Source: Rhizobium sp. ACO-34A (GTDB lineage Bacteria; Pseudomonadota; Alphaproteobacteria; Rhizobiales; Rhizobiaceae). From it: a stretch of DNA of 64,000 nucleotides. This document shows, one piece after another, positions 1 to 64,000 of this stretch. Where the stretch lies: positions 389,001 to 453,000 of the forward strand of contig CP021372.1 of NCBI GenBank assembly GCA_002600635.1. The letters run 5' to 3'. Every line of letters begins with the position of its first letter. Position 1 is the first letter of the stretch. Under the pieces are notes generated by a model. The model was not told the origin of the DNA and ran no database searches. It saw nothing but the letters and a program-made list of their open reading frames with translations. The translations under genes were made by a program, and so were the position numbers.

Positions 1-2
1 CG

Positions 3-182
3 TCGCCGGCCGATGCGTTCGCGCCATTCGCGAACTTCGCAGGCATCGCGGGCTGGGGAGGAACCGGGTCCGGGCCGCTGACGCATCCGTACAACAGAGA
101 TACCGTCAACAAGGCCGTCGTTGCTCTTTTCGTCATCGTCTATTCCATTTCTGAGAATTTTATGGGGCGGGGGTGGCTATAG
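3..182 (+). CDS. possible 3' end of a membrane protein gene (partial)
   Basis: Frame 3 is open from the left edge to a TAG at 180-182 and encodes about 59 residues. It has a glycine-rich stretch (AGIAGWGGTGSG) and then one hydrophobic segment (KAVVALFVIVYSIS) before a short tail. That is compatible with the C-terminus of a membrane protein, but I recognise no family and no start is visible. About 260 bases follow without a convincing gene before the sensor kinase; they probably hold its promoter, though I could not single out boxes. Confidence 0.3.
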   Translation, partial: SPADAFAPFANFAGIAGWGGTGSGPLTHPYNRDTVNKAVVALFVIVYSISENFMGRGWL

Positions 183-446
183 GATTTTGCAAACATCATC
201 TCCGGCGGCTGCGACGATGGCTGGCTGCCTTTCGTCCGACCGTGAAAGTCAGATGTTTCGAGCATGTTTCCGGCGGCCGACAGAGATGGTGATCGTCGGA
301 CGACATCGTGGGGCTGTTGCAAAATCCCGATTTTTGCCTCTGCGAAGGTCGTATGATCTGCGATATGTTTCGGCTGGAATTATCCTGGAAACATTTGCGG
401 GATCATGGTGCCGTCACTCTTTCTCAAACCAGCGAAGGCGAGTTCG

Positions 447-1892
447 ATGAGTGTGAACGACAGGACGTGGGCAACAGCGTGGCGCCGCCCTCCGGCCGCG
501 GATGGGAAAGCTGCCGGCTCATCGTCGCCGTTGGGTTTTGGTCACTTGCCCCTGTTCACCAGGATCTTCGCGGTCGTTGTCGGCGGGATCTTCTGCGCGC
601 AGATGATCAATTTCGCCATCATTCTGGTCGTGCGCCTGCCACAGCCACCAGCGTACGCCGTCAACGAAATCGCGCGTGCCCTGGAGAGCGGTGACGTTTC
701 CAACGGGATGATCAGGGTGAAAGCAGGCGATCCGCCTTCCAGCGGCCAGCAAGACCAGCGGGATCGCGATATCCGTTCTTCTCTGGCGCGCCATCTGCGC
801 GTGTCGGAGGATCGGGTCCGCGTCAAGGTCGATCGGCCCCCGGCAATCATCGATCTCGCCAAGGGAATATCCGAGGACAAATCGAAAAAGAGCATCGACT
901 TCCACAAGAATGGCCTCGACGAGAGCAACCGCTCCGAACTCATCATCGGCAGCTTTACGGCGGCGCTGCAGCTCGACGACGGGCAATGGCGCCTCGCCAG
1001 TTCGCGCGGTGGCTTCATCGAGCCGTGGCAATGGCAATCGCTCGCCTGGCTGCTTGCAACGCTTATCGTCGCGGTTCCGCTCGCGTGGATCATGGCGCGC
1101 CGTGTGGCGAGACCCGTCCAGCTATTTTCCGCCGCCGCGGAGCGGCTCGGGCGCGATCCGAACAGTCCGCAGCTTGCTGACCCGCGCGGGCCACCCGAGA
1201 TCACGGCCGCGGTCGTCGCCTTCAACGACATGCAGGCGCGGCTCAAACAATATGTCGATGATCGCACGACCATGGTTGCGGCCATCGCGCATGATCTCAG
1301 AACACCATTGATGCGCCTGACGCTGTTGGTGGAAAATGCCCCACCTCCGATCCAGAAGGCGGCCGAAACTGAAATCCGGGAAATGACCCAGCGCATTCGC
1401 GGCGCCCTGAACTTCTTCCGCGACGCCAGCGCGCCGATCCGGCGCCAGAAGCTTGAGCTACGCCCGCTCGTCGAAAGCGTGGTCGATCAGATGATCGACC
1501 AGGGCGCGGATGTCGACGTGGCGCCGGGCGATGATGTCACCCTTGAAGGCGATCCCGCCGGCCTCCGCTCAATGGTCACTAACCTGCTCGAAAATGCCGT
1601 GAAATATGCCGGCGATGCGCGCGTCAGCTTGCGCGTTATGGACGATTGGGCGTTCGTCGCCATATCCGACAACGGCCCCGGCCTCCCCGAGAACGAACTT
1701 GAGAAAGTCTTTTCGCCCTTCTACCGCGGTGAATCGTCCCGCAACCGGGACACCGGAGGCGCAGGACTCGGGCTGGCAAGCGCGCGCGCCGTTGCTCGAT
1801 CCCATGGCGGCGACATAACCCTCCATAATATAGCTGAAGGCGGATTGTCCGCCGTCGTCGCACTGCCGCTCGCCCGTCGCGTGAATGCGTAG
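447..1892 (+). CDS. sensor histidine kinase (HAMP, HisKA, HATPase)
   Basis: Membrane-bound two-component sensor that should autophosphorylate on histidine and pass phosphate to an OmpR-type regulator. Counting from the ATG at 447, a first membrane segment lies near residues 36-64. A periplasmic domain of about 130 residues follows, then a second membrane segment near 197-216 and a HAMP stretch. The phospho-acceptor box IAHDLRTPL has its His near 282. N-box (LLENAVKY), G1 (SDNGPGLP) and G2 (GAGLGLASARA) complete the ATPase domain. An in-frame ATG at 405 would add 14 unremarkable residues; 447 has a purine-rich stretch upstream and is preferred. No regulator adjoins it on this strand. The nearest candidate is the OmpR-type gene at 3894-4622, with periplasmic-protein genes between, so pairing is an inference. 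Confidence 0.88.
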   Translation: MSVNDRTWATAWRRPPAADGKAAGSSSPLGFGHLPLFTRIFAVVVGGIFCAQMINFAIILVVRLPQPPAYAVNEIARALESGDVSNGMIRVKAGDPPSSGQQDQRDRDIRSSLARHLRVSEDRVRVKVDRPPAIIDLAKGISEDKSKKSIDFHKNGLDESNRSELIIGSFTAALQLDDGQWRLASSRGGFIEPWQWQSLAWLLATLIVAVPLAWIMARRVARPVQLFSAAAERLGRDPNSPQLADPRGPPEITAAVVAFNDMQARLKQYVDDRTTMVAAIAHDLRTPLMRLTLLVENAPPPIQKAAETEIREMTQRIRGALNFFRDASAPIRRQKLELRPLVESVVDQMIDQGADVDVAPGDDVTLEGDPAGLRSMVTNLLENAVKYAGDARVSLRVMDDWAFVAISDNGPGLPENELEKVFSPFYRGESSRNRDTGGAGLGLASARAVARSHGGDITLHNIAEGGLSAVVALPLARRVNA

Positions 1893-1901
1893 CGCGACGT
1901 T

Positions 1902-2039
1902 TCATCTTTGCTGACTCCATTGCGGCGGGACGACCATCATCGGCTTTGTCAGATCACGCTTGACAGCGGCAAGCGAGGCGATGATCGCCACGAGCGCTGC
2001 AATGAAAAGCAGCGGGATCAGTGGCGGTCGAAAGAACAT
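1902..2039 (-). CDS. 45-residue single-pass membrane protein
   Basis: A short gene read directly from the minus strand. ATG at 2039 is preceded by a GGGAGA ribosome site about 8 bases upstream, and TGA is at 1902-1904. It begins MFFRPPLIPLLFIAALVA, continues hydrophobic through IIASLAAV, then has a basic KRDLTK and a polar tail ending VPPQWSQQR. This predicts one membrane helix with a short tail. It faces the 3' end of the sensor kinase gene with a gap of only 9 bases and lies just downstream of the EF-hand gene on the same strand (83-base gap), so the two may be co-transcribed. The function is unknown. A modulatory subunit of the adjacent kinase is possible but is only a guess from position. 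Confidence 0.6.
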   Translation of the reverse strand: MFFRPPLIPLLFIAALVAIIASLAAVKRDLTKPMMVVPPQWSQQR

Positions 2040-2122
2040 GTCATCCGTCTCCCATGCTTCTTGGGTGAATCTGGAGCGCTACGACGGCCGCGCGGCGCCG
2101 GCCAAAGGCAGGCGACCCGCGA

Positions 2123-2656
2123 TCACCTGGTTTCCGATTTCGTGCTCTGGCTCGACTGTCCTGTCGCCGGTGCGATGTCGGCGCGCTTGACCACGCAGTC
2201 CCGATCATTGTCGTAGATCGGGAAAATAGGATTCGGCCGGTCAACCATCTCGGCCCGACTGATCTTGCCGTCATCATCCACGTCGAAGAAATCGAACGAA
2301 TCGGCCGTGAAGGCCTTGTCGGCGGCGATCACCGTGGCGAATTCCGCCTTGGCGACAGAACCGTTGCCGTCTTTGTCCGCCTGTCGGAAGACCTTCGTGA
2401 TGAAGATCCTCCATTCGCCGCAGGTATAGATGCCGTCATGATTGAAGTCCCAGCGGTCGGCGAAGGCGACGAGCGCATTGCTGCCGCCCTCGGCTGCGCG
2501 CTGGGTGGACGTCGGCCCCTTGTTCTCGCCTGGCTTTCCTTGTCCGGCAGCGTGAAAGGCGGCCAGGTGGTAGAGAACCAGTGCAGCGACGGGAAGGAGC
2601 CTGCCGCGTCGCACATGGCGTGGCGAAGGGGTCCTGGTGAGGTTTGCGAACGACAA
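2123..2656 (-). CDS. secreted four-EF-hand calcium-binding protein
   Basis: Exported protein with four EF-hand loops of the D-x-[DN]-x-[DNG] type: DFNHDGIYTCGEW, DKDGNGSVAKAEF, DVDDDGKISRAEM and a degenerate DNDRDCVVKRAD. EF-hands bind calcium, and in periplasmic proteins they often act as structural or sensing modules. The start is placed at a TTG (2654-2656) because a near-perfect AAAGGAGG ribosome site sits 5 bases before it; an upstream TTG at 2692 lacks one. The N-terminus is basic (RHVRRGR) followed by a hydrophobic stretch (LLPVAALVLYHLAAF), a signal peptide or anchor. The gene is divergent from the lipoprotein and Spy-like genes, which suggests a shared envelope theme. The ligand and partner are not known. 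Confidence 0.75.
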   Translation of the reverse strand: MSFANLTRTPSPRHVRRGRLLPVAALVLYHLAAFHAAGQGKPGENKGPTSTQRAAEGGSNALVAFADRWDFNHDGIYTCGEWRIFITKVFRQADKDGNGSVAKAEFATVIAADKAFTADSFDFFDVDDDGKISRAEMVDRPNPIFPIYDNDRDCVVKRADIAPATGQSSQSTKSETR

Positions 2657-2838
2657 TAGGACCTCCTTTGTCCGGGTTCCTGATCTCCTCAATTGACCAC
2701 CGGATTGTTTCTCCCGCGTTTCCTGGGCGGCGCTCCCGCATGCCGCCTGTCAGGCACGTCGATTCGTCTTGGATCCGGACGCACGGCAGAAATAATTCTG
2801 TGTTTTGCCAGCGGTCGCTCACATCAGATGAAAGGAAT

Positions 2839-2967
2839 ATGACGTTGAGAAAGCTTCTCGTTGGTGCCCTCCTGGCCTGCGCGCTCGCGATTTCGGGCTG
2901 CGGCGGTGGAGGAGAACGGGCGGGTCAGACCCCAGGTCATGAGGGCAAGCCCGGCGAGGTGAAATAA
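2839..2967 (+). CDS. small lipoprotein (42 residues)
   Basis: Short secreted lipoprotein. MTLRKLLVGALLACALAISGC has a basic start, a hydrophobic core and a lipobox (AISGC) with the acylated Cys at residue 21. A glycine run and a short polar tail ending GKPGEVK follow. The ATG at 2839 has AAAGGA just upstream; the longer open frame beginning at 2644 reads through the divergent promoter region and is not supported. Entericidin-like small lipoproteins have this size and layout, but I see no entericidin-specific motif. It lies upstream of the Spy-like gene on the same strand. Confidence 0.6.
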   Translation: MTLRKLLVGALLACALAISGCGGGGERAGQTPGHEGKPGEVK

Positions 2968-3122
2968 GCCCGATCAGACACCGGTCCTTGCTCACGCGGA
3001 TCGCACATATTCCCGATATCTGCGCCGCGACCAAAACGGAAAAAAAATAAATGGACGGAAATATGGCAGAAAAATCTAACCTACAGGATGAGGCCATCGA
3101 ACCTGTGAAGAAAGGAAATATC

Positions 3123-3725
3123 ATGCGCTCGACAGCAGGTTTTCTCACGCTGGCCTTCATCACGGTGGCAGCAATCCAGCCGGTGGCGGCGCACTCGCAA
3201 GATGCGTCATCCAAGGCGGCCCCGGCTTGGGAGAACGGGAAAGGAGCACCGGGTTTCTCCGCCGGACTTCGCGACAGCAAGGCGAAGAGCGATAGCGGCT
3301 CCAGGAAGGAGAACGGTCTGGAGGACATTCCTCTGGCAAATCGCCTTTCGGCTCTTGAGGTCCGCATCGGCGTCAGGAGCGAACAGCTCAACGCCTGGCG
3401 CGACTATACCAGCGCCTTGCAAGCGTTGCTTGCGCCACAGCCGCCGAAGGACGACGAATCCGACCCGCGCAGCAAGGAGGACAAGACCGGACAGGAGCGC
3501 GATCCTTTCGATCGCGTCGCCAAGCTCGCCGACCGCATCGTCACACGTGCCGAAGCCGCCGAGAGACTGAAAATCGCGATCGCCACGCTTCGCACCACGT
3601 TAACCGCGGAGCAACTGCACGCACTCTCGGTTACCAGTGGCGAGGAATGGCTGCGCATTCCGCGCGACGCCTTCGACGAGGTGGAAAACAAGTCGGACAA
3701 GCGCAACCACGACGGCGGTCGCTGA
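3123..3725 (+). CDS. periplasmic LTXXQ-motif (Spy/CpxP-like) protein
   Basis: Likely periplasmic chaperone or sensor-inhibitor related to Spy, CpxP and metal-sensing relatives. The start at 3123 is chosen because GAAAGGAAA precedes it and because it yields a clean signal peptide (MRSTAGFLTLAFITVAAIQPVAAHS); an ORF start at 3051 would put 24 polar residues before the signal. The mature part is charged and helical. It has a first helix (LSALEVRIGVRSEQLNAWRDY) and a second ending in LTAEQ, the family LTxxQ motif, near residue 165. A low-complexity charged linker lies between. Spy/CpxP proteins often restrain or report to an adjacent envelope-stress kinase, which fits the sensor and regulator genes flanking this region. 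Confidence 0.72.
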   Translation: MRSTAGFLTLAFITVAAIQPVAAHSQDASSKAAPAWENGKGAPGFSAGLRDSKAKSDSGSRKENGLEDIPLANRLSALEVRIGVRSEQLNAWRDYTSALQALLAPQPPKDDESDPRSKEDKTGQERDPFDRVAKLADRIVTRAEAAERLKIAIATLRTTLTAEQLHALSVTSGEEWLRIPRDAFDEVENKSDKRNHDGGR

Positions 3726-3782
3726 TCGGTCCCGGTTGGCGACGGAGTCGATCCGCGCTGACGCGGACCTCCATGGCGCCTT

Positions 3783-3818
3783 GCAGACCTGCCGGCATCA
3801 GCACGCCGGCAGGTCTGC
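3783..3818. terminator. strong bidirectional terminator hairpin
   Basis: A perfect 14-bp inverted repeat (GCAGACCTGCCGGC, 8-base loop, then its complement) lies between the convergent Spy-like gene (ends 3725) and response regulator gene (ends 3894). Position and stability fit a transcription terminator serving both strands. There is no long U tract, so its efficiency is uncertain. Confidence 0.7.
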
Positions 3819-3893
3819 GCAACACTGTTCAAAATATGAAATTCGAAACACGGCATGGCGGGTAGCGGAACTGCTAGATTCGCAGCAACAAAC

Positions 3894-4622
3894 TCAGTGG
3901 GTGTGAGCACTGACCGGGGCCATGAACATATAGCCCTCGTTACGAATCGTGCGGATCAGCGCCCCTTCCTGATCCTTGAGTTTGCGGCGAAGCCGGCTCA
4001 CCTGCACGTCGATAGCGCGATCGAAGGAGTCCGTGTCCGGGCCGCGTGCGGCAACGAGGAGATCACTACGCGACAGAACACGGCGCGGGCGGGTGACAAA
4101 AACCCGCAAGACCGAGAACTCGCCTTCAGACAGATCGATCAGCGCGCCTTCATGGTTATGCAATTCGTGGGTATCGAGATTGACGCGATAGTCCGAAAAC
4201 GCCAACACCTGATGGACGGCGTCTCCGGTTTTTCGCTGCTTGCGGAGGATCGAACGGACATGCGCCAAAACCTCGTGGGAACTGCATGGTTTCGGCAGGT
4301 AACGCTCCGCCCCGCTGTCAAGGCCGAGGATCCGATCCGTCTCTTCCCCGAGGGCGCTCAGCAGGATCACCGGGGGGCCGCCCTCCTCCTCGAGCCGCCG
4401 GCACGCTGACAAACCGTTTTCCCCAGGCATCATGATGTCGAGGATGACGACATCGACCCCGTTCGTTTGAAGGACGCCGCGCATCTCCGATGCGCTGGCG
4501 GCGGTCAACACCCGATATCCTTTTGCGCCGAGATTGGCCGCAAGCATGGATCGGATGCGGATGTCGTCATCGACGACCAGCAATGTGGCCTCGGGCGCGC
4601 TTTCAGTGATGTTCTCGTTCAT
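3894..4622 (-). CDS. OmpR/PhoB-family response regulator
   Basis: DNA-binding response regulator of 242 residues. The receiver domain (about residues 12-130) has the acidic pair in VVDDDIR, the phosphorylation site Asp62 in VVILDIMMPGENG, and the conserved Lys in YLPKPCSS. A winged-helix output domain follows (about 145-235), with the typical ending DVQVSRLRRKLKD and IRTIRNEGYMF. The gene is transcribed towards the Spy-like gene and divergently from the DedA gene. The orphan kinase at 447-1892 is the obvious local partner, although the two genes are about 2 kb apart and in opposite orientation. The promoter should lie in 4623-4817. Confidence 0.9.
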   Translation of the reverse strand: MNENITESAPEATLLVVDDDIRIRSMLAANLGAKGYRVLTAASASEMRGVLQTNGVDVVILDIMMPGENGLSACRRLEEEGGPPVILLSALGEETDRILGLDSGAERYLPKPCSSHEVLAHVRSILRKQRKTGDAVHQVLAFSDYRVNLDTHELHNHEGALIDLSEGEFSVLRVFVTRPRRVLSRSDLLVAARGPDTDSFDRAIDVQVSRLRRKLKDQEGALIRTIRNEGYMFMAPVSAHTH

Positions 4623-4781
4623 AGCGTTTCCTAAGCCCGGAAATGTGTACGCAATATTTCTGGGAGGCGAAGATGGAGACGATTTCGGTCCTCAGCAATA
4701 ATCTATCAATAGAGTGGGTCTGCCAAGTGGATCGGATGCTCGCAAAGACAAGCGGAAATTCGTGGGAAACAATCATGAGCT

Positions 4782-4799
4782 TTTCGTTGGTCAACGAAA
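4782..4799. promoter_or_regulatory. 18-bp palindrome before the DedA gene (operator candidate)
   Basis: TTTCGTTG-GT-CAACGAAA is a perfect inverted repeat with 8-bp arms. It sits 18 bases before the DedA-family start and in the divergent interval with the response regulator gene. Such a symmetric site is typical of a dimeric repressor's operator. No regulator can be assigned; OmpR-type regulators more often use direct repeats. Confidence 0.4.
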
Positions 4800-4817
4800 T
4801 GACCAAGGAAGAAATTC

Positions 4818-5462
4818 ATGATTGCAAATGTCGGCACCTTCGTCGAAGGCCTCTTGAGGGCGGTCGATATATGGAGCGTATTCGTCGCCTCGCTCATCGA
4901 AAAATTTGTGCCTGTCCTGCCCTCTTACGTCCTCTATCCGGCAATCGGGATGGGCGCGCATGACTGGACCGATCTTGTCGCCCGCTGCCTGGTGGCGACG
5001 GTAGGCTCAGTCGGTGGTGCGGCCGGCTGGTACTCGATCGGCGCTCTCATCGGACCAGAGCGCGTGCAGCACTGGGTCGGGCGTTACGGCAAATGGGTCC
5101 TGCTGAAGCCCGCGCTCTATAAGCGGATGCGCGACTTCTACGAAGGTCGTCCGTTCCGCATCACCTTCATTGGGCAGGTCATCCCGACCGTCAGGATTTT
5201 CCAGGCGCTGCCTGCCGGGGTTCTTCGGCTTCCACTTGTACCGTTTCTTGTTGCCACCGCGCTTGGGGCGCAATTCTGGATCGTGCCCCTGGCATCGGCC
5301 GGTTATCTCCTGCGTCGCCAAGGTTGGTCGGCCACGGAGATCGGCTTCGGTCTGTTCGTGGCGTTGCTCATCATCGAAGGATCGGTGCTCGCAGCAGTTC
5401 AAGGGCACGCGCGGTGGCGCGGCCGGACGATGCAGCCGCCGCTTCCTGGCGTGAACGGTTGA
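4818..5462 (+). CDS. DedA-family membrane protein
   Basis: Polytopic inner-membrane protein of 214 residues, about the usual DedA length. The family hallmarks are visible: an N-terminal re-entrant region (LIEKFVPVLPSYVLYPAIGMGA) and the central motif FIGQVIPTVRIFQALPAGVLRLP, a match to the conserved G-x-x-I-P-x-x-R segment. C-terminal hydrophobic helices then end in a basic tail. DedA/VTT proteins are linked to lipid-carrier and phospholipid scrambling and to membrane energetics. ATG 4818 has AAGGAAG just upstream. The next gene, a PmtA-like methyltransferase, starts 7 bases after the stop, so the two probably form a membrane-lipid operon. Confidence 0.82.
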   Translation: MIANVGTFVEGLLRAVDIWSVFVASLIEKFVPVLPSYVLYPAIGMGAHDWTDLVARCLVATVGSVGGAAGWYSIGALIGPERVQHWVGRYGKWVLLKPALYKRMRDFYEGRPFRITFIGQVIPTVRIFQALPAGVLRLPLVPFLVATALGAQFWIVPLASAGYLLRRQGWSATEIGFGLFVALLIIEGSVLAAVQGHARWRGRTMQPPLPGVNG

Positions 5463-5469
5463 GGGGTGG

Positions 5470-6063
5470 ATGATGACGAGCATAACCAACCGTTCCGATT
5501 TTGGGCGTTTCTTCCGCTCCTGGCTTGCCAATCCTCTTCAGGTCGCCGCCGTCGCGCCGTCCGGCAAGGCCCTGGCGAACCTCATGACGCGCGAGATTTC
5601 GCCACAGACAGGCCCGGTCCTTGAACTTGGGCCAGGCACCGGGGCATTTACACGGGCGCTGATCGAGCGCGGTGTTCGCGAGGAGGATCTCACGCTGATC
5701 GAATACGGCGAGGTATTCGCCGGCATGCTCCAGGACCGTTTCTCCGACGCGCGGGTGATCCGCATGGATGCTGCCGACCTCGCACGGCGGCGTCTGTTCA
5801 CGGGGCAGCCGGTCGGCGCTGTCGTCAGCGGATTGCCGCTTTTGTCGATGCCGACGCGCAAGGTGATGTACATCCTGTCAGGTGTCCTCGATTGTTTGAG
5901 GGCCGACGGCGCCATCTATCAGTTTACCTACGGACCAAGGTGCCCGATCCCGGATCTGATCCTGGATCGGCTTCGTTTGAGGTCGACGCGGGTCGGAGGA
6001 ACGATGCGCAACATGCCACCGGCCGCCGTGTACCGCCTTACCCGCCGAACGATTGTCGACTGA
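5470..6063 (+). CDS. PmtA-like phospholipid N-methyltransferase family protein
   Basis: SAM-dependent methyltransferase of about 197 residues. The N-terminus (FGRFFRSWLANPLQVAAVAPSGKALANLM) resembles the small PmtA/KsgA-like family, and motif I is PVLELGPGTGAFTRALIERG. The acidic loop is LTLIEYGEVFAGML. The product-side motif VSGLPLLSM corresponds to the N/S-[IL]-P-[FWY] region of rRNA adenine/phospholipid methyltransferases. In rhizobia related enzymes methylate phosphatidylethanolamine towards phosphatidylcholine. Here the exact substrate is inferred, and an ornithine-lipid or other amine substrate is possible. Tandem ATGs occur at 5470 and 5473, both after a GAGGGG site. It follows the DedA gene closely. 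Confidence 0.75.
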   Translation: MMTSITNRSDFGRFFRSWLANPLQVAAVAPSGKALANLMTREISPQTGPVLELGPGTGAFTRALIERGVREEDLTLIEYGEVFAGMLQDRFSDARVIRMDAADLARRRLFTGQPVGAVVSGLPLLSMPTRKVMYILSGVLDCLRADGAIYQFTYGPRCPIPDLILDRLRLRSTRVGGTMRNMPPAAVYRLTRRTIVD

Positions 6064-6093
6064 GCCCGACGCAATAGCGTTCCGGAGAATGCA

Positions 6094-6333
6094 ATGATCG
6101 CAGAACTTCTTCACCTCGCTCGCAACCGTGCTTTTTATCGCGCTGGCACCGTCACTGTGTCCTTCACGGGAATGGAACGCATCTCCAACCGGTTTCCTGC
6201 CGATTATGTGCCGTCCCAGTTCGATTCGTTCCTCATTACCAGATCCACCAACAACCAGAAGGGCGTCAGCGCTAGCGCGTTCGAATTGTCCTGGAGTTCC
6301 GCCCATGGCGTGGTCTTACGGCTATTTTACTGA
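6094..6333 (+). other. doubtful 79-residue ORF in the 6064-6304 gap
   Basis: ATG 6094 has GGAG 8 bases upstream, and the frame stays open to a stop overlapping the next gene by about 29 bases. The predicted peptide (MIAELLHLARNRAFYRAG...) has no motif I know. I list it because it is the only candidate in the 240-base gap; it may be spurious. Confidence 0.2.
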
Positions 6334-7885
6334 TCTCAACTATACCCACGGCTACTATCCGGAAATGAGCCCGGCCATGCTGCGCATGGCCTGCCTTTGC
6401 CAGGCCGTCGAGCCGCAAATCCCGGACAATCCGACCTATCTCGAACTTGGCTTCGGACAGGGCCTGTCCATCAATATCCACGCGGCCGGGTCCTCGGGTT
6501 CCTATTGGGGCACGGACTTCAATTCCGCCCAGGCCGTCGAGGCGAGCCGGCTTGCTGCGGCGTCCGGTGCTGATATTCACCTCTTCGACCAGTCCTTCGA
6601 GGAACTGGCCGGCCGGGCCGACCTTCCCGACTTTGACATCGTCGCACTGCATGGCATCTGGAGCTGGATTTCACGGGAAAACCGAAGAGTCATCGTCGAC
6701 ATCATCCGCCGCAAGCTGAAACCCGGCGGCGTGGCCTATATCAGCTACAACTGCCTGCCGGGCTGGGCTCCGGTCGTTCCGATCCGCCAGCTCTTCGGGC
6801 TCTATCAGGAGTATGGCGGAGGGGTCATGTCCGGGCCACTTGGAATGATCGAAGGGGCCGTGCAATTCGCCGGTGAGGTGGCCAAGGCCGGTTCGATCTA
6901 TTTCAAGGAAAATCCGTTCGCGGCCTTCCATCTCGACAAGCTGACGAAGCAGGGTCGCAACTATATCGCACACGAATACGTGAATGCCGATTGGCACCTG
7001 GAGCACTTTTCGGACATGATGAACAGCCTTGAGGATGCCAAGCTGACCTTCGTCGGATCGGCACGCCTGCTCGATGGTGTCGATGGCCTGCAGCTCGACG
7101 ACGACGGCCGCAAACTCGTCTCGCAGATCGGCCACCCGATCATGCGTGAGACGGTTCGCGACTACCTCGTCAACAAACGCTTCCGATGCGACGTCTATGT
7201 CAAGGGCGCCCGGAAGCTCTCAGGTCCCGAGCATCGCGACATGTGGCACGCACAGTCATTTGTGCTATCGACGCCTCTCGCCGACATACCGAAGAAGATT
7301 CCGTGCGGTCGCGGCGAGGTGGAGCTGCCGGCGAACAGGTATGATCCGGTTATTGAAGCGCTCGCCGACAACGGCTTCAAACCGAAACGCACCGAGGAAC
7401 TGATGGCTCATCCGAAACTTCATGGCTTCAAGCCGCAGGATCTGGTCGAGGTGTTGATGGTGCTGGTCGGCGCCGGTTTTGCAAGCCCGGTCCAGCAGCC
7501 GTCCAAAAAGGTGCAGGCACAGTGCCGGGCGCTCAATGACTCGATCCTGCAACGCGCCCGTTTGAACATGGACATCAACTATCTCGTTTCGCCGCTGACC
7601 GGTTCCGGGATTGCCCTGCCGCACATGGCGCAGCTGTTCATTCTCGGTCTGAAGGAGGGACAAACGACCGCGGAAGCGCTTGCGGAATATGTCTGGTCCT
7701 TCCTGGACAGCATCGGCGAGCGCCTCGTCAAGAACGGCAAACGGCTCGAAGCCAAAGAAGACAACATCCGGGAATTCCGGCTTTCGGCGACCAGGTTCCT
7801 CAATTCGGGCCGGCCGCTGCTAGAGGCGCTTCAGGTCATCGATCGACCCAATATCCGTCATGTAGCGGTTGGCGCCAGAAACTAG
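6305..7885 (+). CDS. SAM-dependent methyltransferase with methyltransferase regulatory domain
   Basis: A 526-residue protein. The N-terminal class I methyltransferase fold has motif I at YLELGFGQGLSINIHAA, then YWGTDFNSAQ, and a post-motif segment FDIVALHGIWSWIS. KLKPGGVAYISYNCLPGW is a typical motif III region. The C-terminal 300 residues match in layout the 'methyltransferase regulatory domain' partners, ending with a PqqD/winged-helix-like stretch. The start at 6305 begins MAWSYGYFTDLNYTHGYY, the usual N-terminus of this family; the frame is open further upstream to 6128 but without family-like sequence. Substrate is unknown; relatives are often near surface-polysaccharide genes, but not here. 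Confidence 0.75.
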   Translation: MAWSYGYFTDLNYTHGYYPEMSPAMLRMACLCQAVEPQIPDNPTYLELGFGQGLSINIHAAGSSGSYWGTDFNSAQAVEASRLAAASGADIHLFDQSFEELAGRADLPDFDIVALHGIWSWISRENRRVIVDIIRRKLKPGGVAYISYNCLPGWAPVVPIRQLFGLYQEYGGGVMSGPLGMIEGAVQFAGEVAKAGSIYFKENPFAAFHLDKLTKQGRNYIAHEYVNADWHLEHFSDMMNSLEDAKLTFVGSARLLDGVDGLQLDDDGRKLVSQIGHPIMRETVRDYLVNKRFRCDVYVKGARKLSGPEHRDMWHAQSFVLSTPLADIPKKIPCGRGEVELPANRYDPVIEALADNGFKPKRTEELMAHPKLHGFKPQDLVEVLMVLVGAGFASPVQQPSKKVQAQCRALNDSILQRARLNMDINYLVSPLTGSGIALPHMAQLFILGLKEGQTTAEALAEYVWSFLDSIGERLVKNGKRLEAKEDNIREFRLSATRFLNSGRPLLEALQVIDRPNIRHVAVGARN

Positions 7886-7897
7886 AGCATTTCCCTT

Positions 7898-8052
7898 TCA
7901 TTCTGGATCGTATCCGCACGATATGAAGTAATTTTGAGCCTCTTGCGGTTCGACCAGATCGATGAGCTTGCCTATGCGATCCCACAGCCCAGTACGGTTC
8001 TCTCTGCAGCTTTTCTTAGGAGCGCCTCCAGCTTGAAAAATGCCTTCTCGAT
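7898..8052 (-). pseudogene. 3' remnant of an IS630-family transposase
   Basis: The minus strand encodes IEKAFFKLEALLRKAAERT, then after a frameshift near 7990-8005 LWDRIGKLIDLVEPQEAQN and YFISCGYDPE, ending in TGA at 7898-7900. These are the well-conserved last 50 residues of IS630-type transposases (after the catalytic E of the DDE triad). Everything upstream is missing: the sequence switches at about 8050-8062 to a serine-recombinase fragment. The AGAGCATTTCC sequence just beyond the stop may be part of the element's end. It is non-functional. Confidence 0.6.
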
Positions 8053-8352
8053 CGTGTGGCATTTTACCTCGGTACGCTCGGTTTCTCCGATCACCGTGAT
8101 GACGACGCGATCGAGCATTATACGGGCGATGGTTTGCCGGTCGCGTGATGTCGTGGACTGGGCCTTCCATAGGGCAGGCACATCTTCTGCCAGCCGGCGG
8201 CCCTTGTCCTTTTCCTCCGCCGTTAGCCGCTCAGGTTGTTGCGCAAGGTCCCGCTGGTGGTCCTCCGTGAGCACCTGTTTCGTCGCCATTGCTGTTTCCC
8301 AATGCCACCTGAACTCCGAAACCACCGTGTGTGGATGCCCCCGGTTTGGCAA
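8053..8352 (-). pseudogene. C-terminal remnant of a large serine recombinase
   Basis: The frame encodes RLTAEEKDKGRRLAEDVPAL, then W, then TTSRDRQTIARIMLDRVV and ITVIGETERTEVKCH. This is the signature C-terminal coiled segment of resolvase/invertase-type large serine recombinases found in many rhizobial mobile elements. No catalytic resolvase domain is present upstream. It is fused in frame at KCH to the IS630 remnant, so the open frame that runs through both is a recombination scar and not a gene. 8353-8623 holds no gene I can support and probably includes the flank of the IS110 element. Confidence 0.6.
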
Positions 8353-8599
8353 GAAGAATTTTCTAACGACTGTCTGCGGACGAGGAATTCTATCGGTCGT
8401 GTGTCAGGCCTCATAATGTGGCCTGAAGTAGCCACGGGCCGGGATGCAGTTCGAAGAACAGGGTCCACATCGGTTCAGAGAGCTTGGTTGGCTCGAGCCC
8501 CGGGACTGGCTTGCCCCATTCTGAACATTGAAGTCCTTTCCGCATCGTTCCGTCAGTCGATCTTCTCACCGGGGCTCATCACCCCAGGCATTTTCCGCA

Positions 8600-9690
8600 T
8601 TGCCGCCCAAAGGAGGCAGCGGATCACGCCATCCTGTAATTCTGCTCTCTTGTCATCATCGCCCATATGATGCGCGCCATCTTGTTGGCGAGTGCGACGG
8701 CGGCGACCATTCTCGGTTTCCGGCCAAGAATGTGGCCGAGCCAATTATCTGGAAGCACGCCCTTGCGGACGATCCATCGAATAAGGCTCATGGCCCCAAC
8801 GATCAGTAATCTGCGAATGTCGGTTTGACCCATTTTGCTGACACCGCCCAGACGGGTCTTTCCACCCGTCGAGTGCTGTCTTGGAACGAGGCCGAGCCAG
8901 GCGGCAAAGTTTCGGCCGCTCTTGAAAGCACGAAGATCGGGTGCGAAGGCAAGGATCGCGCCAGCGGTCACAGGGCCCACGCCAGGAACAGTGCAGAGAC
9001 GTCGCATGTCTTCATTCGACTTCGTGGCCTTGCGAAGCTTCAGGCTTAGTTCGCTGATCTTTTCGCTGAGCAGCCCGATCTGATCCAGGTAGAGCTGGCC
9101 TATCACTCGAACACCATCCGGCAGATCAACAGCCTCATCAGCCAGTATGCCTGCAAACGCACCGAGATTGGCAGGGCCTTGAGCAACGACTATTCCGAAC
9201 TCTGCCAGATGGCCGCGCAAGGCATTGATGAGCTGGGTGCGCTGGCGCACAAAGCACTGGTGGGTGCGGAATGCTACTGCGCGTGCCTGATGCTCGGCGC
9301 TCTTGACCGCGACGTAGCGCGGCCTCCGCAATCGCGGCTGCATCGGCGGCGTCATTCTTCTGGCGTTTGACGAACGGCTTCACATAGATTGGCGGGATCA
9401 GCCGTACGTCGTGGCCGTGACTACGAGCGAACCGTCCCCAGAAGTGACTTGTGGCACACGCTTCCATCGCCACGATGCACGGCGACTGCTCACTTAGAAA
9501 CTGCTGCAATCGAGCCCGCGACAGTAACCGGTTGAATAGAACCGCACCGCCGCGATCCGTCCCACAGACCTGGAAGCTCCGCTTTGCAAGGTCGATCGCA
9601 AGGATATGCACCTGTGTCATCTGCCTTTCCTCCGTGAGCGCCACAATGGCGCTGGACAGGCATCATACTCCGATGCCGGCTGGAGGGGGC
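8600..9690 (-). mobile_element. IS110-family insertion element (approximate limits)
   Basis: Inferred element around the broken transposase. The right boundary falls between the transposase start and the point (about 9691) where shikimate dehydrogenase coding sequence begins. The left boundary lies somewhere after the recombinase remnant. No clear terminal inverted repeats were found, as is usual for IS110. Confidence 0.45.
8624..9620 (-). pseudogene. IS110-family transposase, frameshifted
   Basis: The N-terminal part (ATG 9620, MTQVHILAIDLAKRSFQVCG) is the RuvC-like DEDD domain with its first Asp in LAIDLAK, extending through VKRQKNDAADAAAIAEAAL. The C-terminal part is in another frame, from YVAVKSAEHQARAVAFRTHQ to GKTRLGGVSKMGQTDIRRLL. 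It carries the Tnp_20-type helix-hairpin region LCTVPGVGPVTAGAILA. The two halves join at about 9310-9330, where a small indel breaks the frame. A TTG/GTG upstream start to 9644 is possible. As read, no full transposase is made. IS110 elements lack long terminal repeats, so exact ends cannot be set; the left end is near 8600 and the right end in 9645-9690. Confidence 0.75.
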
Positions 9691-10101
9691 ATCCACCCCA
9701 TCAGTTCACTTCTCATTGGGGCTGGCGGTGTGGGCAGTGCCATCGCTTTTGCGCTGCTCGACGCCGGGGTGCGGCAATTGGCGATATACGATTTTGATCG
9801 AGACAAGCTCTCAGAACTGATGGTCAGACTCGATCTGATACATCCTGGCAAGGTCGTGCCAGGCTCGATCAACCCGATTGGCTTTGATCTCGTGGTCAAC
9901 GCTACGCCGCTTGGCATGCGCGCAGACGATCCTTTGCCGATCGAAGTCGCTAAACTTACGCCGTCGACCTTTGTCGCCGACGTCGTAACTTCACCCGAAA
10001 TCACACCGTTGCTCGCCGCTGCGCAGGCGATTGGCTGCAACATCCAAACGGGTGTTGGCTTTTTCGCAAGCGCCATGAAGCTGATGGTCGAGTTTTTCTG
10101 A
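9691..10101 (+). pseudogene. shikimate dehydrogenase-like, C-terminal half only
   Basis: From 9691 the frame encodes an NAD(P)-binding domain: SSLLIGAGGVGSAIAFALLD, IYDFDRDKLSELM, the family motif VVNATPLGMRADDPLP, and the C-terminal GVGFFASAMKLMVEFF. This matches the nucleotide-binding half of AroE/YdiB proteins. The N-terminal substrate domain of about 110 residues, with its shikimate-binding Ser, Lys and Asp, is missing. The IS110 element abuts exactly where it should be. The frame reads open further upstream into the element but without family resemblance. It is probably an IS-inactivated catabolic quinate/shikimate dehydrogenase paralogue and not the housekeeping aroE. Confidence 0.65.
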
Positions 10102-10213
10102 TAGGCGGCTATTCGATGCGTGGAAGAAGCCGATTACCCGTCCCCGATCAAGGCCCCGCCAATCAGCGAAGCCTACACGATGAAACGTGAAACTTTGGCT
10201 GCGGGCTCGGCCT

Positions 10214-11725
10214 CTATCGCAAGTCCGCCGGAAGCAACTCTTCAGGAATGTTTTGGTAGCAGACGGGCCTGAGGAAACGGCGGATCGCCATCGTGCCGAC
10301 CGATGTCGCGCCAAAGTTTGTCGATGCCGGATAAGGGCCGCCGTGGACCATAGCGTCACAGACCTCGACGCCGGTCGGAAAACCGTTGGCGAGCACCCGT
10401 CCGGCCTTTCGCTCGAGGACCAGCATCAATCTGAGGCCGAGTTCCGTGTCCTGTGGATCGAGATGAAGGGTGGCCGTCAATTGCCCCCCGAGGCTTTTGG
10501 CCACTTCGATCATCTCATTCGGGTTGTTGACTGTGACGATCAGGCCGAGCGGACCGAACACCTCTTCGGAAAGCGCGTGATTCGACAGCCAGTCGGCGGC
10601 AGAAACCCGGAACAGATGGGGGGGCGCGTTGCGCGATCCACAGGTCGTGGAGAGCACCTCCCGTACTCCGGCGCCTGCTGCGATACGATCGCGCCCCTCC
10701 CGATAAGCTTTGGCAATGCTGTCGGTCAGCATGATTTGAGGGCCGACCTCCGAAAGGGCGGCGCGAGCAGTTTCTGCGAATACGTCCGCGTGCTCCGCAA
10801 GGACGATCGCGATGCCTGGATTGGTGCAGAATTGCCCGGCGCCCAGGGTGAGCGATCCAGCCCAGCCTTTTGCGATCGCCTCGCCACGGACTTTCGCCGC
10901 TTCCGGCAGGACAAACATCGGGTTGACTGAGCCAAGTTCGCCGAAAAACGGGATCGGCTCCGGACGCTCAGCGCAAAGATCAAACAGCGCCCGTCCGCCG
11001 GAGAGCGACCCTGTGAAGCCGACTGCCTTGATCAGCGGATGTTGGACTAGCGCCGTGCCGACTTCGCGCCTTCCGCCCTGAATTAACGAGAAGACGCCCG
11101 GATGTAATCCGTGCTTCTTGACGGCCGCGTGGATAGCTTCCGCTATGATTTCACCTGTCCCGGGATGGGCGGAATGTCCTTTGACGACGACCGGGCACCC
11201 GGCGGCAAGTGCTGAAGCAGTGTCACCACCAGCGACCGAAAACGCGAGCGGGAAATTCGAGGCGCCGAAGACCGTTACAGGCCCAATCGGCCGCTGCATC
11301 AGTCTGAGGTCGGGACGAGGTGCAGGGTTGCGGTCAGGCAGGGCGGCCTCGTGACGTCTGTCCAGATAGTCACCCTTGCGGATATGGCTTGCGAACAGGC
11401 GAAGCTGGCTGCTCGTTCGTCCGCGCTCTCCCTGCAGGCGGGCTTCCGGCAACCCGGTTTCAGAAGCCCCGATCGCAGTGATGGCCTCAGCGCGAGCCTC
11501 GATCTCATCCGCAATGGTTTCGAGAAAGGCGGCGCGCTGTTCGCGGCCGGAATAGCCGTAGGACCAGAAGGCATCTTCGGCCTGCTCGGCTGCTTTTTGC
11601 ACGAGTTCCGTCGTGCCGACGGAAAACTCATGCGCCTCTCCGTGGGCGGGCTCGCTTCTAAACTTGTTGTCTGTTTCGATCCAGTCGCCGGCGATTAGGT
11701 GCTTGCCGTGTGGTTTGAAGTTCAT
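10214..11725 (-). CDS. alpha-ketoglutarate-semialdehyde-type aldehyde dehydrogenase
   Basis: NAD(P)-dependent aldehyde dehydrogenase of 503 residues. Catalytic Cys300 lies in LGAGQFCTNPG, general base Glu263 in FFGELGSVNPMF, and the substrate-binding Asn in FGASNFPLAF. The sequence QFCTNPG and the overall length match 2,5-dioxovalerate (KGSA) dehydrogenases of sugar-acid and hydroxyproline catabolism, which yield 2-oxoglutarate. It lies 83 bases after rutF on the same strand, so it may be the last gene of the rut operon. There it could instead oxidise malonic semialdehyde or another aldehyde; that alternative is inferred. A DapA-like gene in the region (24902-25828) could supply KGSA. Confidence 0.8.
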   Translation of the reverse strand: MNFKPHGKHLIAGDWIETDNKFRSEPAHGEAHEFSVGTTELVQKAAEQAEDAFWSYGYSGREQRAAFLETIADEIEARAEAITAIGASETGLPEARLQGERGRTSSQLRLFASHIRKGDYLDRRHEAALPDRNPAPRPDLRLMQRPIGPVTVFGASNFPLAFSVAGGDTASALAAGCPVVVKGHSAHPGTGEIIAEAIHAAVKKHGLHPGVFSLIQGGRREVGTALVQHPLIKAVGFTGSLSGGRALFDLCAERPEPIPFFGELGSVNPMFVLPEAAKVRGEAIAKGWAGSLTLGAGQFCTNPGIAIVLAEHADVFAETARAALSEVGPQIMLTDSIAKAYREGRDRIAAGAGVREVLSTTCGSRNAPPHLFRVSAADWLSNHALSEEVFGPLGLIVTVNNPNEMIEVAKSLGGQLTATLHLDPQDTELGLRLMLVLERKAGRVLANGFPTGVEVCDAMVHGGPYPASTNFGATSVGTMAIRRFLRPVCYQNIPEELLPADLR

Positions 11726-11808
11726 CGGCTTCCTCCTTCATGTTTGTCGTTTGTTTCATGGCCGCGCAATGGACACTTCCCATTCGGGTGTGCCTGCCGG
11801 AAGCAGGG

Positions 11809-12327
11809 TCAGACGTGAACGTATTTTCTGTCGACGTAGACCAGGCCGCGTCCGTCAGAGCTCTTGCGAACAGCGGTCACCTTGCAGATCAGGATATCGT
11901 GACTTCCCGCTTCGAGGATGCTGCCGACCTTGCAATCGAAGGAGGCGACGGCGTTTTCGAGCGCCGGCGAGCCGGTTTCGAGCAATGACCATTCGCCGAG
12001 TTTGAAACGCTCAGACATTGGTGTCTTGCCGCCAAAGAGGCGGCCGATATCTTCATGGTCGCTTTTCAGCACGTTGACGCAGAGCACACGATTGGCGCTG
12101 ACGGCAGGATAGGCCGAAGAACTGCGGTTGATGCAGACGAGAAGAGTGGGCGGCGCGTCGCTGACGCTGCAGACAGCGGTTGCCGCAAAGCCCGCGACCC
12201 CGGCGGGACCGTCTGTTGTGACGATATTGACGGCAGCACCGAGCCTCGCCATCGCATCGCGAAACAGGAGCCTGCTGTCTTCAGCAGGTGCGAATCCGTT
12301 GTTTTCGACAAAGGGCATTTTTTGCAT
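11809..12327 (-). CDS. rutF: RutF flavin reductase
   Basis: NADH:FMN reductase that supplies reduced FMN to the RutA oxygenase. The flavin-reductase-like domain covers nearly all of the 172 residues: [51 protein letters not shown] and [15 protein letters not shown] 12327 follows a GGAG site; a second ATG at 12318 (MPFVENN) is also plausible, and the ORF start at 12366 overlaps rutE without support. It is the sixth gene of the rutABCDEF series, 23 bases after rutE. Confidence 0.85.
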
Positions 12328-12350
12328 GGGGGCGGACTCCAACAGAGAGG

Positions 12351-12941
12351 TCAAGCGAGGATGCATGCCTCTTCGAACGACAGACGTGGCAGGCGGTCGA
12401 ACAGTTTCGATCGATCCCCGTGTCCAAGGTTGATGAGGAAATTTGATTTCCAGGTCGTGCCGGCAAAGAACGCCTCGTCAACTTTCGTCTTGTCGAAGCC
12501 GGACATCGGCCCTGCGTCGAGGCCGCGGGCGCGTGCCGCGAGGATCAGATAGGCAGCTTGCAGACAGGAATTGCGAAAGGCTGTCTCTTCGGCCAGCGTA
12601 GCGCTGGAAGTGAACCATGATCGCGCGTCGCCGTGAGGGAACAGCGCCGGCAGCTTGTCGTAGAAGGCCACGTCATAGGCTGCGATCACCGTAACCGGTG
12701 CAGTCATGGTCTTTTCCAGATTGCCTGAGGAGAGGGCGGGCCGCAGCTTTTCCTTGCCCTCTGCCGTGCGCACGAACACGAAACGCGCCGGCGAGCAATT
12801 GGCCGAGGTCGGTCCCATTCTGGCAAGCACATAGATATCTTCGAGCTCCCCGTCCGTCACGGACCGGTCGGTCCAGCCGTTATGGGTACGGGCTTCACGG
12901 AACAGGAGGTCGAGGGCGTCGTCATCGAGGATATTGGGCAA
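12351..12941 (-). CDS. rutE: RutE malonic semialdehyde reductase (nitroreductase fold)
   Basis: A 196-residue protein, the normal RutE length. Its nitroreductase-like FMN fold is thought to reduce malonic semialdehyde to 3-hydroxypropionate. Recognisable segments are [71 protein letters not shown] and LINLGHGD. It lies 12 bases after the rutD stop, inside the operon. Confidence 0.9.
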
Positions 12942-12953
12942 GGTTCGCTGCTT

Positions 12954-13733
12954 TCAAATGTGCTGTTCAAGGAACGCCAGGACATCGGCGTTGAAAGTGT
13001 CGGGCGCAGTGACGTTGACGGCATGACCACCGAAATCGGTCAGCGTCAGGAGAGCATTTGCCAGCCTTTCCGCCAGGCGCTGAGAACGTGTGAAAGGAAC
13101 AAGGAGATCATCGCGCGTAGCTGCGATCAGCGTGGGCGTCATGATCTCGTTCACGCGATCGTCGATGTCGAAGGCACGAAGCGCGGAAATCCGCTTGAGG
13201 AGATTGTGCTCGCCCTGGAAATGCACGAGGCCATGCGCCTCTTCCGCTGCGAGGCGTTCGGCATTCTCGGACATCCAGACCGCTGGGTAGAGAAATAGCG
13301 GCTGAGCTTTCAGGAAGGCGGCGACACCGGCCTTCTCGAGCAAGTTGAGGCGGACGTCAAAGCAGCGCTCCGTGTGCGGATCGACCTTCGACCAGGCATT
13401 CACGAGAACGAGCGAGGAAAGCAACTCCGGCCGTCGCAGGGTGAGGTCGAGACCGACAAGGCCGCCGAGTGCATGGCCCATGAAATGAAACCGGTCGAGC
13501 TTCAGGCGATCGGCGATCTCCAGCACGTCGTCCGCCATATCGGCGATGCGATAGCTGTCTGGAAGCGCACCACCGGTATGGCCCGTCCCTCGATGATCAT
13601 AGATGACAACGCACATGGAGGCCGCAAGCGTGTCGATCTGTGGCAGCCAATAGGCTCCGGCACCGCCAAGCCCGGACGAGAGGATGATTGTCGGCGCATC
13701 GTCTGCCTGCCGGCCATGGACTTCGTAATACAT
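12954..13733 (-). CDS. rutD: RutD alpha/beta hydrolase
   Basis: Alpha/beta-hydrolase-fold protein of about 259 residues, assigned to accelerate aminoacrylate hydrolysis in the Rut pathway. The start MYYEVHG at 13733 is 10 bases after rutC; an upstream frame to 13787 overlaps rutC and is not supported. The oxyanion/lid region reads ILSSGLGGAGAYWLPQ, with QPLFLYPAVWM and FQGEHNLLKR also typical of RutD. The nucleophile elbow is FMGHALGGLVG: Ala replaces the usual Ser. As I recall E. coli RutD has GHALGA in the same place, so this looks like a family trait and not damage. The late GGHAVNVTAP supplies the His. Confidence 0.9.
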   Translation of the reverse strand: MYYEVHGRQADDAPTIILSSGLGGAGAYWLPQIDTLAASMCVVIYDHRGTGHTGGALPDSYRIADMADDVLEIADRLKLDRFHFMGHALGGLVGLDLTLRRPELLSSLVLVNAWSKVDPHTERCFDVRLNLLEKAGVAAFLKAQPLFLYPAVWMSENAERLAAEEAHGLVHFQGEHNLLKRISALRAFDIDDRVNEIMTPTLIAATRDDLLVPFTRSQRLAERLANALLTLTDFGGHAVNVTAPDTFNADVLAFLEQHI

Positions 13734-13743
13734 GGTGCCAGCG

Positions 13744-14130
13744 CTACTTGCCAATATGTGCGACGGTCGCGATCTCGACCAGCGCATCGGGCTTGACCAG
13801 ACCGCACTGAACGCAGTAGCGCGCCGGCTTGTCGCCCGGGAAATATTCCGCGTAGACAGCGTTGATGGCTTGATAGTTCGCCCAGTCGGTAAGGAAGATA
13901 TGGTTCATCGTCACGTCCTGCATCGTACCGCCGGCCGTTTCGATCACAGATTTGATGATGTCGAGCACGTGGCGGGTCTGGGCGGACGCGTCGCCGACAT
14001 GGACGACATTGTTGTCCTTGTCGAAGGGCAGCGTGCCCGAGACATAGACGACGCCATCGGCGAGTGTTCCCGGGGAATAGGGGGCGAGCGGCTTGCCGGA
14101 ACCGGCGGGCACGACAATGGTCTTGGGCAT
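13744..14130 (-). CDS. rutC: RutC aminoacrylate deaminase (RidA/YjgF family)
   Basis: A 128-residue RidA-fold enzyme that deaminates 3-aminoacrylate. The start at 14130 ([20 protein letters not shown]) has AAAGGAG 9 bases upstream. [60 protein letters not shown] and [11 protein letters not shown] match the family, with the conserved Arg in PARYCVQ and a C-terminal Glu in LVEIA. It is tightly placed between rutB and rutD. Confidence 0.92.
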
Positions 14131-14156
14131 TGCGGGAACTCCTTTGTGCTTGACGA

Positions 14157-14900
14157 TTACTCTTCGACGGGCGCGGCCTGCCCGATGGCGCCGCAGAAAT
14201 CGTTGACGGTCGATACCCAGCCGAAGAACTTCTCGACATTGTAGACCGTCGCCTGCTGCATGAAGGCGGGGCCGAGATGGCGGGTCGCGTCCTCCAGCAT
14301 CACGCCGAAATATTCGAGATGGAAGGCGTCTCGCAGCGAGCTTTCGACGCAGACATTGGTGGCGATCCCAACGAAGACGAGGTTGCGGATGCCGCGGGCG
14401 CGCAGCACGCTGTCCATGTTGGTGTTGAAGAAGCCGGAGTAACGGGTCTTGGGCACCAGAATGTCGCCCGGCTGCGGGTGAAGTTCGTCGACGATGGCGT
14501 AGTCCCACGTGCCCTTGGCGAGCAGCGAACCCTGAAGCTCGGGATTGGCGCGCATGTGCTTCAGCGCGTTGGACTTGTGCCAGTTCGGCGAGCCGGTGCC
14601 GCCAGCCTCGACATAGTCCTTGTCCCAGCCGTTCTGGAAATAGACGACAAGGACGCCGGCGGCGCGCGCCGCCTCCACCGTCTTGCGGATGTTGTCGATG
14701 GTTCCCTTGGCGCCGGAAATGTCGAAGCCGGCGAGATCGACATAGCCGCCCTCGGTCGAATAGGCATTCTGCATGTCGACCACGACCACGGCCGTTTCGC
14801 TGGGCTTGAGCGTGATCGGCTCCGGCCGGGCAGGCAGCGTTATGGTGTTCAGTTTCTCCGGCCGGGCCTGGTAGCCGGCTGTGATGACCGGGCCGCTCAT
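14157..14900 (-). CDS. rutB: RutB (peroxy)ureidoacrylate amidohydrolase
   Basis: Isochorismatase-fold amidohydrolase of 247 residues that splits ureidoacrylate, releasing carbamate and aminoacrylate. The cysteine-hydrolase triad is visible: Asp42 in [10 protein letters not shown], Lys151 in [11 protein letters not shown] and Cys184 in [14 protein letters not shown]. The N-terminal extension [20 protein letters not shown] is typical of RutB. ATG 14900 overlaps the rutA stop by 4 bases (ATGA), indicating translational coupling. Confidence 0.93.
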
Positions 14901-15988
14901 TCTGCCGCCTCCAGGCTGGCAACGACATGCTGGCGGCTCTTCATCAGCGGCTGCACGTATTGGCCGAACTTGTCCACGCCCTCCAGGAAGTCGTCGAAGG
15001 TGAGCATGACGCCGCCGGTGCCGGGGACCCCGGCCATTTCGTCGAGCATCGCCGCGACTTCCTCGAACGAACCGATCAGCGTGCCCATGTTGATGTTCAC
15101 GGCTGAAACCGGGCTCGACATGTGCCGGACATTGGTGTCCGACCCCGACTTGGTGTCGGCGGCGCTCTGCAGGCCGAGCCACTTGATCGCCTCCTCGTCG
15201 GCCCCGGACTTGTAGAGTTCCCACTTTGCCCAAGCGTCTTCGGAATTCGCCTCGGCGATCACCATGGTCAGCACGAAGGAGCGTACGTCACGTCCGGTCT
15301 TTTCGGTTGCCGCCAGCAGGCGCTCATTGGTCGGGGCGAAGGCCGTGGGCGTGTTCACGCCGACACCGAAGCAGAAGCTGTAGTCGGCAAATTGTGCCGA
15401 GAAGGCCATGCCGGCATTTGAGGACCCTGCGCAGATCAGTTTCACCTCACCCTGCGGAACTGGCTTCATCCGGCAATCGTCCATATGGAAATACTGCCCG
15501 TCGAAATCGGACTGGCCGGTTGTCAGCAATTCCTTGAGCACGGTCGTGTATTCCGCAAGATACGTGTAGCGGTCGCCGAAATACTCGTCGCCCGGCCACA
15601 TTCCCATCTGCGAATATTCCGGGCGCTGCCAGCCGGTGACGAGATTGACACCGAAGCGGCCGCCGGAAATGCTGTCGATCGTCGTCGCCATGCGCGCCAC
15701 GATGGCCGGTGGCATCAGAAGCGTTGCCGAGGTACCGAAGAGCTTGATCTTCGACGTGACGGCAGCCAGTCCCGCCATCAGCGTGAAGGATTCGAGATTG
15801 TAGTCCCAGAATTCAGTCTTGCCGCCGAACCCGCGCAGCTTGATCATCGAAAGCGCGAAATCGAAGCCGTACTTCTCGGCCTTCAGCGTAATCGCCTTGC
15901 TGAGTTCGAAACTCGGCTTGTACTGCGGGGCCGTCTCCGAAATGAGCCAGCCGTTGTTGCCGATCGGAATGAATATGCCAATTTCCAT
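14897..15988 (-). CDS. rutA: RutA pyrimidine monooxygenase
   Basis: FMN-dependent oxygenase of the bacterial-luciferase-like family (363 residues, the usual size). It opens the uracil ring between N3 and C4. It begins [20 protein letters not shown], a signature RutA N-terminus, and contains [20 protein letters not shown] and [20 protein letters not shown], typical of the substrate/flavin pocket. It is first gene of the rut operon; the promoter lies in the 400-base divergent interval 15989-16388, which holds two LysR-type boxes. No RutR-type TetR gene or RutG permease gene is in the window. Confidence 0.93.
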
Positions 15989-16150
15989 AGTTCTGTTCCC
16001 CGGAACTGTCGATTGAACTGATTTTTAAACCGCTGCCAATGCGAGAGGATCGGCCGCCGGACTATGCCCTGAGTGGAGGCATCGTTGCTGTTGCGGTGAT
16101 CAATTCATGAAAATGGCGTTGCGATAAAGAACAATTTTTCGACAATGCAA

Positions 16151-16165
16151 TTGCCGAAAAGGCAA
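16151..16165. promoter_or_regulatory. LysR-type box TTGCC-N5-GGCAA (rutA side)
   Basis: TTGCCGAAAAGGCAA is a perfect 5-bp-arm palindrome in the T-N11-A format used by LysR regulators. It lies 163 bases upstream of rutA in the rutA/importer divergent interval. The same motif appears at 16275 and 27271. The likely regulator is the LysR gene at 22479-23402 in the importer operon. Confidence 0.6.
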
Positions 16166-16274
16166 CAAGAGCGGTCTGCACCCGATTAGCGATAGCTCGC
16201 AGATCTGGATTCGCCGGTAACAAATTTTAGGCTGGATGCTGTTTTTTTGCTCTTCTAGGCATCTGGTGGCCGCG

Positions 16275-16289
16275 TTGCTAATTCGGCAA
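16275..16289. promoter_or_regulatory. second LysR-type box (importer side)
   Basis: TTGCTAATTCGGCAA matches TTGCC-N5-GGCAA with one mismatch (TTGCT). It is 100 bases before the substrate-binding protein gene. Two boxes 124 bases apart in one divergent interval would suit a LysR protein controlling both directions. The rest of 15989-16388 shows no gene. Confidence 0.5.
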
Positions 16290-16388
16290 TCCAAGCCACT
16301 AAAAATTATTCTTTATGCGAACGCATGGTTCAGCGATGATCGCCGTGATGAAGGTTCTTCGGCTCGTCAAAATAAAAGGGGAAATGAA

Positions 16389-17420
16389 ATGTCGGATTTT
16401 GTGATGAACAGGCGCGGTTTCATGAGAACCGCCGCCGTCGGCGGCGTTGCGGCGACACAGACCTTTCTTTCGGTTCGCCCGGGTTCTGCGGCAGCGCCGG
16501 CGAAAATTCGCATGCAGCTCGGCTGGCTCGCTTCGAACGGCCTCCTCGGTGAAGTGGTCGCCACCAAGAAGGGCTTTTATGCCGAACAGGGGCTCGATCT
16601 TGAGATTGTGCCGGGCGGACCGAACGTGGATGGTGTCGCCGGCGTTGCTGCCGGCCAGTCCGCGATCGGGCAGATCTCGTCGAGCCCCTCCGTCATGCTC
16701 GCCCGCGGTGCGGGGATGCCGGTGAAGGCCATCGCTGCCGGCTACCAGAAACATCCCTATGCCTATTATTCCCTCAAGGCAAAGCCCGTCCGGTCGGCTC
16801 AGGACATGATCGGCAAAACGGTCGCCATCCAGCCGACGGGCGCCATTTTGCTTCGTGCGCTGCTCGCCAAGAACGGCGTTCCGGAAGACCAGGTTAAGGT
16901 GGTCAACATGGGCGCCGACATGAACCAGCTGATGACCGGGCAGGCCGACGTTGTCGTTGGCTGGATCACCAATACAAATGCGCTGAAGGTTCTCGGCGAG
17001 GATCGCGTCGACCTGATGCTGTGGGACACTGGCATTCAGCTCTACGCGAACGTCTACTACACGACGGATAGCGAGCTTGCCGATCATTCCAGGGAGCTGG
17101 CTGGGTTCGTCGCCGCCACCGCAAAGGGATGGGGCTACGCCCGCGACAATCAGGAAGAGGCCGTCAATATCCTTGTCGAGGCTTATCCGAACCTCGACAA
17201 GGCGAGTGAGCTGGAAACGATCGGTCCGCTGATGAAGTTCGCCTTCAACGAAACGACGAAGGCCGATGGCTGGGGCACCATGTCAACGGATAACTGGGCT
17301 GCGCAGATCAAGACCTATGCCGATCTTGGTCAGTTCAAAGAAAAGGTTCCGACGGTTGACGAGGTCATGACCCTTTCTGTTCTCGATGCGACCAGTGATG
17401 CTCGCAAGCAAGTGGGGTGA
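16389..17420 (+). CDS. ABC importer substrate-binding protein, NMT1/SsuA-like
   Basis: Periplasmic binding protein of 343 residues. ATG 16389 follows AAGGGGAAATGA; the longer frame from 16236 runs through the regulatory interval. A twin-arginine-like signal, MNRRGFMRTAAVGGVAATQT, precedes the mature part. Family features are KIRMQLGWLASNGLLGEVVA, TKKGFYAEQGLDLEIVPGGP, QISSSPSVMLARGAGMPVKA and IGKTVAIQPTGAILL. NMT1/THI5 and SsuA relatives bind thiamine-pyrimidine precursors, riboflavin, pyrimidines, sulfonates or nitrate. Next to rut genes that lack RutG, an uptake role for a pyrimidine-like ring is the natural inference. Confidence 0.85.
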   Translation: MSDFVMNRRGFMRTAAVGGVAATQTFLSVRPGSAAAPAKIRMQLGWLASNGLLGEVVATKKGFYAEQGLDLEIVPGGPNVDGVAGVAAGQSAIGQISSSPSVMLARGAGMPVKAIAAGYQKHPYAYYSLKAKPVRSAQDMIGKTVAIQPTGAILLRALLAKNGVPEDQVKVVNMGADMNQLMTGQADVVVGWITNTNALKVLGEDRVDLMLWDTGIQLYANVYYTTDSELADHSRELAGFVAATAKGWGYARDNQEEAVNILVEAYPNLDKASELETIGPLMKFAFNETTKADGWGTMSTDNWAAQIKTYADLGQFKEKVPTVDEVMTLSVLDATSDARKQVG

Positions 17421-17425
17421 TCGTC

Positions 17426-18235
17426 ATGCCCATTGCTCTCGAAAAACCTCCCGTCTCTCCAACGGCCAGCGACAGCACGGCCGTCTCCGTCAACAAGCTC
17501 CACATCCGTTTCGGCAAGGACGGTTCCGAGTTTACCGCCCTGCAGGATGTTTCCGTGCAGATTCCGGAGGGCGCGCTGGTGACGATGCTCGGCCCTTCCG
17601 GCTGCGGTAAATCGACTCTTCTGCGCTGCGTGGCCGATCTGGTCCATATCAGTGACGGTTCCGTCTCAGTCCTTGGTCAGACGCCTCGCAAGGCGCGTGA
17701 AGGGCGTGATTTCGCGTTTGTCTTCCAGGAGGCGACGCTGTTGCCCTGGCGCTCGGCCATCGACAATGTGCGGCTGCCGATGGAAGTCGGCAAGCGTGAG
17801 CCTGGCACCACCTTTGCCGACCCGGCCGAGCTTCTGGAACTTGTCGGGTTGAAGGGGCGTGAAAAGGCGTTGCCCCATGAACTGTCGGGCGGGCAGCGTC
17901 AACGCGTCGCCATTGCACGGGCGTTGGTGACGCGTCCGAGAATTCTGCTGATGGACGAGCCTTTCGGGGCACTCGACGAGATCACCCGCGACAAGCTCAA
18001 CGAGGAACTCCTGCGCCTATGGCAGGAGACGGGAACGACGATCCTGTTCGTCACCCATTCCATTCCGGAAGCTGTTTTCCTCGGCCAGCACGTCCTCATG
18101 CTTGCCGCTCATCCGGGCAGGGTGAAGGAATTCATGAAGATCGATCTGCCGCATCCGCGATCGCTCGCGATGCGTGACACCGTGGAGTTCATCCGGATTA
18201 CCGCACACCTGCGTGCCCTGCTGGAGGAATGCTGA
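17426..18235 (+). CDS. ABC importer ATPase (SsuB/TauB-like)
   Basis: Nucleotide-binding subunit of 269 residues. Walker A is GPSGCGKST (about 56-64), the Q-loop is FVFQEATLLPW, the signature is LSGGQRQRVAIARALV, Walker B is ILLMDEPFGALDE, and the H-loop is FVTHSIPEA. These match the nitrate/sulfonate/taurine importer class, consistent with the binding protein. ATG 17426 is preferred; a GTG at 17417 that overlaps the previous stop is the alternative. The permease gene follows with a TGATG overlap. Confidence 0.9.
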   Translation: MPIALEKPPVSPTASDSTAVSVNKLHIRFGKDGSEFTALQDVSVQIPEGALVTMLGPSGCGKSTLLRCVADLVHISDGSVSVLGQTPRKAREGRDFAFVFQEATLLPWRSAIDNVRLPMEVGKREPGTTFADPAELLELVGLKGREKALPHELSGGQRQRVAIARALVTRPRILLMDEPFGALDEITRDKLNEELLRLWQETGTTILFVTHSIPEAVFLGQHVLMLAAHPGRVKEFMKIDLPHPRSLAMRDTVEFIRITAHLRALLEEC

Positions 18236-19071
18236 TGACCGGTTCCGTACAATCCGTGGAAACCAATGCGCCGGTACATGCCGTGAAGAAGGCCGCGACA
18301 GCCAATGCTGTGTTCGGTCCGATCGCGGATAATCTGCCTGCGATCCTGGCGATCGGCAGCTGCGTCGTGCTCTGGCAGCTCATCGTCTGGGGGTTCTCGA
18401 TCCCGACCTATATGGCACCCAGCCCGATTGCCGTGCTTTTCGCCTTTCGCGACAATGCTGCCATCCTGTGGTCCAATCTTTTGCCAACGCTCATGGAGGC
18501 CGCGCTCGGCTTCCTGTTCGGCAACCTCGTCGCGGTGTTGCTTGCGGTGTGGTTCGTCTACAGTCCGCTGGCCGAGAAGGCCCTTTACCCGATTGCCGTC
18601 ATCATCAAGTCGATCCCGATCATCGCTCTTGCGCCGATCCTCGTGCTTCTCGTGGGCAATGGCGTGGCGCCGAAGATCATCATCGCCGGTCTGATCTGTT
18701 TCTTTCCGACATTGGTGAACATGGTGCAGGGTCTTAAGGCGGCAAGCCCGGCGATGCTCGATCTGATGAGGGTGCTGTCGGCAAGCAATTCTGAAATCTT
18801 CTGGAAGGTGCGGTTGCCGGCATCGCTGCCGTTCCTGTTCGCGGCCCTGAAGATCGCCGCGACCAGCAGCGTCATGGGCGCCATCGTTGCCGAGTGGATC
18901 GGATCGAGCTTCGGTCTCGGCGCACTCATCATCGAGGCCACCTATAATTTTCGTTCTCCGTTGCTTTACGCAACCGTGGTGATCGCGGCGGCGCTCGCAG
19001 TGATCCTCTTCTTCGCGGTCTCTTTTGCAGAGAAGAAGGTGATCCGGTGGAAGCCCACCGCCCACGACTGA
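18235..19071 (+). CDS. ABC importer permease (SsuC-like)
   Basis: Inner-membrane permease of about 278 residues with six or so hydrophobic segments, including ILAIGSCVVLWQLIVWGF, LGFLFGNLVAVLLAVWFVY and IAVIIKSIPIIALAPILVLL. The cytoplasmic coupling (EAA-like) loop is MRVLSASNSEIFWKVRLPAS. ATG 18235 overlaps the ATPase stop by one base, with GGAGGA 6 bases upstream; an ATG at 18229 lies too close to that site. It completes the importer with the two preceding genes. Confidence 0.88.
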   Translation: MTGSVQSVETNAPVHAVKKAATANAVFGPIADNLPAILAIGSCVVLWQLIVWGFSIPTYMAPSPIAVLFAFRDNAAILWSNLLPTLMEAALGFLFGNLVAVLLAVWFVYSPLAEKALYPIAVIIKSIPIIALAPILVLLVGNGVAPKIIIAGLICFFPTLVNMVQGLKAASPAMLDLMRVLSASNSEIFWKVRLPASLPFLFAALKIAATSSVMGAIVAEWIGSSFGLGALIIEATYNFRSPLLYATVVIAAALAVILFFAVSFAEKKVIRWKPTAHD

Positions 19072-19153
19072 CTTCCCCATATGCAAATCCTGCGACGCGG
19101 CGGAACCGTTGCGCCGCAGGCATTCCATCCGTCCGTCCAAGGAGAAAAACACG

Positions 19154-20512
19154 ATGAACAATACAATCAGAATACCGGAAGGACACGCCAGGATCGTCGA
19201 CCGTTCCGATGTGGTCGTCGTCGGGGGAGGGCCGGCAGGGATATCGGCGGCAGTCTCGGCGGCGCGCAACGGTGCAAGCGTCACTCTCGTGGAGCGCTAT
19301 CCCTATGTCGGCGGGCTTGCGGCGGGCGGCATGGTGCTCGTTCTCGATGATATGGTGAATGGCCTTGAGATCACAGTTCAGGGCATCTGCACCGAGATGA
19401 TCGAACGCATGCGCAGCAAGAATCTCTGTGTCGTACCCGACGAAAACGACCGCCAGCTCGATGTCAGGGATCTGCCCGAAAGCTGGCAGCGCTGGGCGCG
19501 CTGGGGGCTTTTCGATTTTCACACGCCCTCTGCTCCGCATCCGATTTGCTACGCCGCCGCTTTTGATCCGGATGCGTTCAAGCAGACCGCCTATGACCTG
19601 TTCGCCGAGGCTCGCGTCAAGCTGAGAACTCACAGCTGGTTCTCTTCCGCCATCGTCGAGGACGGCACGATCAAGGGCGTCGTCTGCCAGACGAAGGAAG
19701 GTCCGCAGGCAATCATGGGCAGTGTCGTGATCGACGCCACGGGCGATCTCGACGTGGCTTCGAATGCGGGCGCCGCCTGTGTCGAAGACAGCTTCATCCT
19801 CACCACGGTGTCGCGCTGGGGCGGGGTGGATACGGTGGCAGCGGAACGGTTCGAGTTCGAGGAGCCGGAACGGTTTAAAGTCCTCGACCACGAGGCCAAG
19901 CGATTGCTGGGCGGCTGCTGGGCTTACTGGTGGCTGAAAACGCCGCTTCCGGGTGTCGTTTGGCTGAACTGCCCGCACATGCCGAAGCTTTCCGGGCTGA
20001 AGGTCGAGGATCTCACCGCGGCCGAACTTGAGGGGCGGGCGCGTATGGGGCGGTTGCTCGACTTTGCGCGCGAAAAGCTTCCCGGTTTCGAGAATGCCTA
20101 TGTGGTCGATTTCGCTCCACAGACCGGCGTGCGCCAGACCCGCATGCTTCAGGGGGACTATGTCGTCACGAAGGACGATGTGATGAGCCGCCGTCATTTC
20201 GCCGATACCGTCTGCCGTGGCCGCGATTACTACACGCCGTACCGGGCGCTGCTGCCGAAGGAGATCGATCAGCTTCTCGTGGCCGGCCGGCATTATTCGG
20301 CAACGCCGCAGGCACAGAAGTCGAGCCGCGAAATCCCGCCCTGCATGGCCATGGGCGAGGCGGCGGGCGTTGCCGCAACCGTGGCGCTTAACGCCGGCAC
20401 CACCGTTCGCAAGGCCGACGTCAAGGCAATTCAGAAACAGATGCGGGCACAAGGCGCCGATCCCGGCGATATCCCGTCCGCCAATGCAAGCTACCTGGAG
20501 GCAGCAGAATGA
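19154..20512 (+). CDS. FAD-dependent oxidoreductase
   Basis: A 452-residue flavoprotein. The N-terminal dinucleotide fold is VVVVGGGPAGISAAVSAARN with the ribose-binding Glu in VTLVERYPYVGG. It also has VVIDATGDLDVASNAGAACV, a motif of the 'FAD-dependent oxidoreductase' group (PF12831 type), and a C-terminal FAD loop IPPCMAMGEAAGVAATVAL. Related proteins oxidise or dehydrogenate small organic acids or act on unusual ring compounds; the substrate here is unknown. ATG 19154 follows AAGGAGA. The stop overlaps the CoA-transferase start by 4 bases, so it belongs to the importer operon. Confidence 0.75.
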   Translation: MNNTIRIPEGHARIVDRSDVVVVGGGPAGISAAVSAARNGASVTLVERYPYVGGLAAGGMVLVLDDMVNGLEITVQGICTEMIERMRSKNLCVVPDENDRQLDVRDLPESWQRWARWGLFDFHTPSAPHPICYAAAFDPDAFKQTAYDLFAEARVKLRTHSWFSSAIVEDGTIKGVVCQTKEGPQAIMGSVVIDATGDLDVASNAGAACVEDSFILTTVSRWGGVDTVAAERFEFEEPERFKVLDHEAKRLLGGCWAYWWLKTPLPGVVWLNCPHMPKLSGLKVEDLTAAELEGRARMGRLLDFAREKLPGFENAYVVDFAPQTGVRQTRMLQGDYVVTKDDVMSRRHFADTVCRGRDYYTPYRALLPKEIDQLLVAGRHYSATPQAQKSSREIPPCMAMGEAAGVAATVALNAGTTVRKADVKAIQKQMRAQGADPGDIPSANASYLEAAE

Positions 20513-21666
20513 CGACCCTTCCCCTTTCCGGTATCCGCGTGGTCGATTTCACGCAGGTCATGCTCGGACCATGCTGCACGCAGATGCTGGCCGACTACGG
20601 TGCCGACGTTATCAAGGTGGAGAAGGAAAAGACTGGCGATCTTTCCCGCTGGTCGCTCGGCTCCGACCCCGACGGACTGAACAATCCGGTTTTCTGCTCG
20701 CTCAATCGCAACAAGAAGAGCCTTGCTCTCGACCTCAAGCACGAGGACGCCCGCGCTGCCGTTATGGCTCTGATCGACGGAGCGGATGTTGTCGTCAACA
20801 ATTTCCGGCCGGGTGTGATGGAGCGCATGGGTTTCGGCTACGATGACCTTAAGGCACGCAATCCCCGGCTCATCTACGCCGTCGGAACGGGTTTCGGCCT
20901 CACCGGTCCCTATCAGCACAAGGGTGGGCAGGATGTTCTGGCCCAGGCACTTTCCGGGGTCATGAGGCGCAAGTCCGATGCCAGCCATCCGCTGGCGATC
21001 TTTGCCACGCCGCTTGCCGACTTCTCCGCCGGCATGCATCTCGTCCAGGGTATTCTCCTTGCGCTTCTGCATCGGGAAAAGACCGGCGAAGGCCAGCAGG
21101 TTGCCGTCAATCTCTATTCCTCCATGCTCGCCATGCAGATGCAGGAAGGAACGGTCCAGATGATGCGCAACAAGGAACTCAACTGGGGTGCCTTTCCGCT
21201 GACCGGGGTGTTCGAAACCACGGATGGCGCCATCGTCATGGTCGGCGCCTTCAAGCCGAATCCCCTGCGCGACATTTGCGCGGCGCTGGAAATCGAAGAT
21301 CTTTCCGCGCTGCCGCGTTACGCCGATTTCGACACCCAGATGGCGCACCGGCCGGAGCTTCAGGCTGTCTTCCGGGAAAACTTCGCGAAGAACACCACAG
21401 CCCACTGGATCGAAAGGCTGGAGGGTGTCGATATCCTGTGTGCGCCGGTTCGTTCCATCGGTGAGGCGCTGGAGGACGAGCAGACCGCCATCAACAGGAT
21501 GATCCTGGAGGCCGGGGAGACGGATGCAGGCCCGATCCGGCTGATTGGCTCACCTATCGAAATGTCGGCGGCCGAGGTGACGGTACGCTTGCCGCCGCCG
21601 CATCTCGGCGAGCACAACGACGAAATTCTCGGGGCCGCCGCCGCGAAGCGGGGGAACGCGGCATGA
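20509..21666 (+). CDS. class III (CaiB/BaiF) CoA-transferase
   Basis: Transfers CoA between carboxylic acids, or activates one in a catabolic path. The 385-residue protein begins LPLSGIRVVDFTQVMLGPCC and has TQMLADYGADVIKVEKEKTG and FCSLNRNKKSLALDLKHEDA. The predicted catalytic Asp171 lies in FATPLADFSAGMHLVQGILL, followed by LLHREKTGEGQQVAVNLYSS. It overlaps both neighbours by 4 bases, which argues for coupled translation with the FAD oxidoreductase and enoyl-CoA hydratase. Substrate is unknown. Confidence 0.85.
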   Translation: MTTLPLSGIRVVDFTQVMLGPCCTQMLADYGADVIKVEKEKTGDLSRWSLGSDPDGLNNPVFCSLNRNKKSLALDLKHEDARAAVMALIDGADVVVNNFRPGVMERMGFGYDDLKARNPRLIYAVGTGFGLTGPYQHKGGQDVLAQALSGVMRRKSDASHPLAIFATPLADFSAGMHLVQGILLALLHREKTGEGQQVAVNLYSSMLAMQMQEGTVQMMRNKELNWGAFPLTGVFETTDGAIVMVGAFKPNPLRDICAALEIEDLSALPRYADFDTQMAHRPELQAVFRENFAKNTTAHWIERLEGVDILCAPVRSIGEALEDEQTAINRMILEAGETDAGPIRLIGSPIEMSAAEVTVRLPPPHLGEHNDEILGAAAAKRGNAA

Positions 21667-22436
21667 GCGTCGAATTCGAAGTCGTCGACCGCATTGCCCG
21701 TGTCACGCTCAACCGACCCGAGCGGATGAACGCCGTCGATGCCGCGACGGAACGGGCGCTGGAGGCGATCTGGCGGGAGATCGAGGAGCGGGACGATGTG
21801 AGTTGCGTGGTCCTGACAGGCGCGGGCGCAAAGGCATTCTGCGCCGGGGCGGATATGAAGGGCGTTGACAAGTCCGGTGTCGATTACTGGGCGGAGAGCC
21901 GTCCGAACGGCTTCGGTGGTCTCTCCTTCCGACGCTCGCTCGACGTGCCCGTCATTGCCAGGGTCAACGGCTTTGCGCTGGGTGGCGGTTTTGAACTTGT
22001 TCTCGGATGCGACATCGTGATTGCCTCCGAGAACGCCCGTTTCGGCCTGCCGGAAGCGCGGGTCGGACGCATGCCGCTGGATGGCGGTATGGTAATGCTC
22101 CAGCGCAAGATTCCCTTTAACCGTGCTATGGCGGTGCTGATGACCGGAAAGCAGTTCAACGCGCGGGAAATGTTCGAATTCGGCATCGTCAATGAAGTCG
22201 TGCCAGCCGAACAGCTCGATGAAGTCGTGGATCGCTGGGTTGCAGAGATCATCGCGTGTGCGCCGCTGTCGCTGCGGGCCATCAAGCAGACCGTGAACCG
22301 CACCGGTCACCTTTCTCCGGCCGAGGCGCAGTCGCTCAAGACGCCAGCGCTCATCAGGGCGCTGCAAAGCGAGGATGCCGTTGAGGGTGTCGCGGCCTTT
22401 CAGCAAAAGCGCGCACCCGTCTGGAGAGGTCGGTGA
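21663..22436 (+). CDS. enoyl-CoA hydratase/isomerase family protein
   Basis: Crotonase-fold enzyme of 257 residues. The CoA/oxyanion-hole segments are CAGADMKGV and GFALGGGFEL. Both acidic residues used by true hydratases are present: Glu in GGGFELVLGCD and Glu in GLPEARVGRMPL. Hydration of an enoyl-CoA made from the CoA-transferase product is the simplest reading. It overlaps the CoA-transferase gene by 4 bases. Confidence 0.85.
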   Translation: MSVEFEVVDRIARVTLNRPERMNAVDAATERALEAIWREIEERDDVSCVVLTGAGAKAFCAGADMKGVDKSGVDYWAESRPNGFGGLSFRRSLDVPVIARVNGFALGGGFELVLGCDIVIASENARFGLPEARVGRMPLDGGMVMLQRKIPFNRAMAVLMTGKQFNAREMFEFGIVNEVVPAEQLDEVVDRWVAEIIACAPLSLRAIKQTVNRTGHLSPAEAQSLKTPALIRALQSEDAVEGVAAFQQKRAPVWRGR

Positions 22437-22478
22437 GCGTGCGCTAAAAGGGGAAATGACTCGAACCGGGGAGACCAC

Positions 22479-23402
22479 ATGCATGCCAGCATCCTGAAAT
22501 ATTTCGCGGCCGTGGCTCGAACGGGTTCGATACGCAAGGCTTCGGACGAGTTGCATGTGGCGACCTCCGCCCTCAGCCGTCAGATCAAGAAGCTGGAAGA
22601 GGAACTGGGCATTACGCTGTTCGAACGCTTCTCCAACGGTCTGCGCCTGACGGTTGCCGGCGAGGAGGTCTTGCGGCATGCGAAGGCAACGCTCAGGGAG
22701 TACGAACTGCTGCGCAGCGATTTGGGTGCGATGCAGGGCAAGAAGACCGGGCGTGTCCGGATAGCCTGCCTGGACAGCCTGACCCTGAAATTCCTTCCTG
22801 ATCAGATCCGGGCGTTTCATCGGCTGAATCCTGCCGTGAGCTTTCATGTCCAAACGGCGGGACACGGGCATGTAACGGACTATGTCGCGGAGGGGGACGT
22901 CGATATCGGCATTACCTTCGATCTCGCCCGTCCCGACGACACTGAAATGGTGTTTCGGGTGCCCATGCCCCTGATGGCCTGTGTTGGCAAATCGCACCCC
23001 TTGGCGAAACATAAGAAAGTCTCCCTGACCCAATGCTCACAGTTCAATCTGCTGCTGCAACTGGACACGCAACCGATCCGCTCCCTTATTGAGATCGAGC
23101 TATCGGCATTCGAGCGAACGGGACGCTCCTTCATCGTTTCGAACAGCCAAATGATGCTGAAGCCATTCATCATGGCGGGAGACGGGGTCGCCTTCTTCAC
23201 GCATATGGGCTTCATGGAAGAGATCCGTTCGGGCGAGATCGTCGCGCTGCCGCTTTCGGGTTCCCGATTGCAAAGCCTGCATATCGGCATACTTGTTCAG
23301 AAGCGCCGCCAGCTCACTCATGCCGCCGAAGCTGTCATCGAGATGTTCAGCCGCGAACTTCAAAAGTACAGCGATACGATCAACGAGGTCATTCACAATT
23401 GA
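22479..23402 (+). CDS. LysR-family transcriptional regulator
   Basis: A 307-residue LysR protein. The N-terminal winged helix-turn-helix is ILKYFAAVARTGSIRKASDE then LHVATSALSRQIKKLEEELG, with FERFSNGLRLTVAGEEVLRH after it. A periplasmic-binding-like effector domain follows. It lies within the importer/CoA operon, 42 bases after the hydratase gene, unlike the usual divergent LysR position. TTGCC-N5-GGCAA boxes before rutA, the importer and the ferredoxin gene make it the best candidate for regulating all three; that link is inferred. Confidence 0.85.
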   Translation: MHASILKYFAAVARTGSIRKASDELHVATSALSRQIKKLEEELGITLFERFSNGLRLTVAGEEVLRHAKATLREYELLRSDLGAMQGKKTGRVRIACLDSLTLKFLPDQIRAFHRLNPAVSFHVQTAGHGHVTDYVAEGDVDIGITFDLARPDDTEMVFRVPMPLMACVGKSHPLAKHKKVSLTQCSQFNLLLQLDTQPIRSLIEIELSAFERTGRSFIVSNSQMMLKPFIMAGDGVAFFTHMGFMEEIRSGEIVALPLSGSRLQSLHIGILVQKRRQLTHAAEAVIEMFSRELQKYSDTINEVIHN

Positions 23403-24796
23403 ACCCGAATACCACGGACATTCGCTTTTTACCGAGGCCGGGCCACGCGCCTGCATTGAGGGGTGTCGCCTGCAAGGATAGCCTGCCCGTCGAGATCGAG
23501 TGGGGTTCGTTAACGCCCGGCGACCTCGTGATGCCCGCTCCGGTCAATGCGCATGACCATGGCTACGGCATCCGCACGCTTGATTTCGGTGGCCTCGACG
23601 ATGCTCTCGAAGTCTGGATTCCTACCCTGCGTCTCAGGCCGCGAACCGATCCCTATCTGGAAGCGCTGGTCGCCTTTTCACGCCTGGCGCTGACCGGCGC
23701 CGGGGCGACGATGCATTGTCATAATTCCCTGAATATCGACCGTCTCGCGGATGAGGCCGCAGCCGTCATCCGGGCCGCGTCCGAGGTCGGCATCCGGCTG
23801 GGTCTGTCCTGCCCGCTGCTCGATTTCGACCCCTGGGCGTATGATGGCGGGCCGGAGCGTCTGCGTCCCTTTCTCTCGCCGGACAACTGGGCGGCGCTTG
23901 CGCCGACGATCCCCCGTTACGCGCCGCCCGCCCGCCAGATCGAAGCGGTGCGGCAGGTGATGGTGGAAAACAGCAATCCCCTGGTCGAGGTGCAGTTCGG
24001 CCCGATCGGGCCGCAATGGTGTTCGAACGCGCTTCTTGAGGCGATTGCTGAGGCTTCCGCCGAAGATGGGCGGCGCATCCACATGCACCTGCTCGAAAGC
24101 CCGCGTCAGCGTCATTGGCTGGACCGGCGCTTTCCTCAAGGCGTCGTCCGCTACCTCGACCAAATCGGCTTCCTGTCACCGCGTCTTGCTGTTGCCCACG
24201 GCGTACAACTGCGCGAGGACGAACTTGAGCTTCTGGCTGAACGCGGGGTGCAGGTCGTTTCCAATCTGTCCGCCAACCTGCGGCTGCGCTCGGGTGTGGC
24301 GCCGCTGTCTGAAATGGCGCGCGGCGGGCCGGAATTCGCGATTGGGCTGGATGGCACTGGATTCGATGACGATCAGGATATCTGGCGTGAACTCAGGCTC
24401 GCCTATCTTCTTCACGGCGGCCGGGATGTTGTCCGAAACTTTCCGGCGGCGGGCATTTTCGACGCCGCGATCAGCGTCGGCGCCAAGGTCGTCGGCAGGC
24501 CCGAGGCGCGGGATTACGTGACCATCGACTATGCGGCCCTGACGACTGACAGCCTTTTCGACGATCTCGATGAGGCGGCGGTGCTGCTCGCCAGGATGAA
24601 TGCTTCTCATGTCAAGGGATTGGTTGTCGGCGGCAGGCAGATCCTGCGCGAGCGACATCTGACTGGGGTTGACTTCGAAGCGGCTCGCCACGCCCTGCTT
24701 GAGCAGGCTCGGAGCGATCTGCCGCGTCTGCGCGAAGAGCGTCCGCGTGTGAAAGCGCTCGCCGAGGCAACGCGCCGTTATTACGCGGGATGGTGA
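23399..24796 (+). CDS. metal-dependent amidohydrolase
   Basis: Amidohydrolase-superfamily enzyme of about 465 residues. Metal-binding motifs are in order: HxH in VNAHDHG, a mid-chain His in IHMHLLESPRQ, His in VAHGVQL, and the Asp in IGLDGTGFDDDQ. The layout resembles cytosine deaminase and related ring hydrolases or deaminases. The start is uncertain: a TTG at 23399 overlaps the LysR stop and has GAGG about 10 bases upstream; the first ATG, at 23531, would remove the N-terminal strand region. It is the last gene of the importer operon, before a terminator hairpin. Hydrolysis of a cyclic amide is plausible in this context but unproven. Confidence 0.75.
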   Translation: MNPNTTDIRFLPRPGHAPALRGVACKDSLPVEIEWGSLTPGDLVMPAPVNAHDHGYGIRTLDFGGLDDALEVWIPTLRLRPRTDPYLEALVAFSRLALTGAGATMHCHNSLNIDRLADEAAAVIRAASEVGIRLGLSCPLLDFDPWAYDGGPERLRPFLSPDNWAALAPTIPRYAPPARQIEAVRQVMVENSNPLVEVQFGPIGPQWCSNALLEAIAEASAEDGRRIHMHLLESPRQRHWLDRRFPQGVVRYLDQIGFLSPRLAVAHGVQLREDELELLAERGVQVVSNLSANLRLRSGVAPLSEMARGGPEFAIGLDGTGFDDDQDIWRELRLAYLLHGGRDVVRNFPAAGIFDAAISVGAKVVGRPEARDYVTIDYAALTTDSLFDDLDEAAVLLARMNASHVKGLVVGGRQILRERHLTGVDFEAARHALLEQARSDLPRLREERPRVKALAEATRRYYAGW

Positions 24797-24853
24797 TCGT
24801 TCCGGAATGAGTATGTGCAAACGGCTGGTTTTGCGACTAAATCCACGAGGGTT

Positions 24854-24884
24854 ACAGCCCGGAGATGGAACGCTTCCGGGCTGT
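24854..24884. terminator. terminator hairpin between convergent operons
   Basis: ACAGCCCGGA, an 11-base loop, then TCCGGGCTGT: a perfect 10-bp stem between the amidohydrolase stop (24796) and the DapA-like stop (24902). The placement fits a shared terminator for the two converging operons. Confidence 0.65.
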
Positions 24885-24901
24885 ATTCGGCCTGAAGGCG
24901 A

Positions 24902-25828
24902 TTACAGCGCGGCACGCTTGTCGTGTCTGGCGATCCGAGTGAGTAGGTAGTCGACCTCCGACCTGGCGGTGGCGCTCAGCATCTGGGCGGGCTTACGCTG
25001 GACGTCCGAGGCGATCACGCCGCGGCGCTTCAGGACATGCTTGCGCACGGCAAGACCGACGCCAGACTGTTGCTCGTAGCGGATCAGCGGCAAGTGTGCG
25101 TCGAACAGATCGTGGGCCTCATCGCGCCTGCCGGCGGCAAACAGGGAGACCAGTTCCGCCAGCATGTCAGGAAAGCCGTATCCGGTCATCGCGCCGTCGG
25201 CGCCCCGTTCCGGTTCGAAATCGAGGAACATTCCACCATTGCCGCAAAGGATCGAGAACGCGCGTAGTTCACCGGATTTCTGCATGGCGCGCAGCTTCGA
25301 GATTTTCTCCAGCCCCGGCCAGTCCTCGTGCTTCAGCATCTGGCAGGACGGATGATTGGAGATCACTCTGGCGACGACGCTGGGCGACATCACCACTGTC
25401 AATGTCAGGGGGTAATCCTGCAACACCCATGGCACGTCCTCGCCGACCGCCTCGACCGCGCCGGCAAAGTAGCTGACGATCTGGTCGTCGGTGCGTAGCG
25501 CCGGGGGTGGGGCAATCATCACGCCGGCCGCTCCAATGTCCATGGAATCGCGTGCCAGCGATCGCATGCCGGCGAAACCCGGCGAAGAGACGCCGACGAT
25601 GATCGGCACTTTGGCGCGCGAGACGACACGCCTGACGATGGCGCGGCTTTCCTCCGGTTCCATTTTCGGCGCCTCACCCATGATGCCGAGTATGGTAATG
25701 CCGTCGCAACCACTTTCCTCATAGAAATCCGTCAGTCGATCAACCGATGTAAAGTCGATGGACCCGTCCTCAAGGAAAGGCGTGGTTGCGATCGCATAGA
25801 CGCCCTTTGATTGGGTGTTGAATGTCAT
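24902..25828 (-). CDS. dihydrodipicolinate synthase (DapA)-family lyase/dehydratase
   Basis: TIM-barrel Schiff-base enzyme of 308 residues. Lys166 in CQMLKHEDWPGL is the predicted Schiff-base lysine, Tyr139 is in VLQDYPLT, and the GTTGE-type loop reads GIMGEAPKM. Catabolic members include 2-keto-3-deoxy-sugar-acid dehydratases and hydroxyproline-path deaminases, which produce alpha-ketoglutarate semialdehyde. The KGSA-type dehydrogenase at 10214-11725 could use such a product, though the two genes are in different operons. It is last gene of the ferredoxin-SDR-DapA operon. Confidence 0.8.
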   Translation of the reverse strand: MTFNTQSKGVYAIATTPFLEDGSIDFTSVDRLTDFYEESGCDGITILGIMGEAPKMEPEESRAIVRRVVSRAKVPIIVGVSSPGFAGMRSLARDSMDIGAAGVMIAPPPALRTDDQIVSYFAGAVEAVGEDVPWVLQDYPLTLTVVMSPSVVARVISNHPSCQMLKHEDWPGLEKISKLRAMQKSGELRAFSILCGNGGMFLDFEPERGADGAMTGYGFPDMLAELVSLFAAGRRDEAHDLFDAHLPLIRYEQQSGVGLAVRKHVLKRRGVIASDVQRKPAQMLSATARSEVDYLLTRIARHDKRAAL

Positions 25829-25888
25829 TGTTTTCTCCCAGATGTGGCTATGGACCCGGTCGAGCCGCAGTTTTAGTGATGCCGCCGT

Positions 25889-26674
25889 TCAGATATTGGC
25901 GAGAAGCCCGCCATCGATGCGGATGACTGAGCCGGTGATGTAGGATGCCCGCGGACTGACCAGAAACGCGACCGCATCGCCGTATTCGCGAGGGTCCCCA
26001 TAGCGTCCCACAGGGATTGAGGCGGTGCTTTCCGCCGTGACGTCGGCCACCGGACGATTTTCGCGGCTGGCTTTCTGCTCATCGAGAAAGACGATGCGGC
26101 CGGTGGCAATCCGGCCCGGCAGCACGATGTTAGCAGTAACGCCGCTACGGCCAACTTCTCGGGCGAGCGTTTTTGACCAGCCCAGGAGGGCAAGTCTGAG
26201 ACTGTTGGAGATACCGAGATTGGGGATTGGCGCCACGACGCCCGATGAAGTTGAGGTGATGATGCGTCCCCAGCCACGTTCGCGCATCGACGGCAGTACC
26301 GCATCCGTCACGGCGATCACCGAGCGAACCATGCTGTCGAAATACTGCGACCACATTTCCGGCGCTTGCCCTCCGGCCGTTGTCGGGGGTGGGCCGCCGG
26401 TGTTGTTGACGAGAATATCCACCGGTCCGAATGTGGAACCAATGAGCGCAAGCCGTTCCGCGATCACCGAAAGATCACTGATGTCCCATTGAAGAGCCAA
26501 TGCAATCTGGCCGGTCGCTTTGATAGTGCGCGCTGTCTGTTCAGCGGCAGCCTGATCTATGTCTGCGACGATGACGTTTGCGTTTTCTGAGGCAAGGGCG
26601 TTAGCAATTGCGCTTCCCAGCCCGCCGCCAGCGCCAAATACCAGCGCCGTCTTTCCGTTCAATTGGAGATCCAT
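25889..26674 (-). CDS. SDR-family protein lacking the canonical YxxxK
   Basis: Short-chain dehydrogenase/reductase of 261 residues. The NAD(P)-binding motif is VFGAGGGLGSAIA, the acidic cofactor residue is in VIVADIDQ, and the NNxG motif is ILVNNTGGP. The catalytic Ser region is IITSTSSGVVAPIPN. Where YxxxK is expected the sequence is NLGISNSLRLAL, so the Tyr and Lys are both replaced (about residues 153-162). Some SDR subgroups share this SNxxR pattern. Activity may therefore differ from classical oxidoreduction. ATG 26674 follows GGAG-type sequence poorly but begins the conserved MDLQLNGKTALV; the longer frame to 26755 adds nothing family-like. Confidence 0.78.
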   Translation of the reverse strand: MDLQLNGKTALVFGAGGGLGSAIANALASENANVIVADIDQAAAEQTARTIKATGQIALALQWDISDLSVIAERLALIGSTFGPVDILVNNTGGPPPTTAGGQAPEMWSQYFDSMVRSVIAVTDAVLPSMRERGWGRIITSTSSGVVAPIPNLGISNSLRLALLGWSKTLAREVGRSGVTANIVLPGRIATGRIVFLDEQKASRENRPVADVTAESTASIPVGRYGDPREYGDAVAFLVSPRASYITGSVIRIDGGLLANI

Positions 26675-26818
26675 GAAACCCTGCTTTTGCGTTTCGGTAT
26701 TGTTGATTCGGCGGCCACCGCAGCTGCGATCGACAGAAAGGTTGCCGACTACCATTGCCGCTTGGTTAGCTACGGGGAGAAATGCCGAAGCGCTCCATCA
26801 CGACTTTGTCCTTCGAGA

Positions 26819-27163
26819 TCAGGAGTGTGAAACGGCTGTCGGCCTATCGAACGCAGTTACGAAAGGATGATCCATTTCAATGATCGTGCCGCGCGCCCAC
26901 CCCCCGGGCGAACCAAGGCCCGTCACGGAGGATTCGAAGAATTCCCTGTTAACGTTGACGAAGACATGCCGGTCCTCTGGAACTTCTTCATCCCAGATGA
27001 TGGCGTCGACCGGACAGATTGAAAGGCACAGGCCGCAATTGATGCACTCATCAGGATGAATGTAGAACATCCGCGTGCCCTCGTAGATGCAGTCGACCGG
27101 ACAGGCGGCGGTGCAGGCGCCATCTTTGATGTCGATGCAGGGAAATGTGATGACATAGGCCAT
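26819..27163 (-). CDS. FdxA-type ferredoxin with two iron-sulfur sites
   Basis: A 114-residue electron carrier beginning MAYVITFPCIDIKDGACTAA. Eight cysteines at 9, 17, 21, 25, 40, 43, 46 and 50 form the pattern of a 7Fe or 8Fe ferredoxin: CPVDCIYEGT, then HPDECINCGLCLSICPVDAI. The start at 27163 is set by this conserved N-terminus; the frame is open to 27244. It is the first gene of a minus-strand operon with the SDR and DapA-like genes (144-base gap to SDR). A perfect TTGCC-N5-GGCAA box lies about 108 bases upstream. It could pass electrons to one of the oxidoreductases here; the partner is unknown. Confidence 0.82.
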   Translation of the reverse strand: MAYVITFPCIDIKDGACTAACPVDCIYEGTRMFYIHPDECINCGLCLSICPVDAIIWDEEVPEDRHVFVNVNREFFESSVTGLGSPGGWARGTIIEMDHPFVTAFDRPTAVSHS

Positions 27164-27270
27164 CCGGGCAGCCTCCTTCCAGAATATGGGAAACCGGAGG
27201 CAGATTGCCTCCGGCAGATTTTTTCCCAGAAATCCGCGTCGCAAGGAAGTTCAGAGTTTCGCTTGAGTGA

Positions 27271-27285
27271 TTGCCGATAAGGCAA
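27271..27285. promoter_or_regulatory. LysR-type box upstream of the ferredoxin operon
   Basis: TTGCCGATAAGGCAA is a perfect palindrome, differing from the box at 16151 by one base in the spacer. It lies between the alcohol dehydrogenase gene and the ferredoxin start. The shared motif suggests that this operon and the rut/importer pair answer to the same LysR protein. Confidence 0.6.
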
Positions 27286-27416
27286 CACTAACCGAGCGCT
27301 CCGGTGCGCTCCGCAATAGCAGACAATCGTCTCGACATCTGAATCCCGGAACACGACCGGGCGGAGCGTGACCGGCCGAGCTTCCCGATTCAATGTCGGC
27401 TTTTCATCATGTTTTT

Positions 27417-28526
27417 TCAGAACCTGATGATCGGTTTGATAACCTGACCCCGGTGACTGTCGGCGAATGCCTGCTCTATCGCTTCGAACGGGTAGAAATG
27501 GCACATGCGATCGAATGGGAAACGACCCTCCATGTACCAGTCGATCAACTGGCCAATGAAAGTTTCCGGATCATGGCTCTCGCCTTCGATGATGCCCTGC
27601 ACCTTGCGTCCCGGAAGGAGGAAGGTCGGATTGACCGGAACTTCCAGCGACGGATTGACGCCAGCCAGCCAGCCGCAGGTGCCGCGCGGTGCGGTGGCGG
27701 CTACGGCCTGCTGCATGACGGATGGCACACCGGTCGTATCGAGTGCAACGAGCACGCCATCCTCGGTAATCGAGCGTATGAAGGCCACGGCATCGCCTGT
27801 TGCACCGTTGAGGGTTTCGGTCGCGCCGAATTCACGTGCAAGGGCAAGCCGTTCCTCCGAAATGTCGATTGCAACGATCCGAGGAGCCCCGGCAATGCGG
27901 GCGGCCAGAATGGCGCTCAGACCGACCGCCCCGGCTCCGAAGACGGCGAAATCGGTTTTTGATGACACTTTCAAGGCGTTGAGCGCCGCGCCCGCGCCGG
28001 TCTGGATGCCGCAGGCCAACGGTCCCAAAAGTTCGAGCGGGGCATCCTTGCGGACTTTGACCACATTGCGGTCATAGCAAAGGGCATAGGTCGCGAGGGA
28101 GGATTGGCCGAAGAAAGAACCGTGAACCGCACCTTCCGTGCTTTGCAAGGTCGATGATCCGTCGGGACGGTCGCCCTCGAAGCAATATTTCACCGAATGG
28201 TGGCAGTAGGTGTGATCGTGATCCCGGCATGCCCGGCAGTGGCCGCAGTAATCATAGGTCATGACCACATGGTCGCCTGGCGCCACCTTGCTCACGTCCG
28301 CCCCTACCGCTTCGACGATGCCGGCACCCTCATGGCCCGGCACCATCGGCAGACGGGACGGCAATGTCAGGCTGATCGCTGAGAGATCGGTATGGCAGAT
28401 GCCGGTGGCGACGAGCCGCACCAGGATTTCATTGTCGCGCGGGGCGTCGAGTTCAAGGGTTTCAATTGCGATCTGGCCCGGCTGGCGAGCGACGGCGGCC
28501 TGGATTTGCATCGGTCTTTTCCTCAT
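27417..28526 (-). CDS. zinc-dependent aryl/benzyl-alcohol-type dehydrogenase
   Basis: Medium-chain dehydrogenase of 369 residues. Catalytic-zinc residues are in TGICHTDLSA and PGHEGAGIVE, and the four structural-zinc cysteines in CGHCRACRDHDHTYC. The Rossmann motif is FAVFGAGAVGLSAIL, preceded by LGPLACGIQTGAGAAL, a sequence typical of aryl- and benzyl-alcohol dehydrogenases. It should interconvert an aromatic alcohol and aldehyde with NAD. ATG 28526 overlaps the livM stop by 4 bases, so it is the last gene of the first Liv operon. The benzaldehyde-type dehydrogenase at 38071 could take the next step. Confidence 0.85.
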   Translation of the reverse strand: MRKRPMQIQAAVARQPGQIAIETLELDAPRDNEILVRLVATGICHTDLSAISLTLPSRLPMVPGHEGAGIVEAVGADVSKVAPGDHVVMTYDYCGHCRACRDHDHTYCHHSVKYCFEGDRPDGSSTLQSTEGAVHGSFFGQSSLATYALCYDRNVVKVRKDAPLELLGPLACGIQTGAGAALNALKVSSKTDFAVFGAGAVGLSAILAARIAGAPRIVAIDISEERLALAREFGATETLNGATGDAVAFIRSITEDGVLVALDTTGVPSVMQQAVAATAPRGTCGWLAGVNPSLEVPVNPTFLLPGRKVQGIIEGESHDPETFIGQLIDWYMEGRFPFDRMCHFYPFEAIEQAFADSHRGQVIKPIIRF

Positions 28527-29500
28527 TTCGGATCATGGGTCAGCGGAATGATGTCTCCGCCAAGTTTCTGGCGTGCGAGTCCCCACACGCCACGTGGCGC
28601 AAACAAGCTGATGGTGACGGCAAGCGTTCCGAGCGCGATCAGATAGAAAGCGCCGTAATCCTGCAAAAGCTCGCGAAGCAGAAAGAATATGATGGTGCCG
28701 ATGATTGGCCCTTCGAGGCTACCCAGCCCGCCGATGACGACGATGAAGAGCACGTAGATGGTCCAGTCCAGCATCGAGAATGAAGCGATATGGGAAATCC
28801 GGCCCTTCTGGAGCGTGCTGAGAATACCGACCAGACCGACGAGCGGCGAGGCCAGGATGAAGGTCGCCGCCCGCACCAACCGCGTGTTCACACCGGCGAC
28901 GGCCGCGCCTTCCTCACTGTCGCGGAGTGCCGCAAGACCAAGGCCGATACGCGACTTCATAAGGCCCCAGATGATCATGAAGGTCACGATGGCCACCGCC
29001 AGCGCCATTATGTAGATCGTCACGATTCTCTCCGGCGGCTTTTGGCCGAGGAGCTTCAGGAGTTGAGCGGGAACAGCCATGCCTGATCCTCCGCCAAAGG
29101 CTTCGAGGCGACTGGCGAGCAGCATGATCGTCTCTGCGACAACCCAGCTTCCGACCGCCAGATAGGCGGCGCGAAGCCGGAAAATGATGCCATAGACGGC
29201 AACGCCAAAGACGAGCGTGATGGCCATGGCCGCAGGAATAGCTATGGCAAGGCCCCAGCCGGCCAGAACGGCAAAGCCGAAGAAGGCATAGGCGCCGATG
29301 CCGACGAAGGCATGTTGGCCGATGACGCCGACATTGCCGTAGCCCGCGACCAGGTTCCATAGCATGGCGAGTGTCAGCATGCTGAGGGCCTGCGTCAGAA
29401 GAACGAGCATGGCGGCGTTGAACAGGAAGGGGGCCGCGCAAAGGCAGGCAAAGCTGCCGGCGAGTATGATGCGGCCGATGAAGAGGGGAAAAGACTTCAT
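28523..29500 (-). CDS. branched-chain-type ABC importer permease LivM
   Basis: Membrane permease of 325 residues with many hydrophobic helices. The LivM hallmark GYGNVGVIGQHAFVGIGAYA is near residue 50, the coupling loop is ALRDSEEGAAVAGVNTRLVR, and VVIGGLGSLEGPIIGT lies near the C-terminus. Partner of the LivH permease immediately upstream (10-base gap). The ATPase genes expected in this operon are missing (IS3 insertion). The substrate is probably an aromatic or other carboxylate, judging from the neighbouring genes. Confidence 0.88.
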   Translation of the reverse strand: MKSFPLFIGRIILAGSFACLCAAPFLFNAAMLVLLTQALSMLTLAMLWNLVAGYGNVGVIGQHAFVGIGAYAFFGFAVLAGWGLAIAIPAAMAITLVFGVAVYGIIFRLRAAYLAVGSWVVAETIMLLASRLEAFGGGSGMAVPAQLLKLLGQKPPERIVTIYIMALAVAIVTFMIIWGLMKSRIGLGLAALRDSEEGAAVAGVNTRLVRAATFILASPLVGLVGILSTLQKGRISHIASFSMLDWTIYVLFIVVIGGLGSLEGPIIGTIIFFLLRELLQDYGAFYLIALGTLAVTISLFAPRGVWGLARQKLGGDIIPLTHDPK

Positions 29501-29510
29501 GGGCTAGTCC

Positions 29511-30374
29511 TCAGGCTTTTGGAAACAGGCCCTGCGGCCGCGTCAGAAACAGAACGAGAAAGACGATATGACCGCCAAGGACCTGTAAGGCGCTGTCGAT
29601 CATGCCGCCGAATGTCTGGGCGTAGGCGATGATGATGCCGCCGGCCAGAACGCCCCAGAAGCTGCCAAGACCGGCGAGAACAACGACCTCGAAAGCGATC
29701 AGCAAGCGGGTCGGTCCCGACGCTGGATCGAAGTTCGTCCAGATCGACATCAATCCGCCTGATACCGCTTCCGTGATACCGACAAGGGCCATCGCTACGG
29801 CGAAGACCGCGGGTACCGAAAGGCCGACGAGGCGCGCGGCAGCCGGATCGTCGGCAACGGCGCGTATACGAACACCGACATTCGTTCTGTAGAGGAGCTG
29901 CTCCAGTCCGAGGATCAGAAGGCACGCGATCACAAAGATGATCAGAGGCAGCACACCGACGCTCAGGCCATCGACGAGTTTCAGCGAGGCCAGTTCGATG
30001 CCGCCCGCCGTAACCTTGCGCGTGTCGGCGCCGTAAACTTCCAGAAGACTATTCTGGATGACAGTCGAAAGACCGAAGGTGATCAGGATGATCTGCAATT
30101 CGTTCTTGCTGGCGGCTCTCTGGAGGATGCCGCGCTGGAGCAGCCAGCCGAAAAGTCCACCGGCCGGGATGAGGAGTGCCAGCGCAAGCGGCACGGGAAT
30201 GCCGAGCGATTGGCTCAACGTCAGCATCAGGAAGGACATGAGAACGATGATGTCGCCGTGGGCGACATTGATGAAGCGCAGCACTCCGACGGAAATGGCG
30301 AGGCCGAGGGCGAACATGGCATAAAGTCCGCCCAGCAATGTGGCCTGAAGTATCTGATCGACGATGCCGGTCAT
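29511..30374 (-). CDS. branched-chain-type ABC importer permease LivH
   Basis: Permease of 287 residues with the LivH signature GVLRFINVAHGDIIVLMSFL near residue 30. The loop IRAVADDPAAARLVGLSVPA follows, and VVLAGLGSFWGVLAGGIIIA lies near the C-terminus. It starts only 34 bases from the inner end of the IS3 element, which separates it from the binding-protein gene and livG remnant. Whether it is still transcribed depends on read-through from, or a promoter in, the element. Confidence 0.88.
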   Translation of the reverse strand: MTGIVDQILQATLLGGLYAMFALGLAISVGVLRFINVAHGDIIVLMSFLMLTLSQSLGIPVPLALALLIPAGGLFGWLLQRGILQRAASKNELQIILITFGLSTVIQNSLLEVYGADTRKVTAGGIELASLKLVDGLSVGVLPLIIFVIACLLILGLEQLLYRTNVGVRIRAVADDPAAARLVGLSVPAVFAVAMALVGITEAVSGGLMSIWTNFDPASGPTRLLIAFEVVVLAGLGSFWGVLAGGIIIAYAQTFGGMIDSALQVLGGHIVFLVLFLTRPQGLFPKA

Positions 30375-30464
30375 GCGTGGGCTCCGAAATTGTCCGTCGT
30401 CGAATGATTTGAGACTTTTTGGGCTTTGGAAGAATGGAGTTTCCGGCTCGGTCTGCGGGTTGAT

Positions 30465-31445
30465 TTAAGCTGCTTTGGCCTGGTGGTTCAAGCGGCGCTG
30501 TTTGATGGTGTCTCGTTTGATCCTTTCGCGTTCGAGCAGGATGGTCTGACCGCGCCCGAAGTAGACTTCGGCCGGGGTGAGATTGTCGAGGCTCTCGTGA
30601 TATCGGCGATGATTGTAGTGCTCGACGAAGGCCGCGATCTGCGCTTCTAGGTCTTCCTGGAAGAAGTAGTTTTCGAGCAGGATGCGGTTCTTGAGTGTTT
30701 GGTGCCAACGCTCGATCTTGCCCTGCGTTTGCGGATGGCCGGGAGCACCGTGGACCTGGTCGATCTTGTATTTCTCCAGCCATTCACCGAGATCGGAGGC
30801 GACGTAACACGGGCCGTTGTCGGACAGCAGGCGTGGCCGGTGCTCGACCTTGACCTTGTCGCAGCCTGATGCGGCCAATGCCAGATCGAGCGTGTCGGTG
30901 ACGTCATCGACTTTCATGCCGGTGCACAGCTTCCAGGCGATGACGTAACGGGAATAGTCGTCGAGAATGGTAGACAGGTAGAACCATCCCCAGCCAATGA
31001 CCTTCAGATAGGTGAAGTCGGTTTGCCATATCTCGTTCGGCCGCGTGGTCTTGTCCTTGAACTCGTCGTTGGCCTTGATGACGATATAGGCAGGCGACGT
31101 AATCAGGTCATGGGCCTTGAGCAGGCGATAGACCGAAGCCTCTGACACAAAATAGCTTTCCGTGTCGGTGAACTTCACCGCCAGTTCGCGTGGCGAAAGA
31201 TCGGCATGATCCAGCGCCATGGTGATGATCCGGTCCCTGACATCGTCGGGAATGCGGTTCCACACCCGTGATGGCGCAGACGTCCGGTCTTCCAGACCTT
31301 CGACGCCATGGGTCTGGAAGCGATCATACCAGCGGTAGAAGGTCGGCCTTGGGATGCCGAGCTTGTCGAGGGTTTGCCTGGCCGACAGGTGCGCCTGCTC
31401 AACGAGCCGGATGATCTCAAGCTTTTCGGTAGCGGGATATCTCAT
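30465..31445 (-). CDS. IS3-family transposase OrfB (DDE integrase)
   Basis: A 326-residue catalytic part of the transposase. An N-terminal helix-turn-helix segment (SARQTLDKLGIPRPTFYRWY) precedes an rve-type core. The triad is Asp143 in IWQTDFTYLKV, Asp209 in LLSDNGPCY and Glu245 in QGKIERWHQT, giving the classical D-D-35-E spacing, with the usual Lys in LKNR. It overlaps OrfA by 4 bases; a frameshift fusion OrfAB is common in this family. It looks intact. Confidence 0.9.
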   Translation of the reverse strand: MRYPATEKLEIIRLVEQAHLSARQTLDKLGIPRPTFYRWYDRFQTHGVEGLEDRTSAPSRVWNRIPDDVRDRIITMALDHADLSPRELAVKFTDTESYFVSEASVYRLLKAHDLITSPAYIVIKANDEFKDKTTRPNEIWQTDFTYLKVIGWGWFYLSTILDDYSRYVIAWKLCTGMKVDDVTDTLDLALAASGCDKVKVEHRPRLLSDNGPCYVASDLGEWLEKYKIDQVHGAPGHPQTQGKIERWHQTLKNRILLENYFFQEDLEAQIAAFVEHYNHRRYHESLDNLTPAEVYFGRGQTILLERERIKRDTIKQRRLNHQAKAA

Positions 31446-31816
31446 TCCTCGTCGCCCCCATCCCCGATCATGCTTTTTTTGAGCAGGCGGTTCTCCAGGG
31501 TGAGATCGGCCAGCGCCTCTTTCAGGTCGCGGCTCTCCTTGCGCAGAGCCTTTACCTCGTCACTGGTCGCCGAGCGGGCGGTGTCGCCTGCAAGGCGCTT
31601 CTTGCCCGCTTCGAGGAATTCCTTCGACCAGCTATAATACAGGCTTTCGGTGATCCCCTCGCGGCGGCAGATCGCAGCGATGCTGTCTTCGCCACGCAGC
31701 CCTTCAAGCACGATGCGGATCTTCTCCTCCGACGAATGATGCTTGCGCGTGGCACGGCGGATGTCCTTGATCGTCTTTTCGGCCGCTGATGTTTGCGGCC
31801 CGGTTTTCTGTCTCAT
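31442..31816 (-). CDS. IS3-family transposase OrfA
   Basis: A 124-residue DNA-binding part. HHSSEEKIRIVLEGLRGEDS, IAAICRREGITESLYYSWSK and EFLEAGKKRLAGD are the classic transposase_8 helix-turn-helix, and the C-terminus is a leucine-zipper-like coil (LRKESRDLKEALADLTLENR). The start at 31816 (MRQKTG) has GGAAGCGA upstream; the longer frame to 31867 runs into the terminal repeat. Confidence 0.85.
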   Translation of the reverse strand: MRQKTGPQTSAAEKTIKDIRRATRKHHSSEEKIRIVLEGLRGEDSIAAICRREGITESLYYSWSKEFLEAGKKRLAGDTARSATSDEVKALRKESRDLKEALADLTLENRLLKKSMIGDGGDEE

Positions 31817-31886
31817 CTTCGCTTCCTTTGAATGAGCTACGATGAGCTGAAAATCCTCTCTTCTCAATTAAACCAGTTCTGTCTCA

Positions 31887-31963
31887 AGGGCGCTGATGTC
31901 CGACACGCCGTCGATTACCTTGAGGGCGCCGAAGTGTTTCTTGACTGTCTTGAGTTCGAGCAT
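31887..31963 (-). pseudogene. livG remnant (first ~25 codons only)
   Basis: ATG at 31963 begins MLELKTVKKHFGALKVIDGV, a typical N-terminus of a LivG-type ATPase. The coding sequence ends at the IS3 right end after about 25 codons, before Walker A. The rest of livG and all of livF are absent between here and livH at 30374. The importer therefore has no ATPase of its own. Confidence 0.7.
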
Positions 31964-31976
31964 GTTCTGGCCTTTG

Positions 31977-32005
31977 TCCGGTCGCGCGGATGCTCGGCGA
32001 CCGGA
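31977..32005. terminator. stem-loop between binding-protein gene and livG remnant
   Basis: TCCGGTCG, a 13-base loop, then CGACCGGA. Stem-loops after a binding-protein gene commonly stabilise its mRNA or partially terminate, raising its level over the membrane genes. Its role here is inferred. Confidence 0.45.
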
Positions 32006-32012
32006 AATCCGC

Positions 32013-33299
32013 TTACGAATAGGGAATAGGGAACGGCTCCCGCTGAACGGGTACGCCGGGGTGGAAGCTGTTTTCCACGATCGCCATGTCGTAGGGGAAC
32101 TTGTAATCCGCAGGTGCCTTGACCCACTGGACAGAAACAAGGCCGAGCTTCGCGCTGTTCGGAACGGGGCCGGTGGTGAAGTCGATCTTGCCGCAGATCG
32201 TGTCCAGTTTCGTAGCGGCGAGCGCATCGCGAATGCTATCGCGGTCGTCGATGTCTGCCGTGCGCTTCAAGGCATCGACAATCACCTCCAGCATGGCGTG
32301 ACGTGAGCCGATACCGGCCGTCCACTGACGTCCGGTGGAGGTTTCATAGGCGCGGGCGGTGTCGTGCGCGCTCATGCCGTCGAGGGAGGACACATATGGG
32401 AAGGTCGGGGTCCACCAGATCGGAACGGAAACGCCGACGGCCTTTTCCCCGAGAGGCTGGACCGATGCCGGATATTCCGAAGACTTGCCGGCGATCACGG
32501 CAACCGGCCGGTAACCCTGCTGGGCGCTCTGCGTCCAGAACAGGGTGAAATCAGGCGGCGGCATGATGGCCTGCACGATGTCGGCGCCGGCGTCTCGGAA
32601 CTTGGCGATCTGTGTGGAATAGCTTGCCGTCGGCAAATCGAAACGGCCGGGATCGACGATCTTGTAACCTCTCGCCCCGAACGTTTCGGTGAAGGTCTTC
32701 GCCATCACCGTGCCGTCGGCATCGTTCGGCCACAGGCCGCCCACCACCCGGTTCGTCTTGAGCTTGTCCATGAAGGCCAGCATGGAGCCGGAATAGGTGT
32801 CAACGTCGAAAAAGGCGCAATAGGTGTAGTCGAACCCCTTCTTGGGGTCGCCGCCACGGCCGAAGAACCAGGGCTGGATCGGCAGGTCCGACGCAAGGCA
32901 GGGAACGCCGTTGAGTTCGCACTGGTCCGACGCGGGATTGGCGTTTTCCGGCCCGCCATAGCAAAGCACGATATCCACGCTTTCGGAAAGGATGAGATCC
33001 TGCGTCACTTCCGCTGCGCGGTTCGGGTTGGACTGGGTATCTCGCTCGATGAAGCGGATGGGATAGCGGACGCCGCCGTTTTCGATCACCCCGCCCGTTG
33101 CCTGCACGATCCTCGCGATGACGAATTCCGTAGGTTCCGCGAACGCGGCCATCGCACCGGTTTTCGGCGAAACGACGCCGATCTTGATCTCCCGGCCGGC
33201 GGCTTTCGCCATGCGCGGAAGCAGAGGTGCGGCAAGCGCGCCGATAGAGGTGAGCACGCCGGCGCGAAGAGCCGCGCGGCGGGTAATTTCAACTGGCAT
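32013..33299 (-). CDS. ABC importer substrate-binding protein (Liv type)
   Basis: Periplasmic binding protein of 428 residues. Start 33299 gives a signal MPVEITRRAALRAGVLTSIG with twin arginines, then a hydrophobic region. The mature part begins IKIGVVSPKTGAMAAFAEPT, the Liv/AmiC-like opening. Further typical pieces are FIERDTQSNPNRAAEVTQDL, IVLCYGGPENANPASDQCEL and GADIVQAIMPPPDFTLFWTQ. It heads the broken livKGFHM-type operon and is divergent from the ring-cleavage genes. Two operator-like palindromes lie in 33385-33548. Substrate is likely an aromatic acid, inferred from context. Confidence 0.85.
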   Translation of the reverse strand: MPVEITRRAALRAGVLTSIGALAAPLLPRMAKAAGREIKIGVVSPKTGAMAAFAEPTEFVIARIVQATGGVIENGGVRYPIRFIERDTQSNPNRAAEVTQDLILSESVDIVLCYGGPENANPASDQCELNGVPCLASDLPIQPWFFGRGGDPKKGFDYTYCAFFDVDTYSGSMLAFMDKLKTNRVVGGLWPNDADGTVMAKTFTETFGARGYKIVDPGRFDLPTASYSTQIAKFRDAGADIVQAIMPPPDFTLFWTQSAQQGYRPVAVIAGKSSEYPASVQPLGEKAVGVSVPIWWTPTFPYVSSLDGMSAHDTARAYETSTGRQWTAGIGSRHAMLEVIVDALKRTADIDDRDSIRDALAATKLDTICGKIDFTTGPVPNSAKLGLVSVQWVKAPADYKFPYDMAIVENSFHPGVPVQREPFPIPYS

Positions 33300-33384
33300 G
33301 ATATCCTCCCTTGTCGGCAGGTTCCTCGGCCTGCCTTGAGATATGATGCCGAAAATTCGGAACTTGTAAATAATCAAAATAATC

Positions 33385-33399
33385 AAATTATCATAATTT
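33385..33399. promoter_or_regulatory. AAATTAT-C-ATAATTT palindrome
   Basis: Perfect 7-bp-arm palindrome 86 bases upstream of the binding-protein start, in the AT-rich divergent interval 33300-33576. It contains TTATCATAA, related to the TATC/GATA sites nearby but with different spacing. Operator candidate. Confidence 0.4.
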
Positions 33400-33527
33400 G
33401 GTAATTTGAGTTGTTGTGTCTGCGATTGAAGGATGAGTTCGCGTTATACGGGGGATTTGGCGCATGTAGTCGATTTTTTCGATGTTAGAATATAAAAAAT
33501 GAAATTTTAATCGACATGAGATTGCAT

Positions 33528-33548
33528 AATTATCAAAAAACGATAATT
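33528..33548. promoter_or_regulatory. AATTATC-N7-GATAATT operator candidate
   Basis: Perfect 7-bp arms with a 7-base A-rich spacer, ending 28 bases before the dioxygenase start. The core TATC-N7-GATA recurs at 37927, 39662 and 39703, always upstream of genes in this catabolic island. The IclR-family gene at 37116 is the likely binder. Confidence 0.6.
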
Positions 33549-33576
33549 TGATGAAAGTCACATTAGGGAGGACGAA

Positions 33577-34416
33577 ATGACTTTTACAGCCGTTCGCGCT
33601 GGCGCGTACCTGCACCATGTTGCATTTGAAAGCTCCGATCCGGAGAAACTGGCGCGGTTCTATGCCGACGCCATGAATATGGAGTTGTCCCAGTCAGGCG
33701 ACGAATGGCACTGCGAAGGACCCAGACGTCGCTTCATCGCGGTAAAGGGGGCGGACAAGAAGCTTGCCTATTCCGGACTTGCCTGCCGCAACGCTGAGGG
33801 ACTTGCGCTTCTCAAGGCCCGCGTCGAGGCCGAAGGTATCGCTGTGCTGCCCAGCCCATCGCCCTATTTCGAGGACGGCGCCTTCGCCGTTCGCGACCCC
33901 GATGGCCGTGTGGTCTGCTTCGGTGTTGCGAAACCCGACAGGCCGGGCCTCAAAGGTATTCAGGGGCCTACGCAGCATCTTACCTACGCTTCCGAGGATG
34001 TTGCGGCCTTCGTGGACTTCTATGTCGGCAAGCTCGGCTTCCAGCTCACGGATCGCGTGCTGCACGAGGATGGCCGGCTCGCCACCGCGTTCACGACGTC
34101 CAATCACGAGCACCACACCATCGCCTGCTTCTATACCCCGGGGCGCGTGGGCGTCGACCATCATTCCTATGAGGCCGGCGAATGGAATTACATCCGCGAC
34201 TGGTGCGATCATCTGGCCGCCCGCGACATCCAGCTTACCTGGGGCCCTGGCCGTCACGGTCCCGGCAACAATCTCTTCATCTTCATCACCGATCCCGACG
34301 GGAACTGGATCGAGATATCGGCGGAGCTTGAGGTCATCTACGACCGCGATACCGTCGATTGGCCGCAGCACCCCCGCACGCTCAACAAATGGGGCGAAGC
34401 GATCCTGCGCTCGTGA
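33577..34416 (+). CDS. VOC-family extradiol ring-cleavage dioxygenase
   Basis: Type I extradiol-type protein of 279 residues with two vicinal-oxygen-chelate modules (about 10-115 and 130-255). Predicted iron ligands are His134 in GPTQHLTYAS, His195 or His196 in VDHHSYEAGEW, and Glu247 in NWIEISAEL. A catechol-like ring is opened by meta cleavage. It is first gene of a plus operon with the FAH-family hydrolase and MhpA-like hydroxylase. ATG 33577 follows GGGAGGA. Confidence 0.85.
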   Translation: MTFTAVRAGAYLHHVAFESSDPEKLARFYADAMNMELSQSGDEWHCEGPRRRFIAVKGADKKLAYSGLACRNAEGLALLKARVEAEGIAVLPSPSPYFEDGAFAVRDPDGRVVCFGVAKPDRPGLKGIQGPTQHLTYASEDVAAFVDFYVGKLGFQLTDRVLHEDGRLATAFTTSNHEHHTIACFYTPGRVGVDHHSYEAGEWNYIRDWCDHLAARDIQLTWGPGRHGPGNNLFIFITDPDGNWIEISAELEVIYDRDTVDWPQHPRTLNKWGEAILRS

Positions 34417-34448
34417 TCCGTCAGTTTGTGGAATAAAAGGAGAGATTA

Positions 34449-35300
34449 ATGCAGTTTGTTAGCTACACCCGGCTTGGCCGGGCAGGTTTCGGCGCGCGTG
34501 TAGAGGGAGGCATCGTAGACCTCACCGGCAAGCTCGCCACCGGTGTCGTTTCGCTGAAACAGGCCATCGAGGCCGACCTTCTCGATGCTGCAAAAGCCTT
34601 TATCGCGGGTCGCAGGGCCGAATTTACCGAGGCCGACATCGCGCTGTTGCCCGTCATCCCCGATGCAGGCAAGATACTCTGCGTCGGTTTGAACTACGAG
34701 ACGCATCGCGCCGAAACGAAGCGGCCCGATGCGAAATATCCGACCATTTTCACCCGTTTTGCCGATACGCAGATAGCACATCGCCAGCCGATTCTGAAGC
34801 CCCGCGTTTCCGATCATCTGGACTACGAGGCGGAACTCGCGGTCGTCATCGGCCGCGGCGGGCGCTACATCCCGGAAGCGAGCGCTCTTGAGCATGTGGC
34901 TGGCTATGCCTGCTACAATGATGCAACGATCCGCGATTGGCAGAGGCACACTTTCCAGTTCACACCCGGCAAGAATTTTCCGGCGACGGGCGCCTTCGGA
35001 CCCCAGCTTGTCACACCCGAAGAGGTCGGGGACTACACGAAATTGAAGATCACGGGCCGGCTCAATGGACAGGTCATGCAGGACGCGACGCTCGCCGATC
35101 TCATTTTCCCGATTGCCACGCTGATTTCCTATTGCTCTTCCTTCACGCCGCTTCAGCCCGGCGACGTGATCCTGACCGGCACGCCCGGCGGGGTAGGCGA
35201 CCGTCGTGACCCTCCGGTTTTCATGAAGCCGGGTGACGTGTTCGAAGTGGACATTCCCGGGGTAGGCCTTCTGGTCAGCCCGATCGGGCAGGAACCCTGA
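34449..35300 (+). CDS. fumarylacetoacetate hydrolase (FAH)-family protein
   Basis: A 283-residue FAH-fold enzyme. The metal site acidic residues are in DYEAELAVVIGRGGRYI, the start of the C-terminal domain is ILCVGLNYETHRAETK, and GRLNGQVMQDATLADLIFPI plus VILTGTPGGVGDRR are characteristic. Members hydrolyse C-C bonds, decarboxylate or hydrate meta-cleavage products (HpcE-, MhpD-like). After the dioxygenase it most likely processes the ring-opened product. AAAGGAGA precedes ATG 34449. Confidence 0.85.
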   Translation: MQFVSYTRLGRAGFGARVEGGIVDLTGKLATGVVSLKQAIEADLLDAAKAFIAGRRAEFTEADIALLPVIPDAGKILCVGLNYETHRAETKRPDAKYPTIFTRFADTQIAHRQPILKPRVSDHLDYEAELAVVIGRGGRYIPEASALEHVAGYACYNDATIRDWQRHTFQFTPGKNFPATGAFGPQLVTPEEVGDYTKLKITGRLNGQVMQDATLADLIFPIATLISYCSSFTPLQPGDVILTGTPGGVGDRRDPPVFMKPGDVFEVDIPGVGLLVSPIGQEP

Positions 35301-35351
35301 CGGTTCGCGGCGTGGGGAGCGCCGTGAACTTTCAACAAGGGACTGGAGACA

Positions 35352-37010
35352 ATGGGAGAGGATAATCCGATGAGCGTCATGGAACCCGTTTTGGAGGTCG
35401 ATGTTGCCATAGTCGGGGCGGGGCCGACAGGACTGACCCTGGCAAACCTTCTCGGCAGCATGGGTATTTCGGTTGCGCTCATTGAGCGCAACCTCACGAC
35501 GGTTCAGGAGCCACGGGCTGTCTCCATCGATGATGAATCGATGCGGACCCTGCAGGCTGCGGGTCTTGCCGATGCCGTCGAGAAGATCGTGGCGCGCGGC
35601 TATGGTTCGCGCTATCTCTCGCCCGCACACGATCTCTTCCTGACAGTGGAGCCAACGTCGCGGGATTATGGCTTCGATAAACGCAACGCGTTTCAGCAAC
35701 CGGAACTCGAAGCGCTGATGCGCGGAGGTCTTGCCCGCCACAGCAGCATCATCCAGCTCTTCGGTTGGGAAATGCAATCCTTCGAGCAGACCGACCGGGA
35801 CGTATCACTGGAAATCATCGACACCTCCGGCGTGCAACGCGCCGTGAGGGGCCGCTACATGGTGGCGAGCGACGGCGGGCGGTCGCCGACGCGTGGCAAG
35901 CTTGGAATCCCGCTTACGGGGTCCACCTTTGCGGAGCGCTGGCTCATCGTCGATCTGGTGCGAACCGAGAACCGCTTTCGCCACACTGAAGTATATTGCG
36001 ATCCGGCTCGCCCCTGCATTTCGTTACCGGGACCGGATAACATCCGCCGTTACGAATTCATGCTCCACTCCGGCGAGGACGAGAAGGCCGTCACGGATGA
36101 GGCTTTCGTGCGCGGCATGCTGGCCCATGTCGGCCCCGACCGCGACTGCCAGTTCCGCCGTGTGCGTGTCTATACGTTCCATGCGCGGCTTGCCGAGCGT
36201 TGGCGGGACGGCCGTATCTTCCTTGCGGGCGATGCAGCACATCTGACCCCGCCTTTCGCTGGGCAGGGTATGAACAGCGGACTGCGCGACGCCCACAATC
36301 TCGCCTGGAAACTGGCAGAGGCCGTGCGTGGCAACGCTCCATCCGATCTGCTTGACAGTTACGAAACAGAAAGAAAGCCCCACGCCTGGGAGATGATCGA
36401 ACTGGCGCTTCGCATGGGGCGCATCATGATGCCGGAAAACTCGACGAAGGCGCTTCTTACCCGTATCGCCTTCCGGGCGCTGGGGCTTTATCCACCGGCC
36501 CGGGATTACTTTGCCCAGATGCGCTACAAGCCGAAGCCCCGGTTTCGGAAGGGGCTCCTCTGGCCGGACGGACTTTCCGAAAAGGCGACCATCGTCGGGC
36601 GTCTCATTCCGCAGCCCATGGTGGATGACGTCCGTCGCAACCGGACGCTGTTCGACCGGGTTTTGCCGGACAAGCCGGTCGTGCTGGTGTTTGACGAATT
36701 CCCGGACCGGGTTCTTGCTCCCGAAGCCGTTCGCGCACTGGAAGCAGCAGGTGCGGCTGTCGTCGGACTGACCCCGGAATGGATGAATCCCGTCGACGGT
36801 GCCTTCCCCGTTTACCGCGATGCCGGCCGACTGTTCAGCGGACCGCATATGCGAGCCTATCTCGGCCACACGCTTCTGTTGAGGCGGGATCGTTATGTTG
36901 CATCGGCCGTGCCGGTTGACCAAAGCGGCAAGCTCATCGAGCGGATCGCAGCGCTTGGCGCGTCGACATCGGTTATGCCCGGGTCGGAGGCGCTCGCCGC
37001 CGCCTCCTGA
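35352..37010 (+). CDS. MhpA-like FAD-dependent aromatic hydroxylase
   Basis: A 552-residue flavoprotein monooxygenase. It has FAD motif VAIVGAGPTGLTLANLLGSM, the DG region VASDGGRSPTRGKLGIP and the second FAD motif FLAGDAAHLTPPFAGQGMNS followed by GLRDAHNLAWKLAEAVRG. A thioredoxin-like C-terminal domain ends the protein. The family hydroxylates 3-hydroxyphenylpropionate, resorcinol or other phenols to catechols. In this operon it would make the substrate of the dioxygenase. The start (MGEDNPMSVMEP) follows GGAGAC; in-frame ATGs at 35370 and 35379 are alternatives. Confidence 0.85.
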   Translation: MGEDNPMSVMEPVLEVDVAIVGAGPTGLTLANLLGSMGISVALIERNLTTVQEPRAVSIDDESMRTLQAAGLADAVEKIVARGYGSRYLSPAHDLFLTVEPTSRDYGFDKRNAFQQPELEALMRGGLARHSSIIQLFGWEMQSFEQTDRDVSLEIIDTSGVQRAVRGRYMVASDGGRSPTRGKLGIPLTGSTFAERWLIVDLVRTENRFRHTEVYCDPARPCISLPGPDNIRRYEFMLHSGEDEKAVTDEAFVRGMLAHVGPDRDCQFRRVRVYTFHARLAERWRDGRIFLAGDAAHLTPPFAGQGMNSGLRDAHNLAWKLAEAVRGNAPSDLLDSYETERKPHAWEMIELALRMGRIMMPENSTKALLTRIAFRALGLYPPARDYFAQMRYKPKPRFRKGLLWPDGLSEKATIVGRLIPQPMVDDVRRNRTLFDRVLPDKPVVLVFDEFPDRVLAPEAVRALEAAGAAVVGLTPEWMNPVDGAFPVYRDAGRLFSGPHMRAYLGHTLLLRRDRYVASAVPVDQSGKLIERIAALGASTSVMPGSEALAAAS

Positions 37011-37115
37011 AGATTGGTGAAACGGGAGTAACAGCGCCGCGATTGACTTCCGTTATCATTAAATGGCAACTAGAACGGTATTGCCCGTTTCTGTTGGCAT
37101 ATCCGAGGGAGTTTC

Positions 37116-37868
37116 ATGGCTGGACTTGATCGCTTTGTCGAAATTCTCAGACTCTTCGACGAACGCAAGCCCGACTGGACAATCCAGGAAATGGCAAGTG
37201 CCACGGAGGTGCCGGCCAGCACCGTATATCGCACCGTTCGCGAACTGGTCGGGCAGGGATTTCTCGATCCGTCGATCGAGGCACACTATCGGCTGGGGGC
37301 GGCGATCATCGAATTCGACCGCCGCCTGCGCATTTCCGATCCGCTGATCCGCGAAGGCGACCCGATGCTGGCAGAGGTGCTTGACGCTGTGCAGGTGCCT
37401 TGCGTCGCCGTTCTGGCGCGGCTGTATCGGGACCAGGTGATCTGCGTGGCGGATCACCGGACCCCGAACAGTGCTGTCCAAACGAGCTACGAACGCGGCC
37501 GGCCCATGCCGCTCCTGCGCGGAGCAACCTCCAAGACCATTCTGGCGCAACTCCCGAAAGCCAGACTCGGTAAAGTCGTCAAGGCCACGGGTCACGACCG
37601 CGCCCTGAAGGACGACATGATCGCCGAACTGGTGACCGTCCGGCGACAGGGTTACGCCATCACTCGTAGCGAGGTCGATACGGGACTGGTCGGCATCGCT
37701 GTTCCCGTCTCCTGCGCGGAAGCGGCCATCAATGCCAGCATGAGCCTGATTGTACGCGCTTCTGACTGCAGTGAAAGCGCCGAGCGCCGGCTGCTCATGA
37801 CCTTGATGCCGGTTGCCGACATGTTATCCCGCAAGTTGCTGGATGGCCTGACGTCCCATCAATCATGA
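37116..37868 (+). CDS. IclR-family transcriptional regulator
   Basis: A 250-residue regulator. The N-terminal winged helix is WTIQEMASATEVPASTVYRT followed by VRELVGQGFLDPS. The C-terminal effector domain has the IclR segments MPLLRGATSKTILAQLPKAR and RQGYAITRSEVDTGLVGIAV. It lies at the centre of the aromatic island, after the hydroxylase gene and before the aldehyde dehydrogenase. Repeated TATC-N7-GATA palindromes upstream of surrounding genes are plausible binding sites. A weaker half-site (TTATC at 37053) precedes its own gene. Confidence 0.88.
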   Translation: MAGLDRFVEILRLFDERKPDWTIQEMASATEVPASTVYRTVRELVGQGFLDPSIEAHYRLGAAIIEFDRRLRISDPLIREGDPMLAEVLDAVQVPCVAVLARLYRDQVICVADHRTPNSAVQTSYERGRPMPLLRGATSKTILAQLPKARLGKVVKATGHDRALKDDMIAELVTVRRQGYAITRSEVDTGLVGIAVPVSCAEAAINASMSLIVRASDCSESAERRLLMTLMPVADMLSRKLLDGLTSHQS

Positions 37869-37925
37869 TTGGTGCAACACGCCGTTGCCACGATTTCAGG
37901 ATCGGCGGCGTTTGCGTCTGTGATT

Positions 37926-37942
37926 TTATCAAAAAATGATAA
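37926..37942. promoter_or_regulatory. TTATCA-N5-TGATAA operator candidate
   Basis: Perfect 6-bp arms around five A's, equivalent to TATC-N7-GATA, 129 bases before the aldehyde dehydrogenase start and just after the IclR gene. The rest of 37869-38070 has no gene. Confidence 0.6.
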
Positions 37943-38070
37943 CTTAATATTGACCATCGGCAATTTCGGGCGGTAGATATTTGAAATGGGGGAGAATGCG
38001 CATTCGGACTGTTTCGCCGGTCTATGGCCGAACAGCCAAGGATGCGACGTGCCATCGGGAGGAAGAGACC

Positions 38071-39546
38071 ATGCACCATAATGTCGATCATGCGCCGCTT
38101 GCTGTACATGTCTATGAGGGATTTTCCGGGCAGTTCATCGCCGGGAAATGGACGCCCGGCTCGGAAGGGAAAGTGGTCCTCGACCGCAACCCCTATGACG
38201 ACAGCATTCTGGCTGAAATCACCCAGGCAAGCCTTGCCGATCTCGATGACGCCTTTGTCGCGGCGAAAACGACCCAGATAGAATGGGCACGAGCCTTGCC
38301 GTCGGAGCGGGCGGCCGTTTTTCTGCGGGCAGTGTCGATCCTTGACCGGCGCAAGGAGGAGGTGGTCAGCTGGCTGATCCGGGAATCCGGCAGCACGCGC
38401 ATCAAGGCGGATGTCGAGTGGGGTGCGGTACGCGCCGGCATGCTAGAGGCCGCGACGATGCCGTTTGCCGCACAGGGACACATCATTCCGGTCGACCGGC
38501 CGGGCAAGGAAGCGCGTGTCTACAAGAAGCCGGTCGGCGTGGTCGGCGTCATCAGCCCCTGGAATTTCCCGCTGCATCTTTCCAATCGTTCTGTGGCTCC
38601 GGCTCTGGCACTCGGCAACGCGGTGGTCCTGAAGCCGTCGAACGACACGCCTGTCACGGGTGGACTGCTGTTGGCGAAGATCTACGAGGAAGCCGGCCTG
38701 CCGCCGGGTGTCCTGAACGTGGTCGTCGGAAGCTCGGGTGTGATCGGTGACGCTTTTTCGCGTCATCCTGTGCCGCGGGTCCTGACCTTCACGGGTTCGA
38801 CCCCGGTCGGCCGTCATATCGCCCGGGTGGCAGGCGAATCCTCGCTGCTCAAGCGTATCGGCCTCGAACTCGGGGGCAATGCACCCCTCATTGTCCTCAA
38901 CGACGCCAATCTCGAAAAAGCGGTTGGAGCCGCGTTGATCGGCCGCTTCATGCATCAGGGCCAGATCTGCATGAGTACCAACCGTATCATCATCGAGGCC
39001 GCGCTCTACGACCGCTTTGTGGAGGCTTACGTTGCCGCTGCGAAATCGGTGAAATACGGCGATCCCAATGCACCCGACACACTGGTCGGGCCGCTTTGCA
39101 ATGACAGCCAGGTGCGCAGTGTGACCGCAAGCATCGCGCGGGCGCGGGAAAGCGGCTTCCGTGAATGCGTATCTGGCCCGATCGAGGGACGCGTGGTGGC
39201 TCCGCATGTCTTCGCCGACGTGACCAACCACTCCGATTTCGCCCGCAACGAAATCTTTGGCCCCGTCGCACCGCTTATTCGCGCCGCCGACGAAGCGGAA
39301 GCGCTGGCTTTCGCCAACGATACCGAATTCGGCCTTTCCAGCGCCGTTTTCACCGGTGACGAGGCGCGGGGACTGGCCTTTGCCCAGCAGATCGAGGCAG
39401 GCATGACCCATATCAACGATATCACCGTTCACGACTATCCGCATGTGATGTTCGGCGGCGAGAAGAATTCCGGTCTGGGCCGTTTCAACGGGAAGTGGAT
39501 CGTGGAGGAATTCACCACTGACCATTTCATTTCAATCCAGCGATAA
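38071..39546 (+). CDS. benzaldehyde/vanillin-type aldehyde dehydrogenase
   Basis: NAD(P)-dependent dehydrogenase of 491 residues. Catalytic Cys300 lies in FMHQGQICMSTNR, Glu266 in LELGGNAPLIV and Asn165 in SPWNFPLHLS. The GQICMS motif and overall sequence recall benzaldehyde and vanillin dehydrogenases, which convert aromatic aldehydes to acids. Start 38071 (MHHNVDH) follows GGAGGAAGAG; the upstream frame to 37981 includes the operator region. It could follow the aryl-alcohol dehydrogenase at 27417. A terminator hairpin follows. Confidence 0.85.
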   Translation: MHHNVDHAPLAVHVYEGFSGQFIAGKWTPGSEGKVVLDRNPYDDSILAEITQASLADLDDAFVAAKTTQIEWARALPSERAAVFLRAVSILDRRKEEVVSWLIRESGSTRIKADVEWGAVRAGMLEAATMPFAAQGHIIPVDRPGKEARVYKKPVGVVGVISPWNFPLHLSNRSVAPALALGNAVVLKPSNDTPVTGGLLLAKIYEEAGLPPGVLNVVVGSSGVIGDAFSRHPVPRVLTFTGSTPVGRHIARVAGESSLLKRIGLELGGNAPLIVLNDANLEKAVGAALIGRFMHQGQICMSTNRIIIEAALYDRFVEAYVAAAKSVKYGDPNAPDTLVGPLCNDSQVRSVTASIARARESGFRECVSGPIEGRVVAPHVFADVTNHSDFARNEIFGPVAPLIRAADEAEALAFANDTEFGLSSAVFTGDEARGLAFAQQIEAGMTHINDITVHDYPHVMFGGEKNSGLGRFNGKWIVEEFTTDHFISIQR

Positions 39547-39559
39547 GAACGATCCGGGA

Positions 39560-39581
39560 AGGCGGGGCTGTTTTCCCGCCT
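39560..39581 (+). terminator. rho-independent-type terminator after the aldehyde dehydrogenase
   Basis: AGGCGGG, an 8-base loop (GCTGTTTT), CCCGCCT, starting 14 bases after the stop. A second small hairpin, CTTCTC-GCAT-GAGAAG, lies at 39617-39632. Confidence 0.6.
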
Positions 39582-39660
39582 CTCATATATGAAATTGGCG
39601 CATGTAAGCACCAGGGCTTCTCGCATGAGAAGGCTTTGCAATGCCAACAGTTTCATTAAA

Positions 39661-39677
39661 ATATCAAAATATGATAA
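39661..39677. promoter_or_regulatory. TATC-N7-GATA site upstream of the second importer (1)
   Basis: ATATC-AAAATAT-GATAA, same arms and spacer length as at 33531 and 37927. It is about 250 bases upstream of the second binding-protein start. The 39582-39924 interval is AT-rich and carries no gene. Confidence 0.55.
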
Positions 39678-39702
39678 TTATGAAATTATTTCATTTCAAA
39701 AG

Positions 39703-39732
39703 TATCTATTATCGATAATTATCTTGATAATT
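39703..39732. promoter_or_regulatory. TATC-N7-GATA plus adjoining AATTATC-TT-GATAATT (2)
   Basis: TATC-TATTATC-GATA at 39703-39717 abuts a perfect 16-bp palindrome AATTATC-TT-GATAATT at 39717-39732. With the site at 39661 this forms a cluster of three operator-like elements ahead of the importer operon. Confidence 0.55.
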
Positions 39733-39924
39733 CTCAAAAAATAAGAATAGTGGAATGGACTGTTGTGCCGAAGGCCGCGGACATTGGGAATGTCGCCGCG
39801 TGGGAGACCTGAAGCCTCAGCAGTATCGGAGGATAAACGCAAATCGGATCGTCGCGCAGGACGGACCCACGGGGTCCGGCGGATGGCTAGGTCATGCGCG
39901 TCGGTATGTTTCTGGGAGGAAGAC

Positions 39925-41142
39925 ATGACGACAGGATTGCATTTTACACGCCGAAGGACGCTCGGGCTTTTCGCAGCCGCGCCGCTGGCCGGGTGGGCCG
40001 TAAAGGGGCATGCCGCCAGCGCGCCCGTGAAGATCGGACTGGTGCTCACCATGTCCGGTCCTTTCGCATCCAGCGGGCAGATTATGGCAAATGCCGCGAA
40101 GCTCTATCTCGATACGGAAGGCAAGGCGCTTCTGGGTGATGTGCCGGTCGAACTCATCATTCGTGACGATGGTGGCGCCAACCCGGATGTTGCCAAGCGG
40201 TTGGTACAGGAACTCGTCACCCGCGATGGTGTGCAGTATCTCGGCGGTTTCCAGTGGACGCCGAACGCCAATGCGATCGCGCCGCTCCTCAATAAGGCGA
40301 AGGTGCCCTGCGTGCTGTTCAATGCGTCGGGCGCCAACACGACCCAGCTTTCTCCCTGGTATGCGCGCACTGCCTTCACCCATTGGCAGGTCAACCAGCC
40401 GCTCGGGGAATGGGCGGCGGGAACGCGTGGTTTCCGGCGCGCCTATCTGCTGACGACCGATTTTGCGCCCGGCCACGATGCCGAGGAATCCTTCACCAGG
40501 GGCTTCACGTCCAAGGGCGGCGAGATCGTCGCGTCGGTGAAAATGCCGATTCAAAGCCCGAATTTCGTGCCCTTTCTGCTGGCGGCCAAGGAAAAGAAGC
40601 CGGATGTGGTCTTTGCATTCCACCCGGGCGGCGTGCAGGCGTCCGCTTTCATGCGTGCCTGCCAGGAGGCGGACCTGCGCGGCGCGGGCATTCAGCTCAT
40701 CGGTCCCGGAGACCTGACGAGCGATGAGGAGCTGCCGAATATCGGCACTGCCGCACTCGGCGTCATCACGGCCGGTCAATACAGCATGGCGGGCGAGCGT
40801 CCGGCCAACAAAGCGTTCGTGGAGGCGTGGAAGGCTGCTTACGGCTTCTCGCCCGTGCGGCCCAACTACATGGCGGCTGGCGCCTATGACGGGATGCACC
40901 TCATTTGCGCCGCCATTGCCGCAACGAAGGGGCAGGCCGATGCTGCCGCCGCCATTGAGGCGATGAAGATCTTCAAAGCCGACAGTCCGCGCGGGCCGAT
41001 CTCGATCGATCCCGAAACCCGCGACATCGTCCAGAACATCTACATCCGTGAGGTGCGGGAGGCCGCAGGCGAACTCGCCAATGTCGAGATCGAGACGATC
41101 CCGGATGTGAAGGATCCCTGGAAGGTCGAACATCCTCTCTGA
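39925..41142 (+). CDS. ABC importer substrate-binding protein (Liv type), second system
   Basis: Periplasmic binding protein of 405 residues. The signal is MTTGLHFTRRRTLGLFAAAP with an arginine cluster. The mature N-terminus VKIGLVLTMSGPFASSGQIM is typical, followed by LIIRDDGGANPDVAKRLVQE and LNKAKVPCVLFNASGANTTQ. Start 39925 follows GGGAGGAAG; the ORF to 39763 includes the upstream regulatory zone. It heads a complete five-gene Liv-type importer operon. Substrate is probably an aromatic or related acid, inferred from neighbours. Confidence 0.87.
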   Translation: MTTGLHFTRRRTLGLFAAAPLAGWAVKGHAASAPVKIGLVLTMSGPFASSGQIMANAAKLYLDTEGKALLGDVPVELIIRDDGGANPDVAKRLVQELVTRDGVQYLGGFQWTPNANAIAPLLNKAKVPCVLFNASGANTTQLSPWYARTAFTHWQVNQPLGEWAAGTRGFRRAYLLTTDFAPGHDAEESFTRGFTSKGGEIVASVKMPIQSPNFVPFLLAAKEKKPDVVFAFHPGGVQASAFMRACQEADLRGAGIQLIGPGDLTSDEELPNIGTAALGVITAGQYSMAGERPANKAFVEAWKAAYGFSPVRPNYMAAGAYDGMHLICAAIAATKGQADAAAAIEAMKIFKADSPRGPISIDPETRDIVQNIYIREVREAAGELANVEIETIPDVKDPWKVEHPL

Positions 41143-41173
41143 CGGAGGCTCAACTATCGGGAAGGAGGGGCCG

Positions 41174-42031
41174 GTGAACATTCTGGTCGATATTGCATTT
41201 CAGTCGCTGGCTTATGCGAGCGTTCTCTATCTCATATCCGTGGGGCTATCGGTCACGCTGGGTCTCATGGGGTTAGTCAACCTCGCGCATGGCGTCTTCG
41301 CCATGGCGGGCGGCTATATGGCCGCCATCGCCATCGCCGGTGGCGTGCCATGGCCGGTCATGCTCGTCGCTGCGCCTATCGCGGTGGGAATTCTCGCCGC
41401 CATTGCCGAGAAACTTCTCTATTCGCGGCTTTACGGGCGCTCCGAACTCGATCAGGTCCTGTTTTGTATCGGCCTGATCTTCATTGTCGGTGCGTTGGCG
41501 CGGTTGTTCTTCGGGCCGTTGATGCGCCCCGTGGGCGTGCCGGAAAGCCTGGTCCAGAATGTTTCCATCGGTCCCTTCTCCTTCTATCTCTACAAACTGG
41601 TGGTCATCGGCATCGGTGCGCTGACGGCGGTTCTCATTCTGCTGGCCCTTGAACGCACGCGGATCGGCGCCACCATCCGCGCGGCGGTCGAAAATCGTGG
41701 CATGGCGGAATCCATCGGCATCAGAACCCGGTTCGTCTTTACCGCAACCTTTGCCTTCGGCGGGGCACTCGCCGCGCTGGGGGGCATGCTGGGTGCCGAT
41801 GTCTTCGGGCTGAACCCTTCCTATGCCTTCGATATTCTCGTCTATGTGCAGATCGTGGTGGCCATTGCTGGTCTCGGAACCCTCAAGGGGTCGTTCATCG
41901 CCGCACTTCTCGTTGGCGCCATCCAGACCCTGTCGGCCTTCTACCTGCCGTCACTCGGCACCATCATCCTGTTTCTCTCGGTCTTCGCCCTGCTGCTTGT
42001 CCGGCCGAGCGGTCTGTTCGGAAGGATATGA
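41174..42031 (+). CDS. LivH-type ABC permease, second system
   Basis: A 285-residue permease with the signature VTLGLMGLVNLAHGVFAMAG, coupling-loop segment IRAAVENRGMAESIGIRTRF and IVVAIAGLGTLKGSFIAALL. Start 41174 (GTG) follows GGAGGGGCC; nearby ATGs would truncate the first helix. The LivM gene begins 3 bases after its stop. Confidence 0.88.
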   Translation: MNILVDIAFQSLAYASVLYLISVGLSVTLGLMGLVNLAHGVFAMAGGYMAAIAIAGGVPWPVMLVAAPIAVGILAAIAEKLLYSRLYGRSELDQVLFCIGLIFIVGALARLFFGPLMRPVGVPESLVQNVSIGPFSFYLYKLVVIGIGALTAVLILLALERTRIGATIRAAVENRGMAESIGIRTRFVFTATFAFGGALAALGGMLGADVFGLNPSYAFDILVYVQIVVAIAGLGTLKGSFIAALLVGAIQTLSAFYLPSLGTIILFLSVFALLLVRPSGLFGRI

Positions 42032-42034
42032 CGC

Positions 42035-43039
42035 ATGAATATGCCCGTTTCCCCTTCACCTCGCATTTCCTCACCGGCCTTTCGCGATACGCTGCATGAG
42101 AAGCATCGCATCAGGGTCAGCGAGGGACTTATTCTGCTGGCGCTGGCGGTGGTGCCGCTGCTGGGCGACCACTATTATGCGCTCGGCACGCAGATCCTCG
42201 TTGCCGTCATCTTCGCTCTCTCGCTCGATCTTCTGGTTGGCTATGCCGGTATCGTCACGCTCGGCCATGCTGCCTTCTTCGGGGTCGGGGCCTATGCGGC
42301 GGGTATTGCTTCGCAGCACGGCTGGGGCGAGCCGCTCAGCGGGCTTCTCATCGGTGGCGCCGCCTCCGCCGTGGTCGGTCTGGCGGTCGGCGCCATCGTG
42401 CTCCGAACCTCGCGCTTCACCCTGCTCATGCTGACCCTTTGCACCGTCTTCCTGTTCGGCGAGATTGCCAACAAGGCAACATCGATCACCGGCGGCGTGG
42501 ACGGCCTGCTCGGCATGGAAACATGGTCGGTCCTCGGGCTGTTCGAATTCGATCTCATGGGCGAAACGGCCTATTATTTCTCCGCAGCGGTTTTCCTTCT
42601 GGTCTTCGCCGCCGTGCGACTGCTGGTGCGTTCACCGCTTGGCCAGTCCATCATGGCGATCCGCGACAATCCGGGCCGTGCTGCGGCCATAGGCATGGCG
42701 GTACTGCCCCGGCAATTGCTGATCTTCACCGTTTCCGCCTTTCTGGCCGGGCTGGCGGGTGCGCTTCAGGCAGAGGTCAACCAGTTCGTAGGCCTCAAGG
42801 ATATCGGCTTCGAGCTTTCCGCCACCATTCTCGTCATGCTGGCGCTCGGCGGCTCCGGTCGCCTTTACGGCGCGATCATCGGCCCGGCGGTCTATCTCAT
42901 CGCCCAGGATTTCCTGTCCAGGGACAATCCGGTGATGTGGCAGCTGTGGCTCGGCATCATTCTGGTCGGTCTCGTGCTGTTCGCACCGGGCGGTCTTGTC
43001 CGCCTGTTCATCCGTATCAAGGAAAGGCTCGGCCAATGA
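42035..43039 (+). CDS. LivM-type ABC permease, second system
   Basis: A 334-residue permease with GYAGIVTLGHAAFFGVGAYA, the LivM signature, the loop IRDNPGRAAAIGMAVLPRQL, and MLALGGSGRLYGAIIGPAVY near the end. The stop overlaps the livG start by 4 bases (ATGA), so translation is probably coupled. Confidence 0.88.
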   Translation: MNMPVSPSPRISSPAFRDTLHEKHRIRVSEGLILLALAVVPLLGDHYYALGTQILVAVIFALSLDLLVGYAGIVTLGHAAFFGVGAYAAGIASQHGWGEPLSGLLIGGAASAVVGLAVGAIVLRTSRFTLLMLTLCTVFLFGEIANKATSITGGVDGLLGMETWSVLGLFEFDLMGETAYYFSAAVFLLVFAAVRLLVRSPLGQSIMAIRDNPGRAAAIGMAVLPRQLLIFTVSAFLAGLAGALQAEVNQFVGLKDIGFELSATILVMLALGGSGRLYGAIIGPAVYLIAQDFLSRDNPVMWQLWLGIILVGLVLFAPGGLVRLFIRIKERLGQ

Positions 43040-43779
43040 GCGCTCTCGAACTCGCCAACCTGACGATGCAGTTCGGCGGTCTCGTTGTTACCAACGATGT
43101 TTCCCTCTCGCTCGAAAAGGGGGCGCGCCATGCGCTGATCGGCCCAAACGGCGCTGGAAAGACGACGCTGATCAATCTCATCACCGGGCGGCTGACGCCG
43201 CGCAAAGGCAGGATATTGCTGGGGGGCGTCGATGTCGTATCGCTGCCGCAGCATCGCCGCACCCGCATGGGTCTTGTGCGGAATTTCCAGGTCACCAATC
43301 TGTTCACGAGTTTTACCGCGCTGGAAAACATCGCGCTGGCGGTTTCGGAAAGAGAGGGGCTTGGCCTGTCGCTTTCCGTCTGTCACGGTTTTCCGGACAG
43401 GGTGGCTGCGGAAGCCGAAGATATTGCCCGGCGCATGCGGCTGGGCAATGTTGCGGCCGTTGCAGTTCGCGATCTGGCCTATGGCCAGCAGCGGCTGGTG
43501 GAGCTGGCCGTGGCCATGGCCTTGCGGCCAAGGGTGCTGCTGCTGGATGAACCGGCTGCCGGTCTTCCCGCCGCCGACCACGACACGATCCTCGGCGCGC
43601 TGGAAGAACTGCCCGAAGACGTGGCCGTACTGCTGGTGGAGCACGACATGCCGCTGGTGTTCCGCTTCGCGCGCCAGATCACGGTTCTGGCCGAGGGCAC
43701 CGTCATTGCCCGGGGAACGCCTGGGGAAATCCGCCACGACGCCAATGTGCGCGCAGCCTATCTGGGGAACAGATCATGA
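43036..43779 (+). CDS. LivG-type ABC ATPase
   Basis: A 247-residue nucleotide-binding subunit. Walker A is GPNGAGKTT; RNFQVTNLFTSFTALENIAL is the LivG Q-loop region; the signature region is AYGQQRLVELAVAMAL, with the usual LivG-type deviation from LSGGQ; Walker B is VLLLDEPAAGL; and the H-loop is LLVEHDMPLVF. A larger overlapping frame from 42439 is a shadow. Because the first Liv system has lost its ATPases, this protein and the next are the only Liv ATPases in the window. Confidence 0.9.
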   Translation: MSALELANLTMQFGGLVVTNDVSLSLEKGARHALIGPNGAGKTTLINLITGRLTPRKGRILLGGVDVVSLPQHRRTRMGLVRNFQVTNLFTSFTALENIALAVSEREGLGLSLSVCHGFPDRVAAEAEDIARRMRLGNVAAVAVRDLAYGQQRLVELAVAMALRPRVLLLDEPAAGLPAADHDTILGALEELPEDVAVLLVEHDMPLVFRFARQITVLAEGTVIARGTPGEIRHDANVRAAYLGNRS

Positions 43780-44486
43780 TGACCGACGCCATACTCGATG
43801 CCCGCGACATCGTCAGCGGCTACGGGCCGACCCGGATCGTGGACGGTATCAGCCTTTCCGTGCCAACCGGCGGCGGGCTTGCGCTTCTCGGGCGCAACGG
43901 TGCGGGAAAGACCACGCTGATCTGTACCCTCGCTGGCCGTCTGTCCCTGAAGGAGGGCAGCATTCGCCTGAAGGGAGCCGAAATCGGCGCGTTTTCGCCA
44001 AGCCTGCGCTGCCGGAGCGGCATTGGCTTCGTGCCGCAGGAGCGGCAGATCTTCGCGACACTGAGCGTCGAGGAGAACCTTCGCGTCGCCGATCTCGGCG
44101 GCAAGTGGACGCTGGAGCGGGTCTACGATCTCTTCCCGCGGCTTGCCGAGCGGAGACAGAATGGCGGTGGGCAGCTGTCGGGCGGCGAACAGCAGATGCT
44201 TGCGATTGCGCGGGCGCTGATGAGCGATCCCGCATGCCTCTTGCTCGACGAGCCGTTCGAGGGGCTGGCCCCCGTCATTGTCGATATGCTTCTCGATGTG
44301 CTGATCCGGCTGCGCGGGGAAGGCGCCATGGCCATGATCATCGTCGAGCAGCATGCAAGAATGGCTCTTGAGATTGCCGAGCAGGGGATCGTAGTGGAAC
44401 GCGGTCGCATAAGAACCGGCGGCTCCCGGCAGGAACTGCTGCAGCGATGGGAGGAAATCGAGGATATGCTGGCCGTGACGCATTGA
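43776..44486 (+). CDS. LivF-type ABC ATPase
   Basis: A 236-residue partner ATPase: Walker A GRNGAGKTT, Q-loop FVPQERQIFATLSVEENLRV, signature LSGGEQQMLAIARALM, Walker B CLLLDEPFEGLAP and H-loop IIVEQHARMAL. Overlaps livG by 4 bases. Last gene of the operon; a terminator hairpin follows at 44609. Confidence 0.9.
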   Translation: MMTDAILDARDIVSGYGPTRIVDGISLSVPTGGGLALLGRNGAGKTTLICTLAGRLSLKEGSIRLKGAEIGAFSPSLRCRSGIGFVPQERQIFATLSVEENLRVADLGGKWTLERVYDLFPRLAERRQNGGGQLSGGEQQMLAIARALMSDPACLLLDEPFEGLAPVIVDMLLDVLIRLRGEGAMAMIIVEQHARMALEIAEQGIVVERGRIRTGGSRQELLQRWEEIEDMLAVTH

Positions 44487-44608
44487 GGGTGACTGGCCAT
44501 TATTTTAGGTGGTGCCGCCGATCCGGGGGGCGCCCCAACCTTTCCCGCAACGCCGTGGATATCATCGCGGAATAACGTACCAACATGAAGGTGCCGAACA
44601 CGAAACGG

Positions 44609-44636
44609 CCTTCCGCCTCATTTCGGGGGCGGAAGG
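44609..44636. terminator. hairpin between convergent livF and IclR genes
   Basis: CCTTCCGCC, a 10-base loop, GGCGGAAGG: a perfect 9-bp stem ending just before the IclR stop at 44642. It could terminate both converging transcripts. Confidence 0.6.
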
Positions 44637-44641
44637 AATGT

Positions 44642-45415
44642 TCAAAGAGAGCCTTCGATCGCCGCGACACAGTTTTTCAATGCCCGTTCGAGGCTTTCAC
44701 GGTTTTCTCCGAACCGTCGGGCGGGCACCGGAATGGCAATTGCGTAATGCTCGGGAAAGCCGAGATCGACCGCCATTGCGACCGCGCACACGTCTTCCGC
44801 ATGCTCTTCGACGTCGATGGCGAGCCCTGTTGTTCTGGTTCGCTTCAACTCGTCAAACAACGCTTCGATCGATGTAACGGTATTTGGTGTCGCGGCAGCG
44901 AGTGACCCTGACCAATGTGCAGCGACTTCATCGTCAGGGCGACGGGAAAGAAACACCTTGCCCGGTGCGGTGTTGTGCAGTGGGAGCCGGAATCCGGGTG
45001 CACAGACAATCCTCACCTCCTGGTCCGATACAGCCTCATACGCCAGTTCTGCGGTGTCGTTGCGTTCGATCCAGAGATCGACGGTCTCACGGATTTCCCG
45101 TGAAAGCGCATCTATATGCGGGCGCGCCAGCGCGCTCGCATCCCTGCTTGCCATGACCGCGAGGCGGACGAATGCAGGTCCGAGACGGACGCGGCCGCCG
45201 ACTGTCGCCAGAAGCTGTTCCGACTGCAGCGAGAAGATGAGCCGAGCCACCGTCGTCCGCGGTAGACCCGAAGCCCGGGTTATTTCAGCGATGGTCAATC
45301 CATGCGGTGCCGCTTCCAGTGTGCGCAAGATCGCGGCAGCTCGGGCTATGACCTGGCTGCCTCCATCGTCTTCGCGCTTTGCAGCGGCTGCAGGCTCGGC
45401 TTTATCAATTTTCAT
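44642..45415 (-). CDS. IclR-family transcriptional regulator
   Basis: A 257-residue regulator. The winged helix is HGLTIAEITRASGLPRTTVA followed by RLIFSLQSEQLLATVGG. The effector domain includes LPLHNTAPGKVFLSRRPDDE and TTGLAIDVEEHAEDVCAVAM. Start 45415 (MKIDKAEP) is preferred; the frame also opens at 45457, which would overlap the operator. It is divergent from the MFS exporter gene, which it probably controls. Confidence 0.85.
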   Translation of the reverse strand: MKIDKAEPAAAAKREDDGGSQVIARAAAILRTLEAAPHGLTIAEITRASGLPRTTVARLIFSLQSEQLLATVGGRVRLGPAFVRLAVMASRDASALARPHIDALSREIRETVDLWIERNDTAELAYEAVSDQEVRIVCAPGFRLPLHNTAPGKVFLSRRPDDEVAAHWSGSLAAATPNTVTSIEALFDELKRTRTTGLAIDVEEHAEDVCAVAMAVDLGFPEHYAIAIPVPARRFGENRESLERALKNCVAAIEGSL

Positions 45416-45435
45416 GAATTGCCCATTATGCGGTT

Positions 45436-45462
45436 GCAATATCCAAATATCGGTCATATTGC
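45436..45462. promoter_or_regulatory. GCAATAT-N13-ATATTGC inverted repeat in the IclR/MFS interval
   Basis: Perfect 7-bp arms separated by 13 bases, lying between the IclR start (45415) and the MFS start (45495). The distance and symmetry fit an operator for the divergent IclR protein. The arms differ from the TATC/GATA sites, so the two IclR proteins should have distinct targets. Confidence 0.5.
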
Positions 45463-45494
45463 TCGAGGCACATCAATAGACTTTGGAGGCCACG

Positions 45495-46727
45495 ATGGCA
45501 AGGCGAACCGACAGCGCCATTATACCCGTTTCAGCGGGCGGCATCGTTGCCATTCTTGGCATGCTCTCGGCTTTCGCCCCCATGGCGACCGACATGTATC
45601 TGCCGGGGTTTCATTTGATGGCCGAGCATTTCGGTGTCGCCGAGGGGGGTATCGAGGTAACCCTACCAGTCTTCTTTCTGGGGCTGGCGGCAGGACAGGC
45701 GGTTTATGGTCCCCTGATTGACCGTTTCGGCCGGCGTGGACCGTTGCTTGCTGCCGTCGGCCTTTATGTCATTGCCACGATCTTCTGCCTGTTTACTGCG
45801 GACATAAACACATTCATCGCTCTGCGTTTTCTACAGGCTGTCGGTGGATGCGCAGGCATGATCATCGGGCGCGCGATCGTCAGTGACCTTTTCGACGCCT
45901 ATGAAAGTGCAAGGGCTCTGTCGCTCATGATGGTTGTCATGACCATCGCGCCCATACTGGCACCGATCCTCGGCGGGTTCATCATCACGCATGCAGGCTG
46001 GAAGGCGGTCTTCGTCGTCATGCTTGCGTTCGGGCTCGTCTGCGCCGCTCTTGTCTGGTTCTTCATCCCTGAGACCCTGCCCGTGGACCGCCGGAAGAAG
46101 GAAGGGATAGGGGGCGTACTGCTGACCTGGTTCAGGCTCCTGTCGACGCGCTCGTTCGTTGTTCCCTGCGTGGTCGGCGGTCTTGCGCAGGCGTGCATGT
46201 TTGCCTTCATCACCGGATCACCCTATGTGTTCATCACCCTTCACGGTGCTTCGGCGCAAGGCTATGGTCTGCTTTTCGCTCTGATTGCAGTTGCCTTGAT
46301 CGTGTTTGCGCAGGCCAATCGCGTTGCGCTTAGGCGCCGAGGCCCTGCATTCCTGCTTGGTGTCGCGCTGGTACTGAACATGGTGGCCGGTATTCTTTGC
46401 GTTGCCGCGGTCACGACAGGCAATCTTGTCGCCCTGCTTGCACCGCTCTGGTTCGCGATCGGTGCGCTCGGGTTTATCGGTGCGAACGCCGCCGCCGTGG
46501 CCATGAGGGCCAGTGGCGGCAGTCCGGGCAGCGGTTCATCCTTGATAGGCATCCTTCAGTTCGGCTTCGCCTTCATTGTCAGCAGTTTGGTCGCCGCATT
46601 CCAGAACGGCACCGCCTATCCGATGACGGCTGCCATCGCTACCTGTGGCACGCTTGCAACGCTGTTGTGGTTCGCAGCCGGACGGGACCATACGAAACAC
46701 GATCACGCCTCTGCTTCTGCGGACTGA
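45495..46727 (+). CDS. Bcr/CflA-family MFS drug exporter
   Basis: Twelve-helix major-facilitator exporter of 410 residues. The N-terminus LGMLSAFAPMATDMYLPGF is the Bcr/CflA signature; YGPLIDRFGRRGPLLAAVGL is motif A and LQAVGGCAGMIIGRAIVSDL motif B. Members export bicyclomycin, chloramphenicol or sulfonamides. ATG 45495 has GGAGG 5 bases upstream; a TTG at 45483 is an unneeded extension. The divergent IclR gene is the likely regulator, so the true substrate may be an aromatic metabolite. Confidence 0.87.
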   Translation: MARRTDSAIIPVSAGGIVAILGMLSAFAPMATDMYLPGFHLMAEHFGVAEGGIEVTLPVFFLGLAAGQAVYGPLIDRFGRRGPLLAAVGLYVIATIFCLFTADINTFIALRFLQAVGGCAGMIIGRAIVSDLFDAYESARALSLMMVVMTIAPILAPILGGFIITHAGWKAVFVVMLAFGLVCAALVWFFIPETLPVDRRKKEGIGGVLLTWFRLLSTRSFVVPCVVGGLAQACMFAFITGSPYVFITLHGASAQGYGLLFALIAVALIVFAQANRVALRRRGPAFLLGVALVLNMVAGILCVAAVTTGNLVALLAPLWFAIGALGFIGANAAAVAMRASGGSPGSGSSLIGILQFGFAFIVSSLVAAFQNGTAYPMTAAIATCGTLATLLWFAAGRDHTKHDHASASAD

Positions 46728-46786
46728 TCTGATTGTGAGGATGTTGCCGCGGCGACATTTGAGGACGAGAGGAGCGATATGAAGAT

Positions 46787-47044
46787 ATGTCGAGGGAGGA
46801 GGAGAGGAAGCATCGAAGGTTTTTGTTCAAGCGACGGGTTGAGGCCGGGGATGATGCGTGTAACGAACCCTATGAGAACCGGTTCCAGCGGGGTTTCAGG
46901 CCAAGCCTGTTCGATTGCGTTCTAATTGTTGTCGCTCTGGCTATTTTTCTTTTGGCGCTCATGACGCCTGCGGACGTGCTCGTAACGATACGGGAAACCG
47001 ATCCGAAACCGGAGAAACCTTGGTTTTCGAATGAGGATTTCTAG
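46787..47044 (+). CDS. possible small membrane protein (85 residues)
   Basis: The frame encodes a charged N-terminus (EEERKHRRFLFKRR), one strongly hydrophobic segment (LFDCVLIVVALAIFLLALMT) and an acidic tail ending KPEKPWFSNEDF. That pattern is unlikely to arise by chance, but I know no family. AGGAG lies 12 bases before ATG 46787, a long spacing. It is separate from the MFS gene by 59 bases. Confidence 0.4.
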   Translation: MSREEERKHRRFLFKRRVEAGDDACNEPYENRFQRGFRPSLFDCVLIVVALAIFLLALMTPADVLVTIRETDPKPEKPWFSNEDF

Positions 47045-47149
47045 CGCGGAGCGTCACCGCGGAAAGGTCTGCTTCTTCGACCATCGGATTGGTCAAAGTA
47101 TTGCAGCGGGAGAAGACAGGCGCCAACGATTGCGGCTGTCTCGGTCAGA

Positions 47150-47854
47150 AATCACGATCAGTGGCCGGTCCTGCAGGATGTCTCCTCCCATATCTCCCCC
47201 GGCGAAACCGTGGCTGTCATCGGCGCCACCGGCTCAGGCAAGAGCACGCTGGTAACTCTCGCCTCCCGGCTGTTCGATGTCAGTGAGGGGAGCATCCGTG
47301 TCAACGGGGCTGATGTGCGAGCCCTGCCTCTCGACACGCTCTGGAGTCTGACCGGGCTGGTGCCCCAGGAAAGCTACCTGTTCTCGGGCCCTGTCGCCAG
47401 CAACCTTCGCTACGGTCGTGCCCAGGCGTTGGACGAGGACCTCTGGCACGCTCTCGAAATCGCTCAGGCGAAGGATTTCGTGCAGGCGCCGAACGGCCTT
47501 CAAGCCTCCGTTGCCCAGGGCGGCACCAATTTTTCAGGTGGCCAGCGCCAGCGTCTCATGATCGCGAGAGCGCTGGTTCGCCAACCCGCCATCTATCTGT
47601 TCGATGACAGTTTCTCGGCGCTCGACTATGCGACGGACGCACGACTGAGAGCGGCGCTCGCGCGTGAGGCCGGCCGCAATGCGGCGATCCTTCTCGTCGG
47701 ACAGCGGATCAATTCGCTAAGACATGCAGATCGCCTTATCGTTCTTGAGCAGGGAAGAGGCGTCGGAAAAGGGACGCACGACGAACTCATGTCCTCGTGC
47801 GCCACCTATCGGGAGATCGCTCTTTCCCAGCGTGTTGGTGAGGATGAACGATGA
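47150..47854 (+). pseudogene. ABC exporter half-transporter, only the ATPase part remains
   Basis: Coding similarity begins near 47150 (WPVLQDVSSHISPGETVAVI) and runs through Walker A (GATGSGKSTL), Q-loop (VPQESYLFSGPVASNLRYG), signature (FSGGQRQRLMIARALV) and Walker B (IYLFDDSFSALD) to a stop at 47854. The ATPase core looks intact from ATG 47210, but the six-helix membrane domain that should precede it in MsbA-type exporters is missing. It overlaps the next fragment by 4 bases, as in a heterodimeric exporter pair. Confidence 0.7.
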
Positions 47855-48640
47855 GCAGCGACGTCGACCGTTTAGATATTGCGCCTTCGGGCAATTCCCG
47901 GACCAACGCTCCGGCCGGGCCGCGCATGGGGCCGGGCGGAGCAGCCCAGGCCGCTGCCGGCGGCAGGGCGAGGGATTTTTCAGGAACGATCCGCCGTCTT
48001 CTGGGCTTTATCCTCACACACCGGGCGAGGCTTGCCATCATCCTGCTGTGTATCCTGGCCAGTGTTGTCTTCGGCGTTCTGGGGCCATGGCTTCTCGGGC
48101 ACGCGACCGATCTCGTCGTCAACGCAATTTCCGCCGGAACCGCAATCGATTTCACCGGGCTGGCGAAATTGCTCGGCATTACCGCGGTCCATCAAGTCGC
48201 TGCCCCCCGGAACCAACTGGCAGCTGGCATGGCGTACCAACGCCTCCGTGCAGACCTTGAGCAAAAGCCTGCGCCGGTAAGCGGAGGAAAAGCTCCGTCA
48301 GCTGCCGCTTTGCTGGTTCGACCGGCAGCCGCATGGCGAAGTGCTCAGTCGCGTCACCAACGACATCGACAAAGTGAGCCAGAGCCTGCAGCTTCTGAGC
48401 CAGTTGCTCATGTCGCTGTTTCAGGTTATCGGCGTGCTGGCGATGATGCTTCTGCTCTCGCCGGTGTTGACATTGTCCGCCCTCTTCAGTCTGGCCATGT
48501 CGATGATCGTCACCCGCTGGTTGGCTGGTTATTCCCGTCCGCACTTCACCGAGCAATGGCGCTGAACTGGAACTATCAACGGGGAGATCGAGGAAAGCTA
48601 TACCGGCCATACCGGCATCTGACCGAAATCGCCCGTCATT
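47851..48640 (+). pseudogene. second ABC exporter half, frameshifted membrane-domain fragment
   Basis: ATG 47851 starts a typical N-terminus of a heterodimeric exporter subunit (DFSGTIRRLLGFILTHRARL, then VVFGVLGPWLLGHATDLVV). The reading then has to change frame near 48195 (to ...ASVQTLSKSLRR) and again near 48290 (to QPHGEVLSRVTNDIDKVSQS). A further shift near 48560 gives INGEIEESYTGHTG before a stop. The ATPase domain is absent. Together with the preceding fragment this is a dead exporter locus. Confidence 0.72.
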
Positions 48641-48728
48641 TTGATGACGGCGCGCACGGCATCCTCATTATGGATCAACACGCTGACCAGCAGGTTTGAT
48701 CATTTGACATCAATCGTGTTCATACTGA

Positions 48729-50273
48729 CTAGTTTTTTGCAAGCCGCTTGGAGGAAGCCAGATGTGGGCCGAGTTTCGTATCGACAACTTCAGGCTGCGC
48801 CGCATCGATGAAGCCGTTCCATCCGCCGCCGAGTGCCTTGTTCAAAGTGATATAGTCGGTAGTGATGGCAACCTGGCTTTCGATCAAGGCATCCTCGGCG
48901 GAATAAAGAGAACGCTCAGCCTCTAAAAGGTCGAGGAAGCTTTGCGTTCCGGTCCGATACAGTGATTTTCCAAGCGTGGCGGCGTCACGATAGTGTTTCG
49001 CCGAAGTCGCGAGCTTGCGGCTTTTGATGCGTTCCTGCTGAATTGAAACGATCGCATTTTCCACATCTTCCAAAGCGGTTAGAACGGACGATCTGAAGGC
49101 GATAAAATATTGGTCCCGCTGAGCTTGGGCGATCTCGACGGCTGCCTTGAGCTGCCCGCCCTGAAAGATCGGAACAGAAAGAGAAGGCCCCAAAGACCAA
49201 CTGATCGTTGAACTCTTTCCGAGGTCGCCTAGCTTGCCGCCCGTCGTGGCGATATCCCCTGTCAGGCTGACGCTTGGATAGCGGGCGGCTTCCGCTTCTC
49301 CGACCTTGGCAGTGTACTGCGCATATTGCCTCTCTGCGAGCCGTACATCCGGGCGGGTGAGAAGAATATCGGCCGGAATGCCGGTCGGGATTGGTAGTTT
49401 TGGCCGGGGGATCGGCCTGCTTTGTTGGAGGCGCTCCGCCAGCGCCGCTGGAGGCTGCCCAGTCAATACCGAAAGCCTGTGCGCGGCTTCCGCATAGGCT
49501 GACTCAAGGTCCGGGATATTGGCTTCGGTACTGGCTGCCTGACCAGAAGCATTGGCGACATCAACCGCCGAAGACGAGCCTGCCTCGAACTTGATGCGCG
49601 TGAGTGCCGCCGTTTCCTGCTGCGAGGCTGCAGTGCGACGGGCAAGCGCAAGCCGAGCCTGATAACCGCGCGCTTCGACATAATTTGAGGCGACATCGCC
49701 GATCAGAATAAGGAGGGTCGAGCGTAGATCCTCTGAGGCTGCATCCATGCCGTAGTGTGCCGCTTCGACTGCTCGTTTATTGGCTCCGAACAGATCGAGT
49801 TCCCAGCTTGCATCCAGCCCCGCTTGGAACTGGCTGTACGTATCGCCCAAAGCTGAGGTCGAGGTTGCGCTTTTGGCGCGTGACACGGAACCCGATCCAT
49901 CTAACGAGGGTGCCAGCTTGCCTGTGGCTTGGCGATAGCTTGCCCGGGCCTCACGGATCTTTGCCTTTGAGGTGGCGACGTCGAGATTGCCTATCACCGC
50001 TTGCTGAACAAGCTCATCGAGCATCGGATCGTTCAGCCGACGCCACCATTCCGCCAACTCCGGAGGCTTGGCTGGCTTCGCAGCTTTGGCTCCGCCCCAT
50101 CCGGCGGGAAGATTGAGGAACGGTCTCTCATAGTCCGGACCCACGACGCAGCCCGCAAGGCTGGTGGTCAGGAGCAGGACCCCGATTGAGCGCAGCAGCC
50201 GGGCCCCTTGCGATATGGTACGCCGTTCACACAGCGGGACAGCGATCTTGATGTCGTTCTCCAATAGGGTCAT
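48729..50273 (-). CDS. RND efflux outer-membrane factor (NodT/OprM type lipoprotein)
   Basis: TolC-like channel of 514 residues. The signal ends in a lipobox ([18 protein letters not shown], Cys about residue 42). Two repeats of the outer-membrane efflux domain include [40 protein letters not shown] and the repeat [20 protein letters not shown]. NodT-type factors pair with RND pumps. ATG 50273 overlaps the pump stop by 4 bases; it is last gene of the adaptor-pump-channel operon. Confidence 0.9.
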
Positions 50274-53200
50274 TTATTTGCTCCTGCTGCATCTGTCGAG
50301 ACCGATTCGGGCCGTTCGGCAGAGGCTTCTTGTTTCGTCTTGCCCTTGAAGATGCGGCGAACCGTGACGAACAGCAGCGGAACGAAGAAAATTCCGAGTG
50401 CGGTGGCCGCGATCATGCCTCCCATGACCCCGATCCCGATGGAATTCTGCGCACCCGAACCCGCGCCGCTGGCGATGGCAAGCGGGGTCACGCCCAGGAT
50501 AAAGGCGAAGGATGTCATCAGGATCGGCCGCAGTCGCTGGCGCGCGGCTTCGAGCGTAGCCTCGACGAGCCCCATGCCCGCCGCCTGCCGCTCGATCGCG
50601 AACTCGACGATGAGAATGGCGTTCTTCGCAGCAAGGCCGATCGTGGTCAGCAGCCCGACCTTGAAATAAACGTCGTTGGTCTGGCCGAACAGCAATGCTG
50701 CGGCGACAGCACCGAATACCCCGATCGGGACGGAAAGCATAACAGCGAAGGGTATTGACCAGCTTTCGTAAAGCGCGACGAGGCACAGGAAGACGACGAG
50801 GACAGAAATCCCGTAGAGCGCGATTGCCTGATCGCCCGACAGCCGTTCCTGGTAGGAAAGGCCCGTCCATTCGTGTCCGTATCCGGCCGGCAGTTGTGAG
50901 ACGAGTTTGTCGATCTCGTCCATGGCAACGCCTGAACTAATGCCCGCGGCTGCTTCACCTTGGATCTCGACGGCCGAGGAGCCATTGTAGCGTTCGAGGC
51001 GTGGTGAGCCGTAAGTCCAATGACTGGAGGCGAAGGATGAGAACGGTACCATCGTGTCCGAGGAATTGCGGACTTGCCATTTCCACAGGTCTTCCGGCTG
51101 CATGCGGAAATTATTGTCGGACTGGAGATAGACCGGTTTGATGCGGCCTCGGTCGATGAAGTCGTTTACGTAATCGCTGCCCCAGGCTGTCGATAGCGTG
51201 GTATTGATATCAGAGAGACTTACGCCGAGGGCGCTTGCCTTTTCCTGATCAATGTCGATCGAGAATTGCGGCGTGTTTTCCTGGCCGTTTGGACGGGTGT
51301 TGGCAAGCAGCTTGCTTTGTGAGGCCATTCCTAGAAGCTGGTTACGTGCTTCGATCAGCTTGGCGTGACCGGCACCATTGACGTCCTGAAGATAAAAGTC
51401 GAAACCATTGGAGTTGCCCATGCCCTGAATGGCAGGCGGAGCCAGAGCGAAGACCCGCGCATCCTTGATCTTCGAAAATGCTTCCATGGCTCGCCCCGCG
51501 ACAGCCGTGGCCGAGAGACTTGTCCCCTTGCGTTCCTCGAAGCCCTTGAGCCGAACGAAGGCGAGGCCGACGTTCTGGCCTTGGCCGCCGAAGCCAAATC
51601 CGGCGATCGCCATCACCCCTTCGACCGCGTCCTTTTCATTGTTCAGATAATGATCCGTGACCTGCTTGAGCACGCGCAGGGTGCGGTCCTGGGTCGCACC
51701 GACGGGCAGTTGAACGCTTGTCATTAGAATGCCCTGGTCTTCCTGCGGCAGGAACGAACTCGGCAGCCGCATGAACATCCAGCCGAGAGCAATACATATG
51801 GTCACGAAAACAAGCAGGTAACGCTTGCCGCGATGAATGATGCCCTGCGTACTGTTACGATAGGTGATTGTGCCGCGATCGAAGACACGGTTGAACCAGC
51901 CGAACGGTCCGCGCTGAGTGGCATGATTTCTGGGGGGGCGCAGGATCGTAGCGCAGAGTGCCGGTGTCAGGATTAGCGCCACCACCACCGACAGAATCAT
52001 TGCCGAAACGATAGTGACTGAGAACTGCCGGTAAATCACACCCACCGAACCGCTGAAAAACGCCATCGGCACAAATACGGCGGAAAGCACGATAGCGATG
52101 CCGATCAGCGCGCCGGTGATCTCCTTCATCGACTTGCGAGTCGCCTCCTTCGGCGACAAACCTTCCTCCTGCATGACCCGTTCGACATTTTCAACGACGA
52201 CGATCGCATCGTCGACGAGCAAACCGATGGCCAGCACCATAGCGAACATGGTCAGCGTGTTGATCGAATAGCCGAAGATAGCAAGGACACCGAACGTGCC
52301 CAGCAGAACGACGGGGACGGCAAGTGTGGGGATCAGCGTCGCGCGGATATTCTGCAGAAATACCAGCATCACGAAAAAGACGAGAACGATTGCCTCGAGC
52401 AGTGTCTTGATGACTTCCTCGATAGAGAGCTGAACAAACGGTGTGGTATCGTATGGATAGACGACTTCCACGCCCTGTGGGAAGGTTTCGGAAAGATGCG
52501 AGATCGTTTCCTGTACAGCAGTGGCCGTGCTGATGGCGTTTGCTCCGGTCGCGAGCTTGATGGCGAGACCGGCGGCCGGCATGCCGTTGTAGGTGGAAGT
52601 GTTGGTAAAGCTCTCTGCACCGAGCTCGACACGCGCCACGTCGTTGAGACGCACGAGCGATCCGTCGGTCGTGCTCTTGAGGATGATGTTCCGGAACTGC
52701 TCCGGTGTTTGTAGACGGCTCCTGGCGGTGACGGTGGCGTTAAGCTGCTGCCCCTCGCGTGCCGGTATGGAGCCGAGCTGACCAGCCGAAACCTGCGTGT
52801 TTTGCGCTTCGATTGCCGAAGTAATGTCGCCCGGCATCAGGGCGTATTTTGCGAGCTTATCGGGATCAAGCCATATACGCATGGCATAGCTTGAGCCGAA
52901 CAACTGTGTGTCGCCGACGCCCTCGACGCGTTTGAGCCGATCGTTAAGCGTGCTGTCCACGTAGTCGGCGAGGTCAGTTGCATTCATCTTGCCGTCGGTA
53001 GAAACGAAACCGATAACCATCATGAAACTGTCAGATGACTTCGAGACGGTAATGCCCGTGCTCTGAACGATCTCCGGAAGCTGGGATGTGACGAGTTGCA
53101 GCTTGTTCTGTACCTGCATTTGCGCCACATCCGGATCGGCAGCGCTCGTGAAGGTGAGCGAGATCGACGTCGACCCGGTCGAGGTTGAGGTGGCGGTCAT

Positions 53201-53431
53201 GTAGTCGAGGTTGTCGATGCCGGTCATACCCTGTTCGATAACCTTGGTCACAGAATTCTCGACGGTCTCTGCATCCGCGCCGGCATAGGTCGCGCTGATG
53301 CTGACCGTGGTCGGTGCGATCTGAGGGTACTGGGATATCGACAGGGAGTTGAGCGCCAGGAGGCCTCCCAGCATGATGGCGATGGCGATGACCCAGGCGA
53401 AATTCGGTCGATTGATGAAGAAACTTGACAT
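50270..53431 (-). CDS. RND (HAE1/AcrB-type) multidrug efflux pump
   Basis: Inner-membrane proton-driven pump of 1053 residues, the normal AcrB/MexB length. It begins [22 protein letters not shown]4 carries the acidic pair of the proton relay in [40 protein letters not shown] and the C-terminal [20 protein letters not shown] are the paired conserved repeats. It sits between adaptor and channel genes with 7-base and overlapping junctions. Confidence 0.94.
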
Positions 53432-53438
53432 GGCGGTC

Positions 53439-54776
53439 TCAGTTCCTCACTCGGGGATTGACGCCGATGCCGCCAATCCCTGTGTCGCGGGCGAGACGCC
53501 GATCATCGTCTTTTGAACGCATTGCGCCCTGCTTGCGCTCGCGCACCTCGCCAGAGGTATCGTCGATGACGACCTCGATGGCGTCCACGTCCTGATCAAC
53601 CCGAACGAACTGCGATCCCTCGACCACGACGCGGTCGCCGTCCGAGATACCGGCACTGACGAGCCAGTTGTTTCCCACAGTTTGGCCGACGTTAAGTACA
53701 CGTTCCTCGATCTTTCCCTCTGCAGTGACAAAGAGTGCGGTAGGCTCGCCCTTGGTGTTGCGAGTTACAGCGCGTTGCGGCACCAGATAACTGTTGTCGG
53801 CCACGCCTTCTTCGACCAATGCGCGCACATACATGCCCGGCAGGAGCAGCCGTTCGGGATTGGGAAACTGGGCTCGGACCGAATAGGTGCCGGTGGTTTC
53901 GCTGACGGCGGACTCGGAGAATTCCAGCTTTCCGGTCAACGGATAAATCGTTCCGTTCTCCAGCTTCAGCTTCACGGAAACGTTCGATCCGGAAATCTTG
54001 ATGCGGCCACCCTCAATTGCCTGACGGAGATTGAGCAGGTTGGTGCTGGACTGCGTGACGTCGATATTGATTGGATCGAGTGTCCGGATCGTGGTCAGCG
54101 CCGTATCCTGGCTCGCTGTCACCAGCGCCCCGGGTGTCAAGGTGGATTTGTCCACTCGCCCGGAGATCGGTGCGGTAATCGTCGTGTAAGCGAGATTGAT
54201 CCGTGCGGTCTCGACTGCGGCCTTGGCGGATGCGACATCCGCATTGGCTTGGGCGAGCGAAGCATTTGCATCGTCGAGATCTTGCTTGCTGACGGCATTC
54301 TGGTTGATCAGGCCCTGATAGCGTTCGACTTTCGCCCTTGCACTCGGTATGGCGGCCTCAGCCTTCTGCAGATCTGCCACCGCGCTGTCGTAGGATGCCT
54401 GATAGGTGGCCGGATTGATCTGGTAGAGCGCAGCGCCTACCTTGATCTCGCCGCCTTCCTCGAACAGGCGTTTCTGAATGATGCCGCCGACCTGGGGACG
54501 AACCTCAGCCTCCAGTGAAGCCACTGTACGGCCCGGCAGTTCCGCAGTGATTGCCACAGACTGTGGATGCAGCATTACCACACTGACCTGCGGCTTCCCT
54601 GCCGGAGGCATGCCAGTTTGCGCGCTGTTTTGCGCGTCACAGGCGGAAAGCAGAAAGGCAGTGACTAGGCCACCAATGGCTAGCCTCGCGATGGCTGTCG
54701 TGCGGCATAAGATATGTCGGGACAACAGGCTGTGGCGCAAGCGTATATCAACGCTACGTGAATACGGGACGATCAA
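53439..54776 (-). CDS. RND efflux periplasmic adaptor (AcrA-type lipoprotein)
   Basis: Membrane-fusion protein of about 445 residues. A signal peptide with a lipobox ([13 protein letters not shown]) precedes the lipoyl and coiled-coil region ([20 protein letters not shown]). [20 protein letters not shown] and [20 protein letters not shown] are typical of AcrA/MexA. The first codon is probably the TTG at 54776, since no ATG precedes the signal core; the exact start is uncertain. It heads the efflux operon, divergent from the two-component system at 54961; the shared interval holds a GTTAAG repeat array. Confidence 0.88.
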
Positions 54777-54862
54777 CTTGGCCTCTCAGTCATTTACAGA
54801 CGATTTTGTCGCTCCCCGATGATGATCGACGGAATTCTTCTCCAAGGATTACGCGGTCGAAC

Positions 54863-54889
54863 GTTAAGTGCCGTTAAGACAGTGTTAAG
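54863..54889. promoter_or_regulatory. three GTTAAG direct repeats (PmrA/QseB-like box)
   Basis: GTTAAG occurs at 54863, 54873 and 54884, spaced 10 and 11 bases. The first two give TTAAG-N5-TTAAG, the form bound by PmrA/QseB-type OmpR regulators. The array is in the divergent interval between the RND operon and the response regulator gene at 54961, so that regulator may control both directions. Confidence 0.6.
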
Positions 54890-54960
54890 ATATGTAAAAG
54901 TCGGTGTACGGCCTGAGTTTGTTGTGTATGGCAATGGTCTGTTTTCGAAGGATGTGGGGA

Positions 54961-55647
54961 ATGGAACGAGTCCTTCTGGTCGATGACGATGTCGAACTGA
55001 CGTCACTTCTAAAGGAGTATCTTGTGGAGGATGGCTTCAGTGTTGCGACCGCTGAACACGGGCGGGCAGCCATTGATGCTGCCGCCGCTCATTCAGCTGA
55101 CATCATCGTCCTCGATATCATGATGCCGCATATGAACGGCATTGATGTTCTACAGCGTGTGAGGCGGGTAAGTTCGATCCCGGTGCTGATGTTGACAGCA
55201 AAAGGGGACGATATCGATCGCATTGTCGGACTTAATCTCGGCGCCGACGATTACGTTCCGAAACCTTGCTCGCCCGGCGAGCTTGCAGCAAGATTGAAGG
55301 CTATTTTGCGCCGCGCCAACCGATCGCCAAGCAGTGCCGCCTTGGGAGACGTGCGTGCGGGCAGACTTGTTATGCATCCGGGTAACAGGACTGCGGAGTG
55401 GGCCGGTCGTCCCCTCGACTTGACGGGCACTGAATTCGGCCTGCTAGAGGTTCTTGCACGCTTTGCCGGACAATTGGTGACCAAGCAGGAGATTTCTAAA
55501 CGTGCATTTGGCGTGCCGTTGGCATCGTATGACCGGCGGATCGATGTTCATCTTAGTAGTGTCCGGCAAAAACTTGGTACGCGGCAGGACGGCCAGCCAT
55601 GGATTCAATCCGTACGGGGGCAGGGCTATCAGCTCTTGCAGGATTGA
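54961..55647 (+). CDS. OmpR-family response regulator (CpxR-like)
   Basis: A 228-residue regulator. Receiver: acidic patch LLVDDDVEL, phospho-Asp52 in IIVLDIMMPHMNG and Lys in DYVPKPCSP. The winged-helix output domain ends DVHLSSVRQKLGTRQDG and SVRGQGYQLL. The start at 54961 begins the conserved MERVLLVDDD and has a GGATGTGG stretch before it; the frame to 54904 is not needed. The kinase gene starts 3 bases after the stop. It probably controls both efflux operons. Confidence 0.9.
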   Translation: MERVLLVDDDVELTSLLKEYLVEDGFSVATAEHGRAAIDAAAAHSADIIVLDIMMPHMNGIDVLQRVRRVSSIPVLMLTAKGDDIDRIVGLNLGADDYVPKPCSPGELAARLKAILRRANRSPSSAALGDVRAGRLVMHPGNRTAEWAGRPLDLTGTEFGLLEVLARFAGQLVTKQEISKRAFGVPLASYDRRIDVHLSSVRQKLGTRQDGQPWIQSVRGQGYQLLQD

Positions 55648-55650
55648 TCC

Positions 55651-57003
55651 ATGCGGCGCCTTTTCTGGAAATTCTTCACGATCATCTGGTTGACGACGGC
55701 AATGTTCACAGCAGGTGCCGTGGTGCTCGGTCTTTTTCTTCGGGTCGCGCCTTTCTCTCAGGAAGTTGCTCAACGGCAGCAGGCCTTTGCACTTGATGTC
55801 ACCGAGCAATTGCTGCGGTCGGAAGGAGAGGCGACCGCCAGAGCGTTCGTACAAGCCGCGCTTTCGACGCCGCGCCCTGTTGCTATGTCGATTTCCGGCC
55901 CGCAAGCGTCCTCCACTTGTTTGGTTCAGCAGCCAGAGCATATGCGCGCGGTTTCGACCGACGCTAAATGTTTCATTCTTGAAATCGATAGGAAGCAGTT
56001 GCGCATTTTTGGCGCGGGCTGGCCCAAGCTGGTGCCGTGGATCTCGATATTAGCCGCCAGCGCTGTGGCGGCATTCTGGCTGACAAGATACCTCATTCGT
56101 CCCATTGCTCATCTTAGACGAGGGTTGAGTGCCCTTGCTCATGGCCGTTTCGATGTACGCATTGCGGGTGAGATGCACGGACGGACGGACGAAGTGGCCG
56201 CTCTAGCGCGTGATTTCGATGTCAGTGCGACGCGGCTACAAGAACTTCAGGAAGCCCAACAACGGTTGTTCCATGATGTATCGCACGAACTCCGCTCGCC
56301 TCTTTCGCGCCTTCAGGCGGTTGTCGGTGTGTTACGTCAGACCCCCGCTAAACTGCCGCAAATGATGGACCGCATGGATCGGGAAATAGAACGCATCGAT
56401 GGCTTGGTCGGTGAGATACTCACCCTTGCGAGAATGGCTTCGCACTCAGGTAGATCGGAGATCCAGGCCCTCGATGTTCTCGACCTCTTGAACGAAATCC
56501 TGAGCGATGCGGCATTCGAGGCGCAGACACGCGGGATTGCCGTGATAACGGACTATCGCGGGAACTTCGTCGCACAGGTCAATGGCGAATTGATCTATCG
56601 TGCACTGGAGAATGTTGTGAGGAACGCCGTAAAATATGCGGCAGACAATTCACGTGTCACTGTTTGCTGCCGGATAGAAGGTGACATTCTATCTGTCGCC
56701 GTCATGAACGAGGGACCTGGGGTCGTAAAAGAAGACCTCGAGCGGATATTCCAGCCGTTCTCGCGGGGTAATGATGCAGCCGCCCACGGCGGCTATGGCC
56801 TCGGACTGGCAATTACCAAACAGGCGGTGGAGCGCCATGGCGGCCGCGTGGACGCATCGATCGCCCTGGGAGGGGGACTGACCGTCACCTTGCTGATTCC
56901 GAGATCAAACAAATTGTGGGCGAACGCAGCAACCGCTGAACAGACCACCGTTGGCAATGCCGCGAGTGCAGCTCACCGGAAATCGCCCGGAAAGGAGATT
57001 TAG
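55651..57003 (+). CDS. sensor histidine kinase of the efflux locus
   Basis: A 450-residue kinase. TM1 lies at about 9-30, a periplasmic domain of about 95 residues follows, and TM2 is at about 128-147. HAMP comes next (LIRPIAHLRRGLSALAHGRF). The acceptor box FHDVSHELRSPLSRL has His212; the N-box is LENVVRNAVKYA, and GYGLGLAITKQAVERHGG is G2. The G1 box reads VMNEGPGV, where Glu replaces the usual Asp in DxGxG, as in CpxA-like kinases. Size and order resemble CpxA. The kinase is co-transcribed with the regulator and probably with the HlyD gene, 5 bases on. Confidence 0.88.
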   Translation: MRRLFWKFFTIIWLTTAMFTAGAVVLGLFLRVAPFSQEVAQRQQAFALDVTEQLLRSEGEATARAFVQAALSTPRPVAMSISGPQASSTCLVQQPEHMRAVSTDAKCFILEIDRKQLRIFGAGWPKLVPWISILAASAVAAFWLTRYLIRPIAHLRRGLSALAHGRFDVRIAGEMHGRTDEVAALARDFDVSATRLQELQEAQQRLFHDVSHELRSPLSRLQAVVGVLRQTPAKLPQMMDRMDREIERIDGLVGEILTLARMASHSGRSEIQALDVLDLLNEILSDAAFEAQTRGIAVITDYRGNFVAQVNGELIYRALENVVRNAVKYAADNSRVTVCCRIEGDILSVAVMNEGPGVVKEDLERIFQPFSRGNDAAAHGGYGLGLAITKQAVERHGGRVDASIALGGGLTVTLLIPRSNKLWANAATAEQTTVGNAASAAHRKSPGKEI

Positions 57004-57008
57004 ACGTG

Positions 57009-58019
57009 ATGTCCCGTTTTAAGAAAATAGCCATTCCATTGCTGTTCCTGATCGTTGCAGCGGGTGGTGCCGGTGGATGGTATTGGTGGCAGGCGCAACA
57101 GGGCAGGCTGCCCGAGGGGCTTGTTTCGGGCAATGGGAGAATGGAAGCCGACGAGGTTGATATCGCGGCGAAGACAGCGGCGCGCGTGAAGGAAGTACTC
57201 GTCCAGGAGGGTGACCTCGTTGATGTCGACCAGGTCGTGGCGCGGATGGACACTTCGGAACTGAACGCCCAGCGGGCCAAATATCTGGCCGACGTAACAG
57301 CGGAAGAGGCCTCCATGATGGAGGCAAAAGCGACCGTCATGCAGCGCAAGGCGGAGCTTGCCCTCAAGGAAGCCAACCTCGCCAGAGCCTTGTCTTTGAT
57401 CGGATCCGGAGCCATTAGCAAAGAATCGCGCGATCAGGCCCAGAGCGAACGGGATGCGGCGAAAGCAGTGGTAGATGCCGCAGAGAAGAATGTCGTGGCT
57501 TACCAACGTTCTGTGGAGGCGGCGCAGGCGCTTGTAGATCAGGTAGATGTACAGATCGCCGATGCCAAACTGACGACGCCCGTCAAGGGACGCGTACTTT
57601 ATCGTCTTGCCAATCCCGGCGAGGTGGTCAGTGCAGGCGGCAAGGTGCTGACCATCATCAATCTGGCCGACGTCTATATGGAAATCTACCTGTCGTCGGA
57701 GCAGGCGATGCGTGTTGCGGTCGGTTCGGATGCCCGCATTCAGTTCGATGGCGCGGATTTCGCCGTGCCCGCAAAGGTGACCTTCGTGTCGCCGGAAGCG
57801 CAATTCACCCCCAAGCAGGTCGAAACACGCAGCGAGCGCGACAAGCTGGTCTTCCGGGTGAAACTGCGCATTTCCTCAGACATCAGCGAGAAATATATCG
57901 AGAAAGCCAAGACCGGGACCAGAGGTGTCGGCTATGCGCGGCTCGATCCCAATCCACCGAATTGGCCCGAGTTCCTCGAAAAGCGCTTTCCGGGTGATAC
58001 CCTCGAACTCCGGGAATGA
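57009..58019 (+). CDS. HlyD-family periplasmic adaptor (YhiI/YbhG-like)
   Basis: Adaptor of 336 residues with one N-terminal membrane anchor (IAIPLLFLIVAAGGAGGWYW). The lipoyl half-motif follows (VSGNGRMEADEVDIAAKTAA), then a long coiled coil and the second half (VDVQIADAKLTTPVKGRVLY, RLANPGEVVSAGGKVLTI). It partners with ABC-2 exporters in the YhiI-RbbA-YhhJ and YbhGFSR systems. A GTG at 57006 directly precedes ATG 57009. The stop TGA (58017-58019) is in the same frame as the following ABC gene. Confidence 0.87.
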   Translation: MSRFKKIAIPLLFLIVAAGGAGGWYWWQAQQGRLPEGLVSGNGRMEADEVDIAAKTAARVKEVLVQEGDLVDVDQVVARMDTSELNAQRAKYLADVTAEEASMMEAKATVMQRKAELALKEANLARALSLIGSGAISKESRDQAQSERDAAKAVVDAAEKNVVAYQRSVEAAQALVDQVDVQIADAKLTTPVKGRVLYRLANPGEVVSAGGKVLTIINLADVYMEIYLSSEQAMRVAVGSDARIQFDGADFAVPAKVTFVSPEAQFTPKQVETRSERDKLVFRVKLRISSDISEKYIEKAKTGTRGVGYARLDPNPPNWPEFLEKRFPGDTLELRE

Positions 58020-58100
58020 TCATGGATATCTTCCCCCGATCGGATCGCCAAGGTTGCAGGCGTAAACCACGCCTATGGCAAGGTCACGGTCCTCGACAAT

Positions 58101-60758
58101 GTGTCGCTCGAAATGCCGGCTGGCCGCATGGTCGGTCTGATCGGGCCTGACGGGGCTGGCAAGTCGACGCTGCTTGGCCTGATCGCCGGGACACGCAAGA
58201 TCCAAGCGGGGCAGATCGAAGTTCTCGACGGAGACATGTCCGACGCCGGACATCGCAGGACGGTCTGCCATCGCATTGCCTATATGCCGCAGGGCCTCGG
58301 CAAGAACCTCTATCAGGAAATCAGCGTCGTTGAGAACCTCCGGTTCTTCAGCACGTTGTTCGGCGTCACCGGAGCCGAACGCGACAAGCGCATCCAGAGG
58401 CTCGCCGCGGCGACGGACTTGCTTCCTTTCCTGGAGCGCCCTGCCGGCAAGCTGTCCGGCGGCATGAAGCAGAAACTCGGTCTGTGCTGCGCACTCATCC
58501 ACGATCCGGATCTTCTGATCCTGGATGAACCGACGACGGGCGTGGACCCGCTCTCGCGCCGGCAGTTCTGGACGCTCATCGCCGAGTTGCGGAAAGAGCG
58601 GCCGGGAATGAGCGTCATCGTCTCGACTGCCTACATGGACGAGGCAACCCAGTGCGACTGGCTCGTGGCCATGGATCATGGTCAGATTCTTGCCTCCGGA
58701 ACCACCGATGAACTGCGCGCCGAAACAGGAGAGCAGGATCTGGAAGCCGTCTACATTGCACTCCAGTCAGGACAGAAGGAGGCGAGGCAGGAACTGGTCA
58801 TTCCGCCGCGCACGATGCGGGACGAGCCACCCGTAATCATCGCCAGGAACCTGACCTGCCGCTTTGGGGATTTCACGGCCGTCAACGACGTCAGTTTCAC
58901 CATCGAGCGGGGAGAGATTTTTGGCTTTCTCGGTTCCAACGGCTGCGGCAAGACCACCACCATGAAGATGTTGACCGGGTTGCTCGCACCGACGGAAGGA
59001 GAGGCCAAGATTTGCGGAAGCCCGGTCGACGCAAACGATCTATCGATCCGGCGGCGGGTCGGCTTCATGACACAGGCCTTCTCTCTTTACGGAGAACTGA
59101 CTGTCCGCCAGAATCTGCTGTTGCATGCACGCCTGTTCCACCTGGGCGAAACCGATGCCGCCTCGCGCGCCAACAAGCTTGCCGAGGAAATCGGCCTTGT
59201 CGGCTACATGGACACAGATGCCGACTCGCTGCCCCTCGGTATGCGCCAGCGTCTCTCGCTCGCTGTTGCGATCGTCCATGATCCGGAACTGCTCATACTG
59301 GACGAACCAACCTCCGGTGTCGATCCGCAGGCACGCGACGATTTCTGGCGCTTGCTGATCGATCTTTCGCGGAACCGGGGCGTCACCATCTTCGTTTCGA
59401 CCCATTTCATGAACGAGGCGATGCGGTGCGACCGTATTTCTCTCATGCATGCCGGTCGGGTGCTCGTCTGCGATACGCCGGAAAAGGTTATCGCCTCAAG
59501 AAACGGGACCGATCTCGAGGAGGCGTTTATCGCCTATATTGAGGAAGCTGACGCATCGCAGTCGCGTTTAATGGAGGCCGGAACTTCCCTGTCTACGACG
59601 AAGGGCGACGAAGCTGATGCCTCCGGCAAGCCCTGCTTCATGGGCCTGCGCCGCCTGCTGGCCTATTCCCAAGTCGAAACCCGCTCAATTCTGCGGGATC
59701 CGGTCCGCCTTGCCTTTGCATTCATCGGCTCCTTCATCATGCTTATGATCTTCGGCTTTGGCATTTCCACGGACGTCACCAACCTGACCTATGCAGCATT
59801 CGACCACGACAACACGCCTGAGAGCCGTGCATATCTGGCCTATTTTTCCAGTTCCCGATACTTCACCGAACGATCTCCGCTCATGGCCCTAGAGGAAATG
59901 GAAGAGAGACTGAAGTCCAATGACATCACGCTTGCAATCGAAATCCCTCCCGATTTCGGTCGGAAGGTGAAGCGCGGTTCCGACTGGCAAGTCTCCGCCT
60001 GGATCGATGGCGCTAATACCTCCCGCGCGGCCACAATCGAGGGCTATGTGCAGCAGGCCCATAATCTCTATTCGCAGCAGATTGAAGAAACATCAGATAT
60101 CTCGTCAAATGTGACCAACTCTCTGCTGATGCGATATCGCTATAACCCCACGACGGAAAGCATCTATGCAATTGGGCCAGCCATTCCAGCTATGCTGCTC
60201 ATGATGTTTCTTGCAATCCTGATGGCAGTGAGTGTCGCAAGGGAAAGGGAGATTGGCACGATCGCCAACTTCTATGCGACGCCGACGACCCGGCTGGAGT
60301 TCCTTATCGGCAAACAATTACCTTATCTCGGGATAGGAATGATCAACTACCTGCTGATGACACTCGCCGTCGTTTTCCTTTTCGGCGTGCCTCTCAAAGG
60401 CAATGTGCTAGTGCTAACTCTCGGTGCTTTTCTCTATGTGGCGGCATCCACTGGTTACGGACTCTTTATTTCGACCTTCACCAAAAGCCAGGTGGCCGCG
60501 GTCTTCGCCGGGGCGGTGCTGTCGTTACTTCCCACTACCCAGTTCTCCGGGATGATGCAGCCGGTCTCTACGTTGGAGGGCGGAGCTCGCCTCCTGGGGT
60601 TTCTGTGGCCAACTACTTATTACATGCAGGTCAGCGTCGGCTCTTTCACCAAGGGACTGGGCCTCAACGGCCTGGTGAACGATCTCCTGGCGCTGATGCT
60701 GTTCGCGCCTGCGTTCCTTGCCACGGCCTCAATGCTATTGAAAAAGCAGGAGAAATGA
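58101..60758 (+). CDS. RbbA-like ABC exporter: two ATPase domains fused to a permease
   Basis: An 885-residue protein as read from GTG 58101. The first ATPase has Walker A GPDGAGKST and signature LSGGMKQKLGL; the second has Walker A GSNGCGKTT and the unusual signature LGMRQRLSL. An ABC-2 permease domain makes up the last 370 residues. This is the YhiH/RbbA layout. The start is odd. The frame is open from 58020, directly after the HlyD stop, and encodes IAKVAGVNHAYGKVTVLDN, the expected first strand, before the GTG, but has no start codon there. ATG 58022 would fit if the C5 run at 58033-58037 had four C's (see findings). The second permease gene overlaps the stop. Confidence 0.8.
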   Translation: MSLEMPAGRMVGLIGPDGAGKSTLLGLIAGTRKIQAGQIEVLDGDMSDAGHRRTVCHRIAYMPQGLGKNLYQEISVVENLRFFSTLFGVTGAERDKRIQRLAAATDLLPFLERPAGKLSGGMKQKLGLCCALIHDPDLLILDEPTTGVDPLSRRQFWTLIAELRKERPGMSVIVSTAYMDEATQCDWLVAMDHGQILASGTTDELRAETGEQDLEAVYIALQSGQKEARQELVIPPRTMRDEPPVIIARNLTCRFGDFTAVNDVSFTIERGEIFGFLGSNGCGKTTTMKMLTGLLAPTEGEAKICGSPVDANDLSIRRRVGFMTQAFSLYGELTVRQNLLLHARLFHLGETDAASRANKLAEEIGLVGYMDTDADSLPLGMRQRLSLAVAIVHDPELLILDEPTSGVDPQARDDFWRLLIDLSRNRGVTIFVSTHFMNEAMRCDRISLMHAGRVLVCDTPEKVIASRNGTDLEEAFIAYIEEADASQSRLMEAGTSLSTTKGDEADASGKPCFMGLRRLLAYSQVETRSILRDPVRLAFAFIGSFIMLMIFGFGISTDVTNLTYAAFDHDNTPESRAYLAYFSSSRYFTERSPLMALEEMEERLKSNDITLAIEIPPDFGRKVKRGSDWQVSAWIDGANTSRAATIEGYVQQAHNLYSQQIEETSDISSNVTNSLLMRYRYNPTTESIYAIGPAIPAMLLMMFLAILMAVSVAREREIGTIANFYATPTTRLEFLIGKQLPYLGIGMINYLLMTLAVVFLFGVPLKGNVLVLTLGAFLYVAASTGYGLFISTFTKSQVAAVFAGAVLSLLPTTQFSGMMQPVSTLEGGARLLGFLWPTTYYMQVSVGSFTKGLGLNGLVNDLLALMLFAPAFLATASMLLKKQEK

Positions 60759-61885
60759 CCGTGCCAAGCATGTCAAGCATATTCTGGCTAGGCACCAAAG
60801 AGCTTCGATCGCTGTCGAAGGATCTGATCATGGTCGCCTTCATCGTCTGGTCGTTCGGCTTTAGCATCTACTCGCAGGCTAGCGCCGGCGGCGAGACGAT
60901 CAACAATGCCGCCGTTGCCATAGTCGATGAGGATCAGTCCAAACTGTCGCGGTCCATTACGGCCCTCTTCTATCCGCCTTACTTCCAGGCCGCTAGACCG
61001 ATCGGCGCGGATGAGATTGATCTCGCCATGGACCGGGGGCTCTATACATTTATACTCTCCATCCCCGCTGGCTTTGAAAGGGACGTCCGCAAAGGGCGCA
61101 ACACCGAATTGCAGCTCAATGTCGACGCGACTGCATCCCAGCAAGCCTCGCTGGGGTCGAGCTACATCCAGAGCATGGTCAGCGATGAAATCGATGACTA
61201 CAAGGCCCGGTACGGGCAGGCCCATGAATCGTCAACAACGCTCGTTATTCGGCGCGCCTTCAACCCCAACGGAACCCAGGCCTGGTTCAGGGCGATCGTC
61301 GGTCTGGCCGATCAGTTGTCGATGCTGGTGATCATTCTGACCGGAGCGGCACTCTTGCGTGAACGTGAGCACGGAACCATCGAGCATCTACTGGTCATGC
61401 CACTAACTACCTTCGAGATCGCGCTCGCCAAAGTCTGGGCGAACGGCCTCGTGATCGTCATAGCCTTTATTTGCTCGCTGCTGTTCGTTGTCGAAGGAGC
61501 TCTCGACGTTCCGATCGCAGGCTCGCGTGGATTGCTCCTGCTGGGAACAGTCATCTACGTATTCGCCGCAGCGGCGATCGGCATATTCCTCGGAACCATA
61601 GCACGAACCATGGCCCAGTTCGGATTGTTGTTGATGATGAGCGTTATGCCGATGACGATGCTTTCCGGCGGCATGTCGCCGGTCGAGAGCCAGCCCCAGA
61701 CGGTGCAGTACCTGACCTGGCTTCTTCCTTCTCGCCATTATGTCAGCTTTATGCAGGCGATCGTCTACCGTGGTGCGGACCTATCGATTGTCTGGCCGGA
61801 GTTCATGACGGTGCTTGTCATGGGGGGCGCGTTTCTGGCAGGCAGCCTGATTCTGTTCCGCAGATCCATCGCTGGGACGCGGTGA
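60755..61885 (+). CDS. ABC-2 permease (YhhJ-like)
   Basis: Export permease of 376 residues. An N-terminal helix (DLIMVAFIVWSFGFSIYSQA) is followed by a large extracytoplasmic domain and five C-terminal helices; LLREREHGTIEHLLVMPLTT is the ABC-2 cytoplasmic signature. Start 60755 overlaps the previous stop by 4 bases (ATGA); the longer frame to 60605 is a shadow. With the fused ABC protein and the HlyD adaptor it forms a complete exporter. Confidence 0.87.
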   Translation: MTVPSMSSIFWLGTKELRSLSKDLIMVAFIVWSFGFSIYSQASAGGETINNAAVAIVDEDQSKLSRSITALFYPPYFQAARPIGADEIDLAMDRGLYTFILSIPAGFERDVRKGRNTELQLNVDATASQQASLGSSYIQSMVSDEIDDYKARYGQAHESSTTLVIRRAFNPNGTQAWFRAIVGLADQLSMLVIILTGAALLREREHGTIEHLLVMPLTTFEIALAKVWANGLVIVIAFICSLLFVVEGALDVPIAGSRGLLLLGTVIYVFAAAAIGIFLGTIARTMAQFGLLLMMSVMPMTMLSGGMSPVESQPQTVQYLTWLLPSRHYVSFMQAIVYRGADLSIVWPEFMTVLVMGGAFLAGSLILFRRSIAGTR

Positions 61886-61959
61886 CGGTGTCATCTGGGT
61901 GTCGCCGATCAACTTCAAAGAGATTCAAAGTGCAGTTTGTTTGAAAAGGGGAATAATCC

Positions 61960-62136
61960 ATGGGATGGTTGGTTCGATTATTGATGGCGCTCGCCGGCAT
62001 TGTTGCAAGCTGGTTTATTGTGAATGACGGCGTGCGATTTACCATCGTGCAATTCATTGTATTATTAGTGATCATGTTCGTGATAGGGGTGGCAGTGATT
62101 TATTTCCCCAAGATTCGCAGGTTCTTTCACCGGTGA
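61960..62136 (+). CDS. 58-residue two-helix membrane protein
   Basis: Short gene found by reading the sequence downstream of the ABC-2 permease. ATG 61960 follows AAAAGGGG at a spacing of about 8, and TGA is at 62134-62136. The peptide starts MGWLVRLLMALAGIVASWFI, has a short polar turn (VNDGVRF), then a second helix (VQFIVLLVIMFVIGVAVIYF) and a basic end (PKIRRFFHR). It lies 74 bases after the permease stop on the same strand and may be an accessory subunit of the exporter. No family recognised. Confidence 0.6.
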   Translation: MGWLVRLLMALAGIVASWFIVNDGVRFTIVQFIVLLVIMFVIGVAVIYFPKIRRFFHR

Positions 62137-62192
62137 TTATTCAGACCCGGACCAGGAATTATGCTGAGTGATTTCAAAACTTTAAGGTTCTA

Positions 62193-62890
62193 TTATCGGA
62201 AACATCGTAGGCTGTGCACATGGTGGCCAATCACTCTGGAACGGGATACCAACCCACAATAATGCTGACTTTCTTGGGGCATGTGATCGGGGGTCGTCGT
62301 ATGCTTGCCATTACCACTGCAGGGGTGATGAGCAGCACGCCTTTGTGGAGGATCTCGATCGAACTGGTGATAATGTGGGCCTCGACCTGCTCGCGAGCGA
62401 AGCGATAAGGCACGGAGTAGTAGTGCCGTTCCATCTCTACGTGGTAATTCAAGCCAGCACGTCGGATGGGTCATTCCGCAAACACATAGCGTTCCACAGG
62501 AAATGGCCTAAAAGCGGGCCGGTCAAGCTCTTCGAGCAATTGGCGGCGCGAGACGCCAACCCGGCCCAGAACGCGTTTTTCTTTGAGGTCATGAAGCAAA
62601 TCGGTGATCGCCGCATTGACCTCGGTCAGACTGTAGAAGGTAGGGTGGCAGAGGCGATCTAACAGCCACCGCTTGATGATACGGACCGCAGACTCCACCT
62701 TGCCTTGTCACGTGGGCGTCTCGGCCGTGTGGGAAGTATGGCGGCTCCCATAGTGTGACGCCATGGCGCAATAGGTCCTATTGACCTGGGGATCGAAGTG
62801 GCTTGGCTTAATGATCGCCACCTTGACATAGTTGGAAGCCAGCACGGCTGGCGGCCTACCGAAGAACTCCAGCGTGGATACGGCATTTAA
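62193..62890 (-). pseudogene. IS21-family istA transposase remnant
   Basis: Minus-strand pieces in more than one frame spell parts of an IstA-type transposase. They include VSTLEFFGRPPAVLASNYVK, ESAVRIIKRWLLDRLCHPTF, YSLTEVNAAITDLLHDLKEK, VSRRQLLEELDRPAFRPFPV, and NYHVEMERHYYSVPYRFARE followed by QVEAH. These are the C-terminal half of IstA; the catalytic core is incomplete, frames are broken and no istB follows. 62891-63148 has no gene I can support; a minus-strand frame of about 45 residues (ELPQNTDGSALKLPVIIRQE) is unassigned. Confidence 0.7.
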
Positions 62891-63148
62891 TCCAGTCGGG
62901 AAGCGTTTCCGTCCGGTGCGTCGGCGCGGACGGAAGCTCCCAAGACCGCGACAAATAAACAGGTTTATCGTGGTTTGCCCGATAACCGGTCGACGACAAC
63001 GGTTACCGTGTCGCCGGCGGCATGCTCTTGCCGGATAATCACCGGCAGCTTCAGCGCCGAGCCGTCCGTGTTCTGGGGCAGTTCGATTCGATGCCGTAGT
63101 CGTCTGGGTTGGTTAAGGCACCCATGCCCCAGTTCCGTAAAAAGTCCT

Positions 63149-63186
63149 ATTGACTATATAGGGCATCAATTACATATGTAGTCAAT
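63149..63186. promoter_or_regulatory. ATTGACTA...TAGTCAAT inverted repeat before the cyclase gene
   Basis: Perfect 8-bp arms separated by 22 bases, with an inner palindrome TACATATGTA at 63171-63180. The repeat ends 18 bases before the cyclase start and covers the expected promoter. It is a candidate operator; the regulator would lie outside the window. Confidence 0.45.
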
Positions 63187-63204
63187 CTTGAATGGAGGAA
63201 TCGT

Positions 63205-64000
63205 ATGACAACCGTTGCTCAACGCACAACCGATCCATACTCAGCGCTAGAATTCGTCGAACTCAGCCATGAATGGGGGCACGGCGTTCCTTCAATGCCC
63301 GGTACCCCGGATGTGGTGATGTATCGTTCGGTCAAGCACGCCCAGCATGGCGTCATGGCTACGCGTCTAAAAATGGGAATGCATACCGGCACCCACATGA
63401 ACGCTCCGATCCATCTCGTGCAGCGCGGCATCGATATGGCTAACGTGCCGCTTGACCGTTTCTTCGGCAATGGGGTCATTCTGTCTATTCCGAAGGCACG
63501 GTGGGAGTTGATTGAACCGGTTGAGTTTGAGGCGGCGAGTCCCGCCATCCAAAGCGGCGATTTCGTCGTCGTTGTCACCGGATGGCATCACCGCTATTCG
63601 GACAGTCTCAAATATTTCGGCGAATCGCCCGGGTTGTCGGAAGCAGCCGCCGACTGGCTGGTCGCCAAGGGTATCAGCGTTTTCGCCATAGATACGCCGC
63701 AGGTTGATCATCCCCTGGCGACGTCACTCGGCGCCCATCGGGGCGGCCCGATCATGAACCGGCTTCCCGCCCATTTTCAGCAAGAGACCGGTCTCGAACC
63801 GGCCACCACCCATTCCAACTGGAATGGCGCGCACAAGAAGTTGCTCGCCGCGGGAATTCCTACGATCGAGCAGGTGGGCGGCGATGTCGACAGTGTCCTG
63901 GGACAACGCGCCACGTTCCACGCCGCGCCCTGGAAAGGACGGTCGCTTGACGCCTGCCCGGTGCGCTTCGTGGCCATCTTTGACCCGGCGGGAGAGAGCC
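63205..64000 (+). CDS. cyclase/kynurenine-formamidase-family metal hydrolase (runs off the end)
   Basis: ATG 63205 follows GGAGG; the frame is open to the window edge (265 codons seen). It belongs to the cyclase family (isatin hydrolase, kynurenine formamidase). ELSHEWGHGVPSMPGTPDVV is the opening, GMHTGTHMNAPIHLVQRGID the metal-site motif, and FAIDTPQVDHPLA the later conserved region. The motif is normally HxGTHxDxPxH; here Asn66 replaces the Asp between His64 and His70. The family hydrolyses amides or lactams, often in aromatic or tryptophan catabolism. Its 3' end lies beyond 64000. Confidence 0.82.
   Translation, partial: MTTVAQRTTDPYSALEFVELSHEWGHGVPSMPGTPDVVMYRSVKHAQHGVMATRLKMGMHTGTHMNAPIHLVQRGIDMANVPLDRFFGNGVILSIPKARWELIEPVEFEAASPAIQSGDFVVVVTGWHHRYSDSLKYFGESPGLSEAAADWLVAKGISVFAIDTPQVDHPLATSLGAHRGGPIMNRLPAHFQQETGLEPATTHSNWNGAHKKLLAAGIPTIEQVGGDVDSVLGQRATFHAAPWKGRSLDACPVRFVAIFDPAGES

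Follow-up and report, generated by a model that had tools for sequence, protein, structure and literature searches.

A candidate LysR-type regulon with two-part promoters in Rhizobium sp. ACO-34A and its likely control of a rut operon

Our results point to a regulon in which the LysR-type regulator encoded at 22479..23402 (+ strand) probably activates three transcription units through two-part promoters of one pattern. Positions are those of the window, the whole stretch of 64,000 nucleotides that was analysed. The predicted leftward unit consists of rutABCDEF followed by an aldehyde dehydrogenase gene. The rightward unit would be an operon for an importer, a flavoprotein and CoA enzymes that contains lysR itself, and the third unit, again leftward, would carry ferredoxin, short-chain dehydrogenase and DapA-like genes; the genes within each unit are presumably co-transcribed. 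Because the LysR gene lies inside the operon that it would activate, its control would form a positive loop. Comparison of sequences supports the regulon itself well and makes control of rut by this regulon likely.

The palindrome and the two-part promoter

The original prediction was that the palindrome TTGCC-N5-GGCAA marks three promoters. Its positions are exact, with perfect copies at 16151-16165 and 27271-27285 and a copy with one mismatch at 16275-16289. The promoter placement holds as well: 16275 and 27285 are 114 bp and 122 bp upstream, respectively, of the likely start codons at 16389 and 27163, and the 16151 site faces rutA at 162 bp from its start (15988). Counting bare palindromes was nevertheless uninformative. 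The window contains 4 matches at up to one mismatch where 3.2 are expected, which is not significant, and 37 of 100 shuffles of the window reached at least four. In the 6.28 Mb genome the perfect palindrome occurs at 36 places (a reversed control pattern at 12), and all 33 places outside the window lie within open frames 122 aa long or longer, although open frames are frequent in DNA of this kind and are no proof of a gene. Commonness at random positions, which had been named beforehand as evidence against the regulon, was found for the bare palindrome but not for the full 55-bp promoter. The three sites are significant because of the 37 bp that flank each of them, and these were revealed only by the relatives. 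A further perfect copy, overlooked earlier, lies at 42465 within a permease frame (42035-43039); the promoter matrix described below did not select it in the window.

Loci for comparison were fetched from species genomes with an alignment of 20 LysR proteins (that of the window and 19 relatives), and the best 80 of 180 qualifying stretches were used. For each promoter class 77 loci were readable, the window included, while four per class lacked the gene or sufficient sequence. The palindrome was sought up to 300 bp upstream. With at most one mismatch it is present in 73 of the 77 regions upstream of the ABC/CoA operon, i.e., of the binding-protein gene (perfect in 66, the window's perfect copy in this set being the 16151 site), and absent from four (L102, L118, L126, L127). 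Upstream of the ferredoxin gene it occurs in 66 of 77 regions (perfect in 60) and is absent from eleven. Its distance to the start is mostly 128-143 bp for the binding protein and 86-108 bp for ferredoxin. Among 5-base inverted repeats with gaps of 0-12 it ranks first in both upstream sets, and 29 permutations of its arms were found on average in 0.03 loci.

Alignment on the palindrome revealed a second conserved block in both promoter classes, starting 9 bp past the palindrome at fixed spacing, which reads CGAAaATTGTTCTTTAT..GAACGC in binding-protein promoters. The spacing from the palindrome to CTT is 21 bp in both classes and in the rut promoter. In 37 of the 77 binding-protein regions the second block contains a palindrome of its own, GTTCT-N5-AGAAC, 33 bp from the first, centre to centre. 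LysR proteins have a recognition site with the inverted repeat T-N11-A and, some three turns further downstream, an activation site close to -35, and textbook LysR catabolic regulons extend this layout over several operons. The present system resembles them in these respects: a T-N11-A inverted repeat is conserved upstream of the targets, and the second site lies at a fixed helical phase, probably near -35. By analogy, the two-part layout matches a LysR recognition site plus activation site. One LysR dimer would hold TTGCC-N5-GGCAA, in keeping with general LysR behaviour, and, on binding of a pathway intermediate, a second dimer about 33 bp (three turns) downstream would shift to CGAAAATTGTTCTTTAT..GAACGC close to the -35 region. 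In the portion of the literature matched by the letters of the motif, there was no related description of this palindrome with a LysR protein.

The loci are related, and the 137 sites were reduced to 53 below 85% identity. A 55-bp matrix built from these 53 sites of other genomes, window excluded, selects exactly three places in the window, and the next best score is -10.1 bits. The best score, 59.8 bits (E 3.6e-12 in the genome-wide scan described below, from which the next two E-values also come), belongs to the rut promoter element at 16114..16168 (- strand; palindrome 16151-16165, second half-site about 16116-16141), which is oriented toward rutA. The promoter element of the ABC/CoA operon at 16272..16326 (+ strand; palindrome 16275-16289, second half-site about 16299-16324) scores 57.9 bits (E 3.8e-9), and that of the ferredoxin operon at 27234..27288 (- strand; palindrome 27271-27285, second half-site about 27236-27261) scores 50.2 bits (E 1.1e-8). 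With the palindrome omitted, the 37-bp half alone ranks the same places first, second and third (35.2, 34.5 and 23.3 bits; next 9.0). A genome-wide scan had been proposed earlier as a check. Run with a calibrated model of the full promoter, built from 32 sites of other genomes (31 out of the set of 53 and the dehydrogenase promoter of one Ensifer-type locus), it returned the three elements alone (E 1.1e-8 or better, next E 0.14; these E-values are rough).

The possibility that the palindromes are chance copies agrees with the lack of enrichment of the bare motif in the window. It is at odds with their conservation upstream of both operons among the relatives, with the E-values in the genome, and with order-1 random sequence, in which the matrix reached no more than 4.2 bits over 12 Mb (six times 2 Mb, one strand each). 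We regard its probability as negligible; for the three 55-bp elements, matrix, genome search and random-sequence control refute a chance origin.

The sites at 16151 and 16275 are not two marks of one promoter; the former would serve rut (- strand) and the latter the ABC operon (+ strand). One could still read 16151 as an accessory operator for the ABC/CoA operon, unrelated to rut: it sits 238 bp upstream of the likely start of that operon, and Ensifer-type regions likewise have two palindromes. Yet the second half-site at 16151 exists in the rut orientation only (35.2 bits, versus -41.7 in the forward direction), on which ground a role in the ABC operon was rejected, and the second Ensifer palindrome belongs to a divergent gene as well. 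An auxiliary operator is highly improbable, and 16151 is treated below as part of the rut promoter. The closest relatives of the rut promoter are binding-protein-type promoters, with up to 43/55 identical positions; it is not clearly copied from either of the other two promoters in the window (36/55 and 35/55 identical). The -10 region of the rut promoter seems weak. No sigma-70 promoter turned up at 15980-16400 in a consensus scan, a result of little weight because shuffles yield only 0.7.

The LysR gene and its coupling to the promoter

The regulator gene lies inside the ABC/CoA operon at 22479-23402, in the middle of the region as originally described, and its product combines a winged-helix HTH_1 domain (PF00126) with a LysR substrate domain (PF03466). 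This location differs from textbook LysR regulons, where the regulator gene is divergent from the activated operon rather than inside it. A close relative of the protein was found in one of 59 other genomes of the genus (61%; next best 32%). Two LysR proteins, P0002 and P0003, share 88 and 87% identity with it, and Rhizobium johnstonii 3841 has orthologues of lysR (RL_RS29890) and of the FAD gene (RL_RS29875).

Coupling between regulator and promoter was examined in 297 genomes of the family, with the promoter model and LysR (E ≤ 1e-70) searched separately in the same draw. The promoter model matches 49 of these genomes at E ≤ 0.01: 22 at 1e-8 or better, three near 5e-5 and 24 more weakly. LysR is encoded in 23 genomes, including all 22 with a site at E ≤ 1e-8 (our own genome among them), and the 23rd has a site at E 5e-5. 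None of the 274 genomes without LysR has a site at 1e-8, and two reach 1e-4. The test is partly circular, as the training sites of the model came from loci chosen by the same LysR, so that the 22 genomes probably include sources of training sites. The independent part of the coupling is that strong sites are missing from the 274 LysR-less genomes.

An alternative explanation might be that another regulator binds the sites, given that LysR binding is a prediction and that at least 23 places in the genome are related to the 22479 LysR. However, all 22 genomes with strong sites also encode this LysR (subject to the same partial circularity), the LysR gene is located within a unit bearing the promoter, and T-N11-A inverted repeats are LysR-like. 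We consider binding by a different regulator very unlikely and retain the 22479 LysR as the presumed activator. As far as sequence goes, the conserved promoter and the LysR coupling bear out the original idea of one regulon with the LysR gene in its middle and rut among its members. The promoter could serve as a handle on a widespread pathway, pointing to its genes in any genome with this LysR. Three more distant systems (L131, L132 and L133) have a LysR gene that diverges from the importer; the best that the matrix detects there is a weak, altered site (L131, 11.4 bits).

Origin and control of the rut operon

All genes of the leftward unit are on the - strand. Those assigned to rutA (14897..15988; TIGR03612, 684.1 bits, cut-off 498.3), rutB (14157..14900; TIGR03614, 433.3 bits, cut-off 377.95), rutC (13744..14130; TIGR03610, 248.4 bits, cut-off 169.1), rutD (12954..13787; TIGR03611, 377.1 bits, cut-off 238.5) and rutE, for malonic semialdehyde reductase (12351..12941; NF003768, 314.4 bits, cut-off 152), all exceed their family cut-offs. 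The sixth enzyme of the RutA-F set is represented by a rutF-like flavin reductase (11809..12366) with 233.8 bits to TIGR03615, under the cut-off of 254.75. An NADP-type aldehyde dehydrogenase (10214..11725; best PDB match 3v4c, 801.7 bits) follows 83 bp behind rutF. The operon resembles the RutR-controlled rutABCDEFG of E. coli in having the RutA-RutF families in order. It differs in that no rutG was seen beside it, in the aldehyde dehydrogenase at its end, and in having another regulator's promoter in place of a RutR-like box.

This promoter sets the operon apart from other rut loci. We compared 51 further rutA-type loci, drawn from 38 other genomes; in this set the loci of the tandem copies in one genome (G064) overlap, and some of them represent one and the same copy. 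None of the 51 is preceded by the LysR-type promoter (matrix at most -4.5 bits, versus 59.8 here). Scored against the RutR consensus, 21 of 28 rutA orthologues (at least 75% RutA identity) have a RutR-like box 110-171 bp upstream at up to 3 mismatches, and 27 of the 28 have one at up to 4. Among 23 more distant RutA homologues, none has the box at up to 3 mismatches and four have it at 4, so that only the stricter count is telling. Upstream of rutA in the window the best match has 5 mismatches. The genome does contain a RutR-like protein match of 243.7 bits (cut-off 368), as do all 35 other genomes of the genus that were searched. It appears that rut moved into the LysR regulon, because the promoter is found at none of the 51 other loci and the RutR-like box of most close orthologues is absent here; rut would have lost RutR-type control on gaining the LysR-type promoter. 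If so, the exchange of one regulator for another is unusually clear-cut at this operon, with a RutR-like box at most close orthologues and a complete foreign promoter here.

Viewed from the regulon, no rutA was found in any of the 75 loci that are longer than 15 kb. Among 63 genomes of the genus, both halves of 15500-16900, where rutA adjoins this binding protein, were matched in our own genome alone. Plasmid records matched in 166 of 72,556 cases, none covering 80% of 14900-17400. As this is the one genome in which rut was seen to belong to the regulon, the operon seems to have been added to the route rather than to form its ancestral core. An apparent before-state of the transfer is found in genome G302, which has rutA with a RutR-like box on one contig and two regulon sites (E 4.6e-10 and 0.0016) on another. 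The start of the binding protein in G302 resembles that of Rhizobium rhizoryzae. In the rut regions of two relatives (13 kb each), neither the dehydrogenase nor rutE found a match.

Nine Ensifer-type loci (L049-L057) suggest what the leftward promoter does elsewhere. The matrix finds a divergent element in them too, and the frame behind it starts like an aldehyde dehydrogenase in seven; two more such cases were found separately. The second palindrome of these loci is the divergent promoter of this dehydrogenase, which scores 548.7 bits as an alpha-ketoglutaric semialdehyde type (cut-off 770). Rut and its dehydrogenase would fill a slot that the regulon uses elsewhere. Possibly, the leftward promoter is there for the 10214 aldehyde dehydrogenase, as it is for its counterpart in Ensifer, and rut was inserted between them as a mere passenger. 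The divergent dehydrogenase at the same place under the same promoter in Ensifer-type loci speaks for this, and in Streptomyces (L245, 43%) a dehydrogenase of the 10214 type occurs together with the pathway core. However, the Ensifer-type and 10214 dehydrogenases are just 27-28% identical, and the rut genes all look intact and come first in the unit. A passenger role for rut is conceivable but clearly the less probable reading, and, with rut intact and in first place, the operon would be co-transcribed even then. We favour rut as a functional member of the LysR regulon.

Gene content and candidate pathway

The rightward genes, from the binding protein through the amidohydrolase, have mostly overlapping or near-touching ends. 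All on the + strand, they encode an ABC importer with a binding protein of the NMT1/THI5 family (16389..17420; PF09084), an ATPase (17417..18235; PF00005) and a permease (18229..19071; PF00528), an FAD-dependent oxidoreductase (19154..20512; PF12831, 285 bits), a class III CoA-transferase (20509..21666; PF02515), a crotonase of the enoyl-CoA hydratase family (21663..22436; PF00378) and, behind lysR, a deaminase-like amidohydrolase (23399..24796; PF01979). The best NCBIfam match of the latter is 8-oxoguanine deaminase, at 117 bits far under the cut-off of 532. The third unit, on the - strand, encodes a ferredoxin (26819..27163; PF00037 and related), a short-chain dehydrogenase (25889..26755; PF13561, true start probably further in) and a DapA-like enzyme of the dihydrodipicolinate-synthase family (24902..25828; PF00701; 3dz1, 453 bits). 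A DapA-like gene follows ferredoxin in 43 of 74 loci and a short-chain dehydrogenase of the queried types in none of the 74; these two genes are not fixed partners of the regulon. The window is part of a 517 kb contig in this Rhizobiaceae genome, and its composition profile shows no sharp island border.

The nearest folds of the modelled binding protein are thiamine-pyrimidine proteins (mean pLDDT 65.7, which permits a fold class only); the model of the FAD enzyme (mean pLDDT 40.6) was discarded. Compared with the pyrimidine-binding proteins ThiY and THI5, the binding protein is only 16-24% identical, and the likeness is one of fold and sequence neighbours. A pyrimidine-type importer and a deaminase-like hydrolase make a nitrogen heterocycle other than uracil a plausible substrate; a thiamine-type pyrimidine would be a guess. 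Judging from the gene families, the pathway might take up and deaminate such a heterocycle, continue with ferredoxin-linked oxidoreduction and CoA-thioester processing, and end with the oxidation of an aldehyde to 2-oxoglutarate or a similar acid, while Rut might dispose of a pyrimidine ring that is set free or becomes exposed along the route.

A fuller version, which we consider unlikely as a whole, would be a CoA-thioester pathway of an undescribed kind that acts on a pyrimidine such as that of thiamine: ThiY-like uptake and deamination, then flavoprotein chemistry linked to ferredoxin, CoA transfer, hydration, a DapA-like lyase and an aldehyde dehydrogenase leading to 2-oxoglutarate, with Rut recruited to a non-uracil ring by a promoter swap. 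Neither the regulon nor the pathway is described in the available portions of the literature found on rut, RutR (including PMC5343134), thiamine-pyrimidine catabolism and the gene set. The link to rut suggests which substrates to try first. Carnitine-type CaiB/CaiD systems with ferredoxin have, to our knowledge, no counterpart of the importer, the deaminase-like hydrolase or the DapA-like enzyme, and the flavoprotein here is set apart from theirs by its family, PF12831; what they share with the present gene set is a class III CoA-transferase, a crotonase and a ferredoxin, found together.

Related gene groups in other genomes

In two relatives, Rhizobium sp. CC-CFT758 (locus L241, 15201-18458) and Neorhizobium sp. 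NCHU2750 (locus L242, 13018-16247), the rut operon is adjoined by an NMT1 importer and a YkoF protein. Ensifer carries copies of the window SDR (25889-26755, minus strand; 77%) and of the window DapA-like enzyme (24902-25828, minus strand; 86%), which lie in a separate group together with an RraA-like protein and a LysR of its own (locus L130, 5766-9143). This group adjoins sugar-acid genes.

Additional palindromes and moderate promoter sites

A third perfect TTGCC-N5-GGCAA occurs in the window at 42465-42479, within a permease frame (42035-43039), and was not among the places chosen when the window was scanned with the promoter matrix. Another copy, at 1501-1515 of locus L013, sits within TATTTTTTGCCAAGACGGCAAAAAATA, and by its appearance it looks more like a terminator hairpin than an operator. 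Moderately scoring promoter sites (E about 5e-5) were found in two genomes that have no close LysR, G229 (locus L215) and G349 (locus L213). Possibly, these sites represent a diverged form of the regulon.

Borders and neighbours of the rut-to-permease stretch

The stretch from rut to the permeases is flanked by part of an IS110-family transposase (8624-9355; the family match covers positions 109-342 of 343) and by an rve-type integrase that is weakly IS481-like (30465-31445). Possibly the stretch is an island, either mobile or assembled. Adjoining the IS110 piece is a shikimate-dehydrogenase-like frame (9451-10101), whose match to the family models is confined to their C-terminal half. Directly upstream of the ferredoxin promoter, a zinc alcohol dehydrogenase and two BPD_transp_2 permeases are encoded on the minus strand (27417-30374); the matrix scan of the window gave these genes no regulon site of their own. 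Further along, consecutive glyoxalase/dioxygenase-type, fumarylacetoacetate-hydrolase and FAD_binding_3 genes (33577-37010) resemble an aromatic ring-cleavage operon.
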